Below are positions 1 through 64,000 of a stretch of DNA of 64,000 nucleotides, piece after piece. The DNA is taken from positions 5,660,807-5,724,806 of the forward strand of contig JAJEKV010000065.1 in the NCBI GenBank assembly GCA_021234155.1. The letters run 5' to 3'. Both the position numbers and the translations under genes were made by a program. Position 1 is the stretch's first letter, and every line of letters starts with the position of its first letter. The notes below the pieces were generated by a model. That model did no database searches. It had not been told where the DNA came from and saw only the letters and a list, made by a program, of their open reading frames with translations. This DNA is from Isoetes taiwanensis (lineage: Eukaryota > Streptophyta > Lycopodiopsida > Isoetales > Isoetaceae).

Positions 1-29
1 AGGCAACTCGAGGAGTAAAGTTCTCCGGC

Positions 30-578
30 TTAGGCGGGAATGTTGCATGGTTGCTTTCGTTGGCGACTTCAATATGGTCGAGTTGGAAAGAGATAGAAGT
101 GGTCGCGGCTCACGAGAAGTGGTGCAAGGATTCGAAGCGAGAACAATGGCTACGCCTTTTACATGATGGTCAGCTTATAGAGATTGATGGTGATCAGTCA
201 TTTACGTGGTGTAATGGTTGGACAGGAGCTGGCAGAGCTTATGCAAGGCATGATAGAGGATACTTTAATATTTGTGCGGCTGCTTTCGCTAGCGGATTTT
301 TAATCACTCAAATCTTACGGATAGCTCAGGTGTGCGATCATAATCCACAACTTCTAACTAATGATGTGGCTAATTTTCATCGACCTACCAGGACCTACTT
401 TAAGCTTAATTGCAAGTATTTGGAGGATGATGAGTTCAAACTTGGATGTAGTCGGGCTTGGTCTCGGGCCTTCTCACCTCGTAGGGGCATGTGCGGGGTT
501 GTCGCAGTATTGTCTGCGATGAAGTCATTTGCAAAAGAATATGGGAGAGTCGAGTCTTTGAAGCTAGAGGACTATTGA
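30..578 (+). pseudogene. LINE ORF2 endonuclease C-terminal part
   Basis: One frame gives VGDFNMVELERDRSG near 60-105, the GDFN core of an APE-type endonuclease. After a frameshift another frame gives FTWCNGWTGAGRAYARHDR, which matches the FTWSN...RLDR region that closes LINE endonucleases. The linker that follows has the usual PxRTYFKxNxxYLEDxEF pattern. The domain nicks target DNA before reverse transcription. The frameshift between the two blocks means it cannot be made intact here. Confidence 0.8.
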
Positions 579-984
579 CTACATTGTACCGGGAATTAGA
601 AGTACTCGGCGCTTCGTGGCCATACTAGTGGAGTCGAGAAAAGGAGTTATTATCTCGGATCAAGGCTATGGAAGCCCCGTAAAAATTCACGAAGCCAAAG
701 TGAAGGCGAGGGTTGCAAATGGTTCAAGGACGGAGATAGATGTACCCGGTTCTTTTTTTGGCCGCAAGAAGAAGGAAACTTCGTCACTTCTATACATTCT
801 TTGGTGTTGCTAGATGGTGCTCTTATCTCGATCCGGTGAATCTTAAGCGATATTTTCATCATCACTTTTCTTCATTCTTTGCCGCGACACCCATTGCCCT
901 TTTCGGGAAGGACATGCAATTGGCGTGTTGATTAAGATCGTCGCATTGTTTACGAAGAGCGAGGTTGCTTCTTGAGTCTAATAT

Positions 985-1547
985 CATGAAGGAGGACTTA
1001 AAAGCGGTGGGCTCTCTTGAAAAAGGACAAATGCCCGGTCTTGATGGCTTTCCTATTGAATTCTTTCGAAGTCTTTTGGGGCCGGTTGGAGGATGACATA
1101 TATGATGCCTTTTGTGAGTTTGGAGATTTAGGAGCCTTGATAAGATTTTGAATACAGGTTGTATCTCTCTCATTCCAAAGAGCAAAAGAACCCAAGACTA
1201 TTTACATTGGGCGACCTATTACATTGCTTTCCTCTGTGTACAAGGTCTTTGCTAAGACATTGGCAGAAAGAGTCCGAGATATCTTGGCTGACGCTATCTC
1301 GTCAACACAATCTGGCTTTCTCCCTCGTCGTTGTATTCTCAACAACGTGGCTGCTGCATATGAAGGAATATATTGGGCCCGATTGCAGGGTCATAGAGTA
1401 GTGTATCTTAAGCTTGATTTTGCTAAAGCTTATGATAGTGTTGATTGGGGTTTCTTGGAGAAGTGTCTTCTTGCACTTGAGTTTGGGGAGTCATTCACAA
1501 GGAATGTCATGAAGCCCCATACATCAGCCAGATCTACTGTCCTTTTC
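985..1547 (+). pseudogene. LINE reverse transcriptase, N-terminal half
   Basis: From about 987 the sequence reads GQMPGLDGFPIEFF, the PGxDGxPxEFF block at the start of LINE reverse transcriptase. Next come GCISLIPKS, a frameshift near 1205, RPITLLSSVYKVFAK, the QSGFLPRRCILNN block and LKLDFAKAYDSVDW with the first catalytic Asp. The frame runs to STVLF at 1547 and is then cut by an LTR. The frame resumes exactly after the LTR, so the two halves were one gene before the insertion. Confidence 0.88.
1543..1547. repeat. Left target-site duplication of the solo LTR
   Basis: TTTTC just before the LTR is repeated at 2987-2991 just after it. The 5-bp length is usual for LTR retrotransposon integration. 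Confidence 0.85.
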
Positions 1548-2986
1548 TGTGACGCTCCCTGAATATATACGACCCCCGACCGTACACATACGGGGACATC
1601 CATCCAAGAAGGGTGGCACATCCATCCAAGTACCAACGGCAAAGAATATATATCTAAACCTAAGAAAACACCCTAAAGCCCAGGTTCTACCCCGGTTCTG
1701 ACTCTAGTGAGGATGGACTGACGGCTCGGTCTCAAGAGATCGCGACGGAGGTATAACACGGTGTTGGTGGCATAGAACATCGGCTAGGGTTGTCCACTCC
1801 ATCCGCCCCTCCCGTGCACACTTTTGCGGATGGAGTCGATCCACGCTATGGTTTTAGCTATAGCCTTCCCGACGCACTCAAGGGATCACCCTTTTGAGCC
1901 TACTCCGGGGTTCATGGCCCCGGTCCGATGAGGCGGGTCGGGGGAAGCGTCCCCTTCCGGAGATCCACAAAGTGGTTCCATGGGTGAGCTAGAGAATACG
2001 TGCCACATCAGCGACCCCCGCATCCGTTCCCGACTTACTCACCCTAAATCTACTCAAAGTGCAAGATGCTCCATACGGATCACACCTCTACACCCAGGGA
2101 GTGTCAGACCCATACTCGGCCCTCTACGTGACCGGCTATCAGGCCTAGCCCACTGTAGAAGTCTCAGGAGCCTTTTATATTCGTGCAAGACCCCACCCCC
2201 ACTTCACCACTGTGTCCCTTCTCTGGTGCTAAGCCAGACCATAGCATCTACGACCCGGTGGTCTCTTGTACACAGGCCGCATCTAACGGGAATATTACAG
2301 GGCTCTATCTAGGAGCATACTTTCATACTTGAGCTCAGAGGTCTCTACCCCCCTTTTAAACCCCTGTTTAACGGAAGCTACCGAAATACTTCATAGATAC
2401 ATCAATCATCCCTTAACAGAGCACCATTCATAATTGAAATGTAATCCTACTTACCAGAGAAGGGTTAATTTCAACAAAGGCAATCAGAAAAGAGAGTACT
2501 GAAGTACTATCCTACAATTCACAAGCTAAACCACTACTAACCCGTGTTTCGGCTGGAACCATTATCGTGGGGTGCTTCCATAGTGCTGTAACTAGGGTGG
2601 CAGCGACAGCTAGTGATTGTTTAGTGATTTGGTGAAGTCAGCAACAGTTCTTGGGCGCTCAACTGCTCCTTGGGTGCTCTGCTGGTTCGATTATGGTTGA
2701 TATGGGGGTGGTGATCCACCTTAATGGATCCAATTAGTAATCACCATGCTGGCCAATCGAGTTTGGCCAGGTGGCGCCTTCCTAAGCCATAATTAGCTTA
2801 ATTGTCCTTCTTAATTATTAATTTCCTTAAACATAGGTTATTATCCTTAATGATTTAATTAACATAGCTAATTAAATCCCTTTTAGGTCAATCCCCTAGG
2901 TTACCATACCCCCTGGTGGTGTATCTATACTGGGTGACGTGTCAATATATGTATACGTATACCGTATAAATACTTGGAACGTCACA
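1548..2986 (-). mobile_element. Solo LTR of an LTR retrotransposon, 1439 bp
   Basis: The insert begins TGTGACGCTCC and its complement begins TGTGACGTTCC, the TG...CA inverted ends of an LTR. It is bounded by the direct repeat TTTTC at 1543-1547 and 2987-2991, a perfect 5-bp target duplication. It has no internal gag or pol, so it is a solo LTR left by LTR-LTR recombination. On the minus strand a TATAAAAGG box (near 2171-2179) lies about 810 bp from the start, which fits a U3 promoter and supports minus orientation. A relative lies at 19208-19800. The superfamily is not determined; Ty3 is likely from length and ends. Confidence 0.88.
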
Positions 2987-2991
2987 TTTTC
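2987..2991. repeat. Right target-site duplication of the solo LTR
   Basis: TTTTC follows the CA end of the LTR and matches 1543-1547. Taking out the LTR and one repeat joins the two reverse transcriptase halves in frame. Confidence 0.85.
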
Positions 2992-4338
2992 CAGGGCGAG
3001 CCATCGGATATTTTTGTAGTGGGTAGAGGAATTCGGCAAGGTTGTCCCTTAGCACCCTTGCTTTTCACAATTGTGGCAGAAGTATTATCCCAGCTCTTCT
3101 CCGTCGCTACCCAAGATGGCATTATTCAAGGCCTCCCAATGGACGATGGTTCTCAAGAGGTATGTAACCAATATGCTGATGATACTTTTTTGTTCCTAAT
3201 TGCCGAGGCTGAGAATCTTCGTAATGTTAAGCTATTATTAGACACATTCTCCTTAGCATCAGGAGTTCTTGTAGGGTGGCAAAAATGTATAGCTTTGTGG
3301 ACATTGGACAGTCCCATCCCTCCCTGTATTTTGGACTACCCATGGAAGATTCTTCTGCATGGAAATACCACAAAGTTGCTTGGTATCCCAGTTGGAATTC
3401 ACGTCTCTGCTTCAGATGCTTGGGATGAAATCATTAGTGGGTTGCAAAAGCACTTGTTTTGGTGGAATACAGCTAAACTATCCATGCCCGGTAGAATCAC
3501 TGTGGCTAAATGTGTTCTTAGTAATACTCATGTCTACATGGCGTCTGCTCTATTAGCTCCGTAGTGTAAGATGGAGGAGATTGTGCGTATCGTCAGAAAT
3601 TTTATTTGGGGTGGAAATGAGTTAGGAGCGGTGGTCAAGGTAGCTTGGGCGAAGTGCATTAGACCTAAGGCAGCTGGTGGTCTTGGTATGTTGGATTTTC
3701 ACCTCCAAAGCAAGATGATGATATCAAAGTTCATTTGGAGGATTTTCATTGGTAAGGATGATTCTCCTGGCCTGAGGTTGTTGGTGCAGTCGATTCAGCA
3801 TTGTCTCCCATTTCATAAGGCAACCATTAAGCCCCTCCTTCCTTGGGCTTTGCTTTATCATATGCATCCGTATCCTAATGCTTCTCCCTTTCTGAAGGGG
3901 TTGCTTGCTGCTTGCGACACTGTCAGGTCTCTTTTCCATATTAATCCTGAGGCATGTCTTCAGTTGTCCGCTCCATGCTGGTGGATTCCGTTGCAAGACA
4001 CTCCAGAGAATGTGCCTCTAAGTGTGGTTGTTCATCCAAAGACTCAACGACGATGGGTAGCAGCTGGTATCAGCACTATTGCAGCTTGGTATGAGTCTGG
4101 TCATCTCATGTCATGGGAAGCATTTAAAACAAAGTTCTTGTTGTACAGATGGGACAGAGTAATCTGGAACCATATTGCTGCATTGTTGCCACAGGATTCT
4201 GGTCCACAGATTGAGGTAGTCGTATGGGGTTGTCATCAGGATATTCAGCCAAAGCAGTTTTTGTCTTTTGTGTATAAATTGCTTTTGCATTCTGAAATCC
4301 TGCCTCCATCTAATAGGTGGCATCTTCAGGTCCCTTAG
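2987..4338 (+). pseudogene. LINE reverse transcriptase C-terminal half and thumb
   Basis: The frame resumes after the LTR with RGIRQGCPLAPLLF (fingers/palm), then NQYADDTFLFL containing the catalytic YADD. A TAG at about 3562 breaks the highly conserved LLAPxCKMEEI region. The same frame continues with IVRIVRNFIWGG and KAAGGLGMLDF, typical of the segment after the palm in plant LINEs. Apart from that stop the stretch is open to 4338. Confidence 0.88.
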
Positions 4339-4857
4339 CCACAATGGAAAAGTGTTTGGATATGGGTATGGGATAAGTTGATGCATCCCAAAGTAGTAGT
4401 TCTGTGGTGGCAAGTGATCCATAGATGCCTCAGAGTCAACAAGTTAGTCCATAAAATGGATAATCGGATTTCAGAGCTCTGACCTTTATGCCAGCAAAGG
4501 GTTGAGAGTATTGAGCATTGTTTTTTCTTGTGTGAGCGGCTTCGGCAGGCATGGTCTTGGTTGTTGACCCTATTTAGCACGTCTAGATCTAGCCAGCAAA
4601 TTTTGCTTGCTATCTATCCTGATGCTTGGCCCAAATTACGGAAACAAGCTTTTCATCTCGCATGTGGCTGGCTTTTATGGTCAATCTGGAAGAGAAGGAG
4701 GTTGTTTATCTTTAAGGGCGTAGATACTGCAGATGAGATTGTTCTTCAGTGGGCGCAAAATAAAATTGTTATGGCTTACAATTGTTCTTGTCTTGATCAA
4801 GAGAAGAAAGTACTGATCTGGCATACTTACCTTCAGATTCATTCTTTTGCATAGGCA
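4339..4857 (+). pseudogene. LINE RVT zinc-binding domain and C-terminus
   Basis: Past the stop at 4338 the frame reads VWIWVWDKLMHPKV, then a CxxC...H...C cluster (PLCQQRVESIEHCFFLC), the zf-RVT signature, and then WLLWSIWKRRRLFIFKG. A TGA sits inside the zinc-binding motif near 4480. The domain is thought to bind RNA or DNA during target-primed reverse transcription. It is followed directly by the LINE 3' UTR and poly(A) tail. Confidence 0.8.
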
Positions 4858-4975
4858 GGTGGTTGTGCTAAGTTGGATCGGTTTGTCCACTGGGGTTATA
4901 ATCCTGTCTTTGCATTTTATGTTGCTCTGGTTTTTAGTTGGTGAATAAAGCTTGTCGTCCTTCAAAAAAAAAAAA

Positions 4976-5058
4976 TCTCTTTCCCAGAAGGAGGTTCTAC
5001 AGCAGGGGCTTTGGCAGCTACCTCTTCAACCTCAATAACGCCATTCACAATGTCTGCA
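4976..5058 (-). pseudogene. Truncated terminal exon candidate of an unidentified gene
   Basis: On the minus strand a good acceptor (ATCATGCAG) is followed by an open stretch reading DIVNGVIEVEEVAAKAPAV, acidic and alanine-rich. It ends abruptly at the LINE poly(A) tail, which suggests that the LINE inserted into this exon or just after it. The exon needs one base from an upstream exon to complete its first codon. I do not recognise the product. Exon candidates at 5330-5383 and 7016-7095 on the same strand may belong to it. Confidence 0.35.
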
Positions 5059-5329
5059 TGATGATATAGCCCCATTGCAAGTCATTATCATTAACAATTT
5101 CATGAATCACATAGTCCACCTTATCATAAAAATGGCCACTCAAGTTTTATTATACATGTCAGATGATGCATCTTTCATAGCACATAGCATGTCATCCCCA
5201 GACCAATTACTCAGGAAACATGAAAAGGCGTTAATATTGCATAATAATTACGATCAAAATCTAGATACAGCTTTTGTGATACCAATAACTTGCTCAGGAA
5301 AACCAGAAAGAAGCCAAATCCATACTTAC

Positions 5330-5383
5330 GCAACTATTATGAGAAGAGCTTGTGCTACCATATTTAAACAAAGATGGCATAAA
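5330..5383 (-). other. Candidate 54-bp coding exon, unidentified gene
   Basis: The minus strand has acceptor TTGGATTTCAG, 18 open codons (FMPSLFKYGSTSSSHNSC) and donor GTAAGTATGG. Both splice sites are strong and the exon is a multiple of three. Its phase fits the candidate exon at 7016-7095, which ends in phase 0. It is called from splice signals and an open frame only, and the product is unknown. Confidence 0.4.
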
Positions 5384-6199
5384 CTGAAATCCAAAATTAT
5401 AAAAGCTAAGAAAGATAGAATAGCAAATTTGAATTGATTTCATCAATCCTGAAGTTCCCAAGCTGAGCATTTGCCAATTGCTCATTACACAACCTGTATT
5501 GCATATATATAGTACGGATATGCAGACTGAATAATACAGATTGTGCATAGTTGCCAAAGATGAATGGTCCAAGTACTTCTGAACGTATTGGGACTTGGAT
5601 TTCCTTATCTTTAGGAATTGGGGCTAAATTCTCTTAGCATGAAGTTACGCTACAATATTGCATCAGGTCCTGCAATGCACTAATGCTGAGCGACAAATGC
5701 AGTCTTCCACTTCTATACATGGAGAGAAAGCTATAATGCGATAATCTAGTAAATAAAGAGGTCCATGTATGTACTCACGTAGGTGGAAGATGTAGGACTC
5801 GTAACATTCAAAATCCATAACTGTAAAAAGTATGCATCATTCAATGCATCATCTTCATAGTCACAATTCTTCATGTTTCAAAGCAGAACCATGGCTACTA
5901 ACCTCAACATCAAGCAAATCTGATATAGAGACATGCCCATTTGCAATAAATTGCAAGTTGCTTTAAGATGCTACAATATATATGAAATACATATTCATAT
6001 TCATTTTGTCTGGTCTAACAATCATTATCTGCATGCTTACATCCTAAAGAGTAGTGCTGATGAATAAAGACACATATTGCTAAGCTTTGGCACCTAATCA
6101 AAAATTCATTTCACAACGGCAATAAGAGGCTAAATAATATATAGAAATAGCTGCTTGTCACTGCCAAGGACTAACAAAAGTTATCAACCAAGAATCAAT

Positions 6200-7095
6200 C
6201 AGGAATCATCAAAATCAGCATTTACACACAATTTTGTAGCAGCCAAAGAAAATTGTGTCAGCTTCCATTGGAAAAGTATAGTACATCTAAACAAATCCAA
6301 GCTACAACTACTTGTGGAGTTAGAGCATTCCAAATGTTTCAGGAAGAGGCAAATTTAGTTTGAGGCATTCAAAATCATGTCCCACTATGCACCATACCCC
6401 AAACCATGTCCCACTATGCACTATACCCAAAATCAGGTTAAAATATGGATTACATTATTTATACTCCAGTACCGTCTATGTTACATGGAACCTCCCACCT
6501 CTACTTTTTTCATCTGAACATAATGGAAAGAAAAATTTAAGTAAATCGATTATGCTTACCATGCTTAATATTGTTTTCTGGAATCATCTCCGAATGTGCA
6601 ACCACAATATTTGAAGACCTGGTAGCAATTACATGATATAAGGCAACTATGCTAAGCTAATTTTATAATAGAGCATAAGAGCGAAAAAAATATCTTACCA
6701 GGTACCAAATAGTAATGTTGAATCAGGTGCAGGTTAAATGGAATGCAGTTGTTCATCAAGATCATAACCTTTTGTGTTTTAGTTGTGTCTTGAGGAGAAA
6801 TGAAGCTTGCATTTAATCCAAAATCTGCTACTTATGACCCATCAATTCAAGGTTGATCAATTTCATAATGAAGACTTCATTTTATTGAGTTCCTTCCTGA
6901 AAATTAAAGCACCATGGCAATAAGAAAAGCAATCATATATTCTAATTGCCAATTATAGACAATGCCTCAAATGATGGAATCATCATAGAAGTCTGCAAGT
7001 TATTGTAAAACTTACTGACAATGGAAAAGGTGGAGCTTGAAATGCATAAAGCAAGGTAGGAACTCTTGAGATTTGTTGCATGTCAATCGCAGCAT
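6200..7095. repeat. Diverged tandem duplication, copy A
   Basis: This stretch is repeated with many substitutions and indels at about 7160-7990. Shared landmarks are the TTTGAGGCATTCAAAA block (near 6358 and 7366), the ATAGAGCATAAGAG block (near 6668 and 7602) and the exon-like block near 7080 and 7950. Copy A keeps an apparently intact exon; copy B does not. Confidence 0.7.
7016..7095 (-). other. Candidate 80-bp coding exon, unidentified gene
   Basis: The minus strand has acceptor TATATTGCAG, then an open frame with AIDMQQISRVPTLLYAF and an APPFPLS ending, then donor GTAAGTTTTAC. The exon starts in phase 1 and ends in phase 0. It lies at one end of duplication copy A; the equivalent in copy B (about 7900-7990) has lost the frame and the splice sites. 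The contrast supports copy A being the functional or younger-lost copy. The family is not recognised. Confidence 0.42.
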
Positions 7096-7159
7096 CTGCA
7101 ATATATAGAAACCATCTTAGAACTGAATTCCTCCAACGATCATATTGTTTTAGACGAAA

Positions 7160-7990
7160 GCAAGTATGTAAACTAAAATACAGGCCGACAACATACCTTG
7201 TTAATCTTCACTTTTTTGTGAACATCATAGGAGGCAACAAAAACTTAATAACGGACAGAGGAAATTGTGACAGCCTCATTGCGAAACTATACTACATCTG
7301 CACAAAGTCAAGTTATATGTGGAGTCTAGAGCATTTCAAATGTCTCAGGAAGAAGCAAATATGCTTTGAGGCATTCAAAACCATGTCCCAATATGCAACT
7401 GTACCCCAAAACTGTGTTACGACATGAAGCACCTGATCTCATGTAAAGAAAACAAAACGGAAAATTTAAGTAAATCTGCTTTGCATTACACACCATATTA
7501 ATACTGCCATCCAGAATCATCCTCGGACATGTAACCACAATATTTTAAATCCTGGAAGCAATTACAGACCTTAAAGCAACCATGTTAAATTAATTCCATA
7601 ATAGAGCATAAGAGGAAAAATAATATCTTACCAGATAACAAATAGTGAAGTTGAACCTATTTATTAATAGAAAGGAATGCAGCTGTTCGTCTACATCATA
7701 ACTTTTGTGTTCTATCTTGAGGGGAAAAGGAGCTTGCATTTGGTTCCACATTTGTTGCCTGTGACTTCAATGTCTTGAGTTCATTCCTAAAAATTAGAGC
7801 ACCAAATGCAATAAGAAAAGAAATCATATGGTCTACTGCCAATTTTAGACAATGTTTCAAATGATAAAATCATCATAAAAGCACCAAGTTATTGTAAAAC
7901 TTATCAACAACAATGAAATGCATAAAAGCAGGCTAGGAACTCTTGAGATCTATTGTATGCCAATTGCAACATCCACAATATAAAGACTGC
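7160..7990. repeat. Diverged tandem duplication, copy B
   Basis: This is the second copy of the 6200-7095 unit. It contains the degraded exon-like block and no open frame. Confidence 0.68.
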
Positions 7991-8759
7991 ATCTTGAAAC
8001 TGAATTTGTCCAGTCATCATACTGTTAAAGCAAGAATGTAGGGCATGAGAAAATGAACAGAGAGCACATACCAGTTTTGGGGCACTTTGATGCAAGATTT
8101 ACCAATCCAAAACTGATTCAAATTGGAAAGAAGCAAACGAATGCATTGCAAAGTTAGTTGTGGTGCAGATTTTGTGGCTCCATATGAAATCGTGATGGTT
8201 TAGAACTATCTACAACACGCAGAGATGTAGTGAGAAGACTAACAACAATGGCTCATCAAGATGCCTAAAACTTCAAAACAAATTAACAACTGTCATTCAC
8301 ATTATGTAATCTTAGTTGCAGGTCTCTCAAAAGGCCAGAAAACAAAACCCCACCAACATGATTCTTGCCATGCAAGTAGGGACAAAATTTCGAGACTACC
8401 ACATCCAGGCTGAACACTATAATCAAGAGCCAGCTAGGCTAAATGCGAAACTCCTTACCTCCATTTCTTTAATTCTTCAATCTCTACTTCATCCGCTCTT
8501 CAATCTAAATCCCTCACAAGGTATTTAACAATATAGATATGATTCTTGTAAGAATGGTTCTGCAAGGACATAACATGGCAATCAAGAACCATAGGAAAAA
8601 TAACCCACAAATTTTTGTAGATTCTTTAACTCTTCAAACATGGCAATGAAGAACCATCTAGGCTAAAAGTAGAAGAAAAACACTCACAAATTACCTATGT
8701 ACAGACCAGAATTAACCGTTTTCAACAAAAATATCCGAAGAAGAAATATTTAGGAGTCT

Positions 8760-9170
8760 GTTCTGAAGTATCATTTCAGCCAACACGTTTCTATAACTCC
8801 AAATCTCGCATGAAGAATTGCCGATGGAAAATCCAAATCACTCCATGATTTGGTATATGCCTGCATCCACCGAAGCTTAGAATCCTACAATAGAACACCT
8901 ATTATGCAAGAACCTACATGCCTAAGATGCCTAAGGCTCAAGAAACTGTGGTCTAAGGACGATCCCAGAAAGACTCAAGAAACTGTGGTCTAAGGATGAT
9001 CCCAGAGAAACAATGACCTGAAACGAAATCAATCTCAACCTCTAGAAACGACATAAGAGTCCAATTTAAAACATTATCAAGACAAACGGAAACGTGAGAG
9101 CTTACAGCTTTGCTCTGTTGGATTTGTTCTTGCTTGCATCTCCGAATCACCCAACGGATGTGGTCCTAGA
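8760..9170 (-). other. Possible 5' exons of the unidentified minus-strand gene
   Basis: Two weak candidates are visible. At about 8782-8888 an acceptor TTCTATTGTAG is followed by 37 open codons (LRWMQAYTKSWSDLDFPSA). At about 9109-9160 an ATG-led stretch (MQARTNPTEQS) ends at a GTAAGC donor. Order and strand would suit the exons at 7016-7095 and 5330-5383, but I could not link the phases. This may be noise. Confidence 0.22.
8938..9011. repeat. 37-bp tandem duplication
   Basis: The unit beginning TCAAGAAACTGTGGTCTAAG and ending near GATCCCAGAAAGAC occurs twice in a row with two or three differences. Confidence 0.85.
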
Positions 9171-9180
9171 CTTGGCTGGC

Positions 9181-10564
9181 TGGGCAAGCCATTACCTTAA
9201 ACATGCAACAGCGGTCGTGGCATATGCATGCCGGATTAGAAGGGACGAAATCAGATTGGGGCAAAATTGAAACCCCAATCAAGGCCGAGGAAATCTTCCC
9301 AATTTTTGGCAAATCGGAATTGTTTTCCGGTCGCCAAATCCCTCGAAACCTTAGGAAATGAAATTAAAGAAAAATTCCAAAAAGTTTTCGGAACCCCGGA
9401 AAAACCAAATTTAAACCATAGGATCTGTGGTAATAACCAATGAGTGATATGTATACGAAGCTTCTCTTTGAATGTAGATCTAAACGAACACTTTCCTATC
9501 TTTTAATAGTAAATGTATTAAGTAGTGTTGACTAATCAATAGATAAGATAAGCTAAGATAAGATAAGATAAAATAAGATAAGATACGGAATTACTACATC
9601 CACAGAATGAAGGATTATACTTTCGTATCTACTTTTCTAACCATGTCTCCAATGACGGAATGTGACAAAGTCTACAATGTCCGAACCTAGTTTGATGCAG
9701 AATGTTACAAAATTGTACGTCTGCCTGGAACTGGCTTTTTCGGCTTCAGATTCATGAGCACACTGTTCTTTAAGCCTGTAGGCATTAAACCCCCTTGTCA
9801 AAGATAAGAACACTCTCAATCGAAACACCCTATTTGTACAATTGTCATTGATGCTCTTGTACCACACCACCAAAAAGAACACACCACCAAGTAATTGGTA
9901 TGAAAGAGTCTATACCATAATGAACATGCCAACTGCCTCATTAAGGTCTAAGGATCTTGAATGATACGAAATATCTAAAGTGCAATGTTGTGATATTGTT
10001 GTCATACGTGTAGGCGCTCTTAGACACCATTAAGAGGAAAAGGTGTGCACTTAATTTATAGATTAGAGACAAAACTATATATAGGAATGGAAATTTATAT
10101 GGGTTCAACGAAAAATTAAAGCGTGGGCGGTGGTATAAGTATCAAGAGACTATCATTTTACAATTTTAGGCCTATCTTAAATTACTTCCAATGGAACTCA
10201 AACCTGAAGCTCCCGTTATTTTTAGGGTTGAAAACCTTGGAAATTGCATGGTTGGCATATTCTGAAATTGGACTTTACTTGCATTACCTTACCCTGGTAT
10301 TTTAAAATCCTGAATTGAATGGTGAAATCCTGAATTGAATGGTTAAAAACATTTAGGTTTCTGTACACATGCATGTACTTCAAAATGATGTCATGGAAAA
10401 CTATGATTCATGTAGCGGATGAGCCAGATTCTGCAAAACTATGGTTCATGTAACAGATGAGCCAGATTTATGGTTCTGAGATCTCTGCCACAAATTCTGG
10501 GGCTTCAGGTTCTGCAAACTTAGATTTTTGCAATGAACAGATCAAAAAAGCAAACCTAACGATT
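9181..10564. other. Intergenic, no gene seen
   Basis: No convincing exon or repeat-encoded protein is visible. The stretch holds a GATAA microsatellite at 9541-9586 and short local duplications near 10303-10345 (AATCCTGAATTGAATGGT twice) and 10405-10470 (ATGAGCCAGATT twice). Confidence 0.6.
9541..9586. repeat. (GATAA)n microsatellite
   Basis: About nine imperfect GATAA units lie in tandem, interrupted by GCTAA and AAATAA variants. Confidence 0.9.
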
Positions 10565-11529
10565 TTAAATCACGGATGTCATTCCCACTGAAGAATTCAT
10601 AGAAGATTCGCTCCTGGCCTTCAAGATAAACCCAAAATAGGTTGCTGATAGAATCATGGTGAGCAGCATAAAGGCTCCGGCCGAAGTAAATACTCCCTTT
10701 TGCAACTTTGAACAATCATGCGCACCTTTGGCCTGAAGCGAATTCACTATTGTACCTGCTACAAGGAGTAGTTCTGAAATAACAAAGCTAAACCTGCACA
10801 ATAGCAAACGTTGATAGACATTATATCCAAATCTGTTGAATATCCTAGATAGAAATTTCCTGATTATCTTCCACCAGAAAAAAACTCTGTGAAAATCTTA
10901 CCAAGAAAATCCAAATAAAAGTGTGATTGTAAGACGATGTTCAGCTCCGTCCAAGCTTGGGCTTGGACCCCAGCACGATCTCGAATTGTACGTTATCATT
11001 CCTTGAGCAAGAAATAGAAGCACAAATGCAGCAGCTGCCAGAGCTGTGGATCTGGCCCCACTGTTGTATATGCAATAGGAAAGGAATTTATCGTGCTGTA
11101 CCACGACCTGTAAAAACGAAACGTTGTCAATTATGCTAAAACCATTCCTAACGCTACGATTTTCCGTTCAAGAACACGCAATAGAACTAGAGCTAAGATT
11201 TTTCCGTCCAAGAACCTGCAGAAGAACTGAAGCATCCATTTTTCTGTTCAGAGACATGCAAAAGAACTAGAGCATCGATTTAACAAACAAAAGAACTAAA
11301 GCAGTTTGCAAAAGTAAAAGAAAGGACGTTCTTAGAACTGTGATTTTGCTGTTCAAGAACATAAAGAAGAATTAAACTAACAGATTGCGAATGAAAAAAA
11401 ACAAGGGCAGAAAGAAACCGTGCTCCGGTGAGATTCAGCACCAAATGCAAGACCCAAGGCCAGGATGTAGAAGATTGCCGATAAGCCAAGCAAGATTATG
11501 GAAATACCTCGTCCCTTCATGGCGATCAT
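10565..11529 (-). CDS. DUF1218 family membrane protein (Fb34-like), three exons, 181 aa
   Basis: Exons are 11419-11529, 10902-11107 and 10565-10793, all with GT-AG introns. Together they make 546 bp in frame with no stop before the TAA. An alternative start nine bases downstream (11520) is also possible. The protein has four hydrophobic segments: residues about 8-27 (ISIILLGLSAIFYILALGLA), 57-77, 95-120 and 143-165. Family landmarks are D-x-YCIYNS after the first helix, ARSTALAAAAFVLLFLAQ, FSFVISELLLVAGT, a CSKLQKGVFTSAGAF block and a C-terminal LKARSES. This matches the fiber protein Fb34 branch of DUF1218. Relatives are small endomembrane or plasma-membrane proteins; some are implicated in vein and leaf patterning or cell-wall lignin. 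That role is family knowledge, not visible here. It is the only protein gene in the window that looks intact. Confidence 0.88.
11150..11400. repeat. Imperfect ~57-bp tandem repeats in intron 1 of the DUF1218 gene
   Basis: Units share a GATTTTTC[CT]GTTCAAGAAC start and an AGAACTAGAGC[AT] end. Three to four units lie between 11150 and about 11280, with a weaker one near 11340-11385. The array lies wholly inside the first intron (11108-11418). Confidence 0.7.
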
Positions 11530-14500
11530 AGCTCCGGCACAACAACGGTCTGAAGAGAATGAGAAATTTGAGACGCAAATGTAGCACTTCCTAGTTGACA
11601 AGCGTTCTTTTACCCCGCCAAAAAAGACGCCTAGACTCCAAATGTATTTAGTTCTCAAAATGTATTCTAGCTAAAACAAAACAAACCAAAAAAGCAATAA
11701 GTCCCCATACCCTAAAATTCCAGTGCATTTATTGGCTCGTGATTATGGGTTGGATTCCAATGGGGTATTAGACCCGTAAATTGCCTTTTATTTTGCAATG
11801 GTTTACTGCACGAATAAGAAAACAACAAATTTGAGACCCAAACGTAGCCCTTAGTTGACAAGCGTTCTTTTACGCCGCCAACATGTGATCTCAACATGTA
11901 TTCTGGTTTTCTTTAGCTAAAATAAAACAATGTGTTCCCATGAGCCTCGAGACTCTAAAATTTGCTACAAAACAAAACAAAGTCGGGAACTGTTCACATG
12001 AGCAGCCCTGAGCAACCTGACTTCCAAGCAACGGATCGGAATTTTCAGAAATCCTAGAGCATTTCTGGACTTTGAAGTTAGACTTGTTGATTACTTTGGG
12101 ATTCTAGGGGTAAAAATCTTGATGGCATATAAGAAACTTGAATTGATATCTAAACATATATAATGCATTATATTTGATAGATTTAATTCTCTCGTTCTAC
12201 TATACCATCACATGATCTAAATTTTTGTTCAAAGAAAAAATAGAAGAAAAAAGCTAATGTTGACATGTGTTGACAGTTTAATGAAGCATTGATTTTCCAA
12301 TTGATCTATTCTTTTCCCTAGAACTACAACTCTGGAGACTTCGCGCTACAGAAATATGTAATCCACTTTCCAATCTATAGATCTGTATAACAGAAGAATA
12401 AGAAAAGACAAATTTGATAACCTTAAGGCAAAAATAGGAAGAAGAAAAAAGCTAATGTTGACATGTGTCAACAATTCGATGAGCGTTGATTTTTCAGTTG
12501 ATGTATTTTTTCTGAGAATTACAACTCTGGACACTCTACTTTAAATGTAATCTACTTTGGAATTTATAGATCTTTATAACAGAAGAATAAGAAAAGACAA
12601 ACTCGATAACCTTAAGAGTATCATCTTCAATGGCTTCCATCTGAAGAGTGTGGCATTCATCTTATGGCTTTTATCTTGCAACATTCACGTATCCTGTTTT
12701 CACACTTCTCACGACCCTATCTGCTTGTTTTTTTTTTTTTGAGGCGGTGTGCACCAGTATGTATGGACGCAATTAGGTATTGTTGTGCTACGGGAAGTGT
12801 AGGATTGATCTGGCTTTTGTAGTGTGTTTTTCTACATTTTCCAAAGCCCTGGCATCTTAAAGCTTACCAAGCAAGATATTGTTATCAAGTGAGTGTGATC
12901 TTTATTATTCCGCACCTGTACACATCTTTACTCATGGACATTTCATCGAGTGAACCAACCTGCATGTTTCTCCTTCCAACAGACTGGTTTTATAAAAGAA
13001 CTAGTTTTATTAAAACGTTGAACAAGTGTATCTAATGTGACCATGATATGAATATGGTAGCTCAGGAGTGTGATCTTGGAAGTTAGTCTTGGTGGTCTAG
13101 CATGGGTTCTTAAGAATGGCAAATTATTGGCAAGGCAATGCAATTGATTGGCAAAAGAAAACCTTAACATAGCCATGGCTTAAATAATATCTCTTAATTC
13201 AAAATATTCTTATGATTAACGGTTAGAGCTAAGATAATTGAAGGAAAAAGGGTCAGAATATTATTTTAAATGACGGACCTACATAGGGATGGATTCCATC
13301 GATTTAGGATCAGTTATCTTTTGCAACATTCGTCCACAAGATCAGGCCGATTCACAGCCGGAAGCCTCACTTTGATAGTCAGCGATCTATTTCTGCTCCC
13401 ATATAAATTCAACACTTATTTCTCTTATCCAGATATATGAATCATTGATTGAGAATTTGCTTTTGTTGACTGCATTGCCTAATTTGACCCCGTTGGAAGG
13501 TGAACTACCATTATTGGTTCTAAGACTTAGACTTTTCTCAGGTTTTGGTGAAATGGAGCTAGATCATTACGAGCTGTTGGTGTAGCTCAATATCAGAGCC
13601 TATTAATTCTGCACTAGTACGACATCTATGGCATCTAACTCTGGACCAGCAGATGCATAGATTTACTAGAAAGCAATCACTTTAGCTTAATACGGTGGTC
13701 AATGGGAATTCCAATGCCATAATCATAGGAAGATAAGGCAATTAATAAATAGAGCATTTGGCAATTGCACTGGGATATATAATTAGCGAGGAATTGATGC
13801 AAGAGTATGTACAATATAACATATCTCCACTGTATAATTCTGCCTTCTAGAGAAGATATTCTTCTCAGTATAAAATCCAAGTGTAAGTGGTTGGAAAAGT
13901 CAGACATGTCTTCTTTCTATGGTTACCCTGCAAACCCCCCACATTGGATTTCTGAGCACATGGGAGTCATTTTTAAATCGAGTTGAAGGAAGGAAGGAAG
14001 GTTCTTTTATCGTCCGCGGAGGCCAATCGGCCTATGGGACCCAAATTACATGGATGCAGCAAGCCCGTTGCTACCCTGGATTAAACCCTCCCCCGATTGA
14101 AACCGGTAATAAACATCATTAAATTAAATTGTGATTATGTCAATTTCAAAATCACGCCAACCAATAGTTGTTTGCTAGGGAGCTTTTGTTTGTTTTTTTT
14201 TTTCCCATCTTTTCTTTGGACAGTATAAATCACATAAATGTTGCAATTCTCAAGTGTCTTTTAAATGCCCGGGGGGTTCAGCTCTATGTAAGGGATATAT
14301 GGCATGTGCGTTACTTGGATATGGAGAAACCCTTTGTATACAGCTTGCCATCTATGGAAACCCCTTTGTATACAGCCTTGTGCTCTCAAAGCTGGAATAC
14401 CTTATTCCTTACTTTTACACCCAGTTCGATTCCAATTTATCCTACCCTCAACCATAGTTTTACGTTGAGTAGATCATTCATGTAACCTACCCTGTACCTT

Positions 14501-14695
14501 ACATTTACCTCCAATCTAGGAATGTTAATGCCAATGCTAAAGTCATATTAATTGAACTTAATTTAGGATTTAAGAACAAAGGTTTATCGAAGTTGCACAT
14601 TTGGGAGGGATCTAGGATTTCACTGGGCACATCTGACATTCAATATTACCTAATTCAATGGTTAAAAAAAAAAAAGGGAATCCAGAATCTACTAA
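11530..14695. other. Intergenic, repeats but no gene seen
   Basis: Two local duplications are visible. A GTTGACAAGCGTTCTTTTAC block occurs near 11595 and 11855. A unit of about 190 bp (ACAACTCTGG...AACAGAAGAATAAGAAAAGAC) occurs at roughly 12230-12430 and 12430-12620. Homopolymer T or A runs lie near 12728, 14196 and 14663. I saw no plausible coding exon. Confidence 0.55.
12230..12620. repeat. Tandem duplication, unit about 190 bp
   Basis: Both copies contain GCTAATGTTGACATGTGT, then ACAACTCTGGA, then ATAACAGAAGAATAAGAAAA and GATAACCTTAAG, in the same order and spacing. Confidence 0.8.
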
Positions 14696-14735
14696 CTAGT
14701 AAACGTGTGCCCGGCGTTGCCGCACATAAGTAAGA
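14696..14735 (-). mobile_element. Helitron 3' terminus (CTAG with upstream hairpin)
   Basis: On the minus strand an imperfect hairpin (GTGCGGC-AAC-GCCGGGCAC) is followed by ACGTTTA and then CTAG, with a T next to it. This is the Helitron 3' signature: a short hairpin about 7-10 nt before CTRR, inserted next to a T. The element would extend to higher coordinates, but a LINE fragment begins within about 80 bp and I found no 5' end. Confidence 0.6.
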
Positions 14736-14776
14736 GCTATGAGAATTGCTACTCTTTATGATTCCTCCTAGAAATA

Positions 14777-16879
14777 ATGTGTGCTAAAATTATAGCAAAC
14801 AGGGTCAAGTCTCACCTTCAAGAGGTCATTAGTTGCAATCAATCTGCTTTCCTTCCAAGTAGATACATCCTTGATAATTATATTGCTGCCATGGAAGGGA
14901 TGCACTGGAACAAATTGACCAACCAGAACTGTATCTTGCTAAAACTTGATTTCTCAAAAGCTTTTGATATGGTTAGATGGGACTTCCTTCAATTCTCCCT
15001 TCAAAAAGCTAGGGTTCACTGAGAAAATTATTAAACTTATTATGGGGTTAAATTCCAGATCTCAATCAACTGTTCTTGTTAATGGATCCCCTGGTTTTTC
15101 TTTCCATCGCCGGAGGTGTCGGATTAAGGGTGCCCTCTTGCCCTTACCTTTTTAGCAGCTTCTGCGTAGATGCTTATCGAGTTATCTCTCACCTTCAAAC
15201 ATGTGGTCAAATTATCGGGCTTAACTCTCCCTCGACAACACCACAAATCTTGCAATTCTCCAATATGCATGATTCCTTCAGTTTCCTTAAAATGATCCAA
15301 ATTGCCATTAATACTTTTTCTGCTGATTATTCATAACTTTGAGCTGCCTCTGGGATTCACTTGAACAGAAACAAATGCATTATAATTGGTGACTTGGACA
15401 CTGATAACATTGCAGGAATCAAATGTATGACTGCCACTGAAACTATAAATCTCCTAGGTATGCCTTTATCTCTCAATCCTAGTCTTAAAGGTCTTTGGAC
15501 TCCCATTGTGGAAAAGATAAGAAGGAAGCTAGGCAATTATGGCAACTGTCTTTCTTTGGCTGGAAGAACCATAATTGCAAACTCTGTTATTGCAGCTTCT
15601 CACATCTACTTTTCTTCTGCACTTCTTGCTCCTAAGTGCATTTATCATCAGATTGAAAGGATTGTCAGAAATTTCATTTGGGGGAAGCACCATATGGTCA
15701 ACTAGACTTCGATTACCAGAAATAAAATCCAAGGTGGCCTTGGTTGCAAGAATTTAATTTTACAAAGTTATGCTCTGGCAGGTAAATTCTTTGTTCTTGA
15801 ACAATAACCCCCGCCCCATTTTCATCAAACACCGGCTTCTTGTAGCCATCCAAAAATTATGCTTCGCCTCTCATAGTTTGCCCTCCTCTGCCTTTACTAC
15901 TTTGCAGCCTGCCTCTTCCATTTCTCCTCTCATGAGAAACATGATTATAGCCTGGAATAAGGTTCACTTGACTTTTGAGCATTCCAAGTTGGAGAGCAGC
16001 CACCGCAACACGAGTATTTTTTGGAATCCTAACCTATCTAGAAACAACACTACTCCTCTGGCTATCAGACATTATAGGTTGTACAAGAAATGGAAAGAGT
16101 GCAATGTGCTCAAACTTAGAGACTTATGGGATCGGACAAGATGGATCTCATGGACTAATCTGAAGCATAAGATCAGAGGTACTTCATCTGACAAGATTCT
16201 CTTCAAATATATAATGCAGAAGGTCAGTAATTTAAATCTTAGTGATAATCCTATTATTACTGATTCTAAGGCAAAATTGTATTGGGGATGCTCAGAAGAC
16301 ACTGAAACTAGGCTTTTCACAAACATTTGGAATTCCTATCTGCCTCCAAAAATCTCTTACTTTATCTGGCTACTTGCAAACAAAAGTGTGCCAACTCTGG
16401 AAATGATATCCAGGCATTCAAATCAAACTGCCAACTCTCTGAACTCTAATTGCCCTCTGGGTTGTGGATATTCTGAAACACTTGAACACATTTTCGGGTG
16501 TGCTAAACTCACTCCTTTCTGGTTGTGGTTTGAAAATTCCTTCAATATTGTTTGCCCAGCTACCTTGTTGGAATTTATGATGAATGATGATGCTTTCAAA
16601 AATTCTCTCTGTTTTATTGCATTGTGGAATGTATGGAAGCACAGAAACAGATGTCATTATGGGGGAAAAAATTTATTCACACATTGGATAAAAACACAGG
16701 TTATGTATGACATTGAATTGACTACAACTAGTCAAATTCATTTAGGTGAAGATTCTGTTGATAGTAAATGGCATACTATTGGTAACTTCATAGGCCATTA
16801 TCATTCGTTTAAATTACATTGTAATGCCACTCATACTAACTTTGAATGTCTTTCTGCTAGGTTACATGATGAGCCTTAG
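14777..16879 (+). pseudogene. LINE ORF2 remnant: reverse transcriptase and zf-RVT
   Basis: Blocks in order are VCAKIIANRVKSHLQ and QSAFLPSRYILDNYIAAMEG, then LLKLDFSKAFDMVRWDF with a catalytic Asp. A frameshift near 15010 precedes KIIKLIMGLNSRSQSTVLVNG, and the palm YADD region is lost to indels. Then come LLGMPLSLNPSLKGLW and GRTIIANSVIAASHIYFSSA. From 15770 to 16879 a 369-aa frame is open, with the zinc-binding CPLGCGYSETLEHIFGC cluster followed by IALWNVWKHRNRCHYGG. Its stop overlaps the start of ORF3. Confidence 0.88.
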
Positions 16880-17333
16880 CAGAGATTTTAGCACGTCTGT
16901 TGAGCCAGCTGAATACAGACTTTTCCCAGGTCAGAGATTAGTGTATGACATTCAGTACACAGAAAATGATATGTGGAGAGGCCTAGTCAGAGGTGTTACA
17001 GATATTGATATTCCAGATATTCCAGATCATGAAATAGATTGGGCCATAGAATTCTGCAGGAGTACCTACCTAATGGTGCAATTATGGTGGTTCATGGAAA
17101 GTAATAGCAGAAGAATGACAGACCAACAGTTCCAGTTTTACAGAGAATGCTACTATCATCACAGATGCTTGGCAGATGCATATGGCACATTGATCATACT
17201 GATGTCTACAACCAACTCTGACACCCTAATTCAAGAGCTGAACTGGGGAAATGGAAACACTCTTATTCTGCAGCCACACTTCCAAAATAACTATGACTAC
17301 CTTCACAACTACCATTTTCACCCATTTCATTAG
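16866..17333 (+). CDS. LINE ORF3, 155-aa protein of unknown function
   Basis: The ORF opens with a double ATG at 16866/16869 that overlaps the last 14 bases of ORF2, a layout that suggests termination-coupled re-initiation. It is open for 155 codons, while the ORF2 ahead of it is decayed. The centre (about residues 60-110) has EIDWAIEFCRSTY, VQLWWFMESN and FYRECYYHHRCLADAYGTLI. A second LINE at 29836-30189 encodes a recognisable relative. It is acidic with a His/Phe-rich tail. I see no known domain; repeated conservation of a frame at the LINE 3' end argues that it was once translated. Confidence 0.6.
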   Translation: MMSLSRDFSTSVEPAEYRLFPGQRLVYDIQYTENDMWRGLVRGVTDIDIPDIPDHEIDWAIEFCRSTYLMVQLWWFMESNSRRMTDQQFQFYRECYYHHRCLADAYGTLIILMSTTNSDTLIQELNWGNGNTLILQPHFQNNYDYLHNYHFHPFH

Positions 17334-17690
17334 TCATTTCCCGAGCCTTCAATCATTCCCTATCACACTCCCTCCATAAATATGCTCATTTCTTCCCTTC
17401 ATCTGCTTTTTTCATCTGCTGCAGGAACATCAACAGAACTTGCAGGATTTTGTCATCTGAATGCTACCTCACACAAAGTTCAGGAATTTGACTCAAGGAT
17501 GGTTCTACTGTGGAACAACTCTGCAGATTTCAATCCTCTAGCAGGGCTGATCTCCATTTTAAATTATGGACACGTTCAAAATGTTTGCTACAGTTATATC
17601 ATTTCTTTTAAGTATGTTAATTATGCTTGCATGTTTTACCTTTTTCTATAATTAATGAAAAAAAAACCCCATTCTCTAAAAAAAAAAAAT

Positions 17691-19207
17691 AATAATAATG
17701 TGTGATTCCGAAATACCAGCCATTCGCAAGATATTGCCGCGTGTGTCCTTCAACAATTGTTAATCCAAAATGTTTACATTAAGAGAACCGTAGCATTGCC
17801 ATGAATCCTTGTGAATGTTGATTAGGATCTTAATGGCATTGGCATTATTACAAAGACAATAGATATCCCTCTTGCGTGCAAGAAGCCAACCCTCTGATGC
17901 CATGAATTATGGTCTATGTTGCACTCTGTAAATGAACTAAAACATTTTCGAGTTCTAAAGGAATAGCAGAAAAAAACACACTCTCCCTCATTAGAGGAAA
18001 AATGAGATCATATTTTGTCCCATTAAGGGATGCTTAAAATGCCATGTCAGCTTTTTAAACTGTCCAATAAGAGAAGAGCTCCAGTATATCTCATTCCAAT
18101 ATTATGTGGCAGCCTGTAATTAATGCAGCTGCAACTAACTTCTGTAGTATCATTTTTTCATTATAACTTTTGATCCAGAACTCCGATTCAAAAACTTTTT
18201 GTAGCAATGGGTTTGTCTTCACAAGATCTATCTAGTGATAATCCATTCATACATCTTTTACGATATAAATATATAAGAAATAAGCAAAAAATCATATTTT
18301 TTTAAGGTTAACGCATATGACCATATTGAAATACATCATAACCATATATCATTGGAAAGATCTTTTCATTCTGCATCTAATGCAACAAATGCCGCAACAT
18401 TTTGACAAGTGGATCAAAAGTTATGGGGGAAAAACGACAGCAATTAAGTTGTTGGTGCTGCATTAATTGCAGTTAATAGAGGGTAGCCATTCCATTGGAG
18501 GATTCTTATGGGGATGAAATGAGATCTCAAATTTCCTCTAATGATACTATTTTCTAGCAAATGTGTGCTTGACGTTGTCTGTCATGAGTTTAACTTATTT
18601 ATTTCTATTGGCAAATTGAAGGCAAGTCTAAGTATCCACGCCCTCACCTGCAATATTGCCTAACCATTATCCTTAGTGATGATGCTTGAAAATAAAAGTC
18701 TCAACTTCTTTACTATTGCTTACCCCATGTCATATGCTCCATGTAGTTCAATCATTACTATGGCGAGCAGATATTTCCCCACATCTTGAAAACCATAAAC
18801 CATTTGAAAAACTTAAAAAAGTGCCTTGCTTCCAAAATATAATGGAAGCTTGCATACATCAACAATTTCCTTCAATACATCAGTATGCATGCTGACCATA
18901 GACATGCCAATTTCATCTGAAGAATGGATATGTACCTAGTGAAGTAATATCCCAAGCACATGGACATAATAAGATATCACAGTGAAAAAGAAAAATTGCA
19001 TACTTTTATAATATGTAGAGCATGGCAGTGGCATGAAAGCATGTCAAGTGGCCAGTAGTATTTTGTTGGGCAGTTGAAGTTTTTTTTCAAAGTAACCAAA
19101 TCTGGGCAGTCTTAGTTTGAATGTAAACAACCTTGAACTCAGAATGTATGTGTGCCTTGAGATAAAATTCTATCCCTGCATCAACAACACGAATAATTAA
19201 CAATGTA
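17691..19207. other. Intergenic; one decayed Helitron-like end
   Basis: No gene is visible. At 18554-18585 a decayed CTAG plus hairpin resembles the Helitron terminus at 14696. The rest is AT-rich single-copy-looking sequence. Confidence 0.5.
18554..18585 (-). mobile_element. Decayed Helitron 3' terminus
   Basis: CTAGCAAATGTGTGCTTGAC aligns base for base with most of CTAGTAAACGTGTGCCCGGC at 14696, but the hairpin arms are eroded. Confidence 0.35.
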
Positions 19208-19800
19208 TGTGACGTTCCAGGTATTCATACGATATACGTATGCATACTATGACACATCACCAGTATTTAACTAGATCCCTAAGGGTCAATAGGGACCTGA
19301 GTTTACTTAAAAGGGATTTTATTAGCTATGCTAATAAAATTAATGGATAAATAACCTAATTATACTAACTAGGTTATAACTATTTAAATGGAACCAATAG
19401 GGGAGAGCCACCTGGCCCAAATCGATTGGCCAAGTGGGACTTGCCAATTTGAGAGGAGAAATTGGGGTCCTACCCCATTTCTGCCCCAAAATCGATTGGG
19501 AAAGAGGAGAGGAAGAGCAACTACCAGTTCTTGCCAACAGACCCGAAGAATGGAGGCTTTCCGTGATAATGGCCCCAGCCAAGGGACTGGTTAGTCCCTA
19601 GATAGCTTGTACTTCCGCTAACACTTCCTTTTGGATAGATGGAATAGTTAAATTCTCTTTCATATGTTATTATGACGATGATGGATACTTGGATGGTGTT
19701 TATATTCCTTTTTTTTGCTCCAAGGGAAGGGTAGAGACCTGAAAGCCTCTTAGAATTAGAGATGTTTCTAGCTAGACCCCTTAATACCCAATAATTGCGG
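19208..19800 (+). mobile_element. Truncated LTR related to the solo LTR at 1548-2986
   Basis: It starts TGTGACGTTCCAGGTATT. It shares blocks in order with the complement of 2986-2290: AAGGGATTTxATTAGCTATG, GCCACCTGGCC..GATTGGCCA, the GATAATGG..CCAGCC block and GGGTAGAGACCT. Similarity fades near 19800, so the last 600-700 bp of the LTR are missing. No target duplication can be tested. Divergence is higher than for the solo copy, so this is probably older. Confidence 0.72.
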
Positions 19801-20628
19801 CCTGGCTCCTTTCCTCCTGCCCTTTTTTCTTCCTGTTCCATGCCCTTTTTCCTTTCCGTTATCTCCAGGGTAGAAGCATGAAAGGGTGGGCAAAAAAAGT
19901 GCCAGTATTTTACATTTACAAATTCAAAATGTAAGGAAATCCCTCCCCCCCCCGAAATTATTATTCTTGGAATGAATCATTAATAGGGCAAATAATTTTG
20001 AACTCTTCTCCCGCTCTCTGTTCAACCTCCCTCCCACTCGAACCTCCATAGCCGAAAAGCTTGACATCCATATTCGAACCTCCATAGCCAAGATCAGGGA
20101 CCTCCATAGCCAAAAGCTTGCATTTTCGTGAGAGTCAAGCACCGGAACAATGAACATGACGAAGCAACTTGGAACAAAGACATCTCCAAGGAAATCTCCT
20201 CGAACAAACCTCAGAAGCCCATGCCAAGGTCTCCCACTAGAATCGCCACCAAAACTCAAGAGTGGGTCTTCTTCAGATCGGAAGGTCTTGCCGCCTGAGT
20301 TTGACAAGGTAAGCATTAGGCAGCTTAGGAGCAACAATTTTGATAGCATGTTTCCAGGGCTAGTGCAAATAGTGTAGGATGTTTGGGGTTCTGAAGCCCC
20401 TACTGTTAGGGGTTATCAAGAGCAGGATTAAGCCTATTTGGATGGCAGATTTTTCTGTGTATGAGCACGTTTTTTGTAGGAAGGACATTGCAAATCATCA
20501 CATTCCATTGTATGTTGCTCGAGCATATGCACTTCATTACAAAGGAGTAAGCATTGATTGGGATGAGGTGAAAGCAAGTGCAAGTCTTCATTCAAAAGTG
20601 CTCTCAAAAAGAATCTGACCTGACAGAA
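19801..20628 (+). other. Unidentified ORFs between LTR remnant and LINE
   Basis: Two plus-strand open stretches look protein-like but match nothing I know. At 20150-20374 a basic, Ser/Pro-rich 75-aa frame ends FDSMFPGLVQIV. At 20379-20615 a 79-aa frame contains IWMADFSVYEHVFCRKDIA and LYVARAYALHYKGVSIDWD. The second abuts the broken 3' end of the minus-strand LINE. They could be exons of a captured or old gene. No splice structure is clear. Confidence 0.3.
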
Positions 20629-23353
20629 TTAGCTACAGTAAAGTCTTCCAATGTTAAAGATATTAAATGTATGCCTCAGGTAGAATTGGGGCAGGACATT
20701 TAGCCAATGAGCTATAAATTGAGAGGCAGGGGAGCAATTACCCAGAATTGTTCTCCAAATGTATTTACCTGCTAGAGAACATGCCTGCAAGTAGAGATTT
20801 TTACATCCTAGACCCCCAAAGGTCTTTGGTCTAGCAATTGACTTCCAGTTAACAAGATGAGATCCATTCCAAATGAAGTTCCTAATAGTTTTCTCCAACT
20901 CAGAATAAATGGATTTAGGAGCCACAAGAGCAGAGGAGAAATATACATGGAAAGATGCAAGCACAGAATTTGCAATGATTGTTCTACCTGCAAAGGAGAG
21001 ACAATTCCTGTAGTTATTTAACTTTCTCTTTATCCTCTACAGAATAGGATCCCAAAGACCTCTCAGATTTGGATTTAAAGAGAGAGGCATACCCAAGAGA
21101 TTTGAAGCTTGATTGCAACTTAGGACTGAGATGCCACAGATGGAAGATTGGTCGACATCACCAATGATTTTGCTTTTGTCAAGGTTTAAGTGGACCCCTG
21201 AGGCAGCAGAGAAATCTCTAATGAGATCCAAGAATCTATTGACATTGGCAGGATTGGAATCTAGGAAGGCAAATGTGTCATCAGCATATTGAGATATTGT
21301 GAGAATGTCTAAGTTATTTGGAAGCTTAAGACCAATTAAAGATCCAGAGTTCTGCATACTAACTACACATCTTGTGAGCATCTCAGCAACAATGAGGAAG
21401 AGATATGGAGCTAAAGGGCAGCCTTGCCTCACTCTTTTTGCCAAGGGGAAGAATTTGATGGGAGATCCATTTATGAGAACAACAGAATTAGACATGGAAT
21501 TCAATCCTTGAATAAGAGAGATTAGCTTTTGATGGAAACCCATTTTTTTTAAAGCAAACTCAATGAAATTCCAGTCAACCGTGTCAAAAGCTCTTTTAAA
21601 GTAGATTGATTTGATATCCTATTCCAATGTAGACCTTCCATAGCACTAATGTAATTATCCAATATAAATCTGTTGGGTAGAAAAGCAGATTGATTGACAC
21701 TGATATTCTTCTGAAGATAGCCTTGAATTCTATTGGCAATTATTTTAGCACAAAGCTTGTAAGAAGAATTAGTTAGAGATATAGACCTCCATTCAGCAAA
21801 AGAAGTAGGATTATCCACTTTAGGCACCAAGGTAATGAAACCTGCAGAGATAGAAGAGTGCAAATGACCTGAGGCCCAAAAACCATGCACAAGACCAATA
21901 ATGTCAGATTTCATAATATTCCAGAATTGTATGAAAAATTCTGGAGGAAATCCATCAAGGCCAGGAGATTTGTTTTTAGAGAAACTTTGCAGGGTCTTAA
22001 AAATCTCATCTTCAGCAGGGATTGAAGTTAAAGATACATCCATGCAATCAATGGAATTTGGCAAGACTGCATTTAAAGTTGCCAAGAATCTGTCTTTGGC
22101 CAAGATCTCGTTTGCAGTGAGATCAATCTTCTTGAAAAAGGAAGAGTAACTATCATAGAAGAAATTTTTAATCTCAGAGGTCGAGGTGAGGATGGAGCCA
22201 GATCCATTGTTTACCTGATTTATAAAATTCTTTAAAAGCCTATTTTTAGCCACTCTGAAGAAAAATTTTGAGCTGCCATAATCTAATTCACTATTGTATT
22301 TAATCTTGCATTTGATGGCAGAAAATTTGGCTTCCCTCTCCTCTATGCTTTTCAAATACCTTTCAAGAAGTTCTTCACCTACATGAAGATTGTAATTTAG
22401 AGGGTCAACCTGGAGGAGAGATCTTATCTCTTTCATTTTATCCTGAACTCATATGTTTGTTTTTAGCCCAATTCTTGATCCATCCTTAGATTTTTTTATC
22501 TTGTGATAGAAGTGTTTTATAGAATGATTTGGAAGCATAGGATCAATAGATTGATAGAACTGAGAAAACTCTTGTTGGAATGAGCTATTTTGCAGCAGAG
22601 AGCAATTCAATTTGAAAGGTGTATTACCATCCCTTGGAGGTTTCAGAAGATGCTTGGTATTAAGAAATTGAGGTTGGTGATCCGAAATAGAGGTACCTTC
22701 ATCACTTGTTACAAAGCAATTATCCCATAAAATCTATCCAATGCACAATAGACTCTATCTTGATCTTTCTGCTTATTGGACTAGGTGAAAATAGAGGTGG
22801 AAGATGGAATATGAATTAGGGAAGAGTCAGCAATAAAATTATCCCAATTCCTTCTCTCAGTTAAGGACATGTTAATTTTATTCCCCAATTTCAAGTCCCA
22901 AGCTGGAGTATTGTTAAAATCCCCTCCCAAAATCCAATCAACTAAGGAGTTGCTAGAGATCCAAGAGTTAAGATCAGGCCAGAGATTTTCTCTATCTTTG
23001 GGACAAGTAGAACCATAAATATTGATAACCCCAAATGTGGAATTATTAAAAGAGAAAGTTACAGCTTGCCACATTTTAGAGATGTTGTTGCAGAAAGAGA
23101 TATGTTGGAGATTTTTCCAAATAATACACATACCTCCTTTGGTACCATTTGCTTCCATCCAAATGGAAGAAGCCCCAGGATAGATCCAGTCACCCAAACT
23201 GGATGCCTCAAACTTAGGAAGCTTCAATTCTTGAAGCAATATAATGTCAGCATTATATTGTCTAAGTTGAGCAATGGCTCTCCTTCTCTTAAGGGGCCCC
23301 TTAATTCCTCTCAAATTACAACTAATTATCCTCATTATAAGAGTAATTGACAA
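20629..23353 (-). pseudogene. LINE ORF2: endonuclease and reverse transcriptase
   Basis: The reading starts at 23353 with ISCNLRGIKGPLKRRRAI, then LLQELKLPK (catalytic Glu), WILGGDFNNTPAWDLK and SIFT, where the expected Trp codon is TAG (about 22781). Reverse transcriptase follows at 22436: PGLDGFPPEFFIQFWN, LVPKVDNPTSFAEWR, QSAFLPNRFILDNYISAMEG. A frameshift near 21600 loses the first Asp block. Then VRQGCPLAPYLFLI, SQYADDTFAFLDS with YADD, LLGMPLSLNPNLRGLW, a stop, and GRTIIANSVLASFH to the break at 20629. Few lesions for its length suggest moderate age. Confidence 0.88.
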
Positions 23354-24644
23354 TCAGATGCAAGGAGAAGGAAAGGAAACTTTCACTACTTTTTTTTAGA
23401 CCTCTTAGAGACTTGTTTAAGTTTTTTACTTCTTGTATTATTTGCAGGAGTATTAGAATCCTTCAAAATAGACAATGGTTTAGATGGAGGCTTAGTTGTC
23501 AGATAGGTATCTCTTAATAACTCATCATCCCCCCATCTAGTATTCTCCAGGTTCTCTTTATTAAGTGTATCAATTTCTTCCTCACTGTCAGAAATACCTC
23601 CTGGGATGAACTCAAACATGCTGTTTATGGAGTTATCAAACAAACATTTCTTAGAACTATTTTGAAAGGGGACTTGCCTGGAAGGTTGAGCATCTTCCTC
23701 CATGCCTTGAATGTTGGAGATGATCTCGGGGCTGAGGCTTTGAGGATCTGCTTTGTCAAGTTGAGAAATCTGTCTGTCAGGTGTATCCAGTACAATATCC
23801 TTCTCTGTCACAATTTCTTTAGTTTGATCTGTAGCAGCCTGATCTCGAACTTGAGTTGTGAGACATTGATCTGAGCTTGTAAACCATATACCTTCTTGTA
23901 GGGAAGCCAATTGCTTCTCAATATCTGTAGAAATGGTTTGGCAGCCATAGTTCACAGAAGGCAAATTTATTTTCAGATTAATGAGGGGTTCCAGCTGAAT
24001 TATAGCATTTGAGGGAGATGGTTTGGAAGAAGGGTCTGCAGGTGGATTGGTTGAGGGTTGAACAAGATGATCAATCAACTGTTCATGATTTTCAGAATTC
24101 AATAATTTATTAGAATCATGGTTAGTATTAATATCGGCAAGTACCTGGAAATGGTTGTAGCAGAGGACGTTGTTTTCCATTTCAGATTGCTTAGGATTAG
24201 CAATCTGGTTGTAGCTTGTGTCCATGTCTGTATCTGATGTTTTTGAAGCAGAGGTATCACTCTGTGAGGTTGAAATCTCCTTATCTTTTATAACCAATGT
24301 GGTCATATTTCTGCAGGTTGAGGTATGGCTTTGTCTAATTAATGAATCTCTCTTACTGCCTTGTTTGAGATTCAAATGACTTGACAGTCTAGAATTATTC
24401 AGATTTTTAGCATTCTGAATAATTCTATCCAGTGTGGAATTCAAATCTTCTGTTAATCTTGCAGCCTGATCCATAGGAGCTTTGCCTTTGTGGTTGAATT
24501 CCCCATATTTTTGAATGACTTTAATACCAGAAGCATTTTGCTTAGCATGCAATCCTGTTAGAGAAGTTCTGTTTGATGTCGAATCTGAGATAAGCAGCCC
24601 CTGTGAATTCTTCTGTTTATCTTTCTCAATTCTATTCTTATGAA

Positions 24645-24673
24645 CTAGTAATGATGCCCAGCGTTGCTGGGCA
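24645..24673 (-). other. Helitron 3' hairpin and CTAG end
   Basis: A 7-bp perfect stem with a 3-nt loop is followed by seven bases and the terminal CTAG. The hairpin is thought to act as the stop signal of rolling-circle transposition. Confidence 0.88.
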
Positions 24674-24689
24674 TATGTTTGGTACATGT

Positions 24690-26631
24690 AGATGATCCGA
24701 GAGAAGAAAAGAGCCAGACATAGACTGACTGACTTTGTAATAATGAGATGGGCTTCACTTGTAATATATAAACTTCAAAGCTTTTCGTTCTAACTAACTT
24801 TGTAATCTTGGGATAAGCTTCACTTGAATTATAATATAAACTTCGGAACTTCCTTGTTCTAATATGAAAATTTATGGGCAAAGTTGGAGACATGTTGTTA
24901 TACATAATAGTCACTAATTTTGCACTTTGTATATTGGAGGAAGAGATAATAGGCACTTATTTTGCACTTTTTTTGGTATATTAGAGGAAGAGGTTTTAGT
25001 ATGAAGGATTTTAAAGTTTGTTTATTTTGTTGCATTTATACACCCACTTTATAGATATTGGTTTGAAATGTATAAGTATCTTCTTTTAATGGACACCCAA
25101 ATACCTTTTTGTGAAATTTGACCTAGGTAGTATTCAAACTTGCACAACATGTCAAGGCAAAAAATGGCCATGCAACACCATGGCTGCATTTGACTTCAGG
25201 TCTAATTCTACCGAATATATTAGTCAAAGTTGGTAACTCTATTACGTGAGTGGTGCTGCTACTATTTGTATTGCCTGAAAATGATGTAGTAATCAGTTTA
25301 CATGAGGATGGTTGTTGCCAAAAAGAACATGCTGCAATCACATGATAGGCACTATGCCACGAAACATTTTCTAGCCTACTTGTCCACAAAAAGCAGACAA
25401 AAAAAAAAACAACTTTTTTTTTTGGAGTAAAGCATGTTATGTTTGAGGATTTTAGTTTGAGCAAGTGAGTTGTTTAAACAGAGTACCCATCATATCTTGG
25501 CTGTAGTATTATCAATACACTGGAAATTGTAACATCATTAGAAAATATTCGAATGGGTTAACAAAAGCAAGGATAGCCTTTTCTTTGATCTTGGCATGAT
25601 ATGCAGTGCATTCCAATAATAACAACCCTACCAACAATAACAACCCGTAGCCAATAATAACAATCAGAGATGACTAAGAGTACAAACTTTTGAAAACAAA
25701 ATTAAGACTGAAACATGTTCAGGATAAGTATCAATTTGAAAGAGGCATTATGGCAGGTCAATCTCTGAAGTTGTTATCAGTGGCATAATGTCAATCAATC
25801 ACACAATGCAAAAGTGCTACAGATTGACTTGTATTTTAATTCTGTGCTAGAAAAGCCATGCATAAAGTGTTTCATTTAGATAAGTCGTATCCTTCTGTTA
25901 TATTGTTTCTTGATGATGTAATATATGTTTCATCAATTTGGGTATGCTGATCCCAGATATACAACCAGATCTTGAAAAGACACTAATATCAACATGCACT
26001 AATCCATCGAAACATGCCAACCTGTTATAAAGCAGAACAATGAAGAAATTTGTAGTAAAAATAGCTCCTCCTATTGATTCTCCTGCATGCTTGCCCTGCA
26101 AAACAGAGTGCAGCATAATCACCTAGGAGCAAAAACCAAAAGTGCATTGAGCCCCTCTATTAAGTGTTCTCTTTTTTCTTGCAGAACATTGCATGATGCT
26201 CTCAATAAAAACTTACATATGTGTCTTGTAAAAACAATGCCACAGAAAACATACAGTCCCAATAAATGCCAAAAGCAATTTTCTGATTCAACTTTCAATT
26301 GGGTTGATAGGGCCAATATGAACTTATTTGCAGATTGGCATGAAAAGTATAATGTGGGCTGGGAAGGTTTTATGATGCTCACTTGGATGCATTTCTATAC
26401 TCTGATTCCCTTGATTTACTATAAAATGTCAAAATTCACTTTGCATAAGTCAGGCATAATTCCTCTCTGACATGCAATCACAAATTTAGTGAGACAAACT
26501 CTTTAACATGACATAAATTGATCAAGGAGTAGAAATTGCGTGCCTTTAAACATGCTCCACATCCTCATACATATATTCTTTATGCATGTAATAAATGAAG
26601 AAAGTACAAAATGATTGGTCTGAAAACATAC
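24690..26631. other. Helitron interior without recognisable coding sequence
   Basis: The stretch is AT-rich with several short ORFs, none with a known motif. It may be intron sequence brought in with the captured gene. Confidence 0.5.
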
Positions 26632-26802
26632 CGCAGAATATAGAAGCTTTCCTGCTGCTAGAAAATCTTTTGTCTTCCCTCCAGTGCAGGAACCAATATA
26701 TACTCTATCTGTCACATCTTTGCACTCTCTAGCTAATCTAGGTTTGTCTGGTGAGTGGTGTTTGCAACCACAGGTTCCAAATTGGACACACCTTTTTGAT
26801 AT
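26632..26802 (-). pseudogene. Captured exon of isopropylmalate isomerase large subunit
   Basis: The minus strand has an acceptor (TTCTTATAG), then YQKGVSNLEPVVA, a one-base frameshift, then SPDKPRLARECKDVTDRVYI followed by GSCTGGKTKDFLAAGKL and a GTATGT donor. The block VYIGSCTGGKT is the hallmark of the aconitase-like large subunit, in which this Cys is one of the ligands of the 4Fe-4S cluster. The enzyme isomerises 2- and 3-isopropylmalate in plastid leucine synthesis. Only two exons are recognisable, both damaged, so the copy cannot work. Confidence 0.85.
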
Positions 26803-27030
26803 CTATAAGAAGGTGGTAATATTTATGTTTAGACCATAAGACCCAAAACATGCTTGAAAAACACCAGACCCAAATCTTACTTAACATCACCATCACTGAA
26901 AACAGACTCATACGTTGATTGAGTCTTGTTGATTGAGTCTTGTTGATTGAGTCTTGTTCTGTCAAGCAAGCAAGAGCGATATCTTCAGTGATCCACATTA
27001 AAGTAAGATCTAAAGTTCTACAATGCATAC

Positions 27031-27124
27031 CTGAAGATATTTAGCAGTCTCCTGATCTGCTTCAATCATACCACTTTTACCTAGCTTCTATAACCATTAT
27101 GCACAGTGTCATTCTGTCCTCCAT
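27031..27124 (-). pseudogene. Second captured exon of isopropylmalate isomerase large subunit
   Basis: After acceptor TTTACGCAG the frame reads MEDRMTLCIMVIEA; after a small lesion it reads GKSGMIEADQETAKYLQ and meets a GTATGC donor. In the intact protein this ERMTLCNMVVEAGGKxG segment lies some 30 residues before the LEP block found in the exon at 26632-26802. The two exons are therefore in correct order and orientation, with an intron between them. Intron retention shows that genomic DNA, not cDNA, was captured. Confidence 0.82.
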
Positions 27125-27319
27125 CTGCGTAAATATCACGGGGCAAATGATGCATGTTGAAACCTTCTGAGGTATATTGTGGCGATCACTGCTGCAAAAT
27201 CTGCCTATGCGTGGCCCAGTTGATTAACAGCAAAGTCCATAGCTCCAGACACCGAAAAGTCCATGGCAATCTTACAGGAAACCATGTGCCGTAGTTCGAA
27301 CCTGTTGAGATCTCGAGCT

Positions 27320-27616
27320 TGCTCTAGATTACAGAGTAGAATGGCTAGAGTGCCCATAAGGCAGGATCTGTCTTCGAAACTGGCAATTTTCGAAACGATG
27401 CATAACACCAACAGAAGGACGACCATCTAGGAGAGTAGGATCCACAGAAGTTCTTGCAGCATCGAGAGGAAAATGCAACTGGAACTTTGCACCTAAATCA
27501 TCCACAGAATGCTTATGATCGAAAACCTTATGAATAAGCAAGCAGTGCTGCGTGCAGAGCTCCCTAAATCGCAAGCTCTGTGATAGCCATATACAGCCGA
27601 GTGCTAGAGAACTCAT
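27320..27616 (-). pseudogene. First-exon-like ORF inside the Helitron, unidentified
   Basis: An ATG at 27616 opens 95 codons (start MSSLALGCIWLSQSLRFREL), preceded by a leader. The N-terminus is poor in acidic residues and could be a transit peptide. Later come DDLGAKFQLHFPLD and LLDGRPSVGVMHRFEN. It may be the first exon of the captured isomerase gene or of a different gene joined in front. I do not recognise it. Confidence 0.4.
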
Positions 27617-29092
27617 TGTTAAAAGCCCGCTGCTAGTCCGAAGGTGGAAAAAGCCTTAAGCCCTAAATCGATACAGGGAGAAGAAGAAAAAGAAACTCGT
27701 AGGCATCTGGACCGTTAACTTTTAGCTCAAAATCTGGGCCGTCTATTTTAGGGCGTGGTCCATTACTTGCACTAAAACATTATAATATAAGATTCTTCTT
27801 TGAGATCCATTCACTCTTTTCCAAGTAAAGACATTGGTTTTACTTGGATCTTCCAATGAAGTTGGCCCTTGTAAAACTTGTGAACTCTTACTATTGTGTG
27901 CCATTGTTTCAACAGAATTTTTGAACTTGGTTGCCTCATTTAATTCCTTTAATGGAATTGCATTTTCTGTGACATCTGCTTGCTTGATGGGAGTTGTTTT
28001 ACAATTTTCATACCACAAGTGCCTGTAATCACATTTCTGACAAAGAGGAGGTAGACCTGACCATCTCAGTGATAGGAATGATTTATATCCAAAAGCATCA
28101 GTAAAAGGAATTGTGGTTGGCACAGGTTTGGTAAGATCAATTTGTATAAAGGCTCGGGGAGGTCTCTCAGGAGAATATTCAGTAGAAATATATGTGCCAA
28201 TGGAGTTGAAAAGAATTCTGAAACAGTCTTCATTCCAGTAGATTGGATTAAGCCCATGTAAAGTGGTAGAGGCTATGCACAAGGACTCAAATGACGATAT
28301 GTCTAACTTGGGATGCCATTTAAGAAAGCTTATTTGATGGCTTTCAAAAACCAGATGACCTCGATTTAGTAGGAAGTTTGCTGTTCTGGAGTTTTCACAC
28401 TCAATCATAAGGAATGGATAGTTTAGCCGGTACATAGCTTTGATGAGAATACCTTTTTGAAGGTTTTGGCAGAAAGTCCAAAGTTTACCAAGATTAATTC
28501 TACATTTGTTAACCTTGACTAGAACAGCTGTGTCTTTCAGAGTTGACATCTTAGCATGAACAGAAGGGAGATTTAAAGAAATACCATGGTATAAAGCTTG
28601 TTTATTCTCTTCATCAGCACGGGCCTCCAGCAGAGCAGCATCCAAAGCATTATCACTGTAGATATCTCTGGCAGGTTTTGGAACTCCATATGGCAGTGGA
28701 ATTTGAGTAGAGGGATGCAGAAATGGTAGCCGACCATAAAGATCAGGATCCTTTGAGAGGTTATCCCAGACTGGAACCTTATGAGTTCTAGGATGCATAA
28801 TCTGATTGTCAGAGAGAAGGTTAGAGAAATCTCCAAAAAGCAGACAATTTTTTTTATTTTCTTGAAGAAGTCTTAACTGGTTAAGCAAGATCGGGCGCTC
28901 AGAGTCTCCTAGATGAGCAAATTCGTGGAGAAAGGCAAGGAATTTAGGGCTAAATTTGTCTTTAGTTTCCATGAAAAAGGTTCAGGAGATTACAGCAGAG
29001 ACACGTGAGAAGATTTGAAAAAGGGGAGGGAAAAATTCAAGAAAATTCAAGAAAGAGGAAGAGAGAAACTGAAGGGGGAATGCTAAATGAGT

Positions 29093-29440
29093 CTAAATCA
29101 AATCTATCACTAAGAGATCAGAGAAAACATCCTCAGTGCCAAATCCTGTGTCATTGTATAATTTCACTGTCAATTTCATGTCTGTCCAATCACAATTTAC
29201 TCGAAAAATAGCAGTGGCTTCTGTATTTTTGTTCCCTATGAATTCTTCTAACCAAGATTGTATGATTTCGACTTCAAATTCTTCACAGCTAGGCACAAAT
29301 GAATATTCCGAAACGAAATTTTCCTCTGGGAACAGATTTTGTGTAACGAAAGATTGCCAAAGATGTGAAGCAGATCCTCTTAAATGACCACAAGTTAATC
29401 TGCCTCTATCTTGGAGGATTACAAAGAATTTTGCATCCAT
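29093..29440 (-). CDS. Upstream ORF in the LINE leader, ~115 aa
   Basis: Upstream of ORF1 on the same strand, a frame from MDAKFFVILQDRGRLTCGHL runs 115 codons to a stop at 29093, 120 bp before the ORF1 start. Its composition is protein-like (acidic, many aromatics) and it holds no known domain. It could be an ORF0-like frame, or the original N-terminus of ORF1 split off by a mutation. I cannot tell which. Confidence 0.4.
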   Translation of the reverse strand: MDAKFFVILQDRGRLTCGHLRGSASHLWQSFVTQNLFPEENFVSEYSFVPSCEEFEVEIIQSWLEEFIGNKNTEATAIFRVNCDWTDMKLTVKLYNDTGFGTEDVFSDLLVIDLI

Positions 29441-29679
29441 CTGTAGGTGAATTTGCAGGAATTCATGTAGCAGCAATCTCGGATTGCTAGCCTCTACAGG
29501 GTTAGCAAGGAATTTGGATTGAATTGGATGCTAGAGAAGCAGATTTTTCAAAAAATAGGCAAGAAAGGGAGGCAAACAGAAAAATTCACTAAAGGACAAA
29601 ACATCCAAGAAAATAGGCACTCGAGCATGCTCTCTATATGCATATTTGTACACGTATCAATACCTCCAGGAACGGAAAA

Positions 29680-30520
29680 TGGCCATTTACAATGGTATTC
29701 CCTTGAATCTTCCAGTTGTTCAATCTAAAATTGATGCTCTCTCTCATTCTGCTGTTATCATAAAAGTTCGCATAAAGCTTGATAAATTGTGGGTTTAGGG
29801 TTTAAATGTTGTAGCTTCCAACTTATTCCTTTCTGATGATCCTAAACTTTCTGCGTGGAGAAGGAAGAAGCAAATTTGACAACCTCTCTCCTTTCAGTAA
29901 TCAAGTTCATGATCAGGTTATGCAAAATGATATTGCGACATCTATGGAATCATATCTTATGAGAAGAGGTCATAGAAGATATAAAAAAGAAAGTGAAGAT
30001 CTATGGGCTGCTATTTTCTGCAGAGAAGTTGTGCAGGTCCATTGCTTATGGTTCTTTTTATCAGTCAACAACTTCATTCTTTCTGAAGCACAGTTGACAA
30101 GATATAGATCAATGTATTACAACCACAAGCTGCTTGCTGATCTCTATAGATCCTTGTTGATTCTTTTGGAGGACAAGGAGAAATTCTGACTGTTTCACAC
30201 TAACAACTGGTCCCCTGACCATTATATCTTTGAATCAACTGATGCCTTCAACACTTACTTTAACTCTGTCTTCTTTTCCGACACATGATCATCGACTGTT
30301 CTAGCTTACTTTTTTGGTGGATTATCCTGTTGGCAGGTTAACATTTTTGGCAGATGCTTCAGATGCTTCAAGATGCATTTAAAGAAAAATACTCTGAACA
30401 TATTTTCCTTCTGAACATATTTGTTGGCTTTAATGTTTGTTTTGGTATGCTACTTCAGTAAAGGCATACTTTGCTTTGTACTTTGCATTTTTTAATTAAT
30501 GACAAAAACTGTCATTAACT
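29680..30520 (+). mobile_element. Internally deleted LINE: ORF1 start joined to ORF3
   Basis: At 29681 the frame YNGIPLNLPVVQSKIDALSH matches the ORF1 block YHGISLNLPSVHAKMSTLKD of the minus-strand LINE and runs into a TAG after KLDKLWV. Within about 80 bp the sequence is already at the LINE 3' end, with ORF3 at 29836. All of ORF2 is absent. A tail with ATTAATGACAAAAA near 30495 resembles the 3' end of the LINE at 17.65 kb. It lies head to head with the minus-strand LINE. Confidence 0.7.
29836..30189 (+). CDS. LINE ORF3 homologue, 117 aa
   Basis: It matches the ORF3 at 16866-17333 across about 55 residues: AAIFCREVVQVHCLWFFLSV aligns with the EFCRSTYLMVQLWWFMES segment, and TRYRSMYYNHKLLADLYRSL with FYRECYYHHRCLADAYGTL. 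The frame stays open although the neighbouring ORF1 fragment has a stop. The N-terminus differs from the other copy. Function is unknown; the pattern suggests an alpha-helical domain with conserved Cys, Tyr and Leu-Ala-Asp. Confidence 0.55.
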   Translation: MILNFLRGEGRSKFDNLSPFSNQVHDQVMQNDIATSMESYLMRRGHRRYKKESEDLWAAIFCREVVQVHCLWFFLSVNNFILSEAQLTRYRSMYYNHKLLADLYRSLLILLEDKEKF

Positions 30521-31499
30521 TGAGTTGCAAACTAAATACCAAAAACTTGAGTTGCAAACTAAACTTGAGTTGAAACATGTTTCTTATATCTGTACAGAAA
30601 AGGATAGAAATAGTTCAGTTAACTAAAAGAACAATGGAAACTAAGAGAACAGTTAAAGCAAAAAAAATAGTCACAACAGTTGTAGAGAAGAGGAGTTCTG
30701 TTAATCAAAAAGCTTTACAAAAAAATAGTTCTCATTAATAAAAAGGCTTTACAATTGAAACCCGGGATTAAAAAAACAAATCTAAAAACTAATCAGGGCT
30801 GTGATAAGTTTCTCCACTTGTGGTGGAGTGAACTTGGCCACCACTGTAACCGGATGCCCTCTTGATAGGACACGAATTCTGACCGAGCTGGCGGTGAAGG
30901 AGCAGGCACAATAGCTGGAGTACTCCTCCGAACTGTAGTTTTGAACCTGGCCATTGACGGAATGGACGGAATGAAGCTGACCCGAGGAAGAGGAAGATGG
31001 ACGGAATGAAGCTGCAGGGCAGAATTTTGGGAATAAAAGGGATGTTTGCATGCATACGATTTTGGGAATGAGGCAGAAGAGGAAAGGGATGTTTGCATGC
31101 ATACGATTTCACACCTCGAGAACCGAGCCACCCACCTCAATATTTTTGCAAATGTAAAATGTAGAGGTTGATCAATATATGAGACCAATTCCTTGGTATG
31201 CAGTTAGCACAACCCTAACACAAAGTTAGCAATATCCCACATGCATTCAATGTTCCACATGTTACCAAATCAACAATTGCCAAATCAACAAATGCCAAAT
31301 GAATGGATTATGTTAAGGCATATTGTGTATCTATGCATATTGTGTTTGGTAAAGCGTGAGTCAACAATTTGAAAGTCAACAAGTGTGAATCACCCCCCTT
31401 TGTTACATGTTTGACTTTCATTGACCAACAGTTTGACATAACGGGAACTGCATACCAAGAGATTGGTAAAGTTCCCTTGGTAAAATGTATATGAGATCA
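30521..31499 (-). other. Intergenic; one possible small minus-strand ORF
   Basis: Between 30793 and 31100 three minus-strand frames are open at once over a GC-richer stretch. One reads MARFKTTVRRSTPAIVPAPS. A GGGATGTTTGCATGCATACG unit occurs twice (near 31038 and 31085). This could be a first exon, but no splice partner is visible. Confidence 0.3.
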
Positions 31500-31692
31500 A
31501 TATAGAGATAACAAGGAATATTCCTTATTACCTTGAAAGGAATATTCCTTATTGCATTGAAAGGAATATTCTTAGTGCCTAGTTATCAGGAATATTCTTT
31601 ATTACCTTCAAAGGAATATTATTTAGTTTGTTTAAGTCGACCCATAGTTACAAAGAATATTCCTTATTACATTGAAAGGAATATTCCTCATT
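31500..31692. repeat. Array of AAGGAATATTCCTT palindromes
   Basis: At least six copies of GGAATATTC[CT]T, an almost perfect palindrome, are linked by ATTACCTTGAAA or ATTGCATTGAAA spacers. The first three are in near-perfect tandem (unit about 28 bp); the rest are spread by indels. Confidence 0.85.
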
Positions 31693-31699
31693 GAGTATA

Positions 31700-33037
31700 G
31701 CCCTTTCATTTGAGCTAGGCTTGTGGGATATATGCCAGCAACAACCATTGGCCAATTGGGTCAGAAAAAGAGGACAGTGGGAAAGATTTTGAGAAAAGGA
31801 TGTTGATGTATTTTGGCAGAATTTCCAATCAGGTTAAGGAACAAATCATTGGCATGGTACGAGCCATATCAGAAACAGGGGAGAAGGGAATAGACAGGGA
31901 TAAAAATTCCTTTTTTACCTATGGTGACTGGTTGATTCTGATGGCGGGAGGAGATCGAACGACTAGATCACATATCCCCAATTCAAATGCAAACTCACCA
32001 AGCCCTCGATTCTTGAGGAGATCAATGCCGAAAACGGGGGAAACCAATTGAATAAAATCAAACGGAGAGGCGATCACGAGTTCAGAGGTACTTCTATTCT
32101 TAAACATGCTTTTGTTCCTAATTTAACAATTGCTTATAATGTTCTACACAGATGCACAGAGGAGACTTAACAATGTTGGAAGCATGGATCGAGCTATGGG
32201 AGTAACAGCGGACAAGGAGGATGAGGAATCCCAATTATCTCAAAAGCGAAACTAGAAAGTATTCTAATTCAACTTAAACAGGAGTTGTGCATGCAAAAGC
32301 AATCAACAAAGTCTTGGAAAAAAGGGCTGAGGTTTGGAGATTCAATAGCCTCAAGCCATACTTTACCAATCTCTATCATAAATGGCAACGGCGAGAAGCA
32401 CATGTCTTGCTTCTGTTAGATTTGACCAACTTCCAAACAGCTGTCCTGGACACTCTTCTCACAATTTTCGGGAATAGGACCATTGCTGATCTCACACTGC
32501 AGGACCTTCTGGATGAATCTTGAGTCTTGAATCTTGAATCCCAATACCTTCGCTACGGTGTTTTTACGACTTGCACCGAATATAACAAATGTTGGAACTA
32601 TATAAACAATATATTAATGTTTGTGTTTTTAATCGGTTCATGGATCCATTTTATAAGGACCATGACTTTTGACGAGATGCTTGGACATAAAAATATTTTT
32701 TTTTTACATGAACATCACATTACGATTACATTCGGTTTGCAAGTCCATGCCTTAGTGCATAGAAAAGTTACTTCAACAACGGGTTAGCATTATTCATGAG
32801 ATTCTACAATCTCGGCAAATTTCCCAAACAATTTTCATGCCAATAGTTAGTCGGTTCATATGCATAAGATGTACCTTTAATCTTATGTTTGACTGCCTCA
32901 ATGGAAATCTCACTCAATTCTTGACTCGGGATGGACAAGAACTTTCTTTCCTTGAATAAGCCTGACTTTACTTTTGATGGCAACCAGGAATCAATTCAAA
33001 GTAGTTACCAGCTATAACTTCATTACCACAATAAAAT
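31700..33037 (+). pseudogene. Candidate exons of an unidentified plus-strand gene
   Basis: At 31941 an ATG opens MAGGDRTTRSHIPNSNAN with a good context, and a GAG|GTACTT donor lies near 32093. An acceptor TTCTACACAG at 32151 is followed by DAQRRLNNVGSMDRAMGVTA to a stop at 32254. Farther on (32287-32523) an open frame reads VLEKRAEVWRFNSLKPYFTN and LLLLDLTNFQTAVLDTLLTI. The pieces look coding but do not connect cleanly. Product unknown. Confidence 0.3.
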
Positions 33038-34306
33038 TCACCCATAGTCATCCTTGGTGTCTTCTTCGAGGGCATGTTTCACTTCGTGCCTTTGGATGAG
33101 ATAATAAGGGACTCTTTCATAATTGTCCGGGGATGTGAATGATGCAAAATAATCTCCAACCTGCCTTTGTCTCATCCACATTGTCCACGCCATTTGCCCA
33201 CAAGTCCTCCCCGCCTCGTACCCATCTTCTTCAACATTGTCCCTATTTGTAGGCTCTAGTTTTCTCAACTCCCACCTTACAATGATCGGCATTCTCACAA
33301 ACAGGCCAATAAAAATGATGCATGCCTTACAAAAACATGAAAGAGATCTACACATTAACTTTGTTGGATCATTTGGATCTATAGATGATAATGCTAATGA
33401 AGAAATTGCACCCCTTTCACTTTGGGGAGCACATCAAATCTTTGGGAACGGTCAATGTCGGACACCTTCCAAAATACCCTTTCCACATCAGAAATTTTCT
33501 CTTCGAGAACCTCACATGCAGTTTCTGCATTTTTTATCACTTTCCCATCCTTTTTTCTTTGTTCTGCCTCAAGCCATGATAGTTTGGCTATGGCTCCTTC
33601 TCCGTCATGTGTGCCCTTCCCATGTCCCGAGCCAAAGAAATTCCAAAGCATTCGATCTTATCTTTGTTGATGATACCTAGTTACATGATAGAAAGCTCTT
33701 ACGGACTTGAATTGGGCTGCACACCCGTCGGACCAAACTAAGTGGTATTTCATATGGCCACACCATTTTCTCTCGACCAATTGAGGTGCATAGTGAATGC
33801 TTTTTGTACAAAGTGAGTATCATGTATTTTGTCATCTGAAATAAAGAAGTGCACACATTTCCTCATTTTACCCTGTACCTTGAACATCGTGATGTGGACC
33901 AATATGCTGATTTGTTCATTGTACCAATGTTGTGCTTGAATCTCGTTGAATAGCTTCAAAGTATAATTCTCCGAGAAATCAACAACTGATAATACGGTAT
34001 CATCACGAAGACTCTTCATGGATTCCTTGAATTGTTTGCTCTGCCAATGTGCCACAAAGTTATGATATACAAACTTCGACATATGATCAAACATATTATC
34101 CAACATATTACTGGAGCTACCTTTCTTGTCAATTAGCTTTAGTCTTCGTGAAGTTCCTTTCTTCGAGGGCTCATTAACGTAATTATAGACTTGCCAATCA
34201 AGCGTTTGATCAATCTGCTCATTGTATTCTCTTGGACACAACTCAATTAATTGTTTCCCACAATTTCCACAATCTGATTTGATACATCGTAGCTTATGCC
34301 ACTCGT
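33038..34306 (-). pseudogene. Transposase-like gene, C-terminal part
   Basis: Minus-strand frames give CGNCGKQLIELCPREYNEQ, VVDFSENYTLKLFNEIQAQ and HWYNEQISILVH. They continue HLVWSDGCAAQFKSVRAFYH, a stop, NFFGSGHGKGTHDGEGAIA and TCGQMAWTMWMRQRQVGDYF to a stop at 33038. DFSENY...SDGCAAQFK...GxxHGKGxHDGxG is a motif set I associate with transposase-like proteins in many eukaryotes; the spaced acidic residues would fit an RNase H-like DDE fold. I do not assign a superfamily. At least one stop and a frameshift lie near 33690 and 33390. The N-terminal half is at 49661-51409, beyond a Copia insertion. Confidence 0.6.
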
Positions 34307-34312
34307 TCTGTC
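34307..34312. repeat. Left flank repeat of the Copia element
   Basis: TCTGTC here matches TCTGTC at 49655-49660 outside the other LTR. It is the likely target duplication of the Copia insertion, usually 5 bp with the sixth base shared by chance. Confidence 0.7.
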
Positions 34313-34641
34313 AACTGTTGATCGCAGAGTATGAGAGCCCACCTGCCTGCTCTGCCTTATCCCGACAGCCCAATCACCCTTCAGCTGATTTATCTCCTTC
34401 TTGCTGCTACTCACTCCACTGCTGATCTGTTGCCCTTCTTCTATACTGCCCGCTCTCTCTTTGTTCACTTATTTGAGGCGCCTCAATGCCCCGCAGGTCT
34501 GTTCGCTGCCTCAAAGAAAACGTCTGCCCTTTTCGTCCGTTACTATCTCCTGTCATTATTACACAGATATCTCCACCGCATTCTATTATAAGGCAACGTG
34601 TCCACGCCATGCCATCTTCAGCATAAAGGCTAAATCCAACA
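34313..34641 (-). mobile_element. Copia 3' LTR
   Basis: On the minus strand it begins TGTTGGATTTAGCC and ends near CAACA(GTT). It is collinear with 49319-49654, with scattered indels and roughly 80-85 per cent identity by eye. A purine-rich tract (GGGGAGTT) lies directly upstream of its first base, as expected for second-strand priming. Divergence from the other LTR implies an old insertion. Confidence 0.8.
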
Positions 34642-34651
34642 AACTCCCCGT

Positions 34652-36995
34652 TTAGCCTTTATGATCTATGACCCCCACTAGGTTCTTTGCTAGGTCAGAT
34701 AGAACCTTTGTTAGCACATCTGCCTGTTGAAGTTGGGTGGAAATATGCATTACGTTTATCTCCCCCTTCTCCACTTTATCTCGTATGAAATGATGATGTA
34801 TATCAATGTGCTTGGTTCGAGAGTGTTGGACTGGATTCTTTGTCATTGCCACTCCGCTCTTATTATCGCAGTACAACATGGTAGCTTCACTTGATGAATT
34901 CCCCAATTCCTCAAGCATTCTACGTAGCCAAATTATCTCTGAAGCTGCCATGGATACTGCTACATATTCCGCTTCCGCACTAGATTTAGCAACGCACTCT
35001 TGCTTTTTACTTGCCCATGATATTGCTGCATTCCCAAGTTTGCACAGATAACCAGATGTGGATTTTCTGTCATCAATATCTCCTCCCCAATCTGCATCTG
35101 CATAACCAACCAATTTGTTTTCCGTACCTTTCGAAAAACAAATTCCGTGTGTCACTGTCCCTTTTAAATATCTGAGTACTCTTTTTGCCGCTACCCAATG
35201 CCGTATTCCAGGATTATCGCAAAACCTGCTCAGCAAGTTAACCACATAAGTGATGTCCGGTCGAGTACAGTTTGCAATGTATAATAAACAACCAATCAAT
35301 GATCTGTAAGGTCTGGCTTTCATTTCCCTAGTCTCCTTTGGTGTCTTGGGACATATGTCTCCACAAATTTTCACTCCCGAAGCTATAGGTGCTTTCGCTG
35401 GGTTGCATTCAAGCATTCACCCTTGTAATATTTTGCTCCCGCGTAAGGTACCCCACTCTCTATCCCTTCGAACTTCGATTCCTAGCAATTTTTCCAAGTC
35501 TCCTAAGTCCGTCATCTGGAAACGACCATTCAGCAATGCTTTGAAATTTCTTAATAGACTTTTGTCATTGCTTACAATGACGCAATCATCCACATAGAGA
35601 GCCATAATCAGACATTTGTCCCCATTCCTTTTCATATACAAATTACCCTCGGTTTTCAACTTTGTAAACCCCGCAGAAGTCAGGAATCTGTTCATGCACA
35701 AATACCATTGCCTGGCCGCTTGCCTAAGCCCGTAAACTGCCTTTTTCAACTTGCACACCATGTTCTGACCTAGTTCATAGCCTTGTGGCTGCTCCATGTA
35801 TATTTCTTCGTCTAAATCTCCATTCAAAAATGCAGTCTTAACATCCATATGGTTTATCTCCATGTCATTCTGCACTGCAACTGCAAGGAGTGTCCTTAGA
35901 CTGGTTACTTTGACAATAGGTGAGAACGTGTCTTTATAATCTACGCCTTCTTCCTGAGTATACCCCTTTGCAACCAGTCTTTCCTTATACCACTCTATCG
36001 ACATTCTTATCCTTCGGTCGTGACACGAGCTCATAGGTGCCTGTCCTTTTAAATGAATCTAATTCATTCTGCATGGCTTCTTTCCATCGATCTGCATCCT
36101 TTCTCTCCAAGGCTTGTTCCACCATTTCTGGTTCTGCTATACAAGACAATACTCTAGGTTTTCTTGGTCTAGTTGTCTTCCCACTTTCTTCCCTGCCGTA
36201 TAATCTTGTATCAAACGGAACTCGGCCTTTAGACATTCTGTGTCACTACATCGTATTCTCCTACTACCTTCCCCCACCTGAGATCCAGGTTCTGGTGCAC
36301 TATTGGTATCAACAACCTCATGCACCTCCTCTGGCTCGATTTCCGGTTCATGAGGTGCACTATCGGACTCGACGACCTCATACACCTCATCCGGTTCTAC
36401 CTCTGCCTCTTCAATTACAGTACTAGTCTCTGTATCTTCTTCACTCTCCAGCTCCACATCGATTTCATCGTCCTTCAAAATTGTGGCCTCTGTTCCTTCT
36501 TCATTTTCGACTTGATCAGTCTCCAAATATTCTGTTGATACCCACTCACCTGCTTCATGCTGGCTTAGACTTTTCCTGTCCTTGTATAGAACATTCTCAT
36601 TAAATACAACATCCCTGCTAACATATACTTTACGTGTGACTGGTTCATACAATCTGTAACCATTTGTCTGCTCATCGTAACCCACTAGGAAGGTACACAT
36701 GCTTCGATCATCCAGCTTTCTTCTTAACTCTTCCGGTACCATCATATAGGCAAGACACCCATAGACTTTAAATCTTTTCACAGATTGTTTTCTACCTGTC
36801 CAATACTCTTCAGGCACTCCTCGTTTCACAGCAACTGTTGGCAATCTATTCTGAATGTAGCAGGCAGCTGCGACAGCCTCTCCCCATAGACTGTTCGGCA
36901 AACCCGCATGCTTAAGCATGGATCTAGCTGCATTCATGATGGTGCGATTTTTGCTCTCTGCTACTCCATTCTGCTGCGGTGTGTACCTGCATGTA
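34652..36995 (-). pseudogene. Copia pol: integrase end, reverse transcriptase, RNase H
   Basis: The reading starts in the integrase core with YTPQQNGVAESKNRTI. It passes through the Copia C-terminal block (VYGCLAYMMVPEELRRKLDD, FLVGYDEQTNGYRLYEP) and an acidic linker. After a frameshift near 36200 reverse transcriptase follows: [50 protein letters not shown] and [10 protein letters not shown] with YVDD. A lesion near 35417 precedes RNase H (YADADWGGDIDDRKSTSG, AEAEYVAVSMAASE, HIDIHHHFIRD). Gag, protease and the first half of integrase are missing: the frame is cut at about 36998 by foreign sequence. Confidence 0.9.
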
Positions 36996-37006
36996 TATTA
37001 TCTCCT

Positions 37007-37803
37007 GATATATTATACCAGAGTGCCAGTATGCAATGCTCAACTTGCAATCACGCATGCCTCCCTTGCCGCCTCTGATTGCTCGCAGGAGGGATGGAAT
37101 GGCTCATGCGTTCCAATCCCAACGTGAAATGGACCTTTGGAGGGGGGTAGAAGAACCGCGTGAAGGTGAAGAGGTACCAGACATTAATCAGTACCTGCCG
37201 CCCGCTCCTGGGCCAGCAGGTGATTGTGGTGCGAACGTGGATGCAGACGATTACTTTAACCCATGAGCTATCTACATTATTTTTTTGATAATTTTCCCTA
37301 AGATCTCAGATGCACATGAATGAACCAACGTTCGTTGACGAGGATTTCTTTGTTTTAATAAAATTTTGGGGGTTGGGTTGCCTTGAGTTGTTTGTGTAAT
37401 AGTTAAGTAAAGTAAATATGTGACTGAGCCAAAACATCTGTGAGTGAGCACCCTATTTGACATCTGGACCTCATGTCAGGCCTTCTTTTCTTTGAACGTC
37501 ATAGTTGATAAAACCATAGTTGATAATCTTTCATCCTGGCTTAGTCTCTTTTGTTTGTCCTGTTTGATGTGTCTAATTTGCCCCCTGGGATGAGGTTGCT
37601 CACTCATTTTAGGTGGCGAATTAGATACATCAAGCAGGAAACTCGAAAAGGGAGTAAGCCTGGAGCGCGACCCTCTTGAATGGTTGTCAACTCACCAGGC
37701 TTGATGTTCTCCGTGGCAAACAATATAGACTTCTCGAAATTCTTGTTACCTCCTTTAGAAAGAGCGAGCTTTGCTCTCACTCTTTTTGGGTGTCTCTGTG
37801 TCA
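37007..37803. repeat. Left arm of a 797-bp inverted duplication
   Basis: It is the reverse complement of 43178-43973. The inner 230 bp (37036-37266) read the same protein in both arms, while a few substitutions and indels separate the arms near 37600-37680. The arm contains the C-terminus of a RING-finger gene, its downstream region and a conserved block near 37670-37790. At its outer end it meets Copia integrase; at its inner end it runs into the hairpin array at 37808. Confidence 0.93.
37036..37266 (+). pseudogene. Duplicated C-terminal fragment of the RING-finger protein
   Basis: This 76-aa frame (RMPPLPPLIARRRDGMAHAF and an acidic tail ending NVDADDYFNP) is the inverted copy of 43714-43944. 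It starts inside the coding sequence because the duplication break (37007) cuts the gene just before the last RING cysteines. It cannot be an independent gene. The unchanged frame reflects recent copying. Confidence 0.75.
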
Positions 37804-37807
37804 TGAT

Positions 37808-38035
37808 CTTACGCGAAGTTTTTTTCGCGTAAGCGAAACACTTGTTTTCGCTTACGCGAACCAAAAAAAAATTCGCGTAAGCGAAATCAACCGTTTCGCT
37901 TACGCGAAGTTTCTTTCGCGTAACAGTTGTTTTCGCTTACGCGAAAATTTTTAAACTTCGCGTAAGCGAAAACAACTGTTTCGCTTACACGAAAGAAACT
38001 TCGTATAAGCAGTTTCGCTTACGCGAAACTTTGCA
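37808..38035. repeat. Array of TTCGCGTAAGCGAA hairpin units (left)
   Basis: About eleven whole or partial units alternate between TTCGCGTAAGCGAA and its complement TTCGCTTACGCGAA, separated by 5-12 bases often rich in A or T. Each unit is a 5-bp stem (TTCGC/GCGAA) around GTAA or TTAC. The array starts five bases after the inverted-duplication arm ends. A second array lies at 48254-48410. Confidence 0.93.
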
Positions 38036-38474
38036 AAGCATCTTAGGGCATTTTGCTAAGGGAAAAAAACTTTTTGCGCTACTGTTTGGTCTATTTTGTG
38101 CAGGTGAAATATTATATATAAGAAAAACGTGTTTAGCTCTAGAATTCGCCTCGAACATTGACTACCAGGTCGAGTCCACATACTCCTTGGGAAACGGTCA
38201 GCCTTTGAGGTGTGGGTTTTTGTGTCCGGGGCCTGACGCCGGAATTGTGAAGTGAGATTCCTCCTTCACAGAGTTTTCCGACCTTGGGTTCCTACCCTGT
38301 TCCTTAGAGACCTATAGGTTCCTGTCCTTTACTCCTTACGTTCGAACGGGACGTCGATGTAACATATGCGTAGTGAGCTTGCTCCTTCGCGTATATAGAT
38401 TAGTTCTGACGATTAAGGAGTCTTTACCCTTTAGCATACCAGGGCAGAGACAGTAATTTTAGATAGCAGCAAGG

Positions 38475-40980
38475 ATGTCAGCTGGTCATGCATCTACATC
38501 AGGCGCCGCTGGCGGCCATGCATCTACATCCGGCGCCGCCGGCGGTCATGCATCATCGTCTAGGGGTGCGCGGCCATCGTGCGGTCATGGCAGGGCCACG
38601 GGGGTTGGAACAGTACGTGGAAGAATTATATGTCGAAATACTGGTGGTCGAAAGAGAGGTCCTGAGTGGGGATTTGTGAAGGAATTTGGTCAGAATGAGT
38701 GGCAATGTGTATTTTGTGGGTACACATCAATAAATGGATCCGCGACAAGAATACGAGCTCATCTTTTACGGGATCCTAAAATTGGGGTGCAAAATATGTA
38801 CCATCTGATTCCGACGACATACGACAAGATGCACTTGAAGTGTTGGGTCGAAAAAAGAATAGCAGCAGAAGAACACAGCCAAGGGATAGCCAAGGACCTT
38901 CACCATGCCAAGAAGAAGAGATCAATTACACCACCCCTCTTGCAGCGCCAATGTACCAACCAGAGGGTGGACTAGGGTCGATAGGAGGGTTAAGGCAAGC
39001 GAAAAAAGAATGGCGAGACAATTGAGATAGTGGAAAGACACTAAGCAAAGCAGAGGGTTGACCCGATTGCTTAACATCGAGAGCAAGCCAAAGAAGACGC
39101 AATTGAAGGTTGTAGAGGCATTTTTATATGCCGGGTTGTCTCCACATATTTTGGAGCACAAAGCAATGAAAGAAGCCTTCCAGGAAGTTGCCAAAGCAGG
39201 GCCGGTTTTTAGATTGCCTTCATACAAACATGCCAATAACAAAAGGGTGGATGAAATTCACGGGAAAATGGTCGAGAGGGTGGAAATGAAGTTAAGTCGT
39301 TATTCTTTCGAAGCCCGGGCCAGCCTCACTAGTGACCCGATGGTTGGAGCAATGTAAACAAGGACCATCTTATAAATTTCATGATCATGTATCCAGGGGG
39401 CAAAGTATTCTTGAAAACCGTAGAAACCAAAACTGACCAAGTCACAGAAGATTGGATTTTTCAAAAAACAAAGGCTGTGATAGAGAGTTTTGGACCGAAA
39501 AAGAATATTTCAGGTCGTAATGGACAACGATCTAATTGTAAGTTAGCGGGTGAATTGTTGGAGTCTCAATTTCCGGGATTGCACGCGACCAACCGCCAAT
39601 GCCATTGCCTAAACTTATTCTTGAAGGACTGGTTTTCCGCAAAGACACTTGGTTCAAAGATCCCATTCAAAAGGCCCGTCCGTCTCGTGAAATTCATCAC
39701 AAAGAAGCCGCAATTTACGCCATATACAAGTCATTGCGTCGAAAGGCCCTAGCACTCATGAATCCTCGCGGACTCGGTTTGGTTCCAATTACATTTGTCT
39801 TGAAAGAGTGCTTAGGTGTCGCGACTTCGATTATCTCGACCTTCAACCATCTGAGTTCTTTGAATGGGAGAGGAGGCGTAAGGGAAAAAATGCTTCAAAA
39901 CACCGGCAAGACAAGCCGCCCCTTCGAGAAAATGCTTGGGCGGAGACATTTTTGGAGAGGCGTCTGAGAATGTTGTCAAGTGCATGCAACCTTGTTTGTC
40001 ATGCCATTAAAACCCTTGATTCTTGAAGGCAAGCAATGGAAAGGTCCGGAGGTGCTGCACTCCATTCAATCCTTTCTAGAACGCGATGGCTCCAATGCAC
40101 CCTTTGACAATGCTAAAAGCGCGCCTTTCGCTTAGAGACTTCAATGAATGATGGAAGAAGTCCTACAATGATCTTCATGGCGCCAACATATGCCTTAGAC
40201 CCACACAACCATGATATGGACCAGCATCTACGATAAAGAAGTGATGGGTTCATTGAAGAAGGTTGCAAAATGTTTTACCCCAACAGCTCGGACTACAAAA
40301 TTTTCATTGCCGAAGTTAAACCAATACCGAACTTGAGTAGAAGGTGGGCAGATGAAGAGCTTCACGATGCAATCGGAGAGTCACAAGAAGGAACCAAATA
40401 TGGAATCTTATGCATGGTGGCAAGCCCATAGAGAGGTTCTTGACACGTTCTGTGCCCTTGCAATGACTATCCTCTCCTTGGTATCCTCCAATAGTGCAAG
40501 TGAGAGGAACTGAGTGCTTATAAGTACATACATAGTGTGACCGCGAATTGCCTCTTGCATAAGAAGGCCGACAAACTTGTATATAACTTCTCAAACCCAG
40601 GCTCTTGAATTGCAAATTGGTGCAGCCGTAGTTGATAAGCTACTGATTTCCTTTCATGGATCGCGGTCACGGGTGGAAGAGGACAACTTCAAGATAAAGT
40701 GAGGACGAGCTGGCTTGTAAAAATGCCGCTAACCATGTTGATGAGGACATTCAACGTACCCATTTTGTCGATGCCGAAGAAAATTTAGACAAGAACATGT
40801 TCTCGGACGACTCAAACGACAGTGAAGATATAGAAGAGGAGTCTGATACAGAAAGGCCAGATCAAATAATCTGAGGAGATCAACGAGGGACTTAATGGTA
40901 CGTGACCAGCGGACTCTCAATGCCAATGACCTGCACAAGCGGGCAGCGTGTCAGAAGAAACACATCTCGAGGACGTTGCA
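38475..40980 (+). pseudogene. hAT-family transposase, decayed
   Basis: An ATG at 38475 opens a Gly/Ala/Ser/His-rich leader with a near-identical repeat (GGHASTSGAA) and then a BED-type zinc finger (EWQCVFCGYTSINGSATRIR, AHLL). After stops the DUF659-like core appears: FLYAGLSPHILEHKAMKEAF, FRLPSYKHANNKR, FMIMYPGGKVFLKTVETKTD, and LLESQFPGLHATNRQCHCLN. The hAT C-terminal dimerisation block is visible at 40450-40615 as VSSNSASERN then AYKYIHSVTANCLLHKKADK. Many stops and frameshifts. No 8-bp target duplication or short terminal repeats were found, so the element borders are unknown. Confidence 0.82.
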
Positions 40981-41846
40981 GTAAGGGAAAGGGCTAGAGG
41001 AGGTTGAACCTAGGCCAGCAGGCAGAAGAAGACAGAAGCCCAGATGATGAAACTGATGAAGACGGTGATGTCTAGAAAGAGGATGTGATGAGTACCCTCA
41101 GTCTATCTATTGTAATCGTGTATGAGGATGTTCAAACTATTGTAACCATTCTGGCACTATGAATAAAAAGTAAAGTTTTTTGTTACAAGTTTTTGTCTTC
41201 TATATATTTCGTCACCTTGTTTTATGTTTCTTTCATGTATGATGTTTCTTTCATATATGATGGTTCATGTAACCGGTCCATGTTTCATTCATGTGTAACA
41301 TCGGATCGACCTAAGTGCCTAGAAACCTCGCACCCGCCAAAGCCGGATTGACTTCCGCTGGCGCTTGCCTCTTAAAATGCCACGAGATCTTGCTGATGAG
41401 AAGTAATCTACGCATGCCAAGGGGTCAAACGGCCACGGATCAGTTGATACGACTTTGACGGATACGAGATTTCACTAGATACACGATGCACTCTCCAACC
41501 CAATGATTATGCATCACCGTGTTCTATTACCTCCGTCGACCGTAGTGCCCTAAGAACCTTCCTCGGATCAGACCCGTCTCGACTTCCGTTGTTGCTTGCC
41601 TCTTCGCATGCGCCAGAATCTTGCTGATGAGAAGTAATCTACGCACGCGAAGGGGCCAAACAGCCTCGGACCAGCTGGGACGAATCTGATCCATCAGAAG
41701 GTTCACAAGGTACATGATCCACATCCTCCCAACCACTAGATAGGTGAGGCATATCTCCAGTACGCCAAGTTGGACAAATGTTTCGTTCATGTATGATGGT
41801 TCTTTCTATGTTTCTTTCATGTGTACGCCAAATTGGGAATAACTTC

Positions 41847-42000
41847 GGTACGCCAAATTGGGCTTTGAATGCTATCAGGACCTATAATCTGTACTCTATT
41901 CCTCTGAATACCAAATGGGTTTGCATGGCATGTGCCACCCAAAGGAATGGAGGTACAAATTATAGGTCCTGATGGCATTCAAACGCCGATTTGGCGTACC
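41847..42000. mobile_element. 154-bp foldback (MITE-like) element
   Basis: The 42-bp arms (41847-41888 and 41959-42000) are inverted repeats starting GGTACGCCAAATTGG and ending AGGACCTATAAT, with a few mismatches and a 70-bp centre. Related TACGCCAA[AG]TTGG motifs stand alone at 41750 and 41823. No obvious target duplication. Confidence 0.65.
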
Positions 42001-42419
42001 ACCGGATATCAAAGTCAGTAATCTCAAATGAACCCACAGAATCGCAAGCAACCACTAGGCTGATATCATCCGCTGCCACAATAAAAATAGAGTACTCAAA
42101 ATCCTTGTTACCTACGTCGATGTACAATCCACCACCACGCCAAAGGGGATGCGTCCTCTAATTTCAAGTCATAGTGATGCTCAAGGTTCGCCATCAATAG
42201 CAGGAGTTAGGATGTTCCATGACTTGGTGCCTAACAGCCGCTATATAGATGGACAACGCCCAGGCATCACTTTGGCTTGAAATTAGAGTGCGCTCTCACC
42301 TCTGACGTCATAGCAACTTCTACCTCTAGAACGAACGATTTTTGCTCCGGCCCCCATTGTGAGCCTCATTGTGTAATATAACCTAGCAAAGTGACTAAGC
42401 TACATTGACACAGAGAGAC

Positions 42420-42665
42420 TACACAAGAGAGCCAGAGCAAAGCTCGCTCTTTCTAAAGGAGGTAACAAGAATTTCGAGAAGTCTATATTGTTTGCAGCGA
42501 ACAATATCAAGCCTGGTGAGTTGACAACCATTCAAGAGGGTCACGCTCCAGGCTTTTTACTCTCTTTTCGATGTTCCTGTTTATATATATCTAAAGTGCC
42601 CCCTAAAATGAGCGAGCGAAATCATCCCAGGGGGCACTTTAGATACAATAAACAGGACAAGCAAA
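42420..42665 (+). repeat. Third copy of the conserved block in the inverted arms
   Basis: It matches 43190-43440 and the complement of 37600-37790. In all three copies one frame is open across AKLALSKGGNKNFEKSILFA followed by NIKPGELTTIQEG. Base changes in this copy (TEN to ANN) keep the frame open. A weak resemblance to the start of a SET domain is visible (FA..NIKPGEL), not enough for a call. Confidence 0.6.
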
Positions 42666-43177
42666 AGAGACTTACCCCCAAAGACCTAGGTCCAAAGCAT
42701 CGAGACGTCCCAATCTTTACTTTCACCCGCCTCATATGGACAATGGAACTTAGCATGTAAACTAAGCTATATTGCCCAAAGAGGCGGGGGAAAGAAAAAC
42801 GGGGAAGTCTCGATGCTTGAATTCAAGAATCAAAGCATCGCGGATTCCCAAATCGACCTGAGTGCAAGCATCGAGACTTCCCAAGCCTTGCTTTCACCCC
42901 TCTTTGGACGATGGAACTTAGCATGTAAACTAAGCTACATTGCCCAAAGAGGAGGGGAAAGAAAGATTGGGAAGTCTCGATGCTTGAACTCATCAATCAC
43001 TAACATCTAATGACCCCACGGAATCGCAAGCAACCACTAGGCTGATATCATCCGCGGCCACAATAAAAATAGAGTACTCAAAATCCTTGTAACCTCCTCT
43101 AGAACGAACGATTTCTGCTCCGACCCCCATTTGGGCGTCTTTGTGTAATACAACCTAGCAAAGTATCTAAGATACAT

Positions 43178-43973
43178 TGACACAGAGACACCCAAAAGAG
43201 TGAGAGCAAAGCTCGCTCTTTCTAAAGGAGGTAACAAGAATTTCGAGAAGTCTATATTGTTTGCCACGGAGAACATCAAGCCTGGTGAGTTGACAACCAT
43301 TCAAGAGGGTCGGCTCGGGCTTACTCCCTTTTTAGAAGTTTCTCGCTTGATGTATCTAATTAAGCCACCTAAAATGAGTGAGCAACCTCATCCTAGGGGC
43401 AAATTAGACACATCAAACAGACAAACAAAAAGAGACTAAGCCAGGATGAAAGATTATCAACTATGGTTTTATCAACTATGACGTTCAAAGAAAAGAAGGC
43501 CTGACATGAGGTCCAGATGTCAAATAGGGTGCTCACTCACAGATGTTTTGGCTCAGTCACATATTTACTTTACTTAACTATTACACAAACAACTCAAGGC
43601 AACCCAACCCCCAAAATTTTATTAAAACAAAGAAATCCTCGTCAACGAACGTTGGTTCATTCATGTGCATCTGAGATCTTAGGGAAAATTATCAAAAAAA
43701 TAATGTAGATAGCTCATGGGTTAAAGTAATCGTCTGCATCCACGTTCGCACCACAATCACCTGCTGGCCCAGGAGCGGGCGGCAGGTACTGATTAATGTC
43801 TGGTACCTCTTCACCTTCACGCGGTTCTTCTACCCCCCTCCAAAGGTCCATTTCACGTTGGGATTGGAACGCATGAGCCATTCCATCCCTCCTGCGAGCA
43901 ATCAGAGGTGGCAAGGGAGGCATGCGTGATTGCAAGTTGAGCATTGCATACTGGCACTCTGGTATAATATATC
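43178..43973. repeat. Right arm of the inverted duplication
   Basis: It is the reverse complement of 37007-37803. Here the RING gene continues beyond the arm at 43973, so the right copy is the source and the left copy is a truncated inverted duplicate. Confidence 0.93.
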
Positions 43974-45180
43974 CATCCTCTCGCTGGACCAGAACCCACG
44001 CCCATCATCCAATCCAACAAACACCTCAAATGCAGACGATGTCCACACCCTAAGGCATACCAACCAACTTGGGTTAGATTGTCCGCACACACTTGACAAT
44101 ATCTAAAGTCCCCGTTCTTTACATCATCCCACTGACTGTCATATAGGTATTCGGGAGGGAGGTATGCAATACCCTGCTCCTTGGAGACTCTAAGGGGATC
44201 AGAATCTAAGACTCTTGATATTGTGCGCATATGCTCATTGTCTACTCTCAACAATCGTATTTTCCCTACCCAAAGGCTTTAGATGTGCACCTAGTTGATT
44301 CTTCGTGTCTAGTAATTACTGCGACCATCTTGTCATGAGCATTTGCACGATCTTTTAAAAGCCAAGTTTTCCTCGACGAGTGAGGTTTCGACTTCTTTCA
44401 TTCTCTAACTGAGCCTTGGATCTACCTCATCCATCACTTTGCACCTGCTTTGCTACCCCCGCCACATCTAAAAAGTTTTATGGCATCTTGGAGCAAATAG
44501 GTTATAGTCACGGGCTCATCACCAAGGCGCTTTTCGAGAATCGTCCATGAGCTTCACTCTCTTCTTTGCTACCATTTAAACTTCCTTGTTTCCACTTTCT
44601 CTTGGCATAATTTCTGGGGCTCCTTTCTCACAATCTCATAGTACACTTGCTTGGCAAAAGTCTTCTTGAATTAAATGGTTTTATCATTGTTCCTTTCACT
44701 TGCACCCACTCTCCAAAGCTTTTGCTCCGGACTTGAGGATCTTCACGATCATTATGCCTTATACTTGCTCTCTTACTGGCAGTCGGTCGGCGTCAAACCT
44801 GTTTCGCGTCTAAATTGGCCTCGATATCCTCAAAATCCGCTCCATGCGGGCAACAACCTGGGCCCATGTCACATGCAACTCCATGCACCTCTGTAATTGT
44901 GACACCTTTCTTGGCCACTTCTGCCATTGCCCTCAACCTCAACAACTCTTTTGCACGCGCTTCATTCATTCTAGCATGTTCCTCTGCTTTATGTATCTGT
45001 TGTGACCCTGACCTCTGACAATGTAGGTAGAGAAGGGAATACAAATCCATCTGGTTCTGGAGTTCTCAAAGCGGACGGCACAGAGAAGTCGCCTCCATGC
45101 CCAGTTTCATCAGCCCCTTCTCTCGTCTGCTGATGAGAAGAACTCGGTCGCCGATGAGACGAACTCGGTTGTTGAGACAT
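43714..45180 (-). pseudogene. RING-finger gene, decayed
   Basis: An ATG at 45180 opens MSQQPSSSHRRPSSSHQQTR, a Ser/Gln/His-rich start. After a frameshift comes a helical, coiled-coil-like stretch (EEHARMNEARAKELLRLRAM). A poorly preserved region follows, then YCQVCADNLTQVGWYALGCG and HRLHLRCLLDW (Cys-x2-Cys, Cys-x-His, His, Cys). One frame later CQYAMLNLQSRMPPLPP and the acidic tail complete the C-terminus. The spacing fits a RING-H2-like E3 ligase, but the final CPxC is split by a frameshift. It lies downstream of the kinase-like gene on the same strand, 400 bp away. Confidence 0.55.
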
Positions 45181-45586
45181 TCTTTTGTGTTTGGAACTAG
45201 GTAGGTTGTTTGTTCGTTTTCTTGCGGATAGGCTTTACGTTAACTGCGCGAAATAAAAAACAACTCAATATGACTTATAAATTATAAAAAAAAAATAAGT
45301 GCAACAAAAATAAATACATAAGAATGCCAAAGATATTTTATTGAATAAAGCAATTGTTCAATCAATAATTTTTTTGGTTGCGTACAAGAGAGCTCATAAA
45401 TGGCACGCTAAAGCGTGACTTGGTCCAACTTTTGTCGATCGTAAATGCACCTAACCCAACTTGAGGAATCCAATCTGATTCCGTTTGGGGTCTTGTGCAA
45501 TGTGTTGGAGAGCAATTCCAAGTGCTCCGCATGGTGTTCAGTAGCTGGTTCAGATCAAACTTGCGTGCCTTGTCTCGTATTGGGGA

Positions 45587-47182
45587 TTAAATGCGATTAG
45601 CTTCAAATAATCGCACATGTTTGAAACCTCCTCGGCTTTGTTCATTGGTACCCATAGTCTCCAAGAAAGAATGCTTGCGTGCAAAATTAGCAAGGTAATA
45701 GATAAAGTAGGCTGCCCCTAAGAGATCAAAGTCTACCCTTGATTGCACCGTCTTAGTTCCATCTCTTTTTGGACCCCAATACAAATCATCATGCATGTAT
45801 GGATAGGCAAGCCTTTCATTCTCAATCGCCTTTTTGGCAGCAGCATCCATGCCTTTGTATGCCCACCGCTTCACTTCCATAGGCTCGCCTATTAACCGTT
45901 CTTCTCCCCAGTCACATATACCAATATAAACAGCCTGGGGGTCCGTGCATCCTCTCTCTTTCCCAAATTCAAAATGAAGCAAGACATTGCCCGGGTGCAA
46001 GTCCATGTGTAAATGGTGCTCTTTATGAAGCTTAAGCAAGCCGCTTAAAAACGACATAGTTAGATCACCCACTCTTTGAGCAACATATAACTCTTGCTTT
46101 CTTCGTTGCTCAAGCTTATGGACGCCGACCTCGACGGTGAGCTTATACCCTAATCTCTTAAATGCATGCCCAGCAAACTCATTATCTCCATGATGCACAA
46201 AAAGAGATGCACAAGAACCCCCATTCGGAAATATCAACCCCCGTTCTTTCCAACCCGGTTATGCGGCCAATGCAAATATGATAGACCCATGTCTAACCTG
46301 CATTTGTGATTCCCTCATGTTTTTCATCATGGCCTTTACTATCACATCAGGCCTGGCCGTACCTAACCGCACATCATCAATCTGAAATTTAACACAATAG
46401 GGTTCGTCTTTAAGAAAAGTAGAACCCAAGATATTGCCTTTGAATACCGTTCCATATGTTCCTGAACCAATTCTGGTCCTGTTGATTATTTGAGAGGAAT
46501 CCACCATTGCAAACCATATAGTCTTGGCATCTGCCCTTTTTCTTGCTTCCCACTCTTTATCAGTTTCACCAGGACGCTAGGCTCTAATAGTCTGTGCCAA
46601 CACTTTCTTAACTAGGTGGGGGGTTGATGGGTTTCCTTTCTAAGCTTTCGATTCGTCCAAGCTGTGTTCCATTCCACAGCCTTATCTTTCAAAGACTCTC
46701 TCAAGCGTGGACTAGTTAGATTTGCCACCGCGTGAATCATATTTCCAGTTGTACGGGATACATTGCCATCTATCCAAGCATACCTTTCAGTATCAATCTT
46801 TTCAGGTTCTAGGTCTATCATTCGAGGCCCAAAAGCTCTCTCAGCATCTCTCATGAGACTTGAGTGGAAGTCTAGCCATCCTTCAATGCATTGTAGTAAT
46901 CAACTCTAACTCAGATGGGGTGGCAGCACATATTCGCTCACAAAGCCAATTCATTAAAGCGGGTCTTAAGGAGGACCATGGCTGTTGGGGTCTTGATCTT
47001 TTCCTTTGCATCTTAGTAGAGGACTCGGCCTCTGGGTTCATGTGGGGCTCTGCTTCTACCCTAGGTCCTTCTTTAGGGCTCATGTGCGGCTCTGCTGCTT
47101 CTAGTCTAAGCCCGCCTAACTCTTGTGGTAGAAGAAACTGTGTATAGATAGCGATATGCCAACTGTAGCAAAGCAGCAACAA
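45587..47182 (-). pseudogene. Protein-kinase-like gene, decayed
   Basis: The kinase domain starts near 46507 with IINRTRIGSGTYGTVFKG (Gly-rich loop) and YCVKF with the likely ATP-binding Lys. An in-frame TAA at about 46260 interrupts it; the same frame goes on with HLHMDLHPGNVLLHF (catalytic Asp and Asn) and ICDWGEERL (DWG in place of DFG). It ends at 45587. HxDLHxGN is more like atypical or lipid/small-molecule kinases than plant receptor kinases. Upstream (47182-46612) there are protein-like frames with PHMSPKEGPRVEAEPHMNPE and GWLDFHSSLMRDAERAFGPR, joined by a frameshift. It is probably the N-terminal part of the same gene. Confidence 0.6.
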
Positions 47183-47189
47183 TACCTAA

Positions 47190-48250
47190 AAGTCGGGGGG
47201 AAAAAAAAACCCACTTTAGTGAGTGTCAATAAGCCGTGAAATGGTTCATTAATTTTCTAGTAAACTACTAAGTTTCAAGCTTGACGGTTATAGACACCCT
47301 ACTGAGTTTCAACTTGACGGTTATAGGCACTCTATGGTTAATCTACTGAGTTTGACAGTTACGATTAGCATTTCTCTCATTCTCTTCAACAAGTTTAACT
47401 TATGATCTGACCCAGCTACTGACTCCATTAGGAAACTCCCTCATAGAGGTTGGCGGCACTCAACTGAACATATTGCATAAGACCACCTAGCAAAGTCACG
47501 AATATTTAATGAAATATACGCCACTTCCTATATTAGTGTTGAACTTTCGTCAACAACACCGTTAGAAAATAGGGTATATCTCATTAAATATTCTTCTAAC
47601 CTTCCATAAGAGTACAACACCCATCTTTTAGCACCGCGTGACCAAAGCCAACAAGCGGTAGGAGAGGGCTATACACCTAAATGGGAGGTTGACCCTAGCA
47701 ATCCTCGACATCAGCAATGACACCCACCCTCGGCATGGCACAATTCAATGTGGCACGCCAGGGCGAAGGGTCATCCTCGACCAAGGATCACTCCGAACTA
47801 AAACCTAGTCTCTCTTAATGCACTCCCTACCCTAACTGCTACTGTTGTCGATGAAAGGGTAGGCAACCAAATTTCTCTTTCTTATTTTTTTATTTTTATT
47901 TTTTTTTTCATTATTTTTTTTTCCTTTTTTTATTGTTTCTGTTCTCTTTTTTTTTTTTTTTTTTTTTTTCATTATTTTTTTCACAAAAATCAGTCTGGGT
48001 TCGACCATAGAACGAGACGCTCACCATCGTCACGTCCCTCAATGGAGGGGGGCAACAGGCGAGGGCCTCACTTTGGAGGAACCCTAGACCTACAAGAAAA
48101 AAAAACAACAAAAAACTAACTAGGTTTGCCTAAAAACTAAGAAAAAATGAAAAAAAAAGGAAAAGGGGCACAGGTTGTGGAGGAGGGCGCAGGTGGTTTA
48201 CCTTCTTCTGCGCAAAAACAAAGAAAATGCGCCTCCTTATATATAAAGAA
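47190..48250. other. Non-coding stretch with homopolymer runs
   Basis: It holds a local repeat of TTGACGGTTATAG (near 47281 and 47313) and a T-rich tract at 47881-47985 followed by A-rich tracts to about 48165. Nothing coding was seen. Confidence 0.6.
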
Positions 48251-48253
48251 AAG

Positions 48254-48410
48254 TTCGCGTAAGCGAAAACTACTGTTTCGCTTATGCGAAACACGCTTCG
48301 CGTAAGCGAAACTTATAAACCAGCTTATGCGAACGAAAAAAAATTTCGCGTAAGCGAATATATCTGTTTCGCTTATGCGAAAGAAGTTTCGCGTAAGCGA
48401 AAATTAAGAC
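48254..48410. repeat. Array of TTCGCGTAAGCGAA hairpin units (right)
   Basis: Seven whole or partial units of the same palindrome as at 37808-38035 alternate in orientation; several carry a TTATGCG variant. The array lies upstream of the kinase-like gene and about 10 bp from the LINE fragment that starts near 48420. Confidence 0.92.
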
Positions 48411-48419
48411 TTCGTTTAT

Positions 48420-49081
48420 CAGCCCAGAGATTGGAGAATTTATATCCTCCTTTGGAGGATGTGGAAAGCTAGAAATTCTCTCATCTTTAAAGAAGAGATT
48501 GTGTGGCCCAAAACTGTCATTGAACAGTCAAAATTTGATATAAAATGGATTAATGAAGTATTCGGGTAACTTATATATTTCTTTGTGTTTTTCAGGAAAT
48601 ATTTTGGTGGGACAAAAGAAGATAGGATGGGACCGGATCAATTTGATGATTAATGCAATGTGGCTTTATCAGTTTGGAGCCAACCCTACGATATATCATG
48701 GAGATAACTGCCGATGCGACTGTTCTTGCTTCCAGAATTATGATTACAGAAGACTGCTCATTTGTGAGGCCGTGGATCTCACTGGGCGTTTCAACCCAGC
48801 AAAATTCCAGACATGCAACTGTCTGTATTGCCAATTCTGCTCGACTTCCAGAGGATTAGGGCGAAAATAGTGACCATATGGGATATTTCCGACCATCGAA
48901 CTTGCTGCCTTTTTTTCTACATGGTGAATGCATGCCTATAATATATGCATTCCTTGATATAATAGTCTTTTTTGAGACTTAGAGAATGCATACATATAAT
49001 ATTTGCATTCTCGCAATTTTTGTACCTACTCTTTCTACTTTAATATATATACTAAGCCTTCAATAAAAAAAAAAAAAAAAA
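48420..49081 (+). mobile_element. LINE 3' end fragment with poly(A)
   Basis: The fragment starts in the C-terminal part of ORF2 (WKARNSLIFKEEIVWPK, a typical post-zinc-finger block) and ends with AATAAA (49062) and a 17-A tail at 49065-49081. A second frame (48553-48867) is open for 105 codons with many Cys residues (CRCDCSCFQ) and may be chance. The tail points into the Copia leader, so this LINE inserted there. Confidence 0.75.
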
Positions 49082-49304
49082 CTTAAACTACGCCAAGTCG
49101 GGAGGAGATTTAAACTTTTAAACTGGAAAAAAAGTCAGCGAAAACAGGAAAGGTTTAAACTTTTACGCCGGTTTTTTCCGGCGGCCGGTATTATATACGA
49201 TAAATACATATTTTTCCCAAAAATACGTATTTTTGGACTTTATACGTCTGAAAAAATAATTTCATACGTACAGAACCTATCCCTGGGCTGGCCATATCCT
49301 TCTA
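49082..49304 (-). pseudogene. Copia leader and gag start
   Basis: Right after the primer-binding site the minus strand reads ATGGCCAGCCCAGGGATAGG, a plausible gag start. It is open for about 58 codons before a stop near the LINE tail. No gag motif is left. Confidence 0.4.
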
Positions 49305-49318
49305 GCTCTGATACCACC
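49305..49318 (-). other. Copia primer-binding site (initiator Met tRNA)
   Basis: TGGTATCAGAGC on the minus strand is complementary to the 3' end of plant initiator methionine tRNA, the usual Copia primer. It lies directly after the 5' LTR and marks the direction of the element. Confidence 0.9.
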
Positions 49319-49654
49319 GCAATCTCGGTATGAGAGCCCACACGCCGCTTCTCGCCTTATCCCCGACAAAATTTCAATCACCCTTCACCGATTTATCTCC
49401 TTCTTGCTTTACTCACTCCACCTAATCGATCACTGTTGCCCTTCTTCTATCGCCCGGCTCTCTTTTGTTCACTTATTTGAGGCGCTCAATGCCCTGCATA
49501 GTCTGTTCCGTTTCACGCCTCAAAAAGAAAACGTCACCCCCCTTTTCGTCCGTTACTATATCCTGTCATTATTACCCAGATATCTCCACCGCATTCTATT
49601 ATAAGACAACGTGTCCACGCCATGCCATCTTCAGCATAAAGGCTAAATCCAACA
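49319..49654 (-). mobile_element. Copia 5' LTR
   Basis: It begins TGTTGGATTTAGCC at 49654 and ends at the primer-binding site. It pairs with the 3' LTR at 34313-34641. With both LTRs, a primer site, a purine tract and a matching flank repeat, the whole element spans 34313-49654, most of it later insertions. Confidence 0.82.
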
Positions 49655-49660
49655 TCTGTC
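49655..49660. repeat. Right flank repeat of the Copia element
   Basis: TCTGTC matches 34307-34312. Confidence 0.7.
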
Positions 49661-49992
49661 ACATACCATAGCCCTCCAAAATGTGCTAACATTATCAAAT
49701 GTCATGTTCTTGGCTTGACATATCCCAGCATGAGCTTCAGCTGCGCACACACCACAATTGCATGAACAATTTTCATGGAGTCTTGACCTCATCAAATTAA
49801 ATGCCTGCTTGTACAGATCTGATTGCTCATGTTTCATGCAACAACATGTGTTTCTTTCCCTTAGCTTTCTAATGCAAGAAGGTTTTAAGTATTCAAATTG
49901 CTTAGCTAAGCCCAATCCTAAACAATCATTCTCACGTCGGTCTCTTGCTATAGCAATACGTAGATGAGGTCACGAGTCAATTGCCACTTAAA
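49661..49992 (-). pseudogene. Transposase-like gene, middle part (exon 2)
   Basis: An acceptor with a T-tract (TTTTTTTTTTAG) ends at 49993. The frame LGLAKQFEYLKPSCIRKLRE and RNTCCCMKHEQSDLYKQAFN leads to CSCNCGVCAAEAHAGICQAK and STFWRAMVC. The Cys clusters and the RERxxCxCxxHE pattern belong to the same protein as 33038-34306. The Copia element sits between STFWRAMVC and the continuing NEWHKLRCIKSDCGNCG. Confidence 0.6.
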
Positions 49993-50098
49993 CTAAAAAA
50001 AAAATTAAAACATCCAAGTACAAGTCACTTCTTCCTAGCATATTAATAAAGAGATTTAATGCATTTAGAATGAAACTCGTTGCATGCCATTATCACTT

Positions 50099-50172
50099 TG
50101 CTTTCATTGAGAGTCGAACTCAAGACCTACCGCTTACTAAACGAGTGCTCTAACCAACTGAGTTACAAAGGC
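50099..50172 (-). tRNA. tRNA-Thr (AGT)-like sequence, probably decayed
   Basis: The minus strand folds as a cloverleaf of 73 nt plus a discriminator A. The T arm is perfect (TTGAG-TTCGACT-CTCAA), the anticodon loop is TTAGTAA with anticodon AGT, and an A box (TAACTCAGTTGGTTAGA) is clear. The acceptor stem has one mismatch and two G-T pairs, and the D and anticodon stems have mismatches. It is very close to plant nuclear tRNA-Thr(AGT). The mismatches suggest a pseudogene or the head of a tRNA-derived SINE. Confidence 0.65.
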
Positions 50173-50224
50173 TTCAACACCTAAGATTAAAACAAAATAT
50201 ATCACTTTGACCTCCACTTTCTTT

Positions 50225-50275
50225 TTGCACACTCGATGGGACTAGAACCCATAATCTCTTAATTAGAAGTCAAAT
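50225..50275 (-). pseudogene. 3' part of a tRNA-Arg (TCT)-like sequence
   Basis: GACTTCTAATTAAGAGATTA then TGGGTTCTAGTCCCATCGAG and TGTGCA look like the anticodon arm (TCT), T arm and acceptor strand of tRNA-Arg. The 5' half cannot be recognised. It lies about 55 bp from the tRNA-Thr-like sequence on the same strand. Confidence 0.45.
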
Positions 50276-50300
50276 TTTACAGTGAAATAAAATTATTCAC

Positions 50301-50327
50301 CTCATTACATTACATTACATTACATAC
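50301..50327. repeat. (ATTAC)n microsatellite
   Basis: Five tandem ATTAC units. Confidence 0.85.
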
Positions 50328-50673
50328 AAATCTTTTACATATTCAAGACCCTAAACTCCCACACATACATGTATATTCTGACATGAATTTTATTTCATTT
50401 ACTATGAAGTCACATAATTTCTTGACAATTAATACATCTCCACACTAATTTCTTCTTAGTTACTGCCTACATCTACAATACATCCAGAATATACATGTAA
50501 ACAAATATACATGTACGTGTTGCCATGAAATAAGAGCAAACTAGTGCAGACTGCATCTACATTACATTCAAAAAGTAAAGAAATCTGTTACAAACTTTAC
50601 ATCAGTGTTACAAAATAAAAAACATCTTTATTCTGCAAAAAAAGATGCAATTATAGCTAAATTACAGTCGTAC

Positions 50674-51409
50674 CTGTGTAATGTCAATATATTGAATTGG
50701 TTGTGTCCTCTTCTTCATGACATCTCTAATTTTTGGTGAAACCTTTGAGTTATCTAACCAAAACTGAGCAACCATATCCTTCATAGCCTGATCTATAGTA
50801 TTTGTTCTTGGATTTCGACCTGCTAATGCCCACAGATTTGTTCCACCTAGTGACATTCTTTTCCTTCTCTCCACTGCTAGTTTCATATTTCTAGGATGTA
50901 TTTTCAGCAACTTAGCTGCTAGTGAAGTCTTCTGTAATTCTCCTTCCTCTCCAACCACCATAGATAGTACAGAATGCTTTGCAACAAGTTTGCCATTGCT
51001 ATTTGCATGTTTGACATCTTGGAGGCCATCCTTTAAATTCTTTACCAGATCTGTTTTCACGATAGCCTCTTGAGGCTCCAATGACTGGCTCAAATAGGAA
51101 TTGCAATCTTTTGTCCTGCAATAATCTTCTTGCAAATATACTTTGTCGTTTTGGATTCAAATTAGATACCTCATTCATTATGAGATTTACAGCAGCATTC
51201 ACCTTTCTTCTAATTGGCTTTGTCAAGTATCCACCCCTACAAACCCTCTGTTTCGATTTTCTTTGCCTGCTTGTAACAGTGCTTTCCGAAACTTCATCAA
51301 CAGGAGGATTGAAATCGGAACCCGATGCTGACCTCGAAGTGCTTGCATGATAGTCCAATCCTTCTTCCATAGTTTCTTCTTCAACTGGTGCTTTAAGACA
51401 TCGATCCAT
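50674..51409 (-). pseudogene. Transposase-like gene, N-terminal exon
   Basis: The likely start is the ATG at 51409 (MDRCLKAPVEEETMEEGLDY). It is followed by a Ser/Thr-rich linker, a basic block (RQRKSKQRVCRGGYLTKPIR) and NAAVNLIMNEVSNLNPKRQS. After a frameshift near 51095 the frame reads SLAAKLLKIHPRNMKLAVER, LGGTNLWALAGRNPRTNTID and AQFWLDNSKVSPKIRDVMKK. It ends at a GTACGA donor. The basic N-terminus would suit DNA binding. Together with 49661-49992 and 33038-34306 this is one gene; all parts are on the minus strand in the right order. Confidence 0.55.
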
Positions 51410-51824
51410 TCTGCAGAAAGGGGATACAACATCCTGCACAAAAAATCAGATTATTAACCAGATTTGTATTACTGCTTGAAGGGATTTGTATTACTGCTTG
51501 AAGGAAAGGGATTTCAATTTCTTCAAGATACATTTGTTTCTTGAAATGCATTCGATTTAGGAGCAGGTATAATCGATTCGGGGCAAGTTTTCCTTGAGGT
51601 AGAATCCGGAGCCATGTTTGATCGATTGAGGAAAGTTCAAAATGTGCGCCAAGATTTCGGGAGGATTTGGTATAATCATGGAGAATATTGTACGTCAACC
51701 GCCTTTATTAATGATAGGCAACTCCATGTAAAATTCAAAATGTACATTACAAACACTTTAACCCAGTTCAAATTTCTACATCAACATACAAAAAAAATTC
51801 AATCACCCTTTCATGCTCCTACCC

Positions 51825-52400
51825 TCCACCCTTTTCCTGTTCCTTTTTTTCCCTTCTGTTTTCCTCCTTTTCCCATCCTTCCCTCCTCCCTTTCGCTTTT
51901 GTTGCTCCTTTTTTGGACTGCTATTAAAAATACTGAGAAGGTATCAGAAATTACTCAGGTAAAAATGCAGGACCAATGACATGGAGACTGACTCACCCCT
52001 TCCATCTTCTCTTTTTTCTCGTGCCCTTTCCCCCTTCCCTTTTTCCCTTTCCCCATTCCCTCTTACCCTTTTTCTCGTGCCCTTTTTCCCAGGTTCCTTA
52101 CTCTTGTTTCCCCCTCCCTTTTTCTCTTTCCTTTTCCTTTTCCTTTCCGTACCCTTTTTCCATTCTCTTCTCCAGTTCCTTTTTATGTTCCCCTTTTTCC
52201 CTTCTTTTTCCCTCCTTTCCCTCCCTTTCTCACTTCCCTTTTTCTCGGTGCCTTTTTTCCCTTCTCTTTTTCCCATGCCCTTTTTTCCTTCCCTTTTTTC
52301 TATGCCCTTTTTGCTTTTCTTCTTTTCCCGTGGCTTTTTGCCCTTTATGTTCCCCATTTCCTCCTCCCTTTTCCTTTTTCCCCTTTTTCCTTTTCTCTCA
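51825..52400. repeat. Pyrimidine-rich low-complexity tract
   Basis: Over about 570 bp the plus strand is almost all C and T (CCCTTTTTCCC-like units), broken at 51905-52000 by ordinary sequence. Open frames here are artefacts of composition. Confidence 0.9.
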
Positions 52401-52434
52401 AGAGATCAAAACATGATCAATCATAATGATGGAA

Positions 52435-52502
52435 AGTCGTACTATAAATCTTGGCCTTCGGATGCAATCAGATAATCTCGGCCATTCAAATTAGGACTTG
52501 AT
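52435..52502 (-). mobile_element. Possible Helitron 5' subterminal region
   Basis: The plus strand reads AATCTCGGCCATTCAAATTA and GGACTTGATCC. This resembles the inner side of the 5' end of the complete Helitron (AAATCTGGGCCGTCTATTTTAGGG near 27735). It stops next to another Helitron 3' end at about 52505. Confidence 0.4.
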
Positions 52503-52504
52503 CC

Positions 52505-52690
52505 AAGGTAACGGTGCCCAGCGTTGCTGAGCATAAGTTAAAAACATATATATGACATTCAAGTGAATGATGAGATGCCCTAATATATTGGTTTTAGCTC
52601 ATTATTCCTTAATCAATAAGCCCAGGGATGCTGGGCATAATTTGGGAATGCAACTATTACTATACTAGTAAGGGTGCCCAGCGTTGCTGG
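52505..52690 (-). mobile_element. Cluster of Helitron 3' ends
   Basis: Three hairpins of the GCCCAGCGTTGCTGGGC type lie at about 52516-52536, 52618-52640 and 52675-52695. The last is perfect and has CTAG at 52665-52668 with TAAGGGT between, the exact 3' end pattern in minus orientation. The other two are eroded. They indicate repeated Helitron insertion at, or next to, existing ends. Confidence 0.7.
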
Positions 52691-52699
52691 GCATAATTT

Positions 52700-55560
52700 T
52701 GGAAGCTATAAATGTTGGGAACTTGTGCATTTGTATATTCAGTAACTTCTAGACCATTGGAACTGTGCACGTGCATACAATAACTTTTAAGCCATTGGAT
52801 CATTTAGGGAACCTGTAAATTGCAAGTAGCCATGTCTATGAGATGTTGATGTCTATGGGTTGTTGATGTCTATGCGTTGTTGGGCATATGTTGGGATCAA
52901 GGAGGACTCCATTAGGCAGCTACTCTAGAATATGCAATCTGAAAGCCTACATGTTGCATAGACCTAAATATCTGGAATGAGTTCTTTAAATAAAAGACGA
53001 ATGGCATCATGACCATGCATATTTATGCTTGCAAGCAATAGTGTCAATGATGTGTAATCATGTATAGGCATTCTGCTATATCTATGGGCTCCACATTTCC
53101 ATACATGCTAATAACTTTATTGCAATTAACACGTAGGTCACAACTATTTTGTACAATGCTTACCCTTTGGCAAAATTGCAGTTCAAACATGACCATGTAA
53201 GTTGGTTGTGTATATGCTTACTGTTTGGCAAAATTGTAGGGCATGCATCAAGCATGACCATGTAAGTAGGTTCGATGTAAGTTGGTTTTGTTGGAACTAT
53301 ACTTTCTAAGCATTTCTTGAAGAAGTTGTTTGTGCATTATGAGTTTGCCTTGTCATACTTTAAATTTCCACATCTGTACATATTTGTGAGTGCGGCACCA
53401 ACAAAAAGATCTACCCCTAAGCCGTCAAATGTGATGGATGGCTTCATGTACTCTCTTGCCCTCAGCAAGGGGCTTCATGTATTTTCTTGCCCTTAGCAAG
53501 GTTTTCAAGCCCTGGTCAAGGTTTTCAAGCCCTGAACATGTACCAAGGAAAGTCATGCCCACATACAAATTTATGAGATTGTTCCCAATTTAACATCCAT
53601 ATTTAAGTTGTGCTTTTTGTATTGTGCTTTTTGTGTTATTTCCATAAGCCAATGTTTATAATCCAGAGGTTAGAAAGTAATATAGGGCAGCTCAATTTCT
53701 GCCATGCATTCACTATATCTTTCCTCTTACATAGTTATTTGGGGTCGTGGCTCACTTTTTGCGACTCCAATTTTGCAATCCTAGAATCCTGCACAGTATT
53801 TTTCTCTTTCTCTGTTGTAATTTTCTAAACTTTGGGTTATGAGATTGAAATAGCCAAAGAGGGTACTTGGAGTTATTTTGGGCGCAATTTTAGATTATCT
53901 TAAGGTAGATGCTGCTTCTTAGATGCATATGCTCTGTTTAATGATGTGTGATAGCCAACACAGATGTTTGCGGTGATTAAATCTAGTTAAATCTATCTTG
54001 CTTCCAGGGAAATGCATTATCATTTGGACATCATAGTTTAGTTGCTCAAGTATAATCAATTAATATAACCAAACTGGTGTAGATCATAGCTTGAACTTCT
54101 TGTACACTTCTATTATTGATGCTAATAATAGTGGAAATCAGAAGAGAATGGAAGAAAGACCCTATAAAGCCATGCACCTCTTCTTAGAAGTAAAATTAGT
54201 CTACCTGATAGAATTCTGCAGTACATCCTCACAATAATGCTCAGAATTTCTGCGGAGCCAAATCAAAATAGTTTAAACAAAATTCAGCAATACATCCTCA
54301 AAATAATGCTCAGAGTCTTGGTGTGGGCAAGCCAGAATAATTTAGAGCCTTATATTTGTGACACATGCTCAACATGTTTTTTTTTTTTAATTTCACTGAA
54401 TCACTTGCTTTGTAACAGCCACACTGCCAGGGCCGCGGTTTGAAACTGGATATGGATGCACACGTTTAGGAACCGGACTCTCATGTCAACATGGCTTTAA
54501 ACTTTAAACCCTTCGTCCTTGTAGTCATAAAATAACCAATGAAAAAACAGAAAATAAAATGCTCTGAAACTTTCTACAGATAACGCAAATGATTAGATTC
54601 TCACTTAATTAGCAAGGTCCTTTAGCATGAAAAATGGAATTTAAGCTGGAGTGCAGAACATGGCCAGCAAGAATATTCTATATTCATCTGCTTATTGAAG
54701 CGCCCATGAGTCAGATCGCATTAAAACGGGCGAAAAAAATGACATGTTGCAGCAAAGAACATGCTGGAACGATTCTGACCCAAGAAGGGGAGACTCATTC
54801 TGTTTTGTTCAATCAAGAAAATAGGTAAGGATCGTATCTGGGTTGTTTGTTTTCGTGATAAAAAGAAACAGAGCTGTTGCACACATTTAACTGATTGCTT
54901 CAGATGCCTTGTACAATCACATGATGACATGCATGTCCTGTACATATAAAAGTTGAAAGAGATACAAAGGACTTTTTATAAGGCAGAGCAACTAACCTGT
55001 ATATATATGTGTAGCAACAGTAGCAATTTTAATGTCATGTTATGTCTGGCATGACGTAAAAATGACGTAGTGTAGCCAAAAACATTTACAAACCTTGTTG
55101 ATGTCCTTGCAAGCATGGCCTTACCTGTAAGTCAATATAAAAGAAAGATTAATTTTCACCAATCCATGTCTTAGAATCCATTTTTGACTCTTGCCTAACA
55201 TTTATAGAATGCAATTTTTCCATCAATAGCACATTGTTTTCTCCAATCTACACCACATGAGATGGCCCCAGCAAAGCCACTAAAACTATGCTTTTTTGGC
55301 GTTAGGACTAAGATTGCCAAGCTTTGCAACTAAGAGTAACCAGTGTCATGCTCCCTCTTTTTGTAAGAAGAATCATGAGTAAGGCCAGCTCAGCCTGTTA
55401 ATATTAGTAGGCATGGAAATTAAAGAGAGATGAAGGTAAAATATCATGCAGGGCATTCACCTTAAGATTCTCAGGATTGAGCCATTTACTTAAATGGCCC
55501 TGCACCTTTTATCCTGAAATTGATTTACGATTCTTGCAAATGGTTAACCTGCATAAAACA
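52700..55560. other. Interior of the second Helitron, no clear coding sequence
   Basis: AT-rich sequence with short local duplications: TGTCTATG[GC]GTTGTTG near 52848-52880, GTTTTCAAGCCCTG twice near 53501-53535, and ATACATCCTCA[CA]AATAATGC near 54223 and 54291. No exon could be called. Confidence 0.5.
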
Positions 55561-55611
55561 ACAGATGCAACTAAGGCATTATTTCAAATGCATCATGCAA
55601 GAAGATATTAC

Positions 55612-56112
55612 CTGACGATTTCAAATGCACAAAAAACATCACGACTCCAACTAATGGAATCACGTGCTATCACTCGGATTCGGGAACTGGAACCATCGAA
55701 AGCGATCCTTCCATTATGCAGATCCTCTAACCTTGCCAAATCCGAAATTTTCTGTTCTGCTTGATGATCTCTGCCTAACCGCAGGTTGCTTGCATGAGCA
55801 ACTAAAATAGGTCTCACCATAAAATACTACTAAACCCTAACCTGCGCCAGCTGTTCTTATGATTATCAGCATTGCTCTTCTTATGATTCCTTGCTAAACC
55901 TGCCACGATCCTCCGAGCTACCATAATGGGCCTGGCCAAAACCAAACCAAATAAAAACGGCAGGGAAAAATCCCAAAACGCCTATAGTCTGGAGCAAGAT
56001 CCGTTGCTTGCCCGGTTGAGGGCCCAGCAGGCCGATTCTGCTGAGCCATGAGAGCCAACTTAGGGATTCGTCTGGGAGGTGCCGGAGTAGCCTCGCTCCC
56101 TTCGCCTGCCAT
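55612..56112 (-). pseudogene. Gene-like exons inside the second Helitron, unidentified
   Basis: A first exon appears to start at the ATG at 56112 (AGCATCCATGGCAGG context). It is open for 64 codons, rich in Pro/Ala/Arg (MAGEGSEATPAPPRRIPKLA, then DLAPDYRRFGIF). A second open stretch ends at a clear donor at 55611 and reads DLARLEDLHNGRIAFDGSSS, then IRVIARDSISWSRDVF. I do not recognise the protein and could not join the exons. Position and orientation suggest gene capture by the Helitron. Confidence 0.35.
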
Positions 56113-56239
56113 GGATGCTGCTGCAATCGTCGCCGCCTCAGGCCGCCGCCCTCGCTAACCCTAGCGAAAAAAAAACCCAAGTTTTAAGAATATGACGTGG
56201 CATCATCTCCTCCATTGGCTTGATCAAATCTGGCGCGTC

Positions 56240-57375
56240 CAAATTAGGGCTGGGTCCAACACTTCTGAAGTATTGCAAAGCCATCTAGATGTGTTAGCAC
56301 ATTTATGTGAAGAAAGAAAGATGCAGGTTAATCTAGGGAAATTGAAGGCAATGATATGCAGGACTGTAAGTAGACTATATCTCTTCCACAATGGAGATAA
56401 ATTAGAAGTCATGGATTGTTACAAATACTTGGGTTTAGAGTTTTGTTCTAATTACAGATGGAAAGCATGTAAAAAGAAAAGAATTACCGAAGAAAAAGTG
56501 GCTTTGTATGGCATTTTGAGGAAATGCCACAGATTATGTCTCACAGATTAGGGATTGAAAAAAATGTTGTTTAAGATGTTGATCCAGACTGTATTATTGT
56601 ATGGAGCACCAATATGGAGACCGAGACCAGCTATCTCGAGAGAGAGTTGGGACCAAATAGAAGTTGTTTTGAAGACTTTCTTGATAGAGGAACTAGGTAA
56701 TAAATGCCAAACTCCTTATGCAATAATGTTGGCTGAGGTAGGATTGATCCCATTGGAAGCTAAGGTCTTGAATCAGGCCATAAACTTTGTGAATAGGACT
56801 GTGAAAACAAGTTGATAATTGCTTCTATAAAAGAGGCGACTGAACCAGTCAATGGAATCGGGTTGATATAGTGATCTCACAAAATGGGCTGAGAATTGGG
56901 AGATTATTATAGATAATTGGCCAGACACAGCTGTAGGGACGAGAGACTTAGTGCAGATGCTAGTTGTGAACAAACTTTGGGCCAAACTAAGGTCTCAGAT
57001 GGATATTACAGGGAAGAAGTAAATCCTCTAGTTGTGTACACAAACCAAGCATATTTTAGGTAAAAGATACTAAGACATACAAAACAGATTATTGCCAGAT
57101 ACAGAACTAATTGTCATTGTCGTGGAGTAGAGACAGGGCGCTGGGCAAAGATTTCAAGGGAAGGCTGAAAATGCTTGTTATATGAATAAAATGAAGTGGA
57201 ACATGAGACACTTGTCTTCCTTCATTGCTCGACTTATCAACACTTAAAGAGATGTTTTTGGCATTGGTTTCATCAACTTTCACTCATTGTTATCTCATAT
57301 AGATTTTTGTTAAAAACAAAACAGAGTTTATAAACCTATTGCTCCAGGATCTCCAAGGTCCAAAAGGGGCATGAT

Positions 57376-57450
<75 letters not shown>
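56240..57450 (+). mobile_element. Non-L1 non-LTR retroelement remnant with (AAC)n tail
   Basis: The open stretch LQSHLDVLAHLCEERKMQVN then LGKLKAMICRT and MDCYKYLGLEF is the post-YADD part of a non-LTR reverse transcriptase. LLYGAPIWRPRPAISRESWD follows. Near 57110-57250 broken frames give RTNCHCRGVETGRWAKISRE and LVFLHCSTYQHLRRCFWHWF-like text, the C-terminal Cys/His region of such elements. It differs from the L1-type LINEs in this window. The remnant ends in (AAC)24, a simple-sequence tail as some LINE clades have. Confidence 0.65.
57378..57450. repeat. (AAC)24 microsatellite
   Basis: About 24 perfect AAC units in a row. It directly follows the retroelement remnant and may be its tail. 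Confidence 0.93.
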
Positions 57451-57739
57451 TCCATATCAAATCTCCTTGAGATCGCCTGTTATTGTACGTGTGCAAGGCA
57501 ACGCATGGCACTGGTTATTGGTTCTATTTAAACACATTGCTATGATTTTTATCCTTTGGTACGTTTGCACAAATATGAGTTGAGACTTTGAAGCAATGTG
57601 AGGCTATCCACGTTCTAGCCAGCTAGGATTTATGTGCAAGTGGAGAGCCTTAGAAACATTGGATTTGATCCGTACTCACAAAAATTCATGGAAAATCCAG
57701 CTTGTTCATGGCTAATATCAGGAAGTTATGGCCGGAGAA

Positions 57740-58870
57740 TCGATATGATTTGTTCTAGAGTGGGCTTGCAATATTTTAAGCAATGTTCTTCACGCTTTGC
57801 AAGCACAACTATTAAGGGCCTCAGGAATCGAAGTGCTTGGAGTTGTTTGCCATGTCTCACGTGTTGATCAAAGAAAGAAGCTTATACTGAGCACAGTGGA
57901 AGTAAGTCTGTTGACTCTTCTAGCATCGTATTGCATTTCAATTAAGGCATATCATTTAACTTTTTCTGCAGGTGATTTAAAGGTTTGGAAGAATAGACAT
58001 TTTTGTTTCAAATGCAGCATCAAATCCAACAATGGACCCTCTGTTAAAGATATCAAGGTCTGCTCTAGATAAGCTATGGGAAGCCAACGTGAAGAATTCC
58101 GTTCTTATTGTTTAGGTATAGGCCGGGTTTTGTTAGAGTAAGTGTGATAGTTAGTTGTTTCATTAATTTACAGGATGCAGCAAGCTTCTTGACAAAAGGA
58201 TCATCCATAGTCTTGATCTTATCTGCTGTAGCGTATCTTCCTCAAACGGTCATAACTATGTATGCTGTCACAAAAACTGTTTTGCTTGGTTTGACAGAGG
58301 TAAGCAAGTAAGTTTCTACGTTATGAGAGATGGAGATTTGAGATTTTTGCAGGTTTCTTTTCTTCTGTGCGATGATGCTAGATTCCAAGTAGTTTATATA
58401 TGATTGCTAATGTTAGGTATTTGAATTGCAAAAATGCTATAGTCATTCAAAAACTGCGTGTATAATAATAGTTGGTGTTGAAAGTTGTGCTGCTTAGGAT
58501 GTAGTATTGGTGTCATGTTTTCATATTTTTTACTCTAGGCATACAGGCTTTGGCTACAGAGTTAGCACAAAGAGGGTCAATTGTGTTGCACTTGGCTATG
58601 TGCCAACACATTTTACAAGATACTTAATAGAAGATGAGAATCAGGGCATTTTCCTTTGTTGTTTGCACTAAGGTAAGAGTGGAGGAAACATGGTTTATGT
58701 GGTTGCTTGTTTTGATAATGCAGAAGAAGAGAGCAGAATCGGAAACTTTGCTTTAGAGATTGAGGATACCTGACGATATAGCAGGAGCAGTGGCATATTT
58801 AATATCTGATGATGCATATATATGTAACTGATGAGATCGTGGTAGTAAGGAGTTCCATCTACGTTGTACC
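57740..58870 (+). pseudogene. Short-chain dehydrogenase/reductase (DHRS4-like) pseudogene
   Basis: Exons lie at about 57740-57901, 57972-58115, 58174-58299, 58539-58670 and 58723-58870, with usable splice sites. They read ASGIEVLGVVCHVSRVDQR, FGRIDIFVSNAASNPTMDPL, SSIVLILSAVAYLPQ and MYAVTKTVLLGLTE (catalytic Ser and YxxxK), RVNCVALGYVPTHF and IPDDIAGAVAYLISDD. The order matches peroxisomal DHRS4-type NADP reductases. The N-terminal TGxxxGIG exon is missing. Exon 2 has an in-frame TAA at its start and a TAG where Gln is expected at its end, and there are frameshifts in the last two exons. Retained introns mean it is not a retrocopy. Confidence 0.82.
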
Positions 58871-60179
58871 ATCTACGTTGTAAGGTGTTCCTTCTATTTT
58901 ATTTGTACGTAGAATGTGAGGAGAACCACCTATGAATATTCTTGGAGGGGACTGGATCCAAATGTCGGCACTTGATTTTAACAGGCTTTGATCAATTCGA
59001 TCAGGAGCATATGAAGTTTGCAACAGTAAAATTAATATTCTCGATCACAAAGAGAGTATAGAGTTGCCTCATGTGCTTTTGCTGTGCATATGTCCAATGC
59101 GTGAGATGCCCAAATTGAACTTCGATATTCTGCTGCTGCAGAATGATAGTTCAATTTTACAAATTGAACATAGTTTGTTGAGGATATTTGAGTTAATTCA
59201 ATTAGTGTAAAGGTAAGAAACATGGATTTTTTAAACGCGTATTGCCACTAGGAAGTACAGAAATTGACAATTAGTGAGACATGGATATGAAAAACTGCAG
59301 CTATTTGGGACATGCCAAAAAGGATCATATAGTCTGTTTTGGTCAGTTCATAGTTTTCAAATCTAATTCTGGCAAGATTTAGATCAAAATTTACCTGGGT
59401 ATTGATTTTACCCTTCATATCGATATATCAGATTGACTAATGGACCTCAATGTTGAGCAAAATGGACTTATTATCAACAAAAAGCCTGTTATATTAACCG
59501 AGTGTAAGTAACAAGGCACTTTTGTAAGGCATAGCCTCCATTATTTAGGGTTGCACGTAGGGGGCACTGATTTGTTCTTGTTATGGAATATTTTGGAATG
59601 ATAGATGCGATAGCTTGGCTACGGCTTGAGAAATTTGAACCATTAACCTCTTGGCAAGAGGCCTGAGGCTTGGGTTTCAGCACCAGATTGTGTGTAGATG
59701 TTTGGTTAGATGTTTAGAGGACATTGGGTAGATCGGCCTTCCAGACCCTTCCCGCTTCCCTTCTGGCCTCCTTTGTCACAACCTGCTCTACTGGAGTTGT
59801 AACTTCCACAGAGTTGTAACTTGAGAGTTTCTGAGCGTGTCTTCTGAGAGTGCTCCGAAAGAGGTGAAGAATCGTATTATAAGAATCGTTAAGAAAAAAT
59901 GGGAATAAGTCAGCTCAGTATGCATATGGTTAGCACCAGTTTTCTTGCTCTAAAAGTTTGATACTCGTTTTTCCCTCTCATGTTTGCTGGGAATGTTTTT
60001 GCCCCACGGTCAGTGCCTTAGTCCCATCTAAAACAAAGACGTAAAGATTGCAAATTGTACCAGGGTATTCCCATTCATGAGCCTCAGTTTATAGTCTGGT
60101 AGTTTCTTGTTCTTGTGTTCATTTAGGTAGGCTCATTCGTGCATGAATCTCAATAAAGAGCTTTCGATTCATAAAATGA
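58871..60179. other. Intergenic, no gene seen
   Basis: No exon or repeat of note was found on either strand. Confidence 0.55.
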
Positions 60180-60470
60180 GATTGTGCTATCAGAGGCAGA
60201 TATAGTCTCGTGGAATGCCATGATCTCAGCTTATGCTCAACATGGTCAGATTAATAAAGCTCTGCAGGTCTTTCAACAAATGCCTTAATCTTATGGACTG
60301 CTGTTGTTGTGGCCTATGTCCGTGATGCCTTTTAATATAATACCACAAAGAGTTCTTGAACCGCCATGATTTCTTGCAAAGCACATGAGACTCTTAAATT
60401 GTTTGAAGAAATGCCTGATCTGCAATGTTATTGCTTGGACTGCCATACCATTATATCTGAACATTATAAA
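60180..60470 (+). pseudogene. PPR-repeat protein remnant
   Basis: ADIVSWNAMISAYAQHGQIN then KALQVFQQMP is a textbook pentatricopeptide repeat of the PLS type, followed by a stop. A second broken repeat follows (AMISCKAHETLKLFEEMPD). PLS-type PPR proteins bind organelle RNA and guide C-to-U editing. Only about two repeats remain. Confidence 0.75.
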
Positions 60471-60525
60471 TGAATGATATGCATCTTAGATTTTGTACCA
60501 AAATTCTTGGTGGTGCTAATAATCA

Positions 60526-60618
60526 CATTGAGCCTCCATATCATTTGGTTTTACATGTTCTCGTCCTAAATCGCATTGAGCCTCCAGATCATTTGGTTCT
60601 ACATGTTCTCGTCCTAAA
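60526..60618. repeat. 45-bp tandem duplication
   Basis: ATTGAGCCTCCA[TG]ATCATTTGGTT[TC]TACATGTTCTCGTCCTAAA occurs twice in a row with two differences. Confidence 0.88.
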
Positions 60619-62013
60619 ATTCCATGTGATACCCTTATATAAAAGGTTAAGTCCATCAATAATTACATATTTCCAAATGCATTGGTGCCTTTTTGTTTAA
60701 AGACGCGTCTTAATTAGCCAGATTGTGAAAACCTAGGTATCTGCATACCAGATTGACACAACCTAAACGTATTGATGATTTATCGCATTTTTTATAGTTG
60801 GGTAAGCAATAATGCCTATGAGGCTAAAGTACTATGTGTGAAAAAGAGATAGTTTTTCTATACCAATTTTGACGAATAGAAAACAAGCAGTCACTTTGGG
60901 CATGCTAGAATAACTCAAGAAAAACCATACAATTCATGGATACTATAGCTGGGTGATAAACTACAATCTCATATTCATAAGATTAGTTTACAACACTATT
61001 GAACATAATATTCTATCTAGCCAGAATATGTTAGACTACTTCTAATACAACGTTATATCAAATGTGATATGATTCCAGGTTTCTTGATTTCAGGTTATAT
61101 AATGTGTAGTGGCAAGGGCACAATGCATATGCTTGACGTGAGAGAATGGAATAACATATTTATTATGGGAAAATTCCAGATATAGCCCTCAAGTTTACAA
61201 ATATTCCAAAAATACCCCTAGAAACGGGGTATTTGGCTCGAATGGCAGTAGCTTTCTTCTAATCAACCAACTAAAAAAGTGCCCTTCGTGAAACTTGTAG
61301 TTGAGAGTAAGCGCTATTCAATAGCAGCAGAATCATCTAAAACGAAATTGGAAACCTTAAATTGTAGTGTTTTAAGTAAGTGCTATAAAAGACAATGTAA
61401 TATACTTTGCCTAATTCGTTTCCGTTTGCGGGAGGGTTTTCTGGCAGTGGTTAGGACTATGATTTCAGTATCATATTGTATAAAAAATGGTATAATTTGC
61501 CATGTGGGAGGAGCTTGAATGGTTATTGCTATTTTGGGTGCTTTGCAACCAACATAGTTTAAAATGAAACGCACTTATTTAAGAAGTGCGTTTGAAAGAT
61601 TCCTTTATAAAAATTAAGAATTTGAAAAAAACACACAAAATAGGGAGCAAAATAGATTGTTGAGCAATTAGCATTCGGGAAACCCCCAAAAAAGCAACAT
61701 TTTTAAAGCCTTTTCATTTTTAAAAGAGGGCAAAAAAAAAATGCTTGTTTTTGAGGAGTGAGACATTAATTTTGATAACTCAGTAAATATTTATTGTTAA
61801 AAACAGAGGGAAATATAGTTTGTCTTTTTGCAAGCTTAATATAAGTACTAAGAAAGTCAGACATTGGAAAGATAAAGAGTGTGAAATCATAGAGCAAGAA
61901 AGTGTTATTTCAATCAAGCATTGTTGAAGAGACAAAGCTTTCAGTTTAAAAATCCTCATCAAAATAAATTATAATTATATAGTTTACATTGGTAGTAGTT
62001 AAGAACTCTGTCT
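60619..62013. other. Intergenic, no gene seen
   Basis: AT-rich. A short inverted pair (GCACTTATTTAAGAAGTGC near 61570) could form a hairpin. No coding exon was found. Confidence 0.5.
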
Positions 62014-62027
62014 GTATAAATTTATAC
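62014..62027. repeat. Palindrome over the methyltransferase stop codon
   Basis: GTATAAATTTATAC, a perfect 14-bp palindrome, includes the TAA stop (62022-62024) of the methyltransferase gene. The same palindrome recurs in the gene's last intron (62784-62933). Confidence 0.85.
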
Positions 62028-63912
62028 GGGAGGTGGGAGAGGTGGATCTTCCCAGTCCACAGGACTCTCGTACCCTTTGGGATCTGGCTCTTGCGAGCTT
62101 ACAACAGCAGAGACGCCTCCTTCTGATTCCAAACCTATTGGCACAGGCGGTTTCTCTGGCTCGGGCACCACAGGCTCCAAGTCAACAAACTCCACCTCCT
62201 CATCTTTTCTTCCTGTAAGTGGAGGCTGTATTTCTGTGTAAGTGCCCTTAACATCGCTGGCACCGTTCTTTGCTCCCAGTTCTTCGTTTTCATCAGGAAA
62301 GGATTCGCAAGAGCTTATCCTGGTCCTGATGAAACTTACTTTATCTGGGTCTATGTCGACGGAGACGACATTGCGCCCCTGCTTAAGGGCGCAAACTGCT
62401 GTGGTGCCTGATCCAGAAAAGGCATCTAGGATCCAGTCTCCAGGGCGAGAAAACCACTGTATCAAATTATTAATAAGCCGCTGTGGCTTCTGATAATGGG
62501 ACACCACAGCGCCTTGTCGCTGTGGGTCTCTCAATTTTACGCAAAACAAATTGGGACCGAAAAATGCATTGCAGGGAGGAGTCTTCTCATTCTGCGTGTT
62601 AAAATGAACCATGGTTTTTTTGGCGTCCGCGCTGTAAAAACCTATATGAAAATGCTCGAAACAACTCACTAAGCGCGGACCACCACCATGACCCTTGACG
62701 TTTGTTTTAAGCCTGCCAAGCAAAGCAGCAATTACAAATTAGTAGAAAGAAAACAAGGAAAACAAGTTAGCCCGATGGTGTAGCGGTATAAACTTATACC
62801 GGGGTTGCCTTTTGTATAAATTTATACCACGGTGAAGCGTATAAATTTATCTGAGCGTTGCCTTCTTTGTATAAATTTATACCACGGTTGTTCCAGCCTT
62901 TAAGACAGATGTGGTATAAATTTATACCGTGGAGTTACCGTAAAAAAAAAAGCGTTAAATATAATGCTTACCAAACGCAGTTTTCGAAGCCGGCGTTACA
63001 GACCGCTCCCATAGGTTTAAGCACCGACATCGCCTGCGGTCGAATGAAAATGATGACCCTCCAGTTTTCAGATGTCGTGACTTCTTTGAGGCCATCCAAG
63101 AAAGAACGGACTTGCAAGTGAGTAAAAGCCTCCTCGTCAAAAGTGCTATCCTTGATTTTGAAGCCGTAAGGAATATCTGCAATGCATAATGTAAAGTTTT
63201 GTTTGTCTAAAAGAGTCCCGACCTTGTGCGGTCATCTGAATAACCACAGACCGGGCGTCTTGACCAAATGTAGTAAATTTTTCGTAAGTAGTGTCAAAAC
63301 TGCTAGTGATGACTTCCTTTCCTTGCTCAATTGCTTTTAGTCTCTACCTCTCCTCCTTGGCTCTACGAACCAGGTTTAAAAATCCTGTTGGTAGGCCTTT
63401 CTTCTTATTCTGTAAGAAAACTGTGAGACAAAGGCACGAAAACAAAAGTATTTTCTGCACAACTTACCCAGCCACTGAAGTTAACAGCGTGCTCTCTGAT
63501 AATAGAATCTGTAGTAGAAGTTGGATATAAAGACTTGCACTCCTCCCAGTCCTCCAGGTTTAGTTGCTTCATTAATTCTGCCTGGCAGGTGACAATGTCT
63601 TTTTTACTGCAGAGGGAAAAATGTGGTCAGACAAAGTTAGGAAAAAAAGAACACGAGATAAGAAAATGTGGCTTACGTCTTAGCTTCTTTGGCCATTTCG
63701 TCGAGAGTGAATTCTTTGGCCACAACTTTTTCCAGAAGTCTTACAAAAATTTCTTTGCTTTTTAAACCCTGTAGCTGCGTCCAGGGTACAATGCTCATGT
63801 TTTTTTGTTTTCCCTCACCACCTTTTTTTGGTTTCTTTCCGGCAGAGCTAGATTGTTCTTTCAGCTCACCATCTTCAAACATACAAAATATTCTTTCTTG
63901 AAGATCCCAAAC
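62022..63912 (-). CDS. Beta-class DNA amino-methyltransferase (N6_N4_Mtase), 5' part outside window
   Basis: Exons are 63677-63912, 63468-63606, 62972-63409 and 62022-62712, with GT-AG introns and matching phases; earlier exons lie beyond 64000. A basic linker (SAGKKPKKGGEGKQKN) leads to IADIPYGF (motif IV, DIPY in place of DPPY/SPPY). Then come VIIFIRPQAMSVLKP, a target-recognition-like region, HYQKPQRLINNLIQWFSRPG and DAFSGSGTTAVCALKQGRNV (AdoMet-binding motif I), VSVDID, and a Pro/Glu-rich acidic tail. Motif IV before motif I is the beta-class order known from bacterial N4-cytosine and N6-adenine methylases. Exon 3 has an in-frame TAG (about 63347) and an apparent one-base shift near 63212. 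It may be a recent pseudogene, or the sequence has errors there. Confidence 0.75.
62784..62933. repeat. Array of (G)GTATAAATTTATACC palindromes in an intron
   Basis: Five whole or nearly whole units lie in 150 bp inside the last intron of the methyltransferase gene. Spacers share GTTGCCTT and CCACGGT. Two flanking words (CCACGG and CCGTGG) extend the dyad in some units. Confidence 0.9.
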
Positions 63913-64000
63913 CTGTCAACGATTGAACACAAGTATTTTAGTGTTGAATGGCGAAAAAGCGTTTATTGTGAAGTCTACTATTTAATTGCACATGAAAGAC

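Follow-up and report, generated by a model that had tools for sequence, protein, structure and literature searches.

Our analysis of a 64,000-nucleotide stretch of the Isoetes taiwanensis genome (assembly GCA_021234155.1, contig JAJEKV010000065.1, positions 5,660,807 to 5,724,806; here referred to as the window) revealed that its decayed kinase and RING-finger genes are passengers of a large, very abundant cut-and-paste transposon of the hAT superfamily, and that the pair has been kept working by selection over a long time, so the transposon probably uses it. The window holds one decayed, rearranged copy of this transposon. Six complete relatives in the same genome are 9.1-10.8 kb long. A full element has, in order, a terminus and palindrome array, the kinase gene, the RING gene on the same strand, a repeat-rich tail, a convergent transposase gene with DUF659 and hAT dimerisation domains, and a second array and terminus. 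Literature searches aimed at such an element listed no hAT element with this pair.

The initial annotation had described a decayed kinase-like gene (HMDLHPGN, DWG) and a decayed RING gene on one strand, a hairpin array upstream of the pair, and an inverted partial copy of the RING end abutting a second array of the same hairpin. This description proved accurate. The RING pieces lie about 350 bp downstream of the kinase pieces (Table 1). In the window fragments, Pfam gave only weak matches below its cut-offs (Pkinase, E value of 2.8e-4; zf-C3HC4_2, 2.7e-4), whereas less decayed copies passed them (PK_Tyr_Ser-Thr and Pkinase in 3 of 3 kinases scanned, best 4e-11; zf-C3HC4 in 2 of 2 RINGs). The arrays of TTCGCGTAAGCGAA are far above chance, with 27 strand-matches with up to 2 mismatches against a shuffle mean of 0.15, and with 958+958 exact matches genome-wide against 1+1 for the reversed control. 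However, the annotation's reading of these features as a self-contained element of about 5.5 kb (array, kinase, RING, tail, array) was supported only in part, because the unit had been drawn too small. In the window, the mobile unit runs from the array at about 37.8 kb to the terminus at 49285 and contains the hAT transposase; the second array is therefore the far end of the same transposon. The inverted RING copy is a local rearrangement of the window copy, since the six complete copies have an ordinary terminus at that place.

Table 1. Features of the window copy and its flank (window positions; names beginning with c denote other copies in the same genome).
Position	Strand	Feature	Basis
49305..49654	-	Flank: primer-binding-site-like TGGTATCAGAGC (49305-49316) and a copia-type LTR (49328-49654), paired with 34329-34641	85.5% direct repeat and exact 12-mer; this 12-mer is a typical copia primer site
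49286..49293		GGCTGGCC, expected right-hand copy of the 8-bp target duplication; the left copy is lost with the left end	Sequence after the terminus; inferred from exact 8-bp duplications in six other copies
49273..49285	-	Kinase-side terminal inverted repeat (GAACCTATCCCTG, i.e. CAGGGATAGGTTC on the minus strand); the element ends at 49285	Exact match to the termini of complete copies; the 22-base kinase-side end occurs 644+609 times in the genome with up to 2 mismatches, reversed control 0
48419..49171		Extra DNA between array and terminus, about 650 bp longer than in c908, origin not identified	c908 has about 105 bp between the two flanking matches
48254..48401		Kinase-side subterminal array of TTCGC-NNNN-GCGAA palindromes	Pattern counts against shuffles; comparison of copies
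45587..47185	-	Decayed protein-kinase-like gene in four stop-to-stop segments (45587-46258, 46259-46576, 46612-46899, 46883-47185)	Open frames, motifs and weak Pfam matches; homologue of 589 aa from its first methionine in c1075
43714..45234	-	Decayed RING-finger gene (pieces 44989-45234, 44793-45065, 43853-44278, 43714-44004)	Open frames and weak Pfam matches; homologous open frames of 381-490 aa in c1049b, c1092, c1075 and c954
42000..43453		Non-coding tail between RING and transposase, built of direct and inverted repeats	Self-comparison; copies aligned to the window
38463..41490	+	Decayed hAT transposase gene: zinc-finger-like N-terminus (by eye) 38463-38975, DUF659 at 39336-39752	DUF659 E value of 1.3e-15 in the window; DUF659 and Dimer_Tnp_hAT in other copies; colinear alignment
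37824..38027		Transposase-side subterminal palindrome array	Pattern counts against shuffles; comparison of copies
37007..37811	+	Inverted duplicate of this element's RING end and tail, in place of the left terminus; abuts the array	97.7% identical to 43973-43168; no terminus found there with up to 2 mismatches

To define the borders of the element, as the annotation had proposed, we compared copies from across the genome. All six complete copies, which belong to what we here call lineage 1, have the 13-bp inverted repeat CAGGGATAGGTTC at both ends, of the CAGGG type, and exact 8-bp target duplications. A 7-of-8 duplication was found in c954, a copy of a second lineage, and in a cargo-deleted derivative (C23), while c1049b gave no matching pair because the right end found belongs to a nested element. 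Dimer_Tnp_hAT scored 36.3 bits in c1031 and 37.1 bits in c1084 (cut-off, 21.4), and DUF659, a region found in plant hAT transposases, gave E values of 7.6e-27 in c1031, 3.3e-28 in c1092 and 4.2e-24 in c1084. No BED family was found at E values up to 1 in the N-terminus of the window transposase or in c1092, whose open frame includes it, although a C-x2-C ... H ... C pattern is seen by eye; whether the transposase has a BED zinc finger was thus not settled either way. The catalytic RNase-H-like core residues and actual mobility were not examined by structure or assay. The annotation had also asked whether the pair always lies between TTCGCGTAAGCGAA arrays, and this is not literally true. The arrays lie just inside the two termini and were found in five of the eight long loci; 5 of the 6 complete copies hold 7-19 exact units, and c1031 holds none. 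Moreover, c1049b has the perfect palindrome TTCGCGTACGCGAA instead (961 places genome-wide), and c954 and c1092 have scrambled subterminal sequence with neither unit. Because the arrays hold the unit in both orientations, we read them as DNA-binding sites rather than RNA hairpins, without having run any folding.

We next asked whether the two genes recur as neighbors, since finding them apart and away from the arrays, or as ordinary single-copy host genes, had been named in advance as grounds for rejecting the initial reading. Neither was the case. Of 108 scored RING places, 53 have a scored kinase within 20 kb, 52 of them upstream on the same strand (chance, about 0.5). Of 177 kinase places, 57 have a scored transposase within 20 kb, 54 of them downstream and opposite (chance, about 0.6). 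The underlying scored lists comprise the best 150, 108, 143 and 87 places of 1133, 1280, 1732 and 1578 at first look, so the overlaps are lower bounds. In a random sample of 12 of 135 further kinase places, 11 had the RING downstream and 7 had the transposase within 6.5 kb; one sampled copy lacks the RING. Among 15 other copies read, three have a kinase but no RING in the DNA examined, namely, c941 (11.6 kb beyond the kinase), c1081 (6 kb) and c908b (2.6 kb). Of these, c941 and c1081 also show no terminus beyond chance-like 10-base matches, although their kinases are well kept (dN/dS of 0.20). Other lycophyte genomes were not part of the search, so the spread of the family was not assessed. 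Neither protein had a relative among viral contigs, although those scans used two short peptide patterns each and reach only fairly close relatives.

The protein-coding capacity of less decayed copies was then inspected. In the 8 kinase copies aligned, K295, D426, N431 and D456-W-G are invariant and the Gly-rich loop is partly kept; c1044, which was not in that alignment, has DRG. Comparison with solved structures gave only weak partial matches (best E value of 0.002 for the kinase and 0.035 for the RING), so the kinase was not assigned to a group; no structure prediction was run, the window proteins being broken. For the RING, zf-C3HC4 was above its cut-off in 2 of 2 open copies scanned and zf-RING_2 was just below in both. 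By our reading, however, no last cysteine is obvious, so E3 activity is not assured; the zinc-ligand pattern speaks neither clearly for nor clearly against an E3 ligase, and ubiquitin transfer was not assayed. Both proteins carry invariant basic motifs, KRSRPQQ in the kinase and KRVKL in the RING, the latter resembling the c-Myc nuclear signal.

Kinase and RING evolve under purifying selection. Of 55 kinase pairs, 25 are unsaturated, and 19 of these give dN/dS values of 0.11-0.26 (0.14-0.17 for the six at intermediate divergence). Higher values occur in the five pairs with c1044, whose DWG motif is changed (0.33-0.58), and for c1049b/c907 (0.71 at dS of 0.03). In the 30 pairs across the deep split between lineages, dS is above 2.3 or not computable, while dN is 0.21-0.33. 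Three unsaturated RING pairs give 0.23-0.28. Of 15 transposase pairs, 8 compared different halves of the protein (21-26% identity) and were not used; the other 7 give 0.25-0.54, so the transposase is not more constrained than the cargo. Copies whose open frames were too short, or whose gene was not in the DNA examined, were left out (2 of 13 kinase, 9 of 13 RING and 7 of 13 transposase).

The two deeply split kinase-RING lineages sit on elements whose transposase core and adjacent spacer are far more alike. Across lineages, DNA identity is 67-70% for the kinase and 68-69% for the RING, compared with 82-87% for the transposase and 85-91% for matched parts of the tail. Identity is 37-65% in the first 200 bp beyond the RING stop and 96-100% from 400 bp on in 4 of 4 lineage-2 copies, which places a breakpoint about 200-400 bp past the stop; one same-lineage control shows no step. 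The shared spacer is partial, however, as the middle of the tail does not align between lineages (40-59%) and c954 has no tail match. All 17 of 17 lineage-1 kinases sit next to RINGs of the lineage-1 identity class, whereas 4 of 28 lineage-2 kinases sit by RINGs of low identity (62, 65, 66 and 69%). One of these four (C935) turned out in the random sample to be a lineage-1 copy (93% and 91%), and the other three were not resolved; the RING class was judged only by identity to one lineage-2 query.

Collectively, we regard the block, with high confidence, as a damaged copy of a hAT element with a selected, co-inherited kinase-RING accessory cassette. The termini, target duplications, domains, fixed gene order, high copy number, purifying selection on both cargo genes and their co-inheritance as a pair rest directly on the sequence data. 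By contrast, it is by inference that the transposase N-terminus binds the arrays, that the enzyme moves the element by cut-and-paste, and that kinase and RING are accessory proteins that help it persist. Given their basic motifs, nuclear action is likely. The mechanism that we consider most likely is a mark-and-destroy pair, in which the kinase phosphorylates a nuclear protein, perhaps a silencing or checkpoint factor of the host, and the RING protein sends it for ubiquitin-dependent removal. No expression data were examined, no activity was tested and the target is not known; that it is a host defense factor is only a tentative suggestion. Equally tentative is the further possibility that the pair is a co-adapted, interchangeable cassette with at least two ancient, deeply divergent types, kept as matched pairs while the transposase core and spacer are exchanged between element lineages. 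In this view, the pair would be a transposon-encoded phospho-degradation system used to remove a host silencing or checkpoint protein, with cassette types diversifying as in an arms race.

Among the alternatives, the most serious, though still doubtful, is self-control, in which kinase and RING would act on the element's own transposase, by activating phosphorylation and by ubiquitin-driven turnover, to tune copy number without any host target. The three genes share the element, the convergent layout is fixed, and the transposase N-terminus is about as lineage-specific as the cargo (66-68% DNA identity in two comparisons, against 78-96% in the core), which would fit co-adaptation. However, the core is much more alike across lineages than the cargo is, and lineage-2 kinases ride with transposases up to 96% identical to a lineage-1 one over the part compared (18 copies, 69-96%). 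Passive, Pack-TYPE-like capture of unused host gene fragments is very unlikely. Plant TIR transposons often capture host gene pieces, and many copies, including that in the window, are decayed, but near-full-length open frames in many copies, purifying selection across a dS-saturated split and the same gene order in both lineages disfavor it. In addition, the complete copies hold transposase sequence together with full-length or near-full-length cargo rather than captured fragments without a transposase.

The 5.5-kb unit of the initial annotation, taken as an independent mobile element nested in a hAT element, is refuted as stated. The cassette has its own history, different from that of the chassis, but in six complete copies one pair of termini with one 8-bp duplication encloses kinase, RING and transposase, and the arrays sit at the ends of the whole element; other inner termini were not sought. 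Least likely is that the cassette belongs to Helitrons and only visits hAT elements. This was suggested by c941, in which the kinase is followed by a 1417-aa open frame with Helitron_like_N (1.8e-34) and PIF1 helicase (6.4e-49) domains, and was tested with a Helitron query and a second kinase query. Of 177 listed kinase places, only that one has one of 132 listed Helitron places within 20 kb, and one more lies at 23 kb, although 2501 Helitron candidates were seen at first look; 0 of 12 random kinase places show one within 6.5 kb downstream.

DNA transposons were long seen as a transposase between two ends, and a few plant and fungal families are known to carry an extra gene that counters silencing. 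Here, an abundant hAT family carries two signaling-type genes that selection has kept together. If the pair acts on host proteins, it would be a new way for a transposon to manipulate its host, and the cassette boundary gives a natural experiment on which parts must co-evolve. Ac/Tam3-like plant hAT elements share the short CAGGG-type terminal inverted repeats, 8-bp target duplications, a transposase with DUF659 and hAT dimerisation region, and subterminal repeats. The present element is about twice the size of Ac (4.6 kb; PMC3260210) and differs by its two further genes under purifying selection. Fungal TET+ transposons, including hAT7 of rust fungi (PMC12730594), likewise combine a hAT-type transposon with an accessory enzyme, proposed to counter host silencing and transmitted between transposon lineages; that accessory is a DNA dioxygenase, the duplication is 7 bp, and we found no kinase or RING described there. 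VANDAL elements with VANC anti-silencing proteins (PMC5735166) are plant DNA transposons with a non-transposase gene and with arrays of a short motif that differ between sub-lineages. VANC is an experimentally tested DNA-binding demethylation factor, and we found no kinase or RING described for these elements either; VANDALs are Mutator-like. KI-MULEs, or Kaonashi (PMC13317346), carry a captured Ulp1 domain in one of three genes but are non-TIR MULEs of uncharacterised function; Ulp1 is a SUMO protease. Pack-TYPE elements (PMC8903248) also hold host-type coding sequence inside plant DNA transposons but are nonautonomous carriers, whereas here long cargo genes are kept together with a transposase.

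The initial annotation had described a decayed kinase-like gene and a decayed RING gene on one strand, with a hairpin array upstream and an inverted RING fragment beside a second array, and had proposed that together they form a 5.5-kb element. The observation itself held, as all these pieces are in the sequence. The palindrome array is not a product of chance, since 27 strand-matches were found in the window against a shuffle mean of 0.15, and a search of the whole assembly, comprising 1,658,258,908 bases in 1110 contigs, gave 1916 exact matches against 2 for the reversed control. The interpretation, however, was only partly supported, because the mobile unit is larger than proposed and also contains a transposase.

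Alignment of intact copies to find the borders and target duplications had been put forward in advance as a way to test the proposed element. Six copies chosen from the best kinase matches aligned to the window from its 49.3-kb terminus well into or through the transposase, and three of them were followed to the far array. Each of the six begins with CAGGGATAGGTTC, ends with GAACCTATCCCTG, is 9131 to 10839 bp long, and is flanked by an exact 8-bp duplication (6 of 6). Copy c954, which belongs to another lineage, is 6708 bp long and has a 7-of-8 duplication. A further copy, C23, is 5335 bp long with a 7-of-8 duplication, and it keeps transposase, termini, and arrays of the unit TTCGCGTACGCGAA but only a kinase remnant; it is an internally deleted derivative. 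Copy c1049b has the left terminus, but the right end that was found belongs to a nested 740-bp element, which has the same termini and its own 8-bp duplication (ATGCATGG) and looks like a miniature derivative of the family. The transposase has DUF659 and the hAT dimerization region. Collectively, these data show that the unit is a hAT transposon.

Read from right to left, the window copy consists of the terminus, extra DNA, an array, the kinase, the RING, a repeat-rich tail with direct and inverted repeats, the transposase on the opposite strand, and a second array. No left terminus was found, and an inverted duplicate of the element's own RING end (97.7% identity) sits there instead. Beside the right terminus lie a copia-type primer site and a long terminal repeat (LTR) with a partner on the far side of the element, next to which the open frames, by our reading, encode copia-like sequence. 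We therefore infer that the hAT element probably landed in the leader of a copia element and that a later rearrangement removed the left end together with part of the copia. Two cysteine-rich open frames, one in the extra DNA inside the terminus and one in the flank, were not identified. Elsewhere in the window, two regions hold long open frames that, without a domain search, look like LINE-type reverse transcriptase and endonuclease genes.

Positions of features in the window and in other copies (L numbers denote retrieved loci, with the place in the assembly in parentheses)
Feature	Sequence	Position	Strand
Terminus	Window	49273-49285	
Array between extra DNA and kinase	Window	48254-48401	
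Tail between RING and transposase	Window	42000-43453	
Array beyond the transposase	Window	37824-38027	
Partner of the LTR beside the right terminus	Window	34329-34641	
Copia-like coding sequence	Window	34652-36997	
Scrambled subterminal sequence	Window	49072-49200	
Cysteine-rich open frame in the extra DNA inside the terminus	Window	48544-48870	+
Cysteine-rich open frame in the flank	Window	49643-49969	-
LINE-like open frames	Window	14762-16879	
LINE-like open frames	Window	20629-23353	
Divergent kinase followed by Helitron-type open frame	c941	L016:2596-8896 (G000:C941)	
Nested 740-bp element	c1049b	L015 position 9885 to L023 position 624 (G000:C1049)	
Internally deleted derivative	C23	L047 (G000:C23:193900-199699)	

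Whether kinase and RING recur as neighbors elsewhere in the genome had likewise been named beforehand as a point on which the proposal could fail. In lists of scored candidates, 52 of 53 RING-kinase neighbors within 20 kb were in the same order and strand, and 54 of 57 kinase-transposase neighbors were convergent, whereas about 0.5 and 0.6 pairs, respectively, would be expected by chance. Because these lists contain only the best candidates, we drew at random 12 of the 135 listed kinase places not yet examined and analyzed 6.5 kb downstream of each. The RING was present in 11, the transposase in 7 (a count restricted by the 6.5-kb limit), and a Helitron in 0. Of 15 other copies examined, 12 have the RING and three (c941, c1081, and c908b) do not in the DNA retrieved. 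In c941, a divergent, open kinase gene is followed by a 1417-amino-acid open frame with Helitron_like_N and PIF1 domains, and there is no RING in the 19 kb read. Its closest relative, c1081 (L024), shares the kinase and about 1.8 kb upstream and also lacks the RING.

To examine whether the genes have been maintained by selection, we compared the kinase open frames of 11 copies, which give 55 pairs. Of the 25 unsaturated pairs, 19 give dN/dS values of 0.11-0.26, the five pairs with copy c1044 give 0.33-0.58, and one very young pair gives 0.71. Across the two main lineages (30 pairs), dS is above 2.3 or not computable, while dN is 0.21-0.33. It should be noted that the copies used for dN/dS were chosen for good matches, which favors intact ones, and that the random sample applies to linkage only. 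Three RING pairs give 0.23-0.28, and seven usable transposase pairs give 0.25-0.54. Differences between c1075 and other kinase copies concentrate at third positions (149, 121, 294 against c1049b). Both cargo genes have therefore been used for a long time.

The kinase-RING cassette has its own history. Lineages 1 and 2 differ strongly in the kinase (67-70% DNA identity, seven lineage-2 copies) and the RING (68-69%, five copies), while the transposase (82-87%, three copies) and matched parts of the tail (85-91%, four copies) are more alike; c954 has no tail match. At third positions, kinase and RING differ by 0.54 and 0.57, and the transposase of copies c1084 and c1092 by 0.27. In an alignment walk against four lineage-2 copies, identity was 59-72% through the end of the RING, 37-65% in the next 200 bp, and 96-100% from about 400 bp beyond the stop, whereas the one lineage-1 control showed no such step (81-98%). 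The tail contains a stretch of about 200 bp that is 96-100% identical between lineages whose cargo is saturated with changes. Further along, the middle of the tail does not align (40-59%), the transposase core is 78-96% alike, its C-terminal part 66-75%, and its N-terminal part 66-68% (two copies). Pairing of kinase and RING is strict in lineage 1 (17 of 17) and looser in lineage 2 (24 of 28), whereas lineage-2 kinases ride with transposases 69-96% identical to a lineage-1 one (18 copies).

The array unit also differs, being TTCGCGTAAGCGAA in lineage 1 and TTCGCGTACGCGAA in c1049b of lineage 2 and in C23; the latter unit occurs at 961 places against 3 for the control. Whether the pair always lies between arrays of one and the same hairpin had been set out beforehand as a test, and this is not literally true; c954 and c1092 show neither unit. 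At the termini of c1049a, c1031, c1044, c954, and c1092, and in one stretch of the window, the subterminal arrays are scrambled into recurring strings such as TTTAAAC or GCGTCTGTG where other copies have CG-rich palindromes, which could reflect systematic nanopore error at methylated CG sites in the assembly or real divergence. Our reading, which is tentative for the arrays because unit and transposase N terminus were mostly seen in different copies, is that the ends, the transposase N terminus, and the kinase-RING pair diverge together, while the middle has been exchanged.

Searches of the open-access literature aimed at such an element, which covered neither every matching paper nor subscription papers and repeat databases, yielded no description of a hAT element with a kinase and a RING gene in titles and beginnings of abstracts. 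The words hAT and Helitron do not occur in the main text of the paper on the published Isoetes taiwanensis assembly (1658.30 Mb in 204 scaffolds plus 909 contigs; PMC8566536) or of the I. sinensis paper, and a 2026 review of gene capture by plant transposons does not contain the words hAT, kinase, or ubiquitin (PMC13317346). We therefore assign the element to the hAT transposons by the features tested, and what appears to be new about it is its cargo.

As for the role of the pair, the kinase keeps the residues expected of an active enzyme and has a conserved N-terminal extension with no Pfam match above the cutoff, while the RING protein has a long N-terminal part that is likewise without a Pfam match above the cutoff. 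Both proteins have invariant basic motifs. Whereas the termini, domains, gene order, and selection were shown, albeit in one genome and without expression data or an activity assay, the suggestion that the two proteins act in the nucleus, and as a mark-and-destroy pair, is inferred from domain types and co-inheritance. A host defense target is suggested by analogy with transposon-borne TET/JBP and VANC proteins (PMC12730594 and PMC5735166), and self-control through the transposase is the main alternative to this view.
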